Below are positions 1-42,230 of a stretch of DNA of 42,230 nucleotides, in pieces (within the stretch, counting starts at the first letter, position 1; every line of letters begins with the position of its first letter). This DNA is from Steroidobacter gossypii (GTDB lineage: Bacteria; Pseudomonadota; Gammaproteobacteria; Steroidobacterales; Steroidobacteraceae), in the NCBI RefSeq assembly GCF_016801985.1, contig NZ_JAEVLS010000012.1, positions 1 to 42,230 of the forward strand. The letters run 5' to 3'. The notes beneath the pieces are model-generated. The model was not told where the DNA came from and did not search any database. It worked only from the letters and a program-made list of their open reading frames with translations. The position numbers and the translations under genes are program-made.

Positions 1-1012
1 CGGCGGAAATCTGAGCCGTGGTTGACGGATCGTGAACACCTAAAGTAGAAACCAACCCTCCAGTCGCCGGCACCACGCACTGTTCACCATCGCGTGGAAT
101 CGCTGTTCACGATCGCTGGAATACGCAGGCTGGCCGTGCTGTACTAGCATGGAGCCAAGCACTGCTTGACATGCAGAGCTGAGTGAAGCCCAGACCAGCC
201 CGGGATCTTCAAATGGGGAGCTTGGTTGACGGATCGCGCGAGAAGCTGTCGCTCACTCCAGAGAGGTGATGAGCATGTCCGCAATGATGATGACAACGAG
301 CGCTAGCACTGGCCCGCCTCGCAACCAGGTCGTTCATTCAATGGAGTATGCACAGGCGAACAGTCGGATCGTGACAATGCTGCACCCACCGCGGCGTACC
401 GCGGACATGTGAACGCGAGAGGCGCGGCGAGCCTTTGGCGATTCGCCTGCCGCCGACAACAATTTCGCCGGACATTGATCCGGAATTTCGGCGCAGTTCG
501 CTGGAAGCGCGCGCGTCGACATTCCGAGCGCATCTCGCCGGTTTGGGCACCGTCAGTGAGGCTGGTCTAACGATCGGATGGGACGTTGAACACACGTGGG
601 TCATCGGCACCATGAACGCGGAACGTCACCCGATTGAACGCGAGCACGCGAGTCAATGTGCAAATCCAGTCTTCATGCGGCTGATGCGGCGTTCCGCAAG
701 CAAACGTTCAGGTGGAAGCCGACAACGGCGATGATGATCTAAGCGCGCTCTCCTTATCGGCCATACGGTACGCTATGGTCAGCGTAATGTACGAACAGAT
801 CCCGCAGCACTATGAACTTAGCGCATCTGGCGGCGCACGGGTTCGCCGTAGCAGGACTAGCGCTAACTAACGGAGACCTGCGTATGTCCGTGCAGCAACA
901 TGTCTCCGAGTAATCCGAAAGAAGTGAAAGCGAAACTGCTGTGAGCAAGTCAACTGAGAGCAGCTTCGAACAGAAGCCGCACTCGCATCCGCTGAGCCGG
1001 GGGCGCTAGTAT
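1..1012. other. Gene-poor left edge with IS21-type terminal repeats
   Basis: I see no convincing gene in this kilobase. Short open frames exist (for example 435-734 plus), but none has a recognisable family motif or a good ribosome-binding site. The first 125 bases contain a repeat unit TGTTCACCATCGCGTGGAAT (81-100) and TGTTCACGATCGCTGGAAT (104-122), with an inverted partial copy GGATCGTGAACAC (27-39). A second short repeat, TGGTTGACGGATCG, occurs near 19 and 222. Closely spaced repeats of this kind are usual at IS21-family ends, so the edge is probably the remains of such an element. The stretch 300-1012 looks like non-coding or decayed DNA downstream of the minus-strand operon; no clear terminator hairpin with a T-run was found. 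Confidence 0.4.
81..122. repeat. Tandem IS21-like terminal repeats
   Basis: Two copies of a roughly 19-nt unit, TGTTCACSATCG followed by TGGAAT, start 23 nt apart (81 and 104). An inverted partial copy lies at 27-39. IS21-family ends commonly carry several direct copies of a transposase-binding unit. Assignment to a particular element is inference. Confidence 0.4.
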
Positions 1013-1801
1013 CTATGCCGTCGCCCCGCCGTCAATCACAAGTTCCGAACCAGTTATATAGCTGGCGGCGGGCGAGCATAGAAAAACCGCGGCTCCGCCG
1101 ATTTCATCAGGTCGTGCCATTCGACGAAGTGCACTCAGCGCCTTCCAGGCATCTCGCTGCACTTCCATAGACGGGGCCAATCCACAGGCGACGTAACGGG
1201 CAAGGATCGCGTCCATCATGGGAGTATCGACGCCACCAGGATGAATACTGTTCACACGAATCGGATATCCCAACACCGCGAACTCTTTGGCCGCCGACTT
1301 ACTGAGGAGCGTAACAGCCCCTTTGCTCGCCGAATAGACCGCGTTGAACGGCACACCACGTAATCCTGCTGTTGAAGACACGTTGACGACGGAAGCTCCC
1401 CCGACGCGCTGCGCGCCTCGGTCCTTGAGTATAGGCAGCGACGCCTGCAAGCCAAGCAGAACGCTTTCAACATTTACGCTGAGAACCCGCCGGCACTGCT
1501 CGATCGATGTGTCTGCAATACGCTCCACTAAGGATATGCCGGCGTTGTTGATCAAGCAGTCTATACCACCGAAGCGGATAAGAATCTCACTAATAACTCG
1601 TTGCCAATCACCCGCAGAAGTCACGTCCTGGCTGAACCATGCGTCTGCTTGAAGACCCTGCGGAGGATTGCCGATGTCAGTTGCAATCACCTGCGCACCC
1701 GCCTTGGAGAGAGATGCACAGATGGCGTGTCCAATCCCACCGCCGGCACCCGTTACCAATGCTACGGAGCCACTGAGAGACTCAGGTCTGTCACATACCA
1801 T
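1013..1801 (-). CDS. SDR family NAD(P)-dependent oxidoreductase
   Basis: A 262-aa classical short-chain dehydrogenase/reductase, expected to act in the cytoplasm on a hydroxyl or keto group of an unknown substrate. Visible family marks are the Rossmann glycine motif TGAGGGIG (about residue 17), the NNAG motif, the catalytic Ser in VNVSSTAG, YSASKG with the catalytic Tyr and Lys, and the usual C-terminal GSELVIDGG. The length is typical. The ATG at 1801 is preceded by GGAG at 6-nt spacing. It is the last gene of the minus-strand operon, 114 nt downstream of the M24 peptidase, so it probably oxidises or reduces an intermediate of the same pathway. The closest families are 3-oxoacyl-ACP-reductase-like or hydroxysteroid/glucose dehydrogenases; substrate cannot be read from sequence. 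Confidence 0.88.
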   Translation of the reverse strand: MVCDRPESLSGSVALVTGAGGGIGHAICASLSKAGAQVIATDIGNPPQGLQADAWFSQDVTSAGDWQRVISEILIRFGGIDCLINNAGISLVERIADTSIEQCRRVLSVNVESVLLGLQASLPILKDRGAQRVGGASVVNVSSTAGLRGVPFNAVYSASKGAVTLLSKSAAKEFAVLGYPIRVNSIHPGGVDTPMMDAILARYVACGLAPSMEVQRDAWKALSALRRMARPDEIGGAAVFLCSPAASYITGSELVIDGGATA

Positions 1802-1915
1802 TGCGCGCTCCGTTAACGTATGCGCCTATCTTGCATACTTTGTTTGACGCCATCTGCGTGCTCCGCCGCGGGAAAAATGAAGGCACCGTAGTAATCGGAG
1901 CAGATCTATAGCCCC

Positions 1916-3718
1916 TCAATACTCGATGAAGGGCTGCACGAATGTTCGAAGCCAAGCGGCCGACTGAACATCCAGCAAAGGCTCTATATCTCTGAGCACA
2001 GTGCGGTGATACTCACCGAGCCAGTGCCGCTCCGTGGGAGAGAGGCGCTCGAGGTCCACCAGGCGAGGATCAATTGGTAGACGTGAGATCGTGTCGAACT
2101 CCAGGAAATTCGAATAACGCGAAGGGACCACGATCATGTGGCTTTCAATGCGGACTCCGAAGTCGCGATCCACGTAATAGCCAGGCTCATTTGTGATGAT
2201 CATTCCCGGCTCCAAAGGATACGCAGAGATGGGGCGCACCTCGGCACGGATCACGGGGCCTTCGTGGATGTTGAGGTAATTGCCAACGCCGTGGCCCGTG
2301 CCATGGTCGTAATCCAGCCCTTCGTTCCATAGTTGTTGGCGAGCGATCGTGTCGAGGCGAAAGGCCGGAGTACCGCTGGGGAAGCGTGCGCGCGCTAAAG
2401 CGACGTAGGCTTTGAGCACGAGCGTATGTGCGAGAACATGCCTCGGCTTTGGCGTGCCCAGCGCAATGGTCAAAGTATTATCCGTGGTTCCGCCCGGATA
2501 GTGTCCGCCCGAGTCCATCCAGTAGATTGCGTGGTCGTTAAGTACCCGACTACCCTCTTGCGGCGGTACGTAATGCGGCTGCGCACCGCTGGGGCCCGAG
2601 GCGGACATGAGCGGCATGGAGGGACCGCGATAATCCGCATGCTCAGCGCGGAGACTCTCAAGCTTTTGCGCCGCTTCAAACTCGGAAACCGCATGCTCAG
2701 GGACTGTGCGCGCGAGCCACGCTGCAAAGCGCACGACGGCAGCCGCATCGATGATGTGCGCTCTCCGAGCCCCCTCAAGTTCCGCTGGATGCTTATGCCA
2801 GCGCAGGCGAGCCACAGCGTCGTCGTCGCGTGCACTCTCTCTGAGGATTGCAGTGAGTGCAAAGGGGGTACGCTGCAAGTTCGCGCCAACGAGCCCTTGC
2901 TGTGCGGCTTCGCTCAACGCCCTCGTAAGGCGATCGCTCGATTGGACAACCACCGGACCTTGACCTCGAGCGAGAACGTTTTTGCTCAATCGATCCTCGT
3001 CGACGAACCAAGTAACGCGACCATCCTTTCGCACCAGCGCGCGAGTAGTACATGAGGGCACGATATGCCACTCGCCCGCTGGCGTCCAATGTGCTTCAAC
3101 TGCAGCGCGCACATTGAGGAGCCAGGAGACATCCTCGGGATCGGCCACGAGAAGTGCGTGCAGCCCGCTTCTCCGCAGGTGCTCGGTGACACGTGCACAC
3201 CTGACTTGATAGGTCTCACCGGAAAATCTGACGGGATAATCTACAATCTTAGGTCTGTACTCAGCCGGGCGTGAAGGCCCCCACAGGGCATCGATCGGAT
3301 TCTCGTCAAGCATTTGCAGATTGAAGCCGAGCTCGGCGGCAAGGCTCTGCCACTGCGCTACATCCGGCTGCGAATGCAGCCAAGGATCAAGCGCAAGGCG
3401 AGCACCCGGCGATAGGAACCGTCTCAGCCATATACGGCGAGCTTCCAAGGTTGCAGGCTCAATTGCGATTGCGGCCCCTTCGGTCTCCACCTCCGCCTGC
3501 AGTCGATACCGACCGTCCAGAAACAACGCTGCAGCATCTCGCAGGATGATCGCGAGACCAGTCGAGCCACGAAACCCGGTCGCCCATCGAAGGCGCCTTT
3601 GGGAAGGCGGTGCAAACTCGCTCAAAAACTCATCAGTAGACGGAACCAACAGCCCGGACAGATCCCTGCCACGCAGCCAAGGCTGAAGCTCGCAAACGTG
3701 ATCGTGTGCCACTCTCAT
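1916..3718 (-). CDS. M24 family Xaa-Pro aminopeptidase (aminopeptidase P)
   Basis: A 600-aa three-domain aminopeptidase P. Two creatinase-like N-terminal domains (about residues 1-315) are followed by a pita-bread M24 catalytic domain and a short C-terminal extension. The five dinuclear-metal ligands are present: Asp about 402 (WMDSG), Asp about 413 (GTTDNT), His about 476 (GHGVGN), Glu about 511 (NEPGYY) and Glu about 525 (RIESH). The family removes N-terminal residues from Xaa-Pro peptides or cleaves related C-N bonds. It has no signal peptide and is therefore likely cytoplasmic. Its ATG overlaps the stop of the DUF1330 gene by 4 nt (ATGA), implying translational coupling. Presence in a TonB/aldehyde-dehydrogenase operon suggests the substrate may be an amide or proline-containing compound, but this is inference. 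Confidence 0.9.
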   Translation of the reverse strand: MRVAHDHVCELQPWLRGRDLSGLLVPSTDEFLSEFAPPSQRRLRWATGFRGSTGLAIILRDAAALFLDGRYRLQAEVETEGAAIAIEPATLEARRIWLRRFLSPGARLALDPWLHSQPDVAQWQSLAAELGFNLQMLDENPIDALWGPSRPAEYRPKIVDYPVRFSGETYQVRCARVTEHLRRSGLHALLVADPEDVSWLLNVRAAVEAHWTPAGEWHIVPSCTTRALVRKDGRVTWFVDEDRLSKNVLARGQGPVVVQSSDRLTRALSEAAQQGLVGANLQRTPFALTAILRESARDDDAVARLRWHKHPAELEGARRAHIIDAAAVVRFAAWLARTVPEHAVSEFEAAQKLESLRAEHADYRGPSMPLMSASGPSGAQPHYVPPQEGSRVLNDHAIYWMDSGGHYPGGTTDNTLTIALGTPKPRHVLAHTLVLKAYVALARARFPSGTPAFRLDTIARQQLWNEGLDYDHGTGHGVGNYLNIHEGPVIRAEVRPISAYPLEPGMIITNEPGYYVDRDFGVRIESHMIVVPSRYSNFLEFDTISRLPIDPRLVDLERLSPTERHWLGEYHRTVLRDIEPLLDVQSAAWLRTFVQPFIEY

Positions 3719-4161
3719 TCGTATGCTTCCACCGCGATGACAAACTGGCTTTCGATATGCCCTTCACGCGTCTTCTTCGCGAGTTGGTGCTCGGGCGAAA
3801 ACCAGAAGGTGCGCAGCGCGTCCATCGATCGGTAGCGCTGAACGATGATGTTGCCATCGTAAGGCCAGCTTCCTTCCAGAAGCTCTGGAGCCGATGCACT
3901 CAACAACTCATAACCAGCTCGGCGTGCGAGTGGGTCGATGGCCGCCCTGATCGACTCTATTTGCTCTGGGTGGATCGTCTTCCAGCTTGCTATCAGATAG
4001 GCGGGCTTCTCGTGAGGGGCTTCAGGCTGCTTGTCTCTCGCAGATGCATAATGAGCCGATGATGCCATTCCCAATACAAAGCTCAACGCGAGTCCCAAGC
4101 CATACCCAATGTTCACTACCCCGCCGAGCGTTATGAGACGATTGAGCAGAGTTCTCTTCAT
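3715..4161 (-). CDS. DUF1330 domain protein with N-terminal membrane anchor or signal
   Basis: A 148-aa protein of unknown function. The C-terminal 95 residues match DUF1330, a small ferredoxin-like dimeric barrel, with AYLIASW at the start, GSWPYDGN in the middle and the FWFSPEH stretch. Typical DUF1330 proteins are about 95-100 aa; this one has an extra N-terminal hydrophobic segment (about residues 11-33) that could be a signal peptide or anchor. I prefer the ATG at 4161: GAGGA sits 6 nt upstream, and it forms an ATGA overlap with the lipoyl-protein stop. The ATG at 4167 lies directly against the Shine-Dalgarno. The downstream M24 gene also overlaps by ATGA. The role in the operon is unknown; related dimeric barrels are sometimes small-molecule enzymes. 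Confidence 0.75.
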   Translation of the reverse strand: MKRTLLNRLITLGGVVNIGYGLGLALSFVLGMASSAHYASARDKQPEAPHEKPAYLIASWKTIHPEQIESIRAAIDPLARRAGYELLSASAPELLEGSWPYDGNIIVQRYRSMDALRTFWFSPEHQLAKKTREGHIESQFVIAVEAYE

Positions 4162-4436
4162 GAGCATTCCTCGATTAGGGCGATCTCTGCATTGACTGGA
4201 ACGCTTTGTCCGGCCGCAACCAGCACCTTGGCTAACCTACCGCTCACTGGGGCTTCCACCTCTTGCATAGCCTTGGCCGTTTCAACCTCAGCCAGCACTT
4301 CACCCTGAGCGACCGTCTCTCCCTCAGTCTTTAGCCATCGACTGACGGTGCCCTCATCTATACCCATTCCCGACTTCGGAAAAATCACTTTGGTTGTCAT
4401 GTACCCGCCTAAGCTGCACTTCGCTCCAATACTCAT
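4158..4436 (-). CDS. Free-standing lipoyl/biotinyl-domain protein
   Basis: A 92-aa (or 80-aa) protein that is essentially one lipoyl domain. The lipoylatable Lys lies in VETAKAMQEVEAP, with the flanking FPKSGMGIDEGTV and PVSGRLAKVLV strands of the flattened barrel. In 2-oxoacid and acetoin dehydrogenase complexes this domain carries the acyl group from E1 to the E2 acyltransferase. Here there is no E2 catalytic or peripheral-subunit-binding domain. The ATG at 4436 forms an ATGA overlap with the E1-beta stop. An internal ATG at 4400, where homology to E2 N-termini begins and AGGCGG lies just upstream, is an alternative start. It sits between E1-beta and DUF1330, so it is very probably the swinging arm for the E1 encoded upstream. 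The partner E2 and E3 must lie elsewhere. Confidence 0.88.
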   Translation of the reverse strand: MSIGAKCSLGGYMTTKVIFPKSGMGIDEGTVSRWLKTEGETVAQGEVLAEVETAKAMQEVEAPVSGRLAKVLVAAGQSVPVNAEIALIEECS

Positions 4437-5428
4437 CTAAGGACTGTCTTCACGGAGGCGATGATTGCCTCTGCACGAGGGTACATCAGGCTCTCCAGCA
4501 CCGGACTGAAGGGCACGTGCACATCGGGGGCGGCTAAGCGTTGTATTGGCCTCTTCAGATACTCAAAGCCCTGTTCGGAGACGATTGCCGCGATCTCTGC
4601 TGCAAGGCTGCAAACACGATGCGCGTTCTCCACAATTACAAGCCGACCAGTTTTAGCCACTGATGTCAGGACTGTCTCAGTGTCCAAAGGCTTGAGGGTG
4701 CGAGGATCAATGAGCTCGACCGAGATGCCTTCGGCAGTGAGCACCTTGACCGCCTCTAGCGCTACCCGCATCGCACCAGCAATGGCAATGAGGGTCACAT
4801 CGGAGCCAGCCTGCCTGATTGCGGCTTTGCCAATCGGCAACAGATACTCGGGATCCGTAGGAACTTCGTCCTTCACAGTCCAGAACTTCGTGTCCTCAAA
4901 CAACATCACCGGGTCATCGTCGCGGACGGCTGATTTAAGCAGCCCTTTGATATCCGAAGGCGTGGTCGGGCAGAGAATCTTCAGGCCGGGCACGTTTAGG
5001 AATACCGGATACGGACGGTCGGAATGCTGGGCGGCATTCGACACGCCGTAGAACATGCAGCAACGAAAGACAATCGGCACTCCGATCTGGCCGCCGGTCA
5101 TGTATCGAAGCTTGGCAGCCTGATTGATGATAGGGTCAGAAGCCAAGTACATGAAGCTTGCGATACTCAGGCAGACGATCGGGCGCAGTCCTGTCATCGC
5201 TGCTCCGATGCCCATACCGGTGAAACTCGTTTCGGAGATAGGCGTGCTCCAGGTACGGGTGGGATAACGACTCACGACTTTTCCATCACCGTAGACAGCG
5301 AGATCTTCGCCGATGATTATCACGCGCTCGTCGCGTTCGAGCTCCTCCATCTGCGCCTGCTGAAGTGCATCGAGATAACTCATGCGCACGTACGCATTAC
5401 CCGATTTATCGTTGACTGCGGCCGCCAT
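4433..5428 (-). CDS. 2-oxoacid / acetoin dehydrogenase E1 component, beta subunit
   Basis: A 331-aa E1-beta subunit of a thiamine-diphosphate-dependent alpha2-beta2 dehydrogenase (pyruvate, branched-chain 2-oxoacid or acetoin type). Full family length: N-terminal transketolase pyrimidine-binding domain (SYLDALQQAQMEEL, then IIGEDLAVYG) and C-terminal transketolase domain (DVTLIAIAGAMRVALEAV to the end). The ATG at 5428 has AGGAG at 6-nt spacing. It starts 20 nt after the E1-alpha stop, and the subunits are encoded together as usual. It would decarboxylate a 2-oxo compound or cleave acetoin and load the acyl group onto the lipoyl protein encoded next. The exact substrate class cannot be separated by eye. 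Confidence 0.9.
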   Translation of the reverse strand: MAAAVNDKSGNAYVRMSYLDALQQAQMEELERDERVIIIGEDLAVYGDGKVVSRYPTRTWSTPISETSFTGMGIGAAMTGLRPIVCLSIASFMYLASDPIINQAAKLRYMTGGQIGVPIVFRCCMFYGVSNAAQHSDRPYPVFLNVPGLKILCPTTPSDIKGLLKSAVRDDDPVMLFEDTKFWTVKDEVPTDPEYLLPIGKAAIRQAGSDVTLIAIAGAMRVALEAVKVLTAEGISVELIDPRTLKPLDTETVLTSVAKTGRLVIVENAHRVCSLAAEIAAIVSEQGFEYLKRPIQRLAAPDVHVPFSPVLESLMYPRAEAIIASVKTVLR

Positions 5429-5448
5429 GAACTACTCCTGGTATTCCT

Positions 5449-6453
5449 CTACACTGCTTGCTTGCCGCGGGCAGGGATAGGCCGGCTGTACAAGTTCTCA
5501 CACAACTCGGAAGGCTCGGGGAACGGACTCTCGTCGGCAAAGCGAACGGCCTCAGCCACGGCCTCGTCGACCTCCCGTTCGATGACTGTCAGTTCGGATT
5601 CAGAAAGCCCGAGCTCGAGCAGGGCCCTGCGGAAAAGAGGTATCGGGTCGCGATGCCTCTTGTGGTACTCGACCTCCTCGACTGGTCGATACGGGTCGGT
5701 CATCCCAGCGTTCAAGTTGACGTTATGCTCATCGAATCGATAGGTCTTGGCTTCGATTAGGGTTGGGCCTTCTCCACGCCGGGCGCGCACCACCGCGGTG
5801 TGCGCCGCATCGTACACAGCACTGACGTCCTGACCGTCGACTGTAACACCCGGCACGGCGTACGCATCTGCCCGCTTAGCGATGCTCGGCTGGGCATGGC
5901 TCTCCACAAGAGAGGTGGTGATTGCATACCCGTTGTTCTCACACAGATACACCACAGGCAGCTTCCACAGTGATCCCATGTTGAGAGATTCGTGAAACGT
6001 GCCTTGATTGACCGCACCGTCGCCGAAAAAGCATAGGCAAACTTGATCCGAGCCACGCACTTTGGCCGAAAGTGCAGCCCCAGTGGCCAAAGGAATGCCG
6101 CCTCCCACAATAGCCGACTGGCCAATGATCCCAACACTGCGATCAGCCAAATGCATTGAACCACCGCGCCCTTTGGAGATACCGGTAGACTTAGCCATAA
6201 GCTCCGCCATCAAGGCTTCGAGACTCGCGCCCTTTCCGATTGGGTGCCCGTGAGAACGATGCGTACCGACGATCATGTCCTCATCGCGTAGCGCCAGACA
6301 CGCCCCCACGATGGCCCCCTCCTGCCCGATGCTGGCGTGGAAGGCACCAGGGATCTTCCCCTGCATGAATTGTCGCGTGCCCTCTTCCTCGAACCTTCGG
6401 ATGCGCAACATCCGTCTATAGGCTTCTCTCTGCAGTGTTTCGGTCATCGACAC
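5449..6453 (-). CDS. Thiamine-diphosphate-dependent dehydrogenase E1 component, alpha subunit
   Basis: A 334-aa E1-alpha subunit, partner of the following E1-beta. The thiamine diphosphate/Mg motif is clear: GDGAVNQGTFHES through PVVYLCENNGYA (about residues 144-178). N-terminal IRRFEEEG and the phosphorylation-loop-like THRSHGHPIGKG are also typical, and the length of about 330 aa matches acetoin dehydrogenase AcoA and PdhA of alpha2-beta2 complexes. The GTG at 6453 has GAGGAG 8 nt upstream and is preferred over the ATG two codons later. It lies 46 nt downstream of the MFS transporter gene in the same direction. The product should oxidise a 2-oxoacid or acetoin-like intermediate made by the upstream dehydrogenase steps. 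Confidence 0.9.
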   Translation of the reverse strand: MSMTETLQREAYRRMLRIRRFEEEGTRQFMQGKIPGAFHASIGQEGAIVGACLALRDEDMIVGTHRSHGHPIGKGASLEALMAELMAKSTGISKGRGGSMHLADRSVGIIGQSAIVGGGIPLATGAALSAKVRGSDQVCLCFFGDGAVNQGTFHESLNMGSLWKLPVVYLCENNGYAITTSLVESHAQPSIAKRADAYAVPGVTVDGQDVSAVYDAAHTAVVRARRGEGPTLIEAKTYRFDEHNVNLNAGMTDPYRPVEEVEYHKRHRDPIPLFRRALLELGLSESELTVIEREVDEAVAEAVRFADESPFPEPSELCENLYSRPIPARGKQAV

Positions 6454-6499
6454 GTGAATTTCTCCTCAACACGGAGGACTCTATCAACTGCTTCCGCGA

Positions 6500-7852
6500 T
6501 CATTTAACAGCCGCCAGGTGATCTTCCCTGCCGCAGTTGATCTTCCCTGCCGCTTGCGATTCCTCCCTGTGTACGCATATGAGATCACGGGCTACCGACT
6601 CGCCGGCGCGCCAGAGGTGCCAGGCAGCCCAGCAATACCCAGGACACAAGACCACGAGGGCATATCGGAGCGACTCCTCAGCCCACACGGGTTCCAGCGC
6701 ATCGCTCAGCGCGCCGGCTGCGAGCGGACCAAGCCCCATGCCAACCAGGTTGGCAAACATATAAACGAGGGCTATCGACATCGCACGCATCTTCGCTGGA
6801 ACGAGCGTCTGCATCGTCGCGAGTAACGGCCCCTGCGCAACATTGCCTCCAAGATTAGCCAATGCCATCGCGGCAAATGCGAGGTAATGATCAGGTGCGA
6901 GGAACGTAAGCACCATGAGCAGCGCGTAGATGCAGAATGCTGCCGCGCATGCTCGCAGCTGCAACTGCTCATTTCCCGCGGCGTAGCGGGCAGCCCATTC
7001 TCCCCCCAGGTACACTCCCACCAAGCCACCGCCCCCATAGATCATCGCGAGCCAAGTGCCTAGCTCGCCCGTCGAGAGCCCATGACTGCGAATGAAAAAA
7101 GCGGCCTGCCATTGTTGCAACCCATATCCAAAGAAATACCAGACCGAAAAGCAGATCAACAGATGCCTGAAAGCTGAGATTGACCATAGAGTCGAAGTAA
7201 CTTCCTTAAAGCTCGGATGTCTCTCGGCCCACCTCGAACCATTGCCATCGATTGCGGCGTTCGTCGGTACAGCCGGTTTCGAGCACCGAGGCTCGCTCAG
7301 CGTGAGAGCGGCCAAGGCTGCGAGAAGCACCCCAGGAAGCCCGACCAATACAAAGGTGACACGCCAGCCGTAGAACTCGTTAAGCCAGCCGGCCGCAAAG
7401 TAACCGACCAGAAGTGACAGCGGCACAGCTAGCATGTAGCGGGCCACGGCCCGAGGGCGCTCCTCACGGCTGAAATGCTCCGCGATGAGCGAGTGGGCGG
7501 GCGGAATGCAGCCGGCTTCACCTACTGCGACTCCAACGCGGATCAACAGCAGCTGCACAAAGTTGGTTGCTGCAGCAGATAAGGCTACGCACCCACTCCA
7601 CAAGGCAGTAGTCAGCCCTATGATCGTGATGCGATTGCCGCGATCAGCCCACCGCGCGATCGGGATACCCATAGTCGCGTAAAACAACGCGAAGGCGATG
7701 CCAGTCAGTAGACCCAGTTGGGTATCGGTGAGCTCAAGATCTGCTTTGATGTCCTGCAGCACGATACCTAGCGCCCAGCGATCTAAATAGTTGAACGCCA
7801 GGATCACCGTCAGCAGGATAAGAAGATGCTGCTTTCGAAAGGGCCGTAGCAT
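6500..7852 (-). CDS. Spinster-like MFS transporter
   Basis: A 450-aa inner-membrane major facilitator with about 12 hydrophobic segments. The first helix (NYLDRWALGIV), the loop between helices 2 and 3 (IARWADRGNR, the A-motif equivalent) and the GVAVGEAGCIPPAHSLIAEHF segment are typical of the spinster-like subgroup common beside TonB receptors in sphingomonads. A longer in-frame extension reaches 8020, but its extra 56 residues are not membrane-like. The ATG at 7852 (LRPFRKQHL start) fits the family; a GGAG lies 10 nt upstream. In the operon it probably moves the substrate taken up by the TonB receptor, or a product of it, across the inner membrane. The final residues carry an unusual charged tail (CVHREESQAAGK). 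Confidence 0.87.
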   Translation of the reverse strand: MLRPFRKQHLLILLTVILAFNYLDRWALGIVLQDIKADLELTDTQLGLLTGIAFALFYATMGIPIARWADRGNRITIIGLTTALWSGCVALSAAATNFVQLLLIRVGVAVGEAGCIPPAHSLIAEHFSREERPRAVARYMLAVPLSLLVGYFAAGWLNEFYGWRVTFVLVGLPGVLLAALAALTLSEPRCSKPAVPTNAAIDGNGSRWAERHPSFKEVTSTLWSISAFRHLLICFSVWYFFGYGLQQWQAAFFIRSHGLSTGELGTWLAMIYGGGGLVGVYLGGEWAARYAAGNEQLQLRACAAAFCIYALLMVLTFLAPDHYLAFAAMALANLGGNVAQGPLLATMQTLVPAKMRAMSIALVYMFANLVGMGLGPLAAGALSDALEPVWAEESLRYALVVLCPGYCWAAWHLWRAGESVARDLICVHREESQAAGKINCGREDHLAAVK

Positions 7853-7922
7853 CAGACAGAACTCCCAATGCTCAGCACGTGGACTGACGAGGCATGTTCC
7901 GGATGAATGATGGAAGGAGTGC

Positions 7923-9401
7923 TCACCCGTGAGTGATCCACACGAGCTGCCGGCGCTGATAGCTCTCCAGTCCGGCCAAGCCGCCTTCAACGCCCAGTCC
8001 GGACTGGCCCCAAGGCTCAAATGACGCGGCGTGTCCCGCGCCCACTCCCCTCGAAGCGGCTGCGTAGACCCACACTGAGGAGCGCAGCGCCTTCGTCAAC
8101 CTCATGGCGGTTGACAGGTTTGCCGTCCACACATAAGCAGCTAAGCCATACAATGTGCCATTGGCTACGCGGATAGCCTCGGCTTCATTCTCGAAGGGAA
8201 TAACCGACAACACCGGTCCAAAGATCTCCTCCTGGGCAATACGCGCGGTTGGAGAGACGTTACAGAAGACTGTCGGCTCGACGAAGTAGCCGCCCGTGTG
8301 CAAGAGCGTGCGGCAACCGCCGGCGACTAACCTCGCTCCTTCGTCAGGAGCACCCTCAATGTACTGCATGACCCGGGCACATTGTGCGGCCGAGGCTAGC
8401 GGCCCGAAAGTCGTGTTCGGATCGAGCGCGTCGCCCATCACGACCTGCTTCACTCGTGCCACGATCTTATTGACTAACGCCCCCTCAATCGAGCGCTGCA
8501 CCAGGAGGCGCGATCCAACACTGCACAGCTGGCCTTGATTGGTCAAAAGCAGCGAGGCGATGGACTCGCTGGCCGCATCTAGGTCTACTCCATCATCGAA
8601 TACGATCTGCGCAGATTTACCTCCGCATTCAGCCAGTACCACCTTCAGGTTCGATTGACCTGCATACTGGAGCATTTGCTTACCTACAGCAGTAGATCCA
8701 GTGAAGCTGACCATATCCACCTGCCGATGCAACGCCAAGGCGCGGCCCACAGTCCTTCCTAGACCGGGCACCACGTTGAGCACGCCGGGCGGAAGCCCCG
8801 CCCTGAGAGCAAGAAACGCCAACCGGATCGAGGAACGCGAGGAGAGTTCCGAGGGTTTCATTACTACACAATTACCGGCCGCCAGAGCGGGGGCGAGTTT
8901 CAGTACGGCATTAAAGGTCGGAAAATTCCAAGGCACTATCGCCGCCACCACCCCACGCGGCACGCGGCGTTGTGCAACGAAGCTGCCTGCATCGCTGTCG
9001 TACACGTCGCCCGTAACCTTATCTAGCGCTTCAGCATAAAAGCGCATCAGCTGTGCAGCGGAGGCGGCATTCGCTCGGAGTTCCCGTATGGGCTTCCCCA
9101 TTTCGCCCGCGTCCAATGCATCAAGCTCGGAGGAATCTCGCTCAATGAAATCGGCTAGCAGATGCATAATCTTCTTCCTGAAGGACGGTGGCTCCTCACC
9201 CCAGCGCCCATCATCAAAGGCTCTGCGTGCCGATGTCACCGCGTGGTCAACATCAGCATCGCAACCCGCTTGGATCATCAGAAGGGACTGGCCATTTGAT
9301 GGGTTTATCACCTCTATCGCCGATGCACTTTGTGATTCCAATATTTTCCCGTCAACAAAAGGCGCCACCATCTCATCGGGCTTATGAAGAACACAGTTCA
9401 T
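7923..9401 (-). CDS. NAD(P)-dependent aldehyde dehydrogenase
   Basis: A 492-aa ALDH-superfamily enzyme oxidising an aldehyde to the acid in the cytoplasm. Visible residues: the oxyanion Asn in IVPWNFPTF, cofactor-binding VMKPSELS, SFTGSTAVGK, general-base Glu258 in LAECGGKS (usually ELGGKS, so a Leu-to-Cys variant) and nucleophile Cys293 in NQGQLCSVGSRL, followed by EEIFGPVLSV near the C-terminus. The frame is open up to 9515, but the extra 38 residues overlap the end of the receptor gene and are not ALDH-like. I place the start at the ATG at 9401, giving the usual family length, although its Shine-Dalgarno is weak. Position between the TonB receptor and the transporter suggests that the imported substrate yields an aldehyde. 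Confidence 0.9.
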   Translation of the reverse strand: MNCVLHKPDEMVAPFVDGKILESQSASAIEVINPSNGQSLLMIQAGCDADVDHAVTSARRAFDDGRWGEEPPSFRKKIMHLLADFIERDSSELDALDAGEMGKPIRELRANAASAAQLMRFYAEALDKVTGDVYDSDAGSFVAQRRVPRGVVAAIVPWNFPTFNAVLKLAPALAAGNCVVMKPSELSSRSSIRLAFLALRAGLPPGVLNVVPGLGRTVGRALALHRQVDMVSFTGSTAVGKQMLQYAGQSNLKVVLAECGGKSAQIVFDDGVDLDAASESIASLLLTNQGQLCSVGSRLLVQRSIEGALVNKIVARVKQVVMGDALDPNTTFGPLASAAQCARVMQYIEGAPDEGARLVAGGCRTLLHTGGYFVEPTVFCNVSPTARIAQEEIFGPVLSVIPFENEAEAIRVANGTLYGLAAYVWTANLSTAMRLTKALRSSVWVYAAASRGVGAGHAASFEPWGQSGLGVEGGLAGLESYQRRQLVWITHG

Positions 9402-9504
9402 CTTGTAGCTTGGCCGGAGTGCGTCTGGACTATGCCCCTGGGAAAGCCTGTGAGCGAACAAAACACCATCAACTGCACAGCACGCGCGTCCGGCACGCAC
9501 ATCA

Positions 9505-11874
9505 TCAGAAGTCATAATTCAGTCGGAAACCGATGGTGCGCGGTCGCAGGCGGTAACCAAAAACACCCTCGGGCGTGCGGAAAGAGAACTCATCTTCGTT
9601 CGTCAGATTGCGCACAAACAGATCAACATCTAAGCTTCCGAAGTCCACTCTCCCAGACAAATCTACTTTGACGTAACCACCAGCTTTGGTGTTCGCTGTT
9701 TCCTGCAGATTTCCATAGAAGGTGCCCACATAAATCGGATCAGCACGCACAAAGGCCTGGTATCTTCCTACATTGAACTCGTATTGAAGACCGAGGTTCG
9801 CATTGAACTCCGGCGACGCAGGCAACCTTGCACCTTCGAAGGCATTTATTGCGGGCACGTCCCTGGTCAGCTCAGCCCGGATCCACGACCCGCCAGCATC
9901 AATGCGGAGTGCCTCTGTGGCGTAAAAATTTAGCTCAAGTTCCATGCCTTCGGAACGCGCCACACCCGCATTCGCGGTGTAAGCGGGATAACACGTCGCA
10001 GGGACCGGAGCACCTTCTGCAGCCAAGTTTCGGGTGACCGGCACGTCTGTCCAGTCTATGCGAAAGAGATCGGCCGCGATTGTGAGGCGACGGTTTAGAA
10101 GCACGAACTTACCACCGAGTTCGTAATTATCTACCTCATCTGAATTGACAACTTTTGTGGAGTCAATTGTGACATTGCTTGTTCCATCAACGAGACCATC
10201 ACCGTCAACGTCGCAGGTCGCCGCGTTCAATCCAGTTTGCGCTCTACCGAGACGAAACCCTTGCGACCAACCGGCATAGACCAGGGCGTTTTCGTTAGGC
10301 TTGTAGCTGAGATTTCCTCGGAAGCTCGTGCCCGAAGCATCGGCATCATACAAAGTTGGGCTTAACTCTCCATATACCGCACCTGTGCTGCTTGTGAGTT
10401 CAGAGCGGTCGTACTGGTACGCGCGTCCGCCACCGGTAATCGTTAGCCCAGGAAGAAATTCCCAAGACACCTCGGCGAATGCGGCCTTCTGCTTCAGGTT
10501 CCGGTCCGTATCAAGCCCTCCCATAGATCCTGATTGTCCAGGTGCGAAGAGATTCGCCTCTGCGCTCCCGGACCAGTACGGACGGAAGATGGCTACATCG
10601 TCGAGATCTTCGCCATAGACGCCAGCCAAGAAGTTCCATGCACCCTCAAGCTTCGTCGCCAAGCGAATCTCACCGATGTTCCCTCGATGCCCGCTCGGTG
10701 AGCGCCACGAGACAGGCATGGCTTGATATGGACTGCCTACCGGCGTGTAAATCCCCAAAGGGTACACATACGTAGAGTCGCTCTTGAGATACGAGTAGGT
10801 GGCGACAAGATCTCCCCAGCCAATGTCGTATTCCATGACCGCATTTGCCACATTGAGTACGTTATCAAACAGACCCAAGTTCCGCTCACCATCGGCATGT
10901 TCAGGTGCGACTTGGAGAGACAGCTGCCCGAACGCGCCAGTATTTGTGGCGGCGAAGCCATCTGTCTCGCTTTCCTGCCTCTGATAAGTCAGAGTGAACT
11001 TAAGATCTTCGCTCGCCTGGTACAGAGCAGAAATACGGCCACCAATAACGTAGTAGTCACCAACGCCGTCTCTGTTTGCCGCGAATGATTCGGCACCAAA
11101 GTCTGCGGCTCGTGCTCGGAAGGCCGCATCTGTGCCCGAGACGTTCCGATAAAAGCCCTCCTCTTCGTATCGATAACCGACCGCACGAACCGCGACTTGG
11201 TCGTTAATGAGTGGGATATTGACCACGCCCTCCATGGTGTAGTTGTCACCACCTGTGCCAGAGGTCACCGAGTAACCGCCTCCGACCTTAGCTTCGAGCG
11301 CGCCTAACTTAGGTGCCATCGGAATTGTTCGCACAGCTCCGCCAAGCGAGGCGTTGCCGAAAGCCGTACCCTGGGGGCCGCGCAACACTTCAACACGCTC
11401 GATATCTACGAGCTTCGCATCAGCACTGGTGCTGCCGCTCAATGCGCCAGAAGCAGTCATGGGTGTCTCACCGAAGTAGGTGGCGACCGTGGCAGCCCCA
11501 AAGTAGTTCTGAAACGCCGGAAAGGTTTCAATACCGCGTATGACGATGGATTGGCCGTACTGGTCGCTCGCCTGGGCTACTCCGGGAATGCCGCGCAAGT
11601 AATCTTCGGAACTGACCAGTCCCCGACGATCAATGTCATCCGCTGTGACGACCGCGATGCTGATCGGAACCTCCAGCAAACTTTCAGCGCGCCGAGTAGC
11701 GGTAACGATTATCTCCTCCATCGCCCCAGATCGACGTTTCATACCTCCGGATTCCGTCTGACTCTCAGCCATTGCGAGCTGTTGATCGCCCTCGCTTGGC
11801 AAGCTCTGCGAGAAAGCAGGAACGGTGAGACTGGCTGCGATTGTTGCTATCAGCCGATGTTTAATACTTTTCAT
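9505..11874 (-). CDS. TonB-dependent outer-membrane receptor
   Basis: A 789-aa TonB-dependent receptor. A signal peptide (about residues 1-22, ending in PAFSQ) is followed by the plug domain with EEIIVTATRRAESLLEVPIS, RGLVSSEDYLRGIPG and RVEVLRGPQGTAFG, then a 22-strand barrel ending in GFRLNYDF with the terminal Phe needed for Bam assembly. The ATG at 11874 has GGAG 8 nt upstream and is preferred to the ATG at 11895. This subfamily imports diverse small organic compounds in sphingomonads and related bacteria rather than only siderophores. It heads the minus-strand operon and probably imports the compound degraded by the following eight gene products. No sigma/anti-sigma pair or N-terminal signalling extension is present. 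Confidence 0.93.
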   Translation of the reverse strand: MKSIKHRLIATIAASLTVPAFSQSLPSEGDQQLAMAESQTESGGMKRRSGAMEEIIVTATRRAESLLEVPISIAVVTADDIDRRGLVSSEDYLRGIPGVAQASDQYGQSIVIRGIETFPAFQNYFGAATVATYFGETPMTASGALSGSTSADAKLVDIERVEVLRGPQGTAFGNASLGGAVRTIPMAPKLGALEAKVGGGYSVTSGTGGDNYTMEGVVNIPLINDQVAVRAVGYRYEEEGFYRNVSGTDAAFRARAADFGAESFAANRDGVGDYYVIGGRISALYQASEDLKFTLTYQRQESETDGFAATNTGAFGQLSLQVAPEHADGERNLGLFDNVLNVANAVMEYDIGWGDLVATYSYLKSDSTYVYPLGIYTPVGSPYQAMPVSWRSPSGHRGNIGEIRLATKLEGAWNFLAGVYGEDLDDVAIFRPYWSGSAEANLFAPGQSGSMGGLDTDRNLKQKAAFAEVSWEFLPGLTITGGGRAYQYDRSELTSSTGAVYGELSPTLYDADASGTSFRGNLSYKPNENALVYAGWSQGFRLGRAQTGLNAATCDVDGDGLVDGTSNVTIDSTKVVNSDEVDNYELGGKFVLLNRRLTIAADLFRIDWTDVPVTRNLAAEGAPVPATCYPAYTANAGVARSEGMELELNFYATEALRIDAGGSWIRAELTRDVPAINAFEGARLPASPEFNANLGLQYEFNVGRYQAFVRADPIYVGTFYGNLQETANTKAGGYVKVDLSGRVDFGSLDVDLFVRNLTNEDEFSFRTPEGVFGYRLRPRTIGFRLNYDF

Positions 11875-12067
11875 TGTTTCATCTCCATCGTTCATTCGCC
11901 AACCCGTTCAGCAAGAACGACCAGTATGCCTGATAGATCGACCGGACAACTGTGATGACCCCAGTACCTGAAAACTGGCTTCGGTTAAGAAAATCACCCC
12001 ATCTAAATGAATAGCTATCTGTCGTTCGGAATCGGCCGACGCTTCCAAACTTCTTCTCTCAGCAAGG

Positions 12068-12106
12068 CCACGTGCTTCGTGGTCACAGTGACTTACTCAA
12101 GTGACT
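12068..12106. promoter_or_regulatory. Cluster of dyads and direct repeats upstream of the TonB operon
   Basis: Within 40 bases lie CCACG-N5-CGTGG (12068-12082), the palindrome GTCACAGTGAC (12082-12092) and two direct AGTGACT heptamers starting at 12087 and 12100. They sit about 195-230 bp upstream of the receptor start codon, so they could be a distal operator for the operon. No regulator gene lies in the window, and the repeats are short; this is a suggestion only. Confidence 0.25.
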
Positions 12107-12269
12107 CCGACGCATCATAAAGTGTTTTTCGACCTAACCTGGTGGCCGGGATCAACACCCGCGGGCTGCTGGTCCGCATGATTGGGTGCGGCAAGAATGC
12201 GGTGTTGAGTGGTCTGGGACGGTCGCCGTGGCCCGCTGGCGGAGACAGGTCAGTGTAGTTCAGCACCGG

Positions 12270-12720
12270 CTAAGGCTACCTTGATCGCCGCCGACGACAA
12301 CGGCGAGCGGCAACTACAGAGCGATCAAATCGATGGCTCTTCACACGCACTGGATCGGAGCTTCCTATCGCTGCCGATAGAAGATAACCGAGGGGTCGGA
12401 TGTGATCGAACGGTACTCGGTCTCGCATGACGTAATGGCAGTCTTGAGCCAACCTTATTCGACTGCGCTTCATGCCAGGTATGGGACTGCGTACTGTGCA
12501 GCTTCGAGGACGGCCCAAGCGAGATAGCGATTGCCGCGCTTCGCGTCGTTCTCGCCTTTCGCTACTCTTGCTGCTCCGTTTGTTGTCTACGCAGCGACAG
12601 TCGGAAGCGAACTGCCCAACATCGACTAAGCGATTCCTGTCCCCACCTTGAGCACGGGTCCAACCAATCGCCGTGCCGATGCTCGCACACTCAGCAGCAA
12701 GCAACCAGGGCGCGTGAGGA
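12270..12720 (-). pseudogene. IS110-family transposase, C-terminal relic
   Basis: The minus strand encodes, in two frames, the conserved C-terminal part of IS110/IS1111 transposases. NDAKRGNRYLAWAVLEAAQY (about 12,560-12,480) ends in a premature stop at 12,470-12,472, and QDCHYVMRDRVPFD (about 12,450-12,400), the usual last motif of the family, follows in another frame. A more N-terminal piece resembling the DVGQFAS region lies toward 12,630. There is no N-terminal RuvC-like domain here, so this is a decayed fragment unrelated in position to the second IS110 copy near 40 kb. Confidence 0.6.
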
Positions 12721-12779
12721 CAGCTAACTGTTGCGTTAGCCGCCCGGCAGCTTGCGCCTGCTCTAGTGAGGTGATCAGA

Positions 12780-13150
12780 TCAACCAAGGTGCCGTAGTAC
12801 ACGCGGCGGCCGCGTTGGGCAGCTGGACTGCAAGGCTGATCGCCAAGGGGTTTTACCGGAGGCGCGGCGGTCCGAGCAGCACGATGTTCTCATTGCGATC
12901 AACGAAGCCGAGCTCGTGCGGGCTTTCCATTCGTTCGCGCTTGATCGAAGGATGGAAGGAGAGTTGAAGGACTGCAGCGCCTTCACGCCGGGCAAAGTGG
13001 ATGAGCGCATCGCAGCCTGCAGGCGCCGGTTGTTACAGAGGTTGACCTGTGCAGTTAGCAACCGGCTGATTGCTTCGGTTGCCGCGAGCCGACGACCGTC
13101 GATGTCACTCAGTGTCGTGTCTACCGCTTGCAGCTAACCGGGCGTCTTCA
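12780..13150 (-). pseudogene. istB: IS21-family IstB ATPase relic
   Basis: Minus-strand frames 12,780-13,150 encode a degraded IstB N-terminal half. LNNRRLQAAMRSS-like sequence (here LCNNRRLQAAMRSSTLPGVK) runs into QSFNSPSILR and, after frameshifts, a damaged Walker-A region (SDRRASGKTP where functional proteins have LLGPPGVGKTH). The order and direction fit the istA relic that lies upstream on the same strand. IstB would be the AAA+ helper of IS21 transposition; this copy cannot be functional. Confidence 0.6.
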
Positions 13151-13429
13151 GACCGGCGAGCATGCAGCGGATGACTTCTCGCTGAGAGCGAACGGCTCTC
13201 ATGACCGTACCCCCGATGATCTCCTTGTAAACAGCGAGTGGACGCCGCTCCGCTTGGCAACGCACGAAGGCGGGGCCCGGGCCAGCACCGGCGATTGCAT
13301 CATCGGACAAATATGGCTGCAGGGCATGCCCTTGAGTCATACACCCTCCTCACCCTCAAGGCGCACCACGGGACACTCGCCAGTCGTACGATGCAGACCA
13401 ACGTTCGCCGTCAGAGTTGACCACGACAC

Positions 13430-14150
13430 GCTTGCACATTAGGGTCGGAATCGTTGAGGATCTCCCGGCCGTTCAAGAAGCTCTGGCGCACGTAGCGAAT
13501 GGAACGCTCCACTTACCCCTTGGTCCTTGCTCGATAGGGGCGGCACGCACGAACGCAACAGCCCAGTGCGCGGCGGAGCGTAGGAACCCAGGGTTCTCTC
13601 GGAGCTAGCCACCAACGGCTTGCTGATCATCGATGATGATGCAAGACATATGATCAAAGAGCATCCCGGCGGGAACGCCGGCAAACATCGTGAAGGCCTG
13701 CTTCAACCCATGCGTCTGCACTGACATCATCTGTCGCGGATAGAACTGCACCCAGAGCAACCTGGAATAGCCCAGAACCACGAGCGGCGCGAAGCCCTTG
13801 GCTCAAGGCAAACGGAATTCCGCGAAGTCCATCTGTGCCTGCAATCCCGGAGCAGTCTCCAATCGCACCACCGGGCCAATCGCAGGCGCCGGCCTGACGT
13901 GCCGCACGTAGTCCATCACCTGCGTATAGCCGCCGGTGTGGCCCGGGGCGCAACTCTGCGCGCGAATGCGCGTCGCTGTCAGCGTGGGGTACTCGGCCAA
14001 TCGCGCCCAGACGATAGGGCGAAAGGCATTGATCTTGCTTTGCACCTGCGGCCGCGGCGCATATCGCACCGCCTCATCGTCCAGATCTCCAGCAGATGCA
14101 GCAGTCGCCCAAGGGTAGCCTAGCCTTCGTTGGCCGAGGAGGTTTTTCCC
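13430..14150 (-). pseudogene. istA: IS21-family IstA transposase relic
   Basis: The minus strand carries pieces of IstA in several frames. GGYTQVMDYVRHVRPAP followed by LQAQMDFAEFRLP (about 13,980-13,806) is the conserved run into the DDE catalytic core, with the first catalytic Asp in QMDFAEF. Later pieces (SGLFQVALGAVLSATDD region, then KDQGVSGAFHSLRAPELLERP near 13,520-13,440, equivalent to KG-VERSIRYVRQSF) are displaced by frameshifts. The reading frame is broken at least three times, so this is a dead element. It forms one IS21 relic with the istB remains at 12.8-13.15 kb. Confidence 0.65.
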
Positions 14151-14422
14151 ACTCAGTGATGCTACCGACTGTAGAGCTCTGGCGTGTTGATAACCAGTCG
14201 AGCACATTCCCCGTACACGCAACTGCTGCACCCGCCAGCCCTCGCCTCTGGAGGACATGCGTAACGTCGCCTGAAGCCATTCGTACCGCCCCCATGAGAA
14301 TTCGGAACCGGCAAAGGGGGTCGAAGTACGCAGTGTGTCGATCACCACCAGGGAAGCCGCTTACGGCATGCAGGGCTCACATCTCACACGAACCGTTGTG
14401 GTTCGAACAGTCTCCGTACTTC

Positions 14423-16660
14423 ATGAAACTTCAACGCTGCAGCATCGGTGTAATCGTGACGATCGGCGCTTTCTGCGACGCCGGATGCCTAGCCTCTCCC
14501 GCAAGCACTCGGGTAAGCTGCGAGCGGATCGACATTGCTAAACTCAGCATCGACAAAGGGCATCGCTGGCGGCCTCCTTTTGGCTTAGACCGAGTTGGCA
14601 GCCCGCCAGTTGCGCACGTTGAGCTACACCTGCAGCATCCTCCCACGGCGGAGTACTACCTGACCGCCTACAACAACGGCGATGAGATCGAGCGAGAAAA
14701 GGTACATCTCAGGCTCAACGCAGGTGACTATGGAGGCTTGGGCAACGTTCCAATCAGCAATAAGAGAACGGCTCGATTTTCTCACGTGATACTTCCGCAA
14801 AGGACCACAGAAGCCGCATTGGAAAGGGGCTGCGACGGGAAGCTTGAAGTTCTTGATCGGAAAACCGTGACGAAAGAGGATATCGAAGCGGACGCTGTCG
14901 CTCAATCTCCGCAACCGTTAAACCCCGTGGATTTCGGCGCTATATTCCCACCGCACAACGTTCTATTCATAGTAGAAGGCCAGGACGCGACAGTCCGCGT
15001 AGCGGCGCTATCTCGCTCGCTTGATCTGCCTCGAGCTCGTCTACAAGTGTGGGTCGAAGGCGCCAAGCCTATCGAACAAACGATGTCCCTTCTGAAGGAT
15101 AAACGAGTTGATCGAACTGTTACGGTTCCCGTTTCAAGCGCAGTCACGAACAACGCCCTTCGTATACGCATACTCAACGAAGAAAAGATTGTTTGGTCAA
15201 AGGACATATCAGTGATGACTGTCCGCCACTGGATGCGACGTCCGTTGTTTGGCGTGGTTCAAACGAAGCTTCATTACGGATCTGCAATACCCGTATTTGA
15301 TTCAAATACGGGCAGCTCACGAGCAGCCCTACCCTATGAGACTGCATGGAACGCAGATCTGAAAGATCTGATCGTCTTTCTGCCCAATGGTTCTCGCTTT
15401 GTCTTCTGGCGAGGCGCCAACTACATTCCGTTCTGGGCCGGACAGTACAACACTGGCACGCTCTATCAATGGGCGGAAGACTGTAGCCGCGGAATGATCT
15501 CTCATCCAGACGGCAGCAAAGACTGCCCAGAGCCACTCTTTGATACCGAGCTTCGATACAGTCGCGCACGAATCATCGAAGCGAGTGCTGCTCGCATCCA
15601 TGTGCGGTGGGAGTACGAGCTCACTGATGTTCGCTACGAAGTTCGCGGCGGACTAGCGACCGAAGACTTCTATTTTTATCCCGATGGGTTCGGCACTCGT
15701 GTTGTAACGGTGACGGCATCGGCCGACTCCAAACCGCAGCTCTCCGAGTTCATCATCATCACACCTGCGTCCGCTTACCCGCTCGAGGTACTACCTAAGA
15801 AAATCCTCAAAGCGCTGTATCTCAACTCCGGGCAAAAGGACAACATCTCTTTTCCCTATGATGACGAGGCATCTTCTGTCGACAACGAAACTCAAAGCAG
15901 CAAATTCACAAGGCTGATACTCCGAGACCATGAGCCCACACTATTCCGAATCTTCTCCCACAAAGATGATCCCTCATCTGCTATTTACCTCTATCCAGAC
16001 GTCGGCGCTGACTTCCGGCCCCTTATGCCTTATGCATACCCCCCCATGTATGATGGCGCTGAGATTGTCACACCTGCATATTGGGGAAATCACTGGCCGC
16101 TAACACGCGGGAAATGGACTGGCTGGACGATCAATGATGAGATTGACGCAAGCCCAACACACAGCGCCATTGCCGGCTGGATTCCCTTCGACCCCCAAAA
16201 AGAAGAGAAGAGATGGGAAGTTGCTCCTCTAGTCGAAGGAAAATGGGCGATGGCGAACTGCACTTCATCGCCGCAACCTTGTGTCCTATCCCGATTCGCC
16301 TGGATGATCGGTCACACCGATTTGCCAGACCAAGAGCTGATTAGAATGGGCAGAAGCTTCACTAGGCCACCTGCCATCGACGTATTCGGAGGTCGCGTAG
16401 CTGTTCCGTCATACAGCATCGAGCGCCGCGCGCTACGTATCGTGGCTGAGCAACCGAGACTGACAATCAGGCTTCGACCTACCGTGCCGCTCATTAATCC
16501 CGTCTTCGAAATCGAGGAAGCACCTACGGGGCCCCTTGAATTTGTTTTCGTAAACGAGGTTCAGCTCTCACCAACAGAGTACGCATGGGACGGCAAGACC
16601 CTCTGGCTGAATAGAAATATAGAGCCTCCGCACCTGGATATAACCCTATCATTCAAATAA
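14423..16660 (+). CDS. Large exported protein of unknown function
   Basis: A 745-aa protein I do not recognise. From the ATG at 14,423 the first 27 residues (KLQRCSIGVIVTIGAF core) look like a Sec signal peptide; DAGC is not a convincing lipobox. The frame is open further up to 14,096, but that part overlaps the istA relic on the other strand and lacks exported-protein features. The body is rich in beta-strand-forming and aromatic residues, including FVFWRGANYIPFWAGQYN (about residues 330-347) and WTGWTINDEID, suggesting a beta-sandwich or carbohydrate-active fold. There are few Cys. No Shine-Dalgarno is obvious. It ends tail-to-tail with the GT4-like gene (20 nt between stops) beside the glycan locus, so a role on a surface or extracellular polysaccharide is possible but unproven. 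Confidence 0.7.
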   Translation: MKLQRCSIGVIVTIGAFCDAGCLASPASTRVSCERIDIAKLSIDKGHRWRPPFGLDRVGSPPVAHVELHLQHPPTAEYYLTAYNNGDEIEREKVHLRLNAGDYGGLGNVPISNKRTARFSHVILPQRTTEAALERGCDGKLEVLDRKTVTKEDIEADAVAQSPQPLNPVDFGAIFPPHNVLFIVEGQDATVRVAALSRSLDLPRARLQVWVEGAKPIEQTMSLLKDKRVDRTVTVPVSSAVTNNALRIRILNEEKIVWSKDISVMTVRHWMRRPLFGVVQTKLHYGSAIPVFDSNTGSSRAALPYETAWNADLKDLIVFLPNGSRFVFWRGANYIPFWAGQYNTGTLYQWAEDCSRGMISHPDGSKDCPEPLFDTELRYSRARIIEASAARIHVRWEYELTDVRYEVRGGLATEDFYFYPDGFGTRVVTVTASADSKPQLSEFIIITPASAYPLEVLPKKILKALYLNSGQKDNISFPYDDEASSVDNETQSSKFTRLILRDHEPTLFRIFSHKDDPSSAIYLYPDVGADFRPLMPYAYPPMYDGAEIVTPAYWGNHWPLTRGKWTGWTINDEIDASPTHSAIAGWIPFDPQKEEKRWEVAPLVEGKWAMANCTSSPQPCVLSRFAWMIGHTDLPDQELIRMGRSFTRPPAIDVFGGRVAVPSYSIERRALRIVAEQPRLTIRLRPTVPLINPVFEIEEAPTGPLEFVFVNEVQLSPTEYAWDGKTLWLNRNIEPPHLDITLSFK
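15290..15312. repeat. 23-nt near-perfect palindrome inside a coding region
   Basis: CCCGTATTTGA (15290-15300), a single T, then TCAAATACGGG (15302-15312) form an 11-bp perfect inverted repeat. A second hairpin, CAGATCT-GAA-AGATCTG, follows at 15354-15370. Both lie inside the exported-protein gene, coding for the region around PVFDSNTGSS and NADLKDLIV. Confidence 0.7.
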
Positions 16661-16680
16661 GTACCAGCAAATTCTTAGGC

Positions 16681-17973
16681 CTACAGTTGGTCACCTGCGT
16701 CGCTCGGTCGCAGTATCGACGCTATGAAATCCATCCATTCCGACGACTGCCGTTTACGCGCATCGCGCATCTGATCTCGAATGTAGCCACTGAGCGCGCG
16801 CAACGATGATACATCGTCCAGCAACTTCTTAACTGTCAAGGCAGCATTCGGGTAGTCGTCTAACACAATCCGCGGAACTCCAGTGAGAAATGGCAAGCCA
16901 CTCAATGCCGCGTCTGTGGCGACGAACGGCGTAGCATACGAAGCGCACTCCGCCAGTTTTAGCTTCGCACCAAAGGCGTTCTCTATCGGAGCGATGAACA
17001 AGTTATCTCTGAGCAGATGATCCATGACTTCATCGTCCGAACTCGCTCCGAGGAACCTTACGTTATGCTCTCTCCAGAGGTCGGGGACACAGCTGTCCGT
17101 GGCGCCGATGATCGAGATCGTTATCGCCTCATCCAGCATGCGAAGAGCCGGGGCAAACTTCGTGCATATCCATCCTATGGCAAGGCGATTCGCAAAGTAG
17201 TCAATGTGTCCCACGAATAATACGCTCCTACTGCTGGTGTAACTCCACAGCATACTCCGCTCGCTGAGAAGTGGAGGAAGGACGGCGACATGAACGCCCG
17301 CCGGCGCACTTCTTGGTATATCGTTCCCAGTTAATGTGACGATTGCGCGACACCGCCCGACGGTCGCCTCGAAGCGCTTCTTGAATCTATATTGGGCCAA
17401 GCTCCGTGCCAGCCGCCATATGAGCCTTCCCGTTGAAACAATGCGCCCAGTGGGACTTATGCTCCTCGGAAACAACAACTCTCTATGGAAAGCCACCTCA
17501 TCGTTCAGTAATACTAAGCAAACTTTCCAGTTCCTCATGAACACTGACGGCACACCAAGTGCCGCCCAAATGTCACTTACGATGACTACCTCGGGTGCAT
17601 AGCTAGTGATTGTATCGACTACTTCAAGATCGACATGTTGTTGTTCCCGGAGACTCTTCTCAAAAATGAAGAAGTATGCTCCCTCAACCATTCTCCTGAT
17701 CCGCCGCGAAAGACTGGATACGTACTCGACCATACCGTCAGCGCTCCCTTTTTTGTTCTCAATTAGCGGTATCGATATGTGCTCGAATCCTACGGCGGAC
17801 ACAAATGCTCGATTCTCGTCCCTGCGAGCGGGCAGCTCGCTTGTTATGACAACGACCCGGATGTCCCTGATCTGTCGCAATTGATTCAGAAGATGACGGG
17901 ACCACAGCGCCCGGCCGTGCCGATCGCATAGGTTCTCTTGGAGGTAAACGATAACTGTAGGATTACGCGCCAT
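16681..17973 (-). CDS. GT4-like (GT-B fold) glycosyltransferase
   Basis: A 430-aa probable glycosyltransferase of the GT-B fold. The C-terminal half shows the usual nucleotide-sugar-binding layout: SVLFVGHIDYFANRLAI (about residue 250), then ITISIIGA, NVRFLGASSDDEV, LFIAPIENAFGAKLKLAECASYATPFVATDAA with the acidic residue of the E-x7-E-like region, and a C-terminal helix. The N-terminal half is divergent (QENLCDRHGRALWSRHLLNQL), as expected for the acceptor domain. No membrane segment; likely cytoplasmic or peripheral at the inner membrane. The neighbours are a GT2 enzyme and sugar epimerases on the same strand, so it probably adds one sugar of the same glycan. ATG at 17,973 with no clear Shine-Dalgarno; 203 nt separate it from the upstream GT2 gene. 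Confidence 0.8.
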   Translation of the reverse strand: MARNPTVIVYLQENLCDRHGRALWSRHLLNQLRQIRDIRVVVITSELPARRDENRAFVSAVGFEHISIPLIENKKGSADGMVEYVSSLSRRIRRMVEGAYFFIFEKSLREQQHVDLEVVDTITSYAPEVVIVSDIWAALGVPSVFMRNWKVCLVLLNDEVAFHRELLFPRSISPTGRIVSTGRLIWRLARSLAQYRFKKRFEATVGRCRAIVTLTGNDIPRSAPAGVHVAVLPPLLSERSMLWSYTSSRSVLFVGHIDYFANRLAIGWICTKFAPALRMLDEAITISIIGATDSCVPDLWREHNVRFLGASSDDEVMDHLLRDNLFIAPIENAFGAKLKLAECASYATPFVATDAALSGLPFLTGVPRIVLDDYPNAALTVKKLLDDVSSLRALSGYIRDQMRDARKRQSSEWMDFIASILRPSDAGDQL

Positions 17974-18037
17974 AGGTGAAACTTGGGCGGCACTGAGATC
18001 CTAACTCAGCGTGATCACTCTACGTATCCGCACAGAC

Positions 18038-18070
18038 TCCCCCCTGCTGAACTGTTCCTAGCAGGAGGAG
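18038..18070. promoter_or_regulatory. Imperfect hairpin between the two glycosyltransferase genes
   Basis: CCTGCT (18043-18048) and AGCAGG (18060-18065) pair around an 11-nt loop, with partial extension on both sides (CTCC/GGAG). It lies in the 203-bp gap between the GT2 stop and the GT4 start. No T-run follows on either strand, so it is not a standard intrinsic terminator; it could be an mRNA processing or attenuation structure. Confidence 0.25.
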
Positions 18071-18176
18071 CTGAGTATCCGATGCAATCAGCGTTCCCAT
18101 CTGAGTATCTCTGATCGATCCGACAGCACACGCAAACAGCACTTGCACGCCGCCTTGATAGAACATTACAGGACTT

Positions 18177-19217
18177 TCAGATTCCGAAAACAGACAGATT
18201 CCGCATCGGGTAGTATCGGCTATCCTTCAAAGCCTGCATCAACGTGCCACGCAACCGGTTGGCGCTGAAGAAATGATAGTGGATCACGCACAAGATGTTC
18301 AACACACTTCCAGGCAGTGTAGCCACTGCGACAGGCATCAATGCCTGCCACGTCGACCGCAGTCTTGGTCGGACGAACTCACGGTACTCACGAAGTGAGT
18401 AGCAACCACATGCTCGATTGAGTACCAGAGTCCGTAACTCCCTCCAAGGCTCCTTCGCTATCACTTGCCTCTTCGCACGTTCGGAGAATGGGGCGCCCCA
18501 GATCAGTTCTGGGAACTTTATGCATACGATCTCAAAGAATCTCGTCATGTATGATTTAGAGTTTCCATCGCGATAGCTAACGCATGGTTTTGCGATCACC
18601 AGGGTTCTTCCAGGAAGCGTATGTTGAAATATCACCCCGAGATGTATCCACATCGAGCCGACGTATGCATCCCTGTCCCGCGAAAGCCACAGACTCCGTT
18701 TGATTATCACTGAACCGATGTACACGAGGAGAGGCGCCGTCTCGGCGAACATTCTATCCGTCTCTTGCTCTTCGTATACTCGGTCAACCTCCGCATCAAG
18801 GTACTTCGCTACGAGTACGCGAGACATGTTGAAGTCTTTCCGCTCATAGTTAACAGCAATCAGACTATAATCGTCCCTCTTAATGGCGCCCAGCACCGTA
18901 GCCACAGCGCCCGGCTTAAGAAGATCGTCATCGGCCATCAACCAACAGTACTCTCCGCGCGCGAGTTCCACTGCGCAATCGAAGTTCTTGTCCAATCCTC
19001 TGTTCTCCGTCTGTCTGACGTATCTCAACGAAGTGCATGCCACCGCGAACTTCTGAACTACCTCTTCGGTGCTATCAGTGGAAGCGTTGTCCGACACTAC
19101 AATCTCACATTCTTCCGTAATCTGAGACACTATGCTCTCTATGGTCGCCCCGATAAACGCCGCTCGATTATAGCTTGCGATGCAGATTGACAGCTTCACT
19201 GACGGTGGCGCCACCAT
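18177..19217 (-). CDS. Family 2 glycosyltransferase, abequosyltransferase-like
   Basis: A 346-aa GT-A-fold glycosyltransferase. N-terminal LSICIASYNRAAFIGATIES binds the nucleotide, SDNASTDSTEEVV follows, and the metal-binding acidic cluster is in CWLMADDDLLKPGAVATV (about residues 83-100). The combination GEYCWLM-DDDLLKPGA is characteristic of the group annotated as abequosyltransferase (RfbV/WbaV), which transfers a 3,6-dideoxyhexose from its CDP donor in Salmonella O antigen. That fits the CDP-sugar genes downstream, but the sugar is not proven. I chose the ATG at 19,217, which has GAGG 7-8 nt upstream, over 19,253, which has none. The C-terminal half contains a hydrophobic stretch (VAVATLPGSVLNILCVI) that may associate with the membrane. 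Confidence 0.85.
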   Translation of the reverse strand: MVAPPSVKLSICIASYNRAAFIGATIESIVSQITEECEIVVSDNASTDSTEEVVQKFAVACTSLRYVRQTENRGLDKNFDCAVELARGEYCWLMADDDLLKPGAVATVLGAIKRDDYSLIAVNYERKDFNMSRVLVAKYLDAEVDRVYEEQETDRMFAETAPLLVYIGSVIIKRSLWLSRDRDAYVGSMWIHLGVIFQHTLPGRTLVIAKPCVSYRDGNSKSYMTRFFEIVCIKFPELIWGAPFSERAKRQVIAKEPWRELRTLVLNRACGCYSLREYREFVRPRLRSTWQALMPVAVATLPGSVLNILCVIHYHFFSANRLRGTLMQALKDSRYYPMRNLSVFGI

Positions 19218-19308
19218 ATAGGACCTCTTTGCGCTGAGCTTAGGAATTCGCACATCAGCAGAGAATATGCCAGAGAGGTCTTCCAGAGACCGCGCCGGTT
19301 CTCACAGT

Positions 19309-20349
19309 TCATCGATTCTTGGTCGTCCAGAACAGACTCGGGCTCACCGCCCCATCTGATATCAGGTGCTTTATCTGTTTGAGCCGGATGAATCTTCTCG
19401 ACTGAAATGTGTCGACAGTTTCTCCTCGAGAATCGAACCAGTCACCGATCTGCCTACAGCCGCGCTCGATATCCCATACTGGGTGAAACCCAGGCAACTT
19501 TCGTGAGGCCTTATCGAAATTCACCTTGTAGGATCGAAGATCGCCGGAGCTCTCGCCTGTTATCTCAAGATGGGCTGCCGGTACGCTTCGCGCCACTGCC
19601 TTCGCAATCTCTCCCACTCGATAATTTGCATCGTCGCTGCCGATGTTAAATGCCTGGTTGTGAATCGTGCTCTTCGGTGCTTCGGCCGCACAAAGTGCGG
19701 CCTGGCTAATGTCCTCGATATGCACGAGCGGCCTCCACGGCGTGCCGTCCGACAACACACGTACCCGCCCAGTTGATTTGGCCCACGCGATAAGATTATT
19801 TAGAACCAAGTCGAGCCGCATTCTCGGGCTTACTCCGTAGGCAGTTGCGTTACGCAAATAAACTGGTGAAAAGCCGGCGTCGGCCAAACTACCCAAGTCG
19901 GCTTCAGTCTTCACCTTCGATACCGCATAGATCGAGACAGGATTGAGCGAGCCTTCCTCATCGATAGGACTCGTGTTATCCGACGCCCCATAGATACTGC
20001 ACGATGACGCAAAGACGAAACGTTTGACACCCACTGACTTCGCAAGGCGGGCCACCCGTATACTCGCGTGGTGATTGATCTCATCGGTAAGCTCGGGCGC
20101 CAGCTCACCCAAGGGATCGTTGGACAGAGCAGCGAGATGCACGACGCAATCGAATCCCTCAAGCTCCGCTGGTTCAACACGTCGGATATCCTTCATAATC
20201 TCCGCATCCGGTGGAACGTCCGTCTCGGATGTTAGGCATTCTCGAAAGAAACCTGTGTCGAGCCCACATACAAAATGCCCGGCGTCCTTGAACGTACGGA
20301 TCATGATGGGACCGATGTAGCCAAGATGTCCGGTGATGAGTACACGCAT
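19309..20349 (-). CDS. NAD-dependent epimerase/dehydratase (extended SDR)
   Basis: A 346-aa extended-SDR nucleotide-sugar enzyme. The Rossmann motif is GHLGYIG at residues 7-13, followed by the CVVHLAALS strand, FASSCSIYG carrying the catalytic Ser, and YAVSKVKTE with the Tyr-Lys pair. The substrate domain begins at YLRNATAYG. The Ser-Cys-Ser variant before IYG resembles epimerases/reductases, not the Thr-Asp-Glu centre of 4,6-dehydratases. Typical length. ATG at 20,349 with an excellent GGAGG Shine-Dalgarno 6 nt upstream. It is divergent from the FAD oxidoreductase gene and reads toward the two glycosyltransferases, so it probably makes or modifies their sugar donor. The C-terminal 30 residues (SRRFIRLKQIKHLIS) extend beyond the core fold. 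Confidence 0.86.
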   Translation of the reverse strand: MRVLITGHLGYIGPIMIRTFKDAGHFVCGLDTGFFRECLTSETDVPPDAEIMKDIRRVEPAELEGFDCVVHLAALSNDPLGELAPELTDEINHHASIRVARLAKSVGVKRFVFASSCSIYGASDNTSPIDEEGSLNPVSIYAVSKVKTEADLGSLADAGFSPVYLRNATAYGVSPRMRLDLVLNNLIAWAKSTGRVRVLSDGTPWRPLVHIEDISQAALCAAEAPKSTIHNQAFNIGSDDANYRVGEIAKAVARSVPAAHLEITGESSGDLRSYKVNFDKASRKLPGFHPVWDIERGCRQIGDWFDSRGETVDTFQSRRFIRLKQIKHLISDGAVSPSLFWTTKNR

Positions 20350-20468
20350 GTTTTACCTCCGGTGAGCTTTATACTCCGGGAGCCGTTCCGACCGGACGAG
20401 CTGTTCCTTGCACGGAACAATCGCGAGATCGATCGACCCTAACCTATCGTTGTCATTGGACAATCCGT
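20350..20468. promoter_or_regulatory. Divergent intergenic region with a perfect dyad
   Basis: This 119-bp gap separates two divergent sugar genes and must hold both promoters. It contains TGTTCC-TTGCAC-GGAACA (20402-20419), a perfect 6-bp dyad suitable for a dimeric repressor. On the minus strand GAGTATAAAG (about 20,375-20,366) resembles a -10 box for the epimerase. No matched -35 box was evident. Confidence 0.35.
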
Positions 20469-21572
20469 ATGGCCGAGAGCGCTGATTGCATAGTCGTCGG
20501 AGCCGGCGTTGTTGGACTAGCTGTCGCACGCGCCTTTGCAGCTTATGGACGAGAAGTTTTGGTACTGGAAGCGGAGAGAACGATCGGCACAGGCGTAAGT
20601 AGTCGTAGCTCGGAGGTTATTCACGCCGGCATCTATTACCTCCCTCACTCACTCAAAGCCAGGTTATGTGTGTCCGGGCGTGATCAACTCTACGAGTACT
20701 GCAACACACGAAACGTGGAGCACAGGCGTTTAGGTAAGCTAATTGTCGCAACCAGCGAACCTCAGGTTTTAGATCTCCACCGGTACGCAGACCAGGCCGC
20801 CGCAAACGGCGTAGCTGATCTTCGTCTCCTCACAGGTCAGGAAGTTCGCAGCATAGAACCTTCGGTCCGGTGCGTTGCTGGGCTACTATCCCCTTCCACA
20901 GGCATCATTGATTCTCACGGTTTGATGATCGCCTACCAGGCGGACATTGAAGCGCATGGCGGCACCATTCTGTTCAACACCCGAGTGCTGCGGGGGACAT
21001 TGTTCTCCAGTGGTGTTCAACTGGAGATCGAGGGCGGAACCTCCGTATCAGCCGGGACTGTTGTGAATGCGGGCGGATTGCAGGCTCAGGCGCTATCAAG
21101 CAGGATGGAAGGCATTCCTCACGCCTCGATTCCGGACCTCCACTTGGCCAAAGGTCACTACTTCACCCTGAGCGGCCGATCGCCGTTCAAACGGCTCGTG
21201 TATCCGATCGCCAACGAGGCCGGTCTCGGTACGCATGTCACACTTGATCTTTCCGGGCGTGCGAGGTTTGGACCCGACGTGCAATGGATCGATCACGTCG
21301 ACTATACGTTCAACACCGATCGACGGGCCCTTTTCTGCCGTGCGATCCGAGAGTACTACCCAGACCTGGATGAATCTTGTCTCCAACCCGGTTACGTCGG
21401 GATCCGGCCAAAAGTATGTGGCCCTGGCCAGCCTTCCGCCGATTTCTGCATCTGCGGACCTGCTGCACATGGAGGAGCACCATACGCGGCGCTCTATGGA
21501 ATCGAGTCACCGGGCTTGACTGCGTCGCTCGCACTTGGCACATACGTAGCGCGGATGTTTGAACAGGCTTAG
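20469..21572 (+). CDS. FAD-dependent oxidoreductase, L-2-hydroxyglutarate oxidase (LhgO)-like
   Basis: A 367-aa DAO-family flavoenzyme. N-terminal CIVVGAGVVGLAVARAFA binds FAD, followed by VLVLEAE, then SSRSSEVIHAGIYYLPHSLKARLC, a stretch typical of the L-2-hydroxyglutarate oxidase/dehydrogenase group. NAGGLQAQALS and the C-terminal FCICGPAAHGGAPYAALYGIESPGLTASL complete the FAD and substrate sites. Length fits the 370-420-aa family, slightly short. The classical enzyme oxidises L-2-hydroxyglutarate; here, inside a nucleotide-sugar locus and 25 nt before a sugar-epimerase gene, it may act on a carbohydrate-linked 2-hydroxy acid or recycle 2-hydroxyglutarate formed by a transferase side reaction. 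ATG at 20,469; weak Shine-Dalgarno. Confidence 0.85.
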   Translation: MAESADCIVVGAGVVGLAVARAFAAYGREVLVLEAERTIGTGVSSRSSEVIHAGIYYLPHSLKARLCVSGRDQLYEYCNTRNVEHRRLGKLIVATSEPQVLDLHRYADQAAANGVADLRLLTGQEVRSIEPSVRCVAGLLSPSTGIIDSHGLMIAYQADIEAHGGTILFNTRVLRGTLFSSGVQLEIEGGTSVSAGTVVNAGGLQAQALSSRMEGIPHASIPDLHLAKGHYFTLSGRSPFKRLVYPIANEAGLGTHVTLDLSGRARFGPDVQWIDHVDYTFNTDRRALFCRAIREYYPDLDESCLQPGYVGIRPKVCGPGQPSADFCICGPAAHGGAPYAALYGIESPGLTASLALGTYVARMFEQA

Positions 21573-21597
21573 CGGACTTAAAGGCACCGATCAGATC

Positions 21598-22509
21598 ATG
21601 GACGCCGATCGAGTGATTCTCGTGACGGGAGCAAGTGGATTCCTGGGATCACGAATCGTCCAGCAGGCCCGTTGCCAAGGTCTCAACGTAGTCGCAGCTC
21701 ATCGTGCTGGCACCGGCCCGGGGGTTGCTCATATGGACGTCTGCGACCCAAACAGCGTCGACGATGCCATCCGAAACGCGGCGCCCACTGTCGTCATCCA
21801 CTGTGCCGCCTATGGCGTTAACTATGCCGAGCAGGACTTTCAGCGGGCGCTTCACGTGAATACCATCGGCGCGGTGGCTGTGCTGGAGGCAGCCGCCCGA
21901 CACGGTGTTCAGCGATTCATACACATAGGCAGTTGCTTCGAGTACGGCAGCCGCGATGGACTGATCTCCGAGAACACTGTTCTTCAACCGACCGCAGTAT
22001 ACGGCGCTACGAAGGCAGCAGCCGCTTTACTTTTGCGCGAAAGAGCACGCGGTCTCAAACCCTCGCTTGTCATTCTTCGGCCGTTCGCACTCTGGGGGAT
22101 CGGCGAGCCCGCACATCGCATCATCCCTCAAGTCGTTTCGGCTTGCCTCACTGGCGTACCACTCAAGTTGACATCGTGCGAAGTGATCCGTGATTACACC
22201 TACGTTGAAGACATGGCCGCGAACATACTTTCCATAGCATTACTCCCCGAAATCGAGTCAGGCACAGTGATAAATCTGGGAAGTGGGAGAGGCGTGCTGC
22301 TTCGTGACTTCGTACTCTCTGTTGCGAGACTGCTCTCTGGAGAAGCACTGATGCAATTCGGAGCGCTGCCCTATCGACCCACGGAAATGTCTTCGCTCGT
22401 CGCAGATGTAACACGGATGCGAAGCTTTCTCGGGGTCGTTCGGGAGACATCGCTAGTCGACGGCGTAAAACGCATGGTTGAATCCATGAGGACTCATAAC
22501 ATTTCCTAG
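21598..22509 (+). CDS. NAD(P)-dependent sugar reductase/epimerase (CDP-abequose/paratose synthase-like)
   Basis: A 303-aa extended SDR. Features: VTGASGFLGSRI (residues 7-18), VIHCAAYG, HIGSCFEYGSRDG with the Ser of the active site, YGATKAAAALLLRE with Tyr and Lys, ILRPFALWGIGEP and RDYTYVEDMAANIL. The Gly-Ser-x-x-Glu-Tyr-Gly pattern and about 300-aa length match CDP-paratose/abequose synthases and related 4-ketoreductases. The ATG at 21,598 lies 25 nt after the flavoenzyme stop; a TTG at 21,559 is an alternative but overlaps that gene. Together with RfbF downstream and the abequosyltransferase-like GT2 it suggests reduction of a CDP-4-keto-deoxyhexose. The precise stereochemistry cannot be read. 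Confidence 0.82.
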   Translation: MDADRVILVTGASGFLGSRIVQQARCQGLNVVAAHRAGTGPGVAHMDVCDPNSVDDAIRNAAPTVVIHCAAYGVNYAEQDFQRALHVNTIGAVAVLEAAARHGVQRFIHIGSCFEYGSRDGLISENTVLQPTAVYGATKAAAALLLRERARGLKPSLVILRPFALWGIGEPAHRIIPQVVSACLTGVPLKLTSCEVIRDYTYVEDMAANILSIALLPEIESGTVINLGSGRGVLLRDFVLSVARLLSGEALMQFGALPYRPTEMSSLVADVTRMRSFLGVVRETSLVDGVKRMVESMRTHNIS

Positions 22510-22540
22510 CCACATTGCTGCCATCACCCGGAGTGTCGCT

Positions 22541-23080
22541 TTGATCTACCAAAAGACCCCGTTAGAAGGCGCGTGGATTATTGCGCCGGACCCACGTCGA
22601 GATACCCGCGGCTATTTTGCTAGAACATTCTGCACGGAAGAGTTCTCCGCCCGTGGCCTCGAAAGCACGGTCGCTCAGTGCAATATGTCATTCAGTCATG
22701 TGGCAGGCACTCTGAGGGGGATTCACTTTCAGCTGGAGCCTTGCGCCGAAGTGAAACTGGTACGTGTGCAACAGGGATCTGTTTGGGACGTGATCGTCGA
22801 TCTCAGGCGCGCGTCTCCGACCTATTCGTCTTGGTTCGGGGTAGAACTAACATCTGCCAACCTACTCTCCCTGTACGTACCAAAAGGTTTCGGGCACGGA
22901 TTTGTCACCCTAAGCAACGACACCGTAGTCTCCTACCATGTTTCGGCGCCGTACACTCCGCAGCTTGAGAGAGGCATCCGTTGGGACGATGCGGACGTAG
23001 CTATTAGTTGGCCGATACAGCCAGTTGTAATGTCGGATAAGGATAGGACGTTGCCAACGCTCCGAGAGATTCAGGCATAA
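22541..23080 (+). CDS. RmlC-family NDP-4-keto-6-deoxyhexose 3,5-epimerase
   Basis: A 179-aa cupin of the dTDP-4-dehydrorhamnose 3,5-epimerase family. Recognisable: DTRGYFARTFC, the substrate-phosphate and catalytic His region TLRGIHFQLEP (usual form RGLHYQ), VRVQQGSVWDVIVDLRRASPTY with the catalytic Asp, VPKGFGHGFVTLS, and RGIRWDDADVAISWP. Size is normal. The start is a TTG at 22,541 with GGAG 7-8 nt upstream; no ATG fits. It is 31 nt after the sugar-reductase gene, so they are likely co-transcribed. Since no dTDP-glucose genes (rmlA, rmlB, rmlD) are present and the nearby nucleotidyltransferase is CTP-type, its substrate may be a CDP-sugar. Confidence 0.87.
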   Translation: MIYQKTPLEGAWIIAPDPRRDTRGYFARTFCTEEFSARGLESTVAQCNMSFSHVAGTLRGIHFQLEPCAEVKLVRVQQGSVWDVIVDLRRASPTYSSWFGVELTSANLLSLYVPKGFGHGFVTLSNDTVVSYHVSAPYTPQLERGIRWDDADVAISWPIQPVVMSDKDRTLPTLREIQA

Positions 23081-23544
23081 CGTCCGACCAATGCTCTCGT
23101 GGCGAATCTTCGGTTTGCAGAGAGCGCGCGACAGATTCGACGAGGCTGATGCCAAAGCGCGCACGCACGCACCCGCTTGTCTCTCAGATGAATCGAACGC
23201 CACGCAAGCGAGCGCGGATCTATATCGGCGCGCGATCGGAGATTGGGTTGTTGGACCAATCTGAAAATCTCCAACGGTCGACGGACAGCTGTGGCAGATC
23301 AAGAAAGCGTTCGCCTTTGGCCTTTACGTTCGGGGTATTCAGACCGCTCCCGCTCCTCCGGGTTGGTTACATAGATGAACCCGCGAGAAGCTGCTACCGC
23401 AATCCTCCGTGAACGCACTCGAGGCGCGTTGATTTAAATCACAGCTGAAGTCGTTAAACACGCACGCTGACGAGTCGCTTGATTGGATTCTAATCCCAGG
23501 GAATGATTTCGCACCAACTACGTTACCTCAGCGGAGGCTCGGCA
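23081..23544. other. Gap of 464 bp without a supported gene
   Basis: Between the 3,5-epimerase and rfbF genes I see no coding sequence that matches a known family. The longest plus frame (23,149-23,412) is Arg/Pro-rich and lacks a ribosome-binding site. The gap ends in the strong Shine-Dalgarno of rfbF. A promoter for rfbF is likely here, but no confident -35/-10 pair was found. The size of the gap suggests that a gene may have been lost. Confidence 0.4.
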
Positions 23545-24315
23545 ATGAAAGCAGTGATCCTAGCTGGTGGCCTGGGCACGCGTATAAGCGAGGAAAGCCA
23601 TCTACGACCAAAGCCTCTTGTCGAGATCGGGGGCAAGCCGATTCTCTGGCACATCATGAAAATTCTTTCCGCAAATGGGGTTCAGGAGTTCATCATCTGC
23701 TGCGGGTACAAGGGCTACTTGATCAAGGAGTATTTCTCCAACTACTTCCTTCACATGGCGGACGTAACATTTGACATCCCACACAACACGATGCAAGTCC
23801 ATCACACCTTCGCGGAGCCTTGGAAAGTGACGGTTGTCGACACAGGCATGGACACAATGACAGGCGGTCGCATTCTCCGTATTCAGGATTATGTTCGCGG
23901 TGAACGTTTCCTTCTAACATACGGTGATGGGGTGAGTGACATCGATGTTCGGGCCTTGGTTAGGTTTCATGAGGACCACCATCGACTCGCGACCGTCACT
24001 GCAGTACAGCCCACTGCTCGTTTCGGCGCCCTTGAGTTCTCTGGGAATTGCGTCAGTCAGTTTGTTGAAAAGCCGAAGGGGGACGGGCGCTGGATCAGTG
24101 GCGGATTTTTCATCCTTGAGAGTGGCATCTTCAAGTATCTCTCCAAAGATCAGGATGTCTGGGAACAGGAACCGTTACGCAAGCTCGCAGAGGACGGAGA
24201 ACTGGTGGCGTATCGCCATAGTGGATTCTGGGCAGCGATGGACACTCTAAGGGACAAAACCTCACTTGAAGAGATGTGGGCCTCCAAGCGAGCTCCCTGG
24301 AAGGCGTGGGAGTAG
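23545..24315 (+). CDS. rfbF: Glucose-1-phosphate cytidylyltransferase
   Basis: A 256-aa cytoplasmic nucleotidyltransferase making CDP-glucose from CTP and alpha-glucose 1-phosphate, the first step of CDP-deoxyhexose synthesis. The signature is MKAVILAGGLGTRISEES followed by RPKPLVEIGGKPILWHIM, with the catalytic Lys in RPKP, LLTYGDGVSDID (metal-binding Asp) and VEKPKGDGRWISGGFF. The length is almost exactly that of characterised RfbF proteins (about 257 aa). The ATG at 23,545 has GGAGG 7 nt upstream; the in-frame ATG at 23,503 lacks one. It is normally followed by rfbG (CDP-glucose 4,6-dehydratase); here the next gene is a MATE exporter, and no rfbG is present in the window. Confidence 0.95.
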   Translation: MKAVILAGGLGTRISEESHLRPKPLVEIGGKPILWHIMKILSANGVQEFIICCGYKGYLIKEYFSNYFLHMADVTFDIPHNTMQVHHTFAEPWKVTVVDTGMDTMTGGRILRIQDYVRGERFLLTYGDGVSDIDVRALVRFHEDHHRLATVTAVQPTARFGALEFSGNCVSQFVEKPKGDGRWISGGFFILESGIFKYLSKDQDVWEQEPLRKLAEDGELVAYRHSGFWAAMDTLRDKTSLEEMWASKRAPWKAWE

Positions 24316-24487
24316 CCGTTGAATCCGGGGGACGGCAGTTCCTTCCAGTGACAAGACGTTCAATTCAGTGGACTGCACTATGGATTCGCTCTGATGATGA
24401 GCGACTCCGTCTTGGATTTAGAGCTCGGCCCTGACGCAACGTCGATCGATCTAATCCTCCCTCTTTTGATCGCCGGTCAATGCCCCA

Positions 24488-25870
24488 TTGAAAGACTTAA
24501 CCCAAGGCTCGATCCTCAAACATATTGCCTCGATGGCAACTCCACTGGCTATCGGGATGCTCACCCAGATCGCTTATCAGATTATCGATCTTTACTTCAT
24601 AACAAAGATTGGCGTGGCTGAGACGGCCGGGGTAAGCGCGGCGGGCAACATCTTCCTCCTCGTCGCTTCTTTGACTCAGGTACTTGGTGTTGGTGTCACC
24701 GCTCTAGTAGCGCAAGCCGCGGGACGGAGGGATCGGTCCGATGCCAGCTTGGTATTCAACCAGGCTTTGGGGTTCTCTGCTGTTTTCGGTATGGCGATGA
24801 TGCTGCTTCTATACACATCATCGATGCAGTACCTGAAGGCTGTTGCTCCTGACAAGGCGACCGTAGAAGCTGGGCTCACCTTCATTTACTGGATAGCGCC
24901 GGGATATGCCTTGACGCTGCCGACCGTCGTAATGAGCTCCGCGCTTCGAGGCGCCGGGATCAATAAGCCGACCGTGGCGCTCTACATTCTCACTGTCTTA
25001 GTAAACGCAGCTCTGGCTCCTATTCTGATTGCGGGCTGGGGAACAGGAGTCCCTCTCGGGGTTATGGGCGCCGGTTTGGCGACGACCATCGCCACCGCCA
25101 GCGGCTTACTTTTCTTCGCCATCTACTGTCATCGCTCACACTTGTGGACGGCTTTCGACTGGCGCCTTTTGGTTCCAATACCAAAACAGTGGTTACGTGT
25201 GCTTGCCGTGGGTCTGCCAGCAGGCGGCGACACTGCGCTCTTCTTTATATATAACGCGGTTGTCTATTATTCGATTCGTGATCTTGGATCTGCCGCTCAA
25301 TCAGGTTTTGGTGTTGGCTCGCGGGTGCTCCAGACCCTTCTGTTGCCCGCCTTGTGCATCTGTCTTTCTGCCGGGCCGATTGCAGGACAAAATTTTGGCG
25401 CGAAGAACATCGATCGCGTGAGGCAGACATTCATTATTACTGCTGTCCTCGGATCGGCGGCCATGTTTGCGACGACGATCTTGATTCAATGCCAGTCAAC
25501 CGCGTTCATTGGCCTGTTCGATGCGGATTCATCGACGGCGCACGTTGCCCGCTGCTTTCTGGAACTGTCGTCTTGGGCATTAGTCGCTCAGGCAGTCGTA
25601 ACCACTTGCTCCGGCATGTTTCAGGGGTTCGGCAATACGATGCCGGCGCTGATCAGCTCATGCGTTCGCCTGGTGCTCTTTTCGGGTCCCGCAGTATGGC
25701 TGTCTATGCAGCCGGCATTTGTGATCGATCAGGTCTGGTATCTCTCAGTGGCAACGCTGATGCTGCAAGCGGCAGTGAGCCTGTGGCTACTTCGCGCGGA
25801 GTTCCGGAGGCACTTGTTACCGCTTGCGACGCCTACTACGGGATGCATGAAGGCTCGTCAGGCGGTTTAG
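24488..25870 (+). CDS. MATE family transporter
   Basis: A 460-aa inner-membrane protein with about 12 hydrophobic segments and the twin six-helix layout of the MATE/NorM family. N-terminal LTQGSILKHIASMATPLAIGML and the VDLYFI-like motif QIIDLYFITKIG are characteristic; SAAGNIFLLVASLTQVLGVG and GAGLATTIATASGLLFF follow, and the second half starts at about residue 235 (LAVGLPAGGDTALFF). MATE proteins export cationic compounds with Na+ or H+, and they belong to the same MOP superfamily as polysaccharide flippases. In this glycan cluster an export role for a lipid-linked or small glycosylated product is possible. The start is a TTG at 24,488 with a weak Shine-Dalgarno, 172 nt after rfbF. Confidence 0.87.
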   Translation: MKDLTQGSILKHIASMATPLAIGMLTQIAYQIIDLYFITKIGVAETAGVSAAGNIFLLVASLTQVLGVGVTALVAQAAGRRDRSDASLVFNQALGFSAVFGMAMMLLLYTSSMQYLKAVAPDKATVEAGLTFIYWIAPGYALTLPTVVMSSALRGAGINKPTVALYILTVLVNAALAPILIAGWGTGVPLGVMGAGLATTIATASGLLFFAIYCHRSHLWTAFDWRLLVPIPKQWLRVLAVGLPAGGDTALFFIYNAVVYYSIRDLGSAAQSGFGVGSRVLQTLLLPALCICLSAGPIAGQNFGAKNIDRVRQTFIITAVLGSAAMFATTILIQCQSTAFIGLFDADSSTAHVARCFLELSSWALVAQAVVTTCSGMFQGFGNTMPALISSCVRLVLFSGPAVWLSMQPAFVIDQVWYLSVATLMLQAAVSLWLLRAEFRRHLLPLATPTTGCMKARQAV

Positions 25871-26105
25871 CTGCAGTGGGCCTGCGGATTCCGAGCAGTG
25901 TAATGAACGCCGATCATCGCCGTCGGCTTAGCTCTGTGGGCAGACACAACGCTAACAGTCCGGATGCATTCAATTCCTACGTTGCCTCTGGGCCTCACGC
26001 AGTGCTCGCCAGCACCCTTGAGTTGGCTCCTCCGGCAACTCGACTCTTGCGTCGGCCGTGACGGCGCTTGAAGTGGAATCCGTACTCGCAAGGGGCGACG
26101 TGCGC

Positions 26106-28139
26106 TCAAGGCACGGAAGCTTGTGCAGTTTCCCGAGCCGTCTGCCGTATATACATATAGATCGACCATACTTCCTTCTCACTCAGGTCATCAAACGTCG
26201 GCATGCCTCTGGCCGTGAAGGCGCCCTCCTTAACGACGGCTCGAAATGCGCCCCATTGCATCGCCAATAGTGATTCACGTAAGTCGGGTGCCATCGATGC
26301 GAAATTCTCAAGATCTTTACCATGACACTCCTTGCACCTCCAGTACGCTCTGCGTCCTTCGGCGGCGGCCTCTGCATCGATGACAATCTTTGGATCATCA
26401 ACCGCCCTGACCGTGAACCGGGGTGGCAACGTGGGTGGCAGCGGCGTCTTTTTTCCTAGCGCAAAGGTAAGAACGCGCCTCGGTTGTTCGTTGAATCGCC
26501 AGCCATAGTCAAACACCTTGCTCGCATTCGCGCCGCCGCCGTAGCCCACTAGCAGAGAAATATACTGAACACCGTCGCTGAGATAAGTGGATGGCGCGGC
26601 GTTGATCCCAAGTCCTGCGTCGAAGGTCCAAAGCCGCTCGCCGGTTGTCGCATCGTAGGCGAAAAATTTCCCACGGCCGGTGCCCTGAAACACCAGATCT
26701 CCGCCTGTGGCAAGTACGCCACCGTTCCATGAGCAATCGATGTATCGCACTTCCCAGTGACTTTTCTGCGCGATCGGATCCCAAGCCAGCAGCGTGCCCA
26801 CACCATCACCAGATTCTATCGGGCGTACATCGATGCTCTTAGCGCCAATCATCATGCCCAGCTGAATAGTGGGTATGTACACCAGGCCCGTTCTCGGGCT
26901 GAACGACATCCTTTGCCAGCTGTGTGCACCGACGACGCTCGGCCAGATGGGCACTGGCTCACTACCGTATCGAGCGGCGCGAGTCTCAATCGGGCGGCCG
27001 CTCTTCAGATCGATTCTCTGCGCCCAGTTTGCTTTGCTGAATTTTTCTGCCGAAATGAGCTTACCTGTCAATCGATCGATCACATAGAAGAAGCCATTCT
27101 TTGAAGCCAGCATCAGCACTTTTCTTTGCTGACCGCCTATATCGAGCTCCGCGAGAACCGTCTGTTGAGTTGCATCATAGTCCCACGACTCACCCGGATT
27201 AACCTGGTAATGCCAACGGTACTCGCCGGTGTGGAGATCAAGCGCAATGATGGAGGCGACGAAAAGATTATCGCCACCGCCCGCACCGCGCCGGGAAGCA
27301 TTGATCGGAGTTCCGTTCGCGGTTCCGATATAGACGAGCTTCAACTCAGGGTCGTATGCGATGTTGTCCCATACCGTGGCGTTACCACCGTCCTTCCACC
27401 ATTCTCCCCTCCAAGTCTTTGCCGCCATCTCCATGGCGGCATTCTCAAAGCCCTTCGCGGGGTTACCAGGAACTGTATAGAACCGCCACAATCGAGCGCC
27501 GCGTACCGCGTCGTATGCTGTGACGTAGCCTCTAGTACCCCCTTCGCCTCCATGGCCGATGATTACTTTGCCGCCGGCCACACGTGGCGCACCGGAGATT
27601 TGCTTACTTGCGTCAGCTTCGTCAAACGTCTGGATGCTCCAGACCGGATGGCCAGTCTTTGCGTTGAGCGCCAGGAGGCGTCCGTCCACAGTGCCGACAT
27701 AGATGTTGCCTCCCCAATATGCCACTCCGCGATGAGAGCCAAAGAGGATCCCCTTTCGGTCAGGAGTATGAGTGGCAAGTTCCGGATCGAATCTCCACAG
27801 CTGTTTACCAGATCGGACATCAACTGCGTACGTTGTACCGTTCGTACCCGAGAAGTAGAGGACGCCACCGATCGCCAGCGGGGTGGCGTGCAGCGAGCGC
27901 TCACCGGGAAGATCCAGATGCCACGCGAGCCCGAGCTGCGCAACGTTGCCGCGGTTGATCGACGAGAGCGGGCTGTAGTGTTGCTCGGCAAAGGTTCTCC
28001 CTGGCTCGGGCCAGTCCTGGATCCCTACCTCACCAGCTGACGGTCGATCATCAACCGCACCACCGACGTCCGGCAGTACACAAAGACTTAGTGTAGCGGA
28101 CCAGGCAATTGCAACCGAGGCACCTGCGACAGATTTCAT
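26106..28139 (-). CDS. Quinohemoprotein (PQQ- and heme-dependent) alcohol dehydrogenase
   Basis: A 677-aa periplasmic type-II quinohemoprotein. A signal peptide (about residues 1-25) precedes an eight-bladed PQQ propeller with tryptophan-docking repeats (GKQLWRFDPE, GHPVWSIQT, GARLWRFYT, GERLWTFDA). A C-terminal cytochrome c domain (about residues 585-677) carries the heme motif CKECH starting at Cys602. Catalytic Asp320 lies in GESWDYDATQQ; the second Asp322, two residues on, is the lanthanide-ligand position of XoxF and PedH. Metal ligands Glu (ENAAMEMAAKTW) and Asn (GTANGTPIN) are in place. The vicinal Cys-Cys pair of most family members is absent (GILFGSHRGVAYW). It would oxidise an alcohol and pass electrons through its heme. 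ATG at 28,139 is preferred; a GTG lies three codons earlier. Confidence 0.9.
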   Translation of the reverse strand: MKSVAGASVAIAWSATLSLCVLPDVGGAVDDRPSAGEVGIQDWPEPGRTFAEQHYSPLSSINRGNVAQLGLAWHLDLPGERSLHATPLAIGGVLYFSGTNGTTYAVDVRSGKQLWRFDPELATHTPDRKGILFGSHRGVAYWGGNIYVGTVDGRLLALNAKTGHPVWSIQTFDEADASKQISGAPRVAGGKVIIGHGGEGGTRGYVTAYDAVRGARLWRFYTVPGNPAKGFENAAMEMAAKTWRGEWWKDGGNATVWDNIAYDPELKLVYIGTANGTPINASRRGAGGGDNLFVASIIALDLHTGEYRWHYQVNPGESWDYDATQQTVLAELDIGGQQRKVLMLASKNGFFYVIDRLTGKLISAEKFSKANWAQRIDLKSGRPIETRAARYGSEPVPIWPSVVGAHSWQRMSFSPRTGLVYIPTIQLGMMIGAKSIDVRPIESGDGVGTLLAWDPIAQKSHWEVRYIDCSWNGGVLATGGDLVFQGTGRGKFFAYDATTGERLWTFDAGLGINAAPSTYLSDGVQYISLLVGYGGGANASKVFDYGWRFNEQPRRVLTFALGKKTPLPPTLPPRFTVRAVDDPKIVIDAEAAAEGRRAYWRCKECHGKDLENFASMAPDLRESLLAMQWGAFRAVVKEGAFTARGMPTFDDLSEKEVWSIYMYIRQTARETAQASVP

Positions 28140-28368
28140 ACGAAACACATCCGCCGATATTCGCTGATTCCTCTGCTGGTCATACCGATTCTGCTTCTGG
28201 CCGGGGGCATTCAGGTACGTACCACTCTCTTTCTCTCTGAAGTTGACTGGGCATGGGCACCGGCATGCCGCCGATGTACTACCTGCCCGGAGTAGCTACC
28301 TGGGTCATCGCACGCAGTTCGGCCGTCGGCGCCTATCTACGGTGCCAGGATGGCATTCCATGCCTGTT

Positions 28369-29559
28369 TCATTCAGTTGGCTGTTGCAATCGTGCATCCG
28401 CTTGCTGAAAGTTCGGCCGGATGCCGCCGGAACCCGGCTGATCGAGTTCCGCCGCCAGCCAATCGACCCCACGCGATACGTTGTGTAGCACAGTGTCAGG
28501 GCTGGCCCCGAAGTCCAAGCAAAGTACCCCGACAGGGCCTCGCCAGCCGCTCTTCTGAATAACGCGCATCATTGGCAGTTCATCCTCTCCCTGCGAAGGA
28601 TAGAGCGACTCCATTTCCCCGCGCACGCCACTGATCGCAACCGTCCTTACGCGCGGCTTGATCCTCGCCCAGATCTGCTCGAAGTGCCTTACATCGTCAT
28701 GAAGGCTGTCGCGGGCATGCCAGAACGTGTAGACCATGCCCACGTTCTTGATGCCGTCCTGCTCAAGCCGCTCAATGATTGCGAGCTGATTGTCAACCAG
28801 TCCGAACCAGCCATTGTGATTGTAGAGGCTCACATCAAAGCCATACTTCGAGGCCAGTTGTGCGAGCGAGCCGATGCGGCGCGCCTCCTGCTCCAGGCGC
28901 TCGACCTGCTCTTGGGGAGTTTTCGGAAGGTGAGCCTGGTCGGAATATATGCGATGAAGCGCCTTGAAGAATTTCTCCTTCTGCTGCTCAGTAAAATCGG
29001 TGCCCGATGAGAAAGCTGATTGGAAGTAGTCGTCATCCGCGGGACCAATGAATCCCGCCTCGGCAAATCTCTGCTTCCATCCTTCAGCAGTTTTCGGTAG
29101 AAAAGCATTAGACTGCGAAACCCAAATTTGGGGGCGGATCCCAAGCCGCCTGAAGGAATCGAAAGCTGCTCGGACCTTGTTATCCTCTCCTGGCCGGTCA
29201 GTGTCGAGCCAGAAGTACACAGCAGCGACATTCACCCCATGCTGTCGGAATGCGGCAATCTGCTCATCATATTGTGCCGCCCTGTCAAAGAAATATATGA
29301 ATGAGTAATGCTTGAAGCCTCTCGCTCTAAGCATCCGCGCACGTGCTTCCGGTGCAATCTCCGCCTCGCCTTGATTCCATTGCAGCTCCAACGGCACCAG
29401 ATTCTCGCGTGCTAGAAGCTTCGTTCCTGTTGAGGCACTTGCCGAATGGATGGCGACCGCCCCGCAAAATAGCAACGCTGCGAGGACGCATGCTGCTCGC
29501 TTAATCACTGATGAAGCAGATCTTTTGCTATGTGCATGCCAGTCGAGAATGGTCCTCAT
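28369..29559 (-). CDS. Secreted xylose-isomerase-like TIM-barrel protein
   Basis: A 396-aa protein with a long signal peptide (IKRAACVLAALLFCGAVAIHSASA, cleavage near residue 42) followed by a TIM barrel of the sugar phosphate isomerase/epimerase (AP-endonuclease-2) superfamily. Visible strands and motifs: FKHYSFIYFFDRAAQYDE, VNVAAVYFWLDTD, IRPQIWVS, VSLYNHNGWFGLVDN (the usual Asn-His pair), NVGMVYTFWHAR and RTVAISGV. Periplasmic members of this fold are often found in sugar-oxidation clusters with dehydrogenases. I use the ATG at 29,559 because it starts the signal peptide and has a G-rich Shine-Dalgarno; 29,607 is an upstream alternative. It lies 229 nt upstream of the quinohemoprotein gene in the same direction. 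Substrate unknown. Confidence 0.75.
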   Translation of the reverse strand: MRTILDWHAHSKRSASSVIKRAACVLAALLFCGAVAIHSASASTGTKLLARENLVPLELQWNQGEAEIAPEARARMLRARGFKHYSFIYFFDRAAQYDEQIAAFRQHGVNVAAVYFWLDTDRPGEDNKVRAAFDSFRRLGIRPQIWVSQSNAFLPKTAEGWKQRFAEAGFIGPADDDYFQSAFSSGTDFTEQQKEKFFKALHRIYSDQAHLPKTPQEQVERLEQEARRIGSLAQLASKYGFDVSLYNHNGWFGLVDNQLAIIERLEQDGIKNVGMVYTFWHARDSLHDDVRHFEQIWARIKPRVRTVAISGVRGEMESLYPSQGEDELPMMRVIQKSGWRGPVGVLCLDFGASPDTVLHNVSRGVDWLAAELDQPGSGGIRPNFQQADARLQQPTE

Positions 29560-29951
29560 GAGGGCCCCCGTTCGCCTGTATTGTGAAGGAGAGATCAGGA
29601 TCGACATCCTTACAAATGCTGCGCCTTGGCGAAGGTGCTTTCAACCGACGAGCACTGTCGATGCTTATGCTCGTCTCGAAGATCATGCATCCGTGACCTT
29701 CGTTTGTGCGGAAATGTGCGCTCTTGGAGCAGGGTTCGTTCTCATCCAATGCGCGGCAAAGGTGGCCGCACGGCACGACCGTTGCAATGGTTCCGCTTCC
29801 TTCAACATCACCGGTAAGGGATGCTTCGTCGACCAGTCGCTGGCGCCCGCCACGCAGCAACGCCCTGCATCTGACGCTCATCTGATAAACCGCGGCAAGG
29901 CTGTGCCGCGTCCTTCCATTCGGCACATTCCGATGACTCGTCTGCGCCACG
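29560..29951. other. Gap of about 390 bp without a supported gene
   Basis: Frames are open on both strands here, but their products have no recognisable motif, hydrophobic segment or good ribosome-binding site. The gap must hold the promoter or leader for the TIM-barrel gene, or be transcribed through from the Tat-SDR gene. No terminator with a T-run was found. Confidence 0.35.
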
Positions 29952-31055
29952 TCATCGCACAATCTTGCTCGTCGGGCTACGCTCCCTACCTAAACAACGG
30001 CGGCGATCACGCTCGAGCGTATATGAGGGATTGCTCAACGTGGGTTGCGCAATTGCCAGTCTTGCCTCCGGGACTTGGACGTGCGCTGGTATCGACGCGA
30101 GCACGGCTTCACTGCGATCACGGATCGCCCCTTCGTACTCCGGATGCGAGAGTATGTATAGATAATTGTTTCTGATTCCTTCAAGCACAATGCGCCCGGC
30201 CTCGAAAGGATCCATCAAGGCTCCGGTGTCCCGAAGTTTCCGACCCGAAGCTTCATGCTCGGCCAACTTACTGGTATCGGTGCTGTGGCTGAGGCCTCCC
30301 AACTCAGTGGGTCGGTTCCGTTGGGAATTCCAGCCGCGCGAGAATACGGCTCCTGGACAATAAACCGATACACCAATATTCAACGGCAGAAGCTCGCCCC
30401 GAAGCACTTCCATCATCATGATCACGGCCGCTTTAGATGCACAGTAGATTGCGGCGTTCTCCACCGCAAATAGGCCCCACGCAGACGCGGTAGTCACAAT
30501 CTGGGAGCCCTCGCCATGCGCCCGAAGATGTGGCAGAAATACTTCCAGGCAGTTGAATACGCCGCCCACATTAACGTTCATCATCCAGTCCCAATCTTTG
30601 CGAGTAGCCTCGCTAAAAGGTCCTAGAGCATAGACGCCGGCGTTATTCACAAGAACGTGGATTTTGCCGAATACCTTGATCGCTTCAGCCGCGGCTGCTT
30701 GGATTCCGTCTCGATTAGTCACATCGAGCTCTACAGCGTGAACGCGCTCGCGGGCGTTTTCGAGGTATTTCATTGCCTCACTGAGATGCTCCCGAGTCCG
30801 ATAGGAAATGACAATCTTCATTCCCGCGTCGGATAACGCGCGAGCAATGCCGAGACCAATTCCGCTAGATCCGCCGGTTATGAATGCGACCTTCCCTTGG
30901 ACATCCTTTATTGGGATCGGCACTTGGGGACAGGAGACCCTCTCCCGTCCCCTTGCTGAACTGACTGAAAGCGCGGACGTACTAACGAGCGCACCAGCAG
31001 TGACTCGCAGAAAGGCCCGTCGCGCAGGTTTGGAGCAAGGTGGTCTGTTTTTCAT
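29952..31055 (-). CDS. Tat-exported SDR family oxidoreductase (paralog 1)
   Basis: A 367-aa protein with an N-terminal twin-arginine signal (PARRAFLRVTAGALVST, residues 11-27) followed by a classical SDR domain. The cofactor motif is TGGSSGIGLG, then LVNNAGVYALG, TTASAWG with the active-site Ser, and YCASKAAV with Tyr and Lys. The C-terminal 90 residues, including RNRPTELGG and LYILSHPEYEGAIRDRSEA, exceed the usual SDR length of about 250 aa and are shared with the second copy near 41 kb. Tat export would place an NAD(P)-binding enzyme in the periplasm, presumably folded with its cofactor, as known for glucose-fructose oxidoreductase. It lies between the TIM-barrel gene and IS3 relics. ATG at 31,055, with GGAAA close upstream. 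Confidence 0.85.
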   Translation of the reverse strand: MKNRPPCSKPARRAFLRVTAGALVSTSALSVSSARGRERVSCPQVPIPIKDVQGKVAFITGGSSGIGLGIARALSDAGMKIVISYRTREHLSEAMKYLENARERVHAVELDVTNRDGIQAAAAEAIKVFGKIHVLVNNAGVYALGPFSEATRKDWDWMMNVNVGGVFNCLEVFLPHLRAHGEGSQIVTTASAWGLFAVENAAIYCASKAAVIMMMEVLRGELLPLNIGVSVYCPGAVFSRGWNSQRNRPTELGGLSHSTDTSKLAEHEASGRKLRDTGALMDPFEAGRIVLEGIRNNYLYILSHPEYEGAIRDRSEAVLASIPAHVQVPEARLAIAQPTLSNPSYTLERDRRRCLGRERSPTSKIVR

Positions 31056-31779
31056 CGATTTCCGGGCGCCTCAACTTGCGTGCCGCGCTGATTGCCGGAG
31101 GCTCCCCCATGTCGCTCGGCCTAGTAGACGACGTGCTGCGACCATCTTCCTCCTGACTGCTGGTGGACCGGTCTAAGAAGCGCAGTAACCTCCCCGCCCA
31201 CAGTCGATGTTGGCGATCATGTGAGAATCTTGCCTCCCAAAGCACTGTCTCGCCCCACAGCGCACCACCTTTCGTTCGCTCTGCAGGCTCGAACACGCGC
31301 CCATCAACGCACCCTCCGCTTCGGCCGTGCAAATTCCTCTCGCCAGCACCGCATGCAGCTGCTTCGGGTTTCAAGCAGGCGCAAGCACCCCCACACGCAA
31401 CAGCGCTAGTCTGCAGCGACTCAGCTTTTTCCATTGACATGAAGATCATTCGTTTCGCATCAACTACGGCTCCGCAGGGCACGGTTACGCAGTATGCTTT
31501 TCGACATGTCCTGTCCCGGCACTCCTTCGGCGAACAGTTCCGATCGAAGAGTGGCCTAGACGGTGCCCGTTGTCGATGAGCCTAATAGTGTCGGCGCCTC
31601 GATCTATACTCTCGTGCGGCGAGTGCTTGGGCCGTCGGCGCCAACGCCCGTGCTCGAGTCGGGATCCCTGCGCTGGCAGACGGCTTCGTCGTCGGCCCGT
31701 AGCCGATCTGCTTCATCATGCTAGGAAGGCGCGCCGGGCAACTACGGAGTACCCGGCACAGCTGCTGAGATGTCAGATC

Positions 31780-31945
31780 CAAAGCTCGATGAGTCGCAAG
31801 AGCAACGGCTGGACAACGCGGCTTCATCTCCAGTATGACGAAGGAGCTCATCCCTGCAAAACTCTTCTTCTCGCGTGAGCAGGTCGCGGTCGAGCTAGCA
31901 CGTACATCCGTCTACACAGCCAGTTAGCTTCTTCGCGATGCGATC
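31780..31945 (+). pseudogene. IS3-family OrfB relic (fragment 1)
   Basis: The plus strand reads MSRKSNGWDNAASS at about 31,789, the region around the third catalytic acidic residue of IS3 OrfB (usual form SRRGNCWDNAVAESFF). After a stop it continues with SSREQVAVELARTSVY, corresponding to the helix before the C-terminus. The frame is interrupted, so the transposase is dead. Confidence 0.55.
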
Positions 31946-32009
31946 GTGGTCGCGCAGAGTCGTCAGGATACGCAATCAGCCGACTTCTCGATACGCGCCC
32001 TCTACTGGC

Positions 32010-32335
32010 AACCCTGGAAGCCGCTACCCTTTCGCCCCCCTGCGCCTGGCCTCATTCATCACTCCGATCGCGGCTCCCAGTACGCTTCGTAACTGTAACG
32101 CGAAGGTCTGTCCGGGGCGGCACACGGATTCGATGTCGCGCACGTTAGATCCGTCGATAATGCGACGGCCAGATGTTGCAAAACGCGCAAACACGAGGTG
32201 TTGGCTTGCACTATGCAACGATGCGGGACCTGGTTGATCGTCCCCCAAAGCTAATTCGAAGAGATCTATAGGTGCCATCGCTTACATTCTGCGCTGGGCG
32301 ATCTCCGGCCTAAAGAGTTCGAGCTCGCCCAAACC
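32010..32335 (+). pseudogene. IS3-family OrfB relic (fragment 2)
   Basis: The plus strand encodes PGLIHHSDRGSQYAS (about 32,046-32,090), the second catalytic Asp motif of IS3 OrfB, followed by a stop. A damaged GFDV-VRSVDNATAR region follows near 32,130, and EEIYRCHRLHSALGDLRPKE (about 32,259-32,318) is the conserved C-terminus. The order is correct for one element but the frame is broken. Because this piece restarts upstream of the motif already seen in fragment 1, two separate IS3 remnants lie in tandem. Confidence 0.65.
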
Positions 32336-32733
32336 GCATGCGCTGCATACGGCAAAGCTGCGCGAGGGATGACTGTCTCAGCAGAGGGTTCACTCCAAGA
32401 TCTATGCAGCTTTGGCCCGGCGTTGGCACGTTTGCGCACGTGCTGGCCCTAGTTAGACTGCTAAACGATCAACATCGCCTGCCGCGATCACTCGATCGCT
32501 GCTGCAACCCAACTTTTTGCGATGCTCATATTTCTCACACGGAAAATATACAACGGCAGATACTTCTGCTGCCTGCCATGGGACGCGTGCCGAGTGGATC
32601 GAATTCCGCTCGTTATCTATCGGTTTGCGCTCCCCCGCTCCCGCCCCGTCACCTCGGAGCTTGTGCGCGTCGATGCAGACGTGATTACTTAGGTGACGAA
32701 GCCCAGACGTGTCCAGCAGCTAAGAATGCTTCT

Positions 32734-34869
32734 ATGCTTTTCCGCGCAACCACTCTTCGTGCCACTCTCTTCACACTAGTTATCTTCGCCGTGAGACTCA
32801 ACGGCGCCACATTGTCGGAGGAGGAGGACCACCAAGGGCACCCGACGAAAGATTGGCCTACCGTTGGTGGTGACTTGAGCAACACTCGCCACTCTGCGCT
32901 TGCGAAGGTAGACAAGAACAATGTGCGACAGCTGGGAGGCGCGTGGGTCTCCGAACGGTTCGACGATGGTAGCGTGTCGCTCGTTACGCCCGTCGCTAAA
33001 GATGGAGTGCTGTTCGTCACGGCCGGACGGAAGGTCTATGCGCTGAACGCGATCACGGGCGTGAGGATTTGGACGTTCAGCACGGCTCCAGATATTCGAC
33101 CAGAGCGCGTGGACGAGACTTCAGAAGCGCTCAAGAACTCGACGATCACGGAGATTTCCGTCCCGAATCGACGCGGCATAGCCATCGGCCAAGGTCTTGT
33201 GTTTGTGGGACTTCACGATGGGCGCGTTATCGCACTCAATAAGGATACAGGTGAATTAGTCTGGAGTCAGCAGACAGGGGTTGACCAGCCGAAGAAAGAA
33301 CAAGTCGTTTCCGGCGCACCAATATACAGCCGAGGTCTAGTGTTCGTCGGACTGTCGAACGGAGATGCACGCCTGAGAGGACGAGTGACCGCGATGGACG
33401 CGGCAACCGGCAAAATTGCTTGGCAACTGTTTACGGTCCCAGCACCGGGAGAAACCGGTCACGAGACGTGGCCGTCGTTCAATGATGCCTGGAAGTTCGG
33501 GGGCGGCGGCGTATGGACGAACGCGGCCGTGGACGAAGATCTGGGAATGGTTTACTTCGCTACTGGCAATGCCGTACCTCCGTTTGCAGGAGACTGGCGG
33601 CCCGGCTCGAATCTTTATACGTGCTCGGTCCTGGCATTGGAGATCAAAACAGGCAAGCTGAGGTGGTACTACCAACTCGTGCGCCATGACGTGTTCGACG
33701 CAGACGTGGGAACCCCGGTGATCCTTCACGATGCGCAGATCGAGGGGCAATTGCGCAAGGCAGTGGCCATCTTGCGGGCCGATGGGCACTTGTTCCAGCT
33801 TGATCGAGTTACCGGCCATCCATTGAGGGCCGTGGAGGAGCGAGCGGTCCCGCAGCTTGCGTCCCAAAAGACGGTGCCCACACAGCCGTTTCCTGTCGGC
33901 GCTGAAAGCATTCTGATGGATTGTGACGACTGGAAGAAAGAAGGCGTGCCTGCTGGATTCGTACTCGGCTGTATGTGGACCTCCGCGGCCGCTCCTCCAC
34001 CATCGAAGGATCCGCAGAACGTGCTCGCACCATTTCCATCCGCTCGCGTGAGCCCGATGGCGTACAGTCCTGAAACGCGATATTTCTATGCGCAGGCTAC
34101 CTCGTTCCTCACCTGGCCGCGAAGATCACCAGATCCCTACTACTTCGACTTCGATCGCAGCGCCCCAGGCCTTAGAGAGCACGGAGAGCTTGCGGCGATC
34201 GACAGCCGCACCGGCAGAATCGCATGGAAGCGACGAGTCTATGCACCCAAGGGCGCATTCCCGTTCTTGAGAGGAGGGTTGCTTACAACATCAGGCGGAT
34301 TATTGTTTCGTAGCGCCCCCGACGGAACGATCGAGGCCAGCGATGCCCAGAGCGGACGAATACTGTGGACGTTTCAGACAGGGATGGCTGGTGCATACGG
34401 CTCTCCGGTGACTTATGAGGCCGATGGTGAGCAATATGTTGCGGTGCCGATGGGTCCTTCAGTATGGGCATTCAAACTCGGGGGCGAGCTTCAGACTACT
34501 AATACAGCCGCTGCACTCCCCAAGCAGGAAGAGGCGTTTTTCGGCCCCGTCATAGACACTGCCGATGTCGAAACCACATCATTGAAGCGCTCATCCTTTG
34601 GATCTGGAACGCGCTACTTCGTAGATGAATTCGCATTCCATCCTTATCGCTCTCGCGTGGAGAAAGGAGCTAAGGTGCGATTCGTGAACAACGGCAAGAT
34701 GGAGCACGAGATTGTTGCGCTCGATGGCTCTTGGAGCACTGGTCGCTTAAGACCAACCCAAGAGTCCTGGATCAGTTTTCGATCCCCAGGGGAGCACACC
34801 TATATATGTAAGGACCATCCCTGGAGCTACGGACAGGTCATAGTGACGGAGGAACAAGTCGATCAATGA
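32734..34869 (+). CDS. Quinoprotein-like beta-propeller fused to a cupredoxin domain
   Basis: A 711-aa exported protein. The signal peptide starts at the ATG at 32,734 (LFRATTLRATLFTLVIFAV); the frame is open further upstream but not protein-like. Residues about 45-600 form a PQQ-dehydrogenase-type propeller (KDWPTVGGDLSNTRHS, GVRIWTFST, GELVWSQQTG, GKIAWQLFT, GRILWTFQTG) with the acidic pair Asp322 and Asp324 in VFDADVG at the catalytic position. No vicinal Cys-Cys. A C-terminal type-1 copper domain follows (about 620-711) with ligands His658, Cys692 and His695 (ICKDHPWSYG); the axial Met position is Ser. Expected role: periplasmic oxidation of an alcohol or sugar with electron transfer to copper. 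It faces, stop to stop, its heme-bearing paralog 37 nt away. Confidence 0.85.
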   Translation: MLFRATTLRATLFTLVIFAVRLNGATLSEEEDHQGHPTKDWPTVGGDLSNTRHSALAKVDKNNVRQLGGAWVSERFDDGSVSLVTPVAKDGVLFVTAGRKVYALNAITGVRIWTFSTAPDIRPERVDETSEALKNSTITEISVPNRRGIAIGQGLVFVGLHDGRVIALNKDTGELVWSQQTGVDQPKKEQVVSGAPIYSRGLVFVGLSNGDARLRGRVTAMDAATGKIAWQLFTVPAPGETGHETWPSFNDAWKFGGGGVWTNAAVDEDLGMVYFATGNAVPPFAGDWRPGSNLYTCSVLALEIKTGKLRWYYQLVRHDVFDADVGTPVILHDAQIEGQLRKAVAILRADGHLFQLDRVTGHPLRAVEERAVPQLASQKTVPTQPFPVGAESILMDCDDWKKEGVPAGFVLGCMWTSAAAPPPSKDPQNVLAPFPSARVSPMAYSPETRYFYAQATSFLTWPRRSPDPYYFDFDRSAPGLREHGELAAIDSRTGRIAWKRRVYAPKGAFPFLRGGLLTTSGGLLFRSAPDGTIEASDAQSGRILWTFQTGMAGAYGSPVTYEADGEQYVAVPMGPSVWAFKLGGELQTTNTAAALPKQEEAFFGPVIDTADVETTSLKRSSFGSGTRYFVDEFAFHPYRSRVEKGAKVRFVNNGKMEHEIVALDGSWSTGRLRPTQESWISFRSPGEHTYICKDHPWSYGQVIVTEEQVDQ

Positions 34870-34906
34870 CGGATCGTGGCAGTCGTTCGATTTCGGTCTT
34901 AATCGG

Positions 34907-37468
34907 TCAGTTCCGCGTTGTACTCGCTTTCATCTTGATACTGCGTAGGTGTTGCGCGTCATCCTTGAGCTCCCCTTGCAGCGAGATACCGTTAGTGCGC
35001 AGCAGGTAAGCAGCAATGTCCAGGTAAGTCTCTCGGCTTAGGCTTCCCGGGTTCGCAAGCGGCATGGTCGATCGGATGTTATCGAACAGATCTGCCACGC
35101 TCACGTTCGTCCAACGCAGCATGAAGGCTTCTCCCAACAGAGCTGGCGCTGCACCCCGCCCGGCTAGGTCCTCGCCGTGGCACACGCTACAGTTGCGCTC
35201 AAAGTGTTCTCTGCCTCGCCGAGCTCGATCCGAAAAGTCGCGGGAAGCCGATTCAGTATCACTCTCCATGGGCTTTTCATGGCTGCGGGATATCAGATCA
35301 TCTGAGCGGACGATGAGTTGCCCATAACTCCAAGGGTGTTCTTTGCATACATACAGATGCTCGCCTGGATTTCCGAATGTCAACCAAGCTTCCTCTCCGG
35401 GACTCAGCCGGCCTGTACTCCATGAGTTGTCCAAAGCCACGATCTCGTGGTGGAGAATCCCATTGTTGACGAAGAGAAGCTTGCTTCCAACCTTCACCCG
35501 TGCGCGAACTGGATTGAACGTGAACTCGTCAATGAAATAGCGCGTGCCCCGCGCGGTCTCCGAGCGATGTGCTGAGCTTGTTTCGATCTCCGCGGTGTCG
35601 ACCAACGGTCCAGGCAGTGCTTCCTCCGACCGCGAGACCACGGGCTTCGGTCTTTCGATCGGCTTGCCGCCGCGTTTGAAGGCCCACACCGCGGTGCCCA
35701 GAGTTGCTGCCAGATATTGCTCTCCGTCAAGCTCGTATGTGACGACTGGCCCGCCACTGGAGCCGGCCTGAAAATCCCACAGAATCTGTCCGCTCCCTGC
35801 ATCAGAGGCTTCAAGCCGTCCGTCACCTGAGCTGCGGAATACGAGTTCACCTGCGGTCGTCAAAGGTTCGACGGTCGTAGCACCGACTGGCACTCGCCTG
35901 CGCCAAACAATCTTTCCTGTGCGGCTGTCGAGCGCGGCAAATTCGCCATAGGTCTGCAGACCTGGAATAGCTCCGACCTCCTTCCGGAAATAGGGATCCT
36001 GCGACCTACGGGGCCAATGTAATATTGAAGTCCCGTACGCATAGAAGTACCCCGTTTGGGGGCTATATGCCATTGCAGATCCGGTAGCCATGGCCGCTGG
36101 CGCGAGAACATTCTGAGGATCGGTCGACGGAGGCGGTGAAGCCGGCGGTGTAAACATACATCCCAGCACGAAGCCGGCAGGTACGGGCTCCTTCTGCCAG
36201 TCTTCGCAGCTTTTCAGTATGCTCTCCCCAACCATGGGGAACGGTTGGGTCTTGGCCGTGCTCTGCGAGGGAAGCTGCGGAACAGCACGCTCCTCAATAG
36301 GTGCGAGCGGCTTTCCCGTTACGCGATCTAGTTGAAACACGTGGCCATCGCCCCTCATAACTGCAAGCGCCTTGCGCGCGCTGCCATCGACTTGGGCGTC
36401 GTACAGCAATATCGGTGCTCCCGAGGCCGCACCGAACACATCATGACGGACAAATTGGTAGTACCACTTTAGCTTCCCTGTCTTCACCTCCACCGCCAGG
36501 ACGGAGCCGGAATAGAGATTGTCACCAGGCCGCAAATCCCCCCCGTATGCCGGTGCGGGGTCTCCAGCCGTGAAGTAGACAAGTCCCAACTCCGGATCTA
36601 CCGCTGGGCTCGCCGATATACCGCCGCCACCGAATCGCCAGCCGTCATTGAAGGACGGCCAAGTCTCGTGTCCAGGCTCCCCCGGCCCGGGAATCGAAAA
36701 CCTCTGCCACAGTTGTCTCCCAGTCATGGCATCGAGTGCAGTCAGCTTTCCACGCCGGTTCTCCGCATCATCAGCTAATCCTGTAAAGAGGATGCCACTA
36801 CTGTACGTAAGTGAGCCTGCGGTCCAATGCCCTTTGTTCGACTCGTGGGTTCCTGGATGTCGAGTCCACACCAACTTCCCAGTCTTCTCTCTCAACGCAA
36901 CGACAGTCCCACCTACGAGTCCGACGAATACTAACCCCTGGCCGATGCGGACTCCTCCGTTATTCGGAACTCCCTTTGAGAGATTCACGAGCCCAAGATT
37001 CCCTGATCGAAAGAGGCCTGTTGAATCCTTTCCCGCCGGGCTTTTGTAGCTCCAAACGCGTTCTCCGAATTTCGCATCGAGGGCATGGACATACTGTCCC
37101 GCCGTGACAAAGAGCAGTCCGTCGTTCACCACCACCGGTGATTGTGACGTCGCTCCGTCACCGAAGTTCTCGGAGACCCAAGCCAGACCGAGCTCGGACA
37201 CATTGCTTTTATTGATGCGTGCGAGACCTGAAAAGCGCATGTTGCTTTGATCGCCGTTGAGCATCGGCCAGTCTGCTGAAGGCGAGCGAGCATAGTCACG
37301 GCCAGGAGCCGCCGAGGGCAACTCAGCACAGACGCCGTGTGCGCTTACGATGGCGATCGCATTGAAGACGAGCCATCTCACCCAGAGTCGCACATTTGGA
37401 GGCTCCTGAATGCGTGAGGGGGAGGCGCTTCCATTGTTTGTGTCCGCTTGCACAGAGTTTGGATCCAT
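34907..37468 (-). CDS. Quinoprotein-like propeller / cupredoxin / cytochrome c triple fusion
   Basis: An 853-aa exported protein, paralogous over its first 730 residues to the plus-strand neighbour. Order: signal segment (LWVRWLVFNAIAIVSAHGVCA), PQQ-type propeller (DWPMLNGDQSNMRFSG onward), cupredoxin domain with His674, Cys708 and His711 (VCKEHPWSYG), then a cytochrome c domain with CSVCH at 760-764 and a likely axial Met802 (STMPLANPG). The catalytic Asp position reads VFGAASG, so Asp is replaced by Gly346, and the +2 Asp by Ala348. The propeller may therefore be inactive or use another chemistry, while the copper and heme centres look intact. ATG at 37,468 has GGCGAG upstream; a GTG at 37,393 with GGAG at 9-nt spacing would give a tighter signal peptide. 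Confidence 0.85.
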   Translation of the reverse strand: MDPNSVQADTNNGSASPSRIQEPPNVRLWVRWLVFNAIAIVSAHGVCAELPSAAPGRDYARSPSADWPMLNGDQSNMRFSGLARINKSNVSELGLAWVSENFGDGATSQSPVVVNDGLLFVTAGQYVHALDAKFGERVWSYKSPAGKDSTGLFRSGNLGLVNLSKGVPNNGGVRIGQGLVFVGLVGGTVVALREKTGKLVWTRHPGTHESNKGHWTAGSLTYSSGILFTGLADDAENRRGKLTALDAMTGRQLWQRFSIPGPGEPGHETWPSFNDGWRFGGGGISASPAVDPELGLVYFTAGDPAPAYGGDLRPGDNLYSGSVLAVEVKTGKLKWYYQFVRHDVFGAASGAPILLYDAQVDGSARKALAVMRGDGHVFQLDRVTGKPLAPIEERAVPQLPSQSTAKTQPFPMVGESILKSCEDWQKEPVPAGFVLGCMFTPPASPPPSTDPQNVLAPAAMATGSAMAYSPQTGYFYAYGTSILHWPRRSQDPYFRKEVGAIPGLQTYGEFAALDSRTGKIVWRRRVPVGATTVEPLTTAGELVFRSSGDGRLEASDAGSGQILWDFQAGSSGGPVVTYELDGEQYLAATLGTAVWAFKRGGKPIERPKPVVSRSEEALPGPLVDTAEIETSSAHRSETARGTRYFIDEFTFNPVRARVKVGSKLLFVNNGILHHEIVALDNSWSTGRLSPGEEAWLTFGNPGEHLYVCKEHPWSYGQLIVRSDDLISRSHEKPMESDTESASRDFSDRARRGREHFERNCSVCHGEDLAGRGAAPALLGEAFMLRWTNVSVADLFDNIRSTMPLANPGSLSRETYLDIAAYLLRTNGISLQGELKDDAQHLRSIKMKASTTRN

Positions 37469-38470
37469 TATGTGCTCGCCGATCACGCGTTCCGGGTGAT
37501 GTTTCGGATGTTTGCCAACGCCAGCACCTGTAAAGCTCGATCACGCCACCCGGATCGCAGTCGAAGACTCAAGCTTGGATCGGCGGTTTCCGTTCATCAA
37601 GCATCTCCCTCGGTAAGGGTCGCCGTCGGGGCTTGAATCGAAGAGTTGCGGCAGTTTCGAACCCAGGTGTCGATCTGCGCACAATTGCCCTCGTTTGTTC
37701 CCAGATATCCTGTAGCATTTGGCTCGAGCCAGAAGCGTAAGCCGCCGGGAACGCAGGCAAGCCACAGACTTGGTAGCGTGCTGCCTCACGGATATGTTAT
37801 CGGCGGGCTGTCGCTTGTTGCCGGCGACCGCTTGGTAGCGACGCGAGTTATATCGGCGGGCGCACCGCTCATTACGCTCCCGCTAACAATCTCTTGACTC
37901 GCGGATGACGTGTTGACACGCGAACACCCGAGTTGGACGTAAAGTGAGCCAACCGCTCCCATGGGTAACATTCCGTCTGAGGCAACGCGGCACCATCTCA
38001 ACGCCGCTGCCTTGGAAGTTCCAGCAGTGTAGCAAGTGACATCCGAGCAAGCGGAAGGCCCCCAGTGACGATCGGCAGCGAGCGTACTTTCCGCAAGAGA
38101 AAGCACAGGTGGTCTCACCCTGAATTATTCCTAGAACCAGTGGACCGTCGCGGCTCGCCGTCCGTCGCTCCATCTCGTCTCGTGTTCCCGCCAATGTGCT
38201 GAACTACCTCTCTACATACATCGACACCTGGAGTGATCATCGCGGAGTGAGCACACAGTATTGCGAGATTCCCCCGGCGAAGGTATAGGGCTCGCTACCA
38301 ATAGCAAGCCGCTAATCGTTTGAGCGGCGGATACGGCGACAGTTTCAGCGGCAGTCGCCGCTCAGAGACGGGCCATTTCAGAGGGTGGGCGCGGCCATCC
38401 TTTGAGTAACGCGGGGGGGGGGGTGCCCCTATGTTGTTGTCAAGGGATTTCCTGCCCGTGGCGGGCTATG
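37469..38470. other. 1-kb region without a supported gene
   Basis: This region lies upstream of the triple-fusion gene. No frame has a recognisable motif. It holds an inverted repeat TCGCG-N15-CGCGA (37899-37923) and a run of 11 G (38413-38423). The last 50 bp before the IS3 element read, on the minus strand, GCCCGCCACGGGC and CCCTTGACAACAACATAGGG, which resembles the non-coding right end of IS110-group elements. The rest appears to be decayed or regulatory DNA. Confidence 0.4.
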
Positions 38471-38483
38471 CGGTAATCCTCCC
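38471..38483 (+). repeat. Left terminal inverted repeat of the IS3-family element
   Basis: CGGTAATCCTCCC, matched as its reverse complement at 39659-39671. The next bases also agree partly between the two ends. Confidence 0.8.
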
Positions 38484-38541
38484 GAAAATTAGATGAGGTC
38501 AGAAGTGGAATTTTCTCGTAACCTTGACCGAGGAGATTCCC

Positions 38542-38808
38542 TTGAAGAAATCACGATTTACCGACAGTCAGATCATTGCGATCTTGAAGCAAGCCGAGGC
38601 CGGCACTCCGGTACCGGAGCTGTGCCGCGAGCACGGCATCAGCTCGGCCACGTTCTACAAGTGGCGATCCAAATATGGCGGCATGGAGGCTTCCATGGTG
38701 TCGCGCATGAAGGAGCTCGAGGAGGAGAATCGGCGGCTGAAGAAAATGTATGCCGAGGCCCAGATGAGTGCCGATATCCTGAAGGAGGCGCTCTCAAAAA
38801 AATGGTGA
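38542..38808 (+). CDS. IS3-family transposase OrfA
   Basis: An 88-aa DNA-binding subunit. The helix-turn-helix is in [20 protein letters not shown] and [20 protein letters not shown], and a leucine-zipper-like coiled coil follows ([20 protein letters not shown]). The start is a TTG at 38,542 with GAGGAG 6 nt upstream. It ends in KKW immediately before orfB, which is in the -1 frame. The A7 run at 38796-38802 is the probable slip site producing an OrfAB transposase. Confidence 0.92.
38796..38802 (+). promoter_or_regulatory. A7 slippery site for programmed -1 frameshift
   Basis: Seven consecutive A at the orfA/orfB junction, preceded by GAAGGAGG (38781-38788), which can act as a stimulating Shine-Dalgarno-like element. 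OrfB lies in the -1 frame relative to OrfA. This is the normal arrangement for IS3 elements. Confidence 0.7.
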
Positions 38809-39629
38809 GGCCATCTCAGCGTCGAGAGGTGGCCCGATGGGCGGTAATCGTTAAAGGCCAAAGCATCCGACGGGCCTGCGTGGAACTCGATATCAGCGAG
38901 ACCTGCTACCGCTATGAGCCGAAGCTGTCGAGCGAGAACGATAGAATCGCCAAGTGGCTGATGCGCGTGACGGACAGCCAGCGCAACTGGGGCTTCGGGT
39001 TGTGTTTTCTGTACCTTCGCAACTTGAAAGGCTTCGGCTGGAATCACAAGCGCGTGTACCGCATTTACCGCGAGCTGGAGTTGAACCTGCGGATCAAGCC
39101 CAAGAAGCGGCTGCTGCGCGGGGCGCCGGTGCCGCTGACGATCCCGACAGTAAAGAATCAAGTCTGGTCGATGGACTTCATGCACGATGCTCTCGGCGAC
39201 GGCCGCAGCTTCCGGCTGTTCAATGTGCTGGACGACTTCAACCGCGAGGGCCTGGCGATCGAGGCGGATCTGTCGCTACCGTCGGCTCGCGTGATTCGCA
39301 CGTTAGAGCAAGTCATCGACTGGCGTGGCAAGCCGCGGGTGATTCGCTGTGACAACGGACCAGAGTATATCAGTGGCACGCTGTTGCAGTGGGCAGCGCA
39401 GAGGCAGATCCGGATCGAGTACACCCAGCCCGGCAAGCCTCAGCAGAACGCATACGTCGAGCGCTACAATCGCACCGTGCGCTATGACTGGCTTGCTCAG
39501 CATATCTTCGGATCGATCGCTGAGGTTCAAGAAGCTGCGACCCGATGGCTATGGACGTACAACAACGAACGTCCCAACATGGCACTGGGCGGGTTCACGC
39601 CGATACAGAAGCTGGCTATGGCTGCTTAG
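38802..39629 (+). CDS. IS3-family transposase OrfB (DDE integrase)
   Basis: A 275-aa catalytic part. After an HTH_21-like region ([21 protein letters not shown]) comes the rve integrase core with the three acidic residues: Asp in [11 protein letters not shown], Asp in [12 protein letters not shown] and Glu in [14 protein letters not shown]. The C-terminus [21 protein letters not shown] is standard. The ATG at 38,802 overlaps the orfA stop (ATGGTGA), but in this family the active product is usually the frameshifted OrfAB fusion. Nothing suggests inactivation. Confidence 0.93.
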
Positions 39630-39671
39630 TTCCTCCACTTTTGGCTGCAGCTAAAAATGGGAGGATTACCG

Positions 39672-40134
39672 TCTGAGTGATCTGTCCGGCCAGGTCGTCA
39701 TCGAAGCCGCACAGCATGGTGAGCTCGGCGACGTCGTTGTCCGGCAACTTCAGCGATCGCAACGTATGCGGCATGCTGCGTGCCGCTTCCGCGATGATGT
39801 ATGCGTCTCGCGCATCCGTCTTGGCCTCGCCCGCGTGCAGGTCGGCGATTCGGCGCATCGCAAGGCCCGGAAGGTAGGCGACTGTCGCACCTTCGGCTCG
39901 CGCCACCGCAACTGGCAGAGCGCCGATCGTGGCCGGCTGGTCGACAACGAGCAGCACGCGGCCATGTCCTTTGAGCTTGGTGATGAGTGCTCGAAGCTTG
40001 GCTTCATCGTTCGGCAAAGCACTGTCGAGCAGGCGCTTTCCAGTCTGATCCAGCGCCACGGCGTGATGTGCCCCTTTGCCAACGTCGACGCCGACGAAGA
40101 CCTGGATGCACTCCTGCGGTTCGATGCCCGTCAT
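39672..40134 (-). pseudogene. IS110-family transposase, truncated by the IS3 element
   Basis: The N-terminal 154 codons of an IS110 recombinase (DEDD, RuvC-like domain). Visible: the first acidic residue in VFVGVDVGKGAHHAVAL, VVDQPATIGALPVAVA, and the later pair in AKTDARDAYIIAEAAR. At 39,671 the frame runs into the IS3 inverted repeat and stops at 39,616, so the C-terminal Tnp domain with the catalytic Ser is missing (full proteins are about 400 aa). The start at 40,134 has AGGGGG 6-7 nt upstream. The copy is dead but its leader region appears intact. Confidence 0.85.
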
Positions 40135-40149
40135 TGGTACCCCCTTTGT

Positions 40150-40360
40150 AGTTATCTTTATGGGCGGCCAGCGACCTACAGCAGCCAGTCTCGGCATCCA
40201 CGTTACGAGCGACCTAGGATTTGGTCCTGGTCCAGCCCCTATCAGCGATCACCGGCTGCCGACCCGGCCCGGTGACAACCCCCCCCGGATCATGGACGAC
40301 TGGGGGCGGGAGTCATGCCGGGCCAAGCTGGCCGAATCTCAGCATAACTGAGATATGAAG
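40150..40360 (-). ncRNA. Candidate IS110 bridge-RNA (left-end) region
   Basis: The 200 nt upstream of the IS110 recombinase start is non-coding and hairpin-rich, as expected for the left end of IS110-group elements, where a bridge RNA is encoded. On plus coordinates: ATCTCAG-CATAA-CTGAGAT (40336-40354), CGGCCA-AGC-TGGCCG (40320-40334), a C-run at 40280-40287 pairing with GGGGG at 40303-40307, and TCACCGG-N13-CCGGTGA (40250-40276). Closer to the gene is the TGGACCAGGACC stretch. Family knowledge supports the position; the RNA itself is inferred from structure potential only. Confidence 0.45.
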
Positions 40361-40450
40361 AAAGTAACGGGGGGCAGTCCACAGGCGCGCCGTACTGGAA
40401 AACGTGGATAACAGGGATTGCCGCAATTCCGCCCACAATATAGGATCGGC

Positions 40451-41584
40451 TCACTTCGTTGATTTAGCGCGTTTCACGCGAGTGCAGCTGATGCGATCGC
40501 GCTCCTTTCTATAAACGGACTCTTGACGCCAGGAACGTAGTCTTTCTACTTGCGCGCTGCTCGCCTGTAAATCCTTTGGGAAGGCTGCAAGGAGCGCCTC
40601 GTTTCGGTCACGAACGATGGGCTCATACTCAGGATGCGTGAGGATATACAGATCATTGCTACGCATCCCGCGCAGTACAAGCTCGCCCGCTGTGAACGGG
40701 TCCATGAAAAGTTCCGACTGAAGTTTATCCTCCTTCGACGATAGTTCTTTGCCGAGACTCTGGGCTCGGGCCGCGTTTCTTCGGCCACCAGGTCGATTTC
40801 GATCGGAATCTGCGATCTGCGTTTTGACCGCTCCAGGGCAGTATGTCGAGACTCCGATATTTGACTCAGCTAACGTCGCTCGCAGGCCCTCCATCATGCC
40901 AACGACTGCGAATTTCGACGCCGTATAGCTTGGATTATGCCAGGGTTCGGCGACCAGCCCATCCATGGACGCAGTTGCGATGATCTGACCACCTTCGCGG
41001 TGCTTCTGAATGTACGGCAGAAATGCCTGCAAACCATTGAATACTCCGTTGAGGTTCACGTTGATCACCCAGTCCCAATCCTCGTAGCTTGTTTGGCTTA
41101 ATGGCACGTGATGCACTACCCCTGCATTGTTGACCAGAACGTGGATCTTTCCGAATACCCGCGCGACTTCAGCTGCAGCCTTCTCCATGCCCGGACGATC
41201 AGTCACATCGACGCTGATAGCGTGAACCTGGCTCGCCATATTGCCGAACAGTTCCATCGCTACCCTGATGTGCTCTCTCGTCCGATAGCCAATTGCCACT
41301 TTCATCCCCGCGGTTGCGAACGCGCGCGCAATTCCTAAGCCGATTCCGCTTGATCCGCCGGTGATGAAGGCCACTTTACCGGCCACTTCCCTCATCGGAG
41401 CCTTTTCCTTCGAACAATCGGCGGGTGCCGCAGCCCCTTCAGCCGCTCCGGCCTGACGAAGTGACTGAAGCATCCCAGCAACGGACGTTCCACTGGCCAC
41501 GAGCCCTACTTGCTTGAGGAAACTGCGACGCGCAGACAGTAGCGGAGTGTCTCGCCCGTTTCTCCCATCCTTAGCCTTGGCCAT
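40451..41584 (-). CDS. Tat-exported SDR family oxidoreductase (paralog 2)
   Basis: A 377-aa paralog of the Tat-SDR near 30-31 kb. The twin-arginine signal is SARRSFLKQVGLVASG (residues 18-33), almost the consensus S-R-R-x-F-L-K, and a linker of about 40 residues leads to the SDR core: TGGSSGIGLG, VLVNNAGVVHHV, ATASMDG with the active Ser, and YTASKFAVV with Tyr and Lys. The long C-terminal part has the same RNRPGG and LYILTHPEYEPIVRDRNEA features as paralog 1. Start ATG at 41,584 with GGGAG 5 nt upstream. It is probably periplasmic and cofactor-loaded before export. It sits downstream of the IS110 leader with no obvious partner gene on its own strand in the window. Confidence 0.88.
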   Translation of the reverse strand: MAKAKDGRNGRDTPLLSARRSFLKQVGLVASGTSVAGMLQSLRQAGAAEGAAAPADCSKEKAPMREVAGKVAFITGGSSGIGLGIARAFATAGMKVAIGYRTREHIRVAMELFGNMASQVHAISVDVTDRPGMEKAAAEVARVFGKIHVLVNNAGVVHHVPLSQTSYEDWDWVINVNLNGVFNGLQAFLPYIQKHREGGQIIATASMDGLVAEPWHNPSYTASKFAVVGMMEGLRATLAESNIGVSTYCPGAVKTQIADSDRNRPGGRRNAARAQSLGKELSSKEDKLQSELFMDPFTAGELVLRGMRSNDLYILTHPEYEPIVRDRNEALLAAFPKDLQASSAQVERLRSWRQESVYRKERDRISCTRVKRAKSTK

Positions 41585-42064
41585 CGCGCTCTCCCGCTTG
41601 AAGACGACACTCGAAAGGCGGAGCTTTCTCGGTGCAAAGTTCGCTTCTGGGCTCTCTCCGTCGTGTGTTCGGATTGTGGGCCGGAATGTGAGAATCTACG
41701 CCATAATCCCTGTTGGGCCGGCTCGATAATCCTCAACTTCTTGTAACACTTGGTCGGGCCCCGGCAACAGAAAACTGGGACAGACCTTGAGTTGTGTACT
41801 TATCATCCGGCTCGAAGGCGCTCGATGATCAACCCGTAGATGCTCAACGCTCCTTCCAGTTGGCTGAGCTTGATGCGCAGTCTTGATAGCGGCGTGTCTA
41901 AGACTTCCATTGTCTTCTCTTTCGCCGGCGTAAAACCATCCACGTCAGCGGTAGCCAAAATCTAATCGCGGACTGTCTACAAACGGGACCAACGTCAAAC
42001 TGGGCCGGCCTAGAATTTCCTTGGACACCATTTTGGGCCAAAGTAGTGGCCGAAGGAGTGTCCG
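41585..42064. other. Intergenic region between Tat-SDR and the right-edge transposase
   Basis: No recognised gene. On the minus strand 41,803-41,910 encodes a 35-aa frame (EVLDTPLSRLRIKLSQLEGA and on) that looks helical but matches nothing I know. The promoter of the Tat-SDR gene should lie in 41,585-41,750. From about 42,025 (TTGGACACCATTTTGGGCC) the sequence looks like the terminal repeat region of the next insertion element. Confidence 0.35.
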
Positions 42065-42230
42065 ATGGCAAAGAAGAGTTCTGGTGCGAATGACGTAGAG
42101 CGCGGCCGCTGGTCGGCCAAGAGGAAATCAGAGGCGGTACTACGACTGCTGAAGGGTGAGGACCTGGATACGTTGTCGCGGGAGCTGAAGGTGAATGCTG
42201 CGACCTTGTCAGGCTGGCGCGATATCTTTC
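42065..42230 (+). CDS. IS3-type transposase OrfA, partial at window edge
   Basis: The first 55 codons of a transposase-type DNA-binding protein that runs off the window. RGRWSAKRKSEAVLRLLKGE and LDTLSRELKVNAATLSGWRD form a helix-turn-helix typical of IS3-family or related OrfA proteins. The ATG at 42,065 has AGGAG 6-7 nt upstream. A likely element end lies just before it. Whether the element is complete cannot be seen. Confidence 0.75.
   Translation, partial: MAKKSSGANDVERGRWSAKRKSEAVLRLLKGEDLDTLSRELKVNAATLSGWRDIF

Follow-up and report, generated by a model that had tools for sequence, protein, structure and literature searches.

A rare propeller-cupredoxin-cytochrome c fusion protein of Steroidobacter gossypii with an apparently emptied cofactor site

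In the type II quinohemoprotein alcohol dehydrogenases (1KB0, 1KV9, 1YIQ), a PQQ-binding beta-propeller is followed directly by a C-terminal heme c domain on a linker. To our knowledge, the lanthanide-dependent alcohol dehydrogenases PedH and XoxF (6ZCV, 6DAM), which have the same propeller fold, carry no fused copper or heme domain. Single chains in which heme c comes after a copper domain are the fusions of cytochrome oxidase subunit II (COX2) with cytochrome c and nitrite reductase 2ZOO; these chains have CuA or multicopper domains and no PQQ-type propeller. Passages of PMC8348568 describe the usual fusion as that of one heme on a flexible linker, and passages of PMC11845868 give the metal-ligand roles in XoxF, MxaF and PedH. 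A propeller of the PQQ family can also be active without PQQ, as in the tetrathionate hydrolases Af-Tth and Ad-TTH1; in Ad-TTH1 neither the cysteines of the PQQ site nor the calcium ligands are present, and the passages of PMC10859504 that describe these hydrolases give the heme c domain as missing and do not mention a copper domain.

The window, the whole 42,230-nucleotide stretch of DNA that was analysed, is one entire contig of a genome of 7.1 Mb in 32 contigs. It encodes a protein, here called A, in which a PQQ-type propeller, a cupredoxin and a cytochrome c domain follow one another in one chain (Table 1). Protein A is 859 amino acids long if translation starts at the GTG at 37486, or 853 if it starts at the ATG at 37468; the second start gives the residue numbers used by the original prediction and, unless stated otherwise, here. 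In a Pfam scan of the whole protein the propeller was assigned to PF01011 (240.8 bits; cutoff 26.7) and the heme domain to Cytochrome_CBB3, PF13442 (37.7 bits; cutoff 27), and no copper family was found at E ≤ 0.01. Scanned alone, the cupredoxin domain was assigned to Copper-bind, PF00127 (23.7 bits; cutoff 21.2), a family that the corresponding domains of all four members of the protein family described below (A, B, L009 and L010) matched at E ≤ 1. The motifs are HH at 673−674, CKEHPW at 708, which supplies Cys708 and His711, and CSVCH at 760−764. The three-domain order and the numbering of the original prediction were therefore right, with the motifs at their places and Pfam supporting the domains.

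An AlphaFold model built with 43 alignment rows had a mean pLDDT of 70.4 and a pTM of 0.67. Its propeller was good, and two linkers (614−661 and 718−744 in GTG numbering) were largely below a pLDDT of 50. In a Foldseek search with this model the quinoproteins 1YIQ, 1KB0 and 6ZCW were among the first five matches with a probability of 1.00, and type II enzymes were among the best matches of A by sequence as well. A fold search with a poor model of the tail alone gave no match at E ≤ 0.001 and returned mostly cupins; 2ZOO was listed at a weak E value. Some 1 kb upstream of A there are transposase genes, and a promoter scan found one site where 2.5 were expected.

Table 1. Positions of protein A, its domains and key residues, and neighbouring genes in the window (residues in ATG numbering)
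Feature	Position	Strand	Basis
Protein A (propeller + cupredoxin + cytochrome c fusion)	34907..37486	−	open frame
PQQ-type beta-propeller domain of A, residues about 67−601	35666..37270	−	PF01011, fold match
Ala235 of A, in place of Glu/Asp metal ligand (1KB0 Glu185)	36764..36766	−	alignments
Ser285 of A, in place of PQQ-stacking Trp (1KB0 Trp245)	36614..36616	−	alignments including PedH
Asp303 of A, in place of Asn metal ligand (1KB0 Asn263)	36560..36562	−	alignments
Gly346 of A, in place of catalytic Asp (1KB0 Asp308, XoxF Asp299)	36431..36433	−	alignments
Ala348 of A, in place of lanthanide-type Asp (XoxF Asp301)	36425..36427	−	alignments
Cupredoxin domain of A, amicyanin/plastocyanin-like	35303..35566	−	profile and Pfam
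Copper ligand His674 of A	35447..35449	−	motif, alignment
Copper ligand Cys708 of A	35345..35347	−	motif, alignment
Copper ligand His711 of A	35336..35338	−	motif, alignment
Ser714 of A, at axial-Met position	35327..35329	−	alignment, profile search
Cytochrome c domain of A	34973..35242	−	PF13442
Heme c motif CSVCH of A, residues 760−764	35177..35191	−	motif
Met802 of A, probable sixth heme ligand (TMP motif)	35063..35065	−	alignment
Protein B (propeller + cupredoxin, without heme domain)	32338..34869	+	paralogue of A
Cupredoxin domain of B, same His/Cys/His and Ser	34588..34848	+	alignment
Quinohemoprotein alcohol dehydrogenase-like neighbour (propeller + cytochrome c)	26106..28148	−	metal ligands kept

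The copper site proposed for A at His674, Cys708 and His711 and the heme site at CSVCH were borne out by proteins with the same order and ligands in two other genomes, and because of these fusion relatives we rejected a chance origin of the motifs. The His, Cys and His ligands stand in type-1 order in A and are invariant in all four members. Members of the amicyanin/plastocyanin group (PF00127) have the same His and Cys-x2-His; the nearest PDB profile matches to the domain of A were amicyanins and the cupredoxin at the C-terminus of 9CCK, a multicopper oxidase from Nitrosopumilus. The family differs from this group at the aligned place that we take to be that of the axial Met in amicyanin: it has Ser in 4/4 members, within an invariant HPWSYGQ, and Met stands there in 14 of the 15 other cupredoxins printed. 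The cupredoxin of L112, which was misaligned, was left out of a later alignment. In two of the matched amicyanin entries the same place reads Ala (2IDQ) or Gln (2IDT). An axial Met is not required in every blue copper protein, and copper binding at the site of A without it is plausible from the sequence. As expected of a cytochrome c, A has both CxxCH and a Met ligand; CxxCH is kept in all three heme-bearing members, with Val or Ala at its third place, and the Met of the TMP motif is invariant in the same three.

Full-protein searches found the three-domain form in 3 of the 14 genomes of the genus, namely that of A (G000), G106 and G096. The fusion protein of G106 has the same 883-amino-acid frame and score as L038 of Peristeroidobacter agariperforans KA5-B. 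When the copper-heme tail was searched in the order, 177 of 396 genomes gave some match; among the matches listed, both domains without stop codons occurred only in the same three genomes, and the other rows were heme-only, cupredoxin-only or riddled with stops. In the phylum, 87 of 398 genomes matched and the only match to the whole tail was the window's own copy. Five phylum matches that overlapped part of both the copper and heme ranges were scanned; they were three COX2-cytochrome c proteins, one cbb3 subunit of the FixP type and one cytochrome P460 with a cupredoxin, and none of the five had a PQQ propeller. Further matches of this kind outside the five (e.g., in G1082, G911 and G1050) had open frames of 387−529 amino acids. 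Among the matches listed for the 396 order and 398 phylum genomes, the three-domain form was absent outside the three genomes of the genus.

A cupredoxin profile matched 20 of 369 genomes of the class, the genome of A included. The longest frame among 14 of the other 19 matches that were printed was 567 amino acids, and no PQQ propeller was found in the three that were scanned with Pfam (one NHL/SMP-30-like, one multicopper oxidase and one short). A scan of contigs for six exact peptides, a method that reaches close relatives only, yielded 117 relatives, from which 80 loci were kept; one of these, L038, has the fusion. Six plasmid records matched the tail, none over 80% of its length. The original prediction would have been weakened by characterised proteins of identical architecture; PDB searches and the literature found yielded none, and no paper describing a propeller-cupredoxin-heme architecture was found in a literature search whose scope left most subscription journals aside. 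We conclude that the architecture of A is real and rare, a new combination of known parts.

The propeller of A differs from those of the enzymes at the site where PQQ and its metal are held. In the HMMER alignment with PedH (6ZCV), the Glu, Trp, Asn, Asp and Asp of the enzyme are Ala, Ser, Asp, Gly and Ala in A. In the alignment with 1KB0, whose site numbers were counted along the chain, Glu185, Asn263 and Asp308 are replaced by Ala, Asp and Gly, and Trp245 lies opposite a one-residue gap. Protein A thus has neither the Glu/Asp, Asn and Asp metal ligands of PQQ-dependent alcohol dehydrogenases nor any of the four metal-ligand positions of PedH and XoxF. In an alignment of 25 sequences the Glu/Asp, Trp, Asn and Asp were kept in 21/21 outgroups and none was kept in A, whereas B, L009 and L010 kept Asp, Trp, Asn, Asp or Glu, and a second Asp. 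This second residue is the extra Asp of the lanthanide enzymes; the first Asp of that pair is replaced by Glu in L009 and L010. The site of B reads Asp, Trp, Asn, Asp, Asp, Arg.

The six positions of the cofactor site were scored in sequences chosen by their likeness to A. Of 140 ORF matches, 134 passed the length and score limits, 133 were distinct and 127, A included, could be scored. All six positions were kept in 101 rows, five in 17, four in 7 and three in one; A was the sole row with none, and the stacking Trp was present in 126 of the 127 rows, the exception being A. The loss is concentrated at the site: elsewhere A keeps 87 of 94 conserved propeller columns (those with a single residue across its three relatives and across 18 or more of the 21 outgroups, with Asp/Glu and Lys/Arg grouped) compared with 0/6 at the site (Fisher p = 1.4e-6). 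With exact letters the counts were 79/86 and 0/4 (Fisher p = 1.3e-4). Because A, B, L009 and L010 align without gaps near the metal-site residues, a frameshift at the site of A is excluded. Equivalents of the vicinal Cys pair, Lys/Arg335, Asn394 and Trp395 are absent in all four proteins; the missing Cys pair is indecisive because several otherwise intact relatives also lack it.

The NCBIfam model TIGR03075 has a cutoff of 480.05 bits; A scored 267.3 and B 303.5. As compared with the type II enzymes, in A a cupredoxin stands between the propeller and the heme domain and the PQQ/metal-site residues are lost. The top NCBIfam match of both A and B was Acido-empty-quinoprotein group A (TIGR04528), a name that implies quinoprotein relatives without PQQ; membership was rejected, the scores being 273.9 bits for A and 313.2 for B with a cutoff of 650. 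From the alignments, an emptied PQQ/metal site in A is well supported, and we infer that A binds no PQQ.

The genes for A and B are convergent, tail to tail, with 37 bases between them; the true start of B is probably further in, at a guess near 32734. Another neighbour, the quinohemoprotein-like product of 26106−28148, exceeded the TIGR03075 cutoff (506.9 bits). A homologue 58.6% identical to it adjoins the fusion gene in G106 (locus L172), where it is the next long gene and is divergent from the fusion gene. The copper domain of A is 64−65% identical, and its heme domain 58−59% identical, to those of the two other fusion proteins. In each of the two other fusion genomes a single member of the family of four was found, and the A/B pair was seen in one genome. 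In the tree L009 was the partner of A (96/86) and L010 that of B (94/86), and A and B as sisters from a recent duplication were rejected (AU p = 0.002). A topology that grouped the three heme-bearing proteins together was not rejected by the AU test (p = 0.23), and placing A outside gave a borderline result (p = 0.057); B may have lost the heme or may have split off before the heme was gained. The C-terminal part of L025 looks cupredoxin-like without the second His. Its profile match is weak (probability 34.6%), so the sequences only hint that a propeller with a cupredoxin came first. Of eight genomes searched, five had pqqE over the cutoff, including all three fusion genomes, so PQQ can probably be made in the genome of A.

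With the residues for the quinone and its metal gone from the propeller, A is more likely to be a relay than an enzyme with three cofactors. The reading we prefer, at about even chances, is that A would relay electrons through copper and heme without PQQ, its propeller being vestigial, and would receive them from B or from the nearby quinohemoprotein. It would be an exported electron-transfer protein whose propeller, descended from a quinoprotein dehydrogenase, would now serve as a scaffold or docking surface. Electrons would pass from the donor to the copper at 674/708/711, then to the heme at 760−764 and on to a periplasmic acceptor; we infer the donor, the route and the order. Its probable ancestor is a complete protein with propeller, cupredoxin and heme, of the kind still found in the two related genomes; of the paralogues in its own genome, A would be the one that retained the carriers but not the catalytic site. 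The pointers to a partnership of A with B are adjacency and shared ancestry, the genes being convergent and in no operon. Because equivalents of the vicinal Cys, Lys/Arg335, Asn394 and Trp395 are absent in all four proteins, it may be that PQQ is not bound by B either, and A could receive its electrons from another protein.

The original prediction offered two roles. In the one, A would bind PQQ, and electrons would run intramolecularly from it through copper to heme. Its domain order, its copper and heme motifs and the pqqE of its genome would suit such a wire, as would the Asp, Trp, Asn, Glu and Asp kept at the site by L009 and L010; however, A itself has other residues in place of the metal ligands and the stacking Trp, with 0/6 positions kept, and we regard an intramolecular wire in A as very improbable. 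In the two relatives, L009/L038 and L010, the metal site is mostly retained, and a full quinone-copper-heme wire is possible there. The other role, a multi-centre relay for the propeller-cupredoxin neighbour, fits the evidence better than the wire and would involve two centres instead of three. The propeller of A could instead have acquired a new, cofactor-free role, as a binding or hydrolytic site to or from which copper and heme carry electrons. Passages of PMC10859504 show that PQQ-family propellers without PQQ can be enzymes, and the conservation of the rest of the propeller (87/94 columns) would agree with this, but no candidate new active site was identified in A; since only one sequence has the empty site, a new site would not be recognisable by conservation. 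We consider such a role doubtful, though worth keeping in mind. A role as a redox or copper sensor, or as a structural protein in outer-membrane assembly like BamB, appears extremely unlikely. BamB structures were the next matches after the quinoproteins in the fold search, but with 12−15% identity among the matches listed, and the NCBIfam BamB score was 63.7 with a cutoff of 285.2. We know of no BamB with a copper or heme domain.

Protein A might also be a redundant paralogue in early decay, without a function that matters, whose catalytic site was lost first. It has the longest branch of the four (0.53 changes per column compared with 0.29−0.31), of the 292 columns in which the other three agree it keeps 235, the figure for each other member being 235 of 263−268, and the transposase genes lie nearby. 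Nevertheless, the frame has stayed open over 859 codons despite this divergence, with codon-position GC like that of B, the copper and heme ligands are kept and the losses are concentrated at one site. Decay is in our judgment unlikely, and a pseudogene reading is not favoured; an open frame on a long branch, the kept copper and heme ligands and the identities of the copper and heme domains argue for a maintained function. A further possibility, to which we give only a modest chance, is that A and B are the halves of a former single-chain propeller-copper-heme dehydrogenase that became a pair through complementary losses; the substrate would be oxidised in B, and electrons would pass copper to copper into A and leave through its heme. 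A three-domain protein of the presumed ancestral type is present in Peristeroidobacter agariperforans and in another genome of the genus. The losses in the two proteins are reversed, A keeping copper and heme without the cofactor site and B keeping metal ligands and Trp without heme. If this pairing is true, the copper sites of A and B, free of an axial Met, would be tuned to high potential.

If the preferred relay reading is right, these proteins would represent a quinoprotein-dehydrogenase family with copper and heme carriers fused in one chain, and A would be a natural case of an enzyme turned relay, one paralogue having given up its active site; the existence of relatives in which most of the metal site is retained makes this case testable. 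It would also caution that a match to a PQQ-type propeller need not mean PQQ. A natural cupredoxin with an axial Ser, fused to possible redox partners, may be useful for the design of direct electron transfer.

Three propeller proteins from the genomes compared, L025 (G115), G106:C11:304937 and G096:C1:599097, had open frames of 718–745 amino acids and could be aligned with the propeller-cupredoxin-cytochrome c fusion up to its residue 713 or further; the match in G106:C11:304937 contained one TAG. In L025, the one of the three that was read, the metal-site residues were retained, and the C-terminal part was cupredoxin-like, with a weak profile match and without the second copper histidine. 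A further propeller with an unusual cofactor site was found in the organism's own genome (L007, contig C3, 859–3069); its six conserved cofactor-site positions were Gln, Trp, Gln, Asn, Lys and Trp, three of which were kept.

Cupredoxins also occurred in combinations without a PQQ propeller. L155 (G643), a single short protein of 303 amino acids, had a cupredoxin followed by a CANCH motif, and the copper domain was its sole Pfam assignment. L153 (G448; 530 amino acids) combined NHL/SMP-30-like repeats with a cupredoxin (CVPHPWM) at the C-terminal end, where a hydrophobic helix was also present. In L187 (G1005, 1021–2301, minus strand), one frame, which extended beyond the stretch examined, contained a cytochrome P460 domain and then a cupredoxin (CGLHPTM).

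Within the window, an 854-amino-acid open reading frame matched no family in Pfam at E<=0.01 and none in NCBIfam at E<=0.001. Transposase genes lay approximately 1 kb upstream of the fusion gene, the Integrase-core one being IS3-type. The fusion and its paralogue were bracketed by two short-chain dehydrogenase genes; export is uncommon among such proteins.

Positions of neighboring features in the window
Feature	Position	Strand	Leader
854-amino-acid open reading frame	14096-16660	+	
Short-chain dehydrogenase (adh_short)	29952-31055	-	ARRAFLRV, twin-arginine-like
Integrase-core transposase and IS110-type transposase fragment	38493-40197		
Short-chain dehydrogenase (adh_short)	40451-41584	-	ARRSFLKQ, twin-arginine-like
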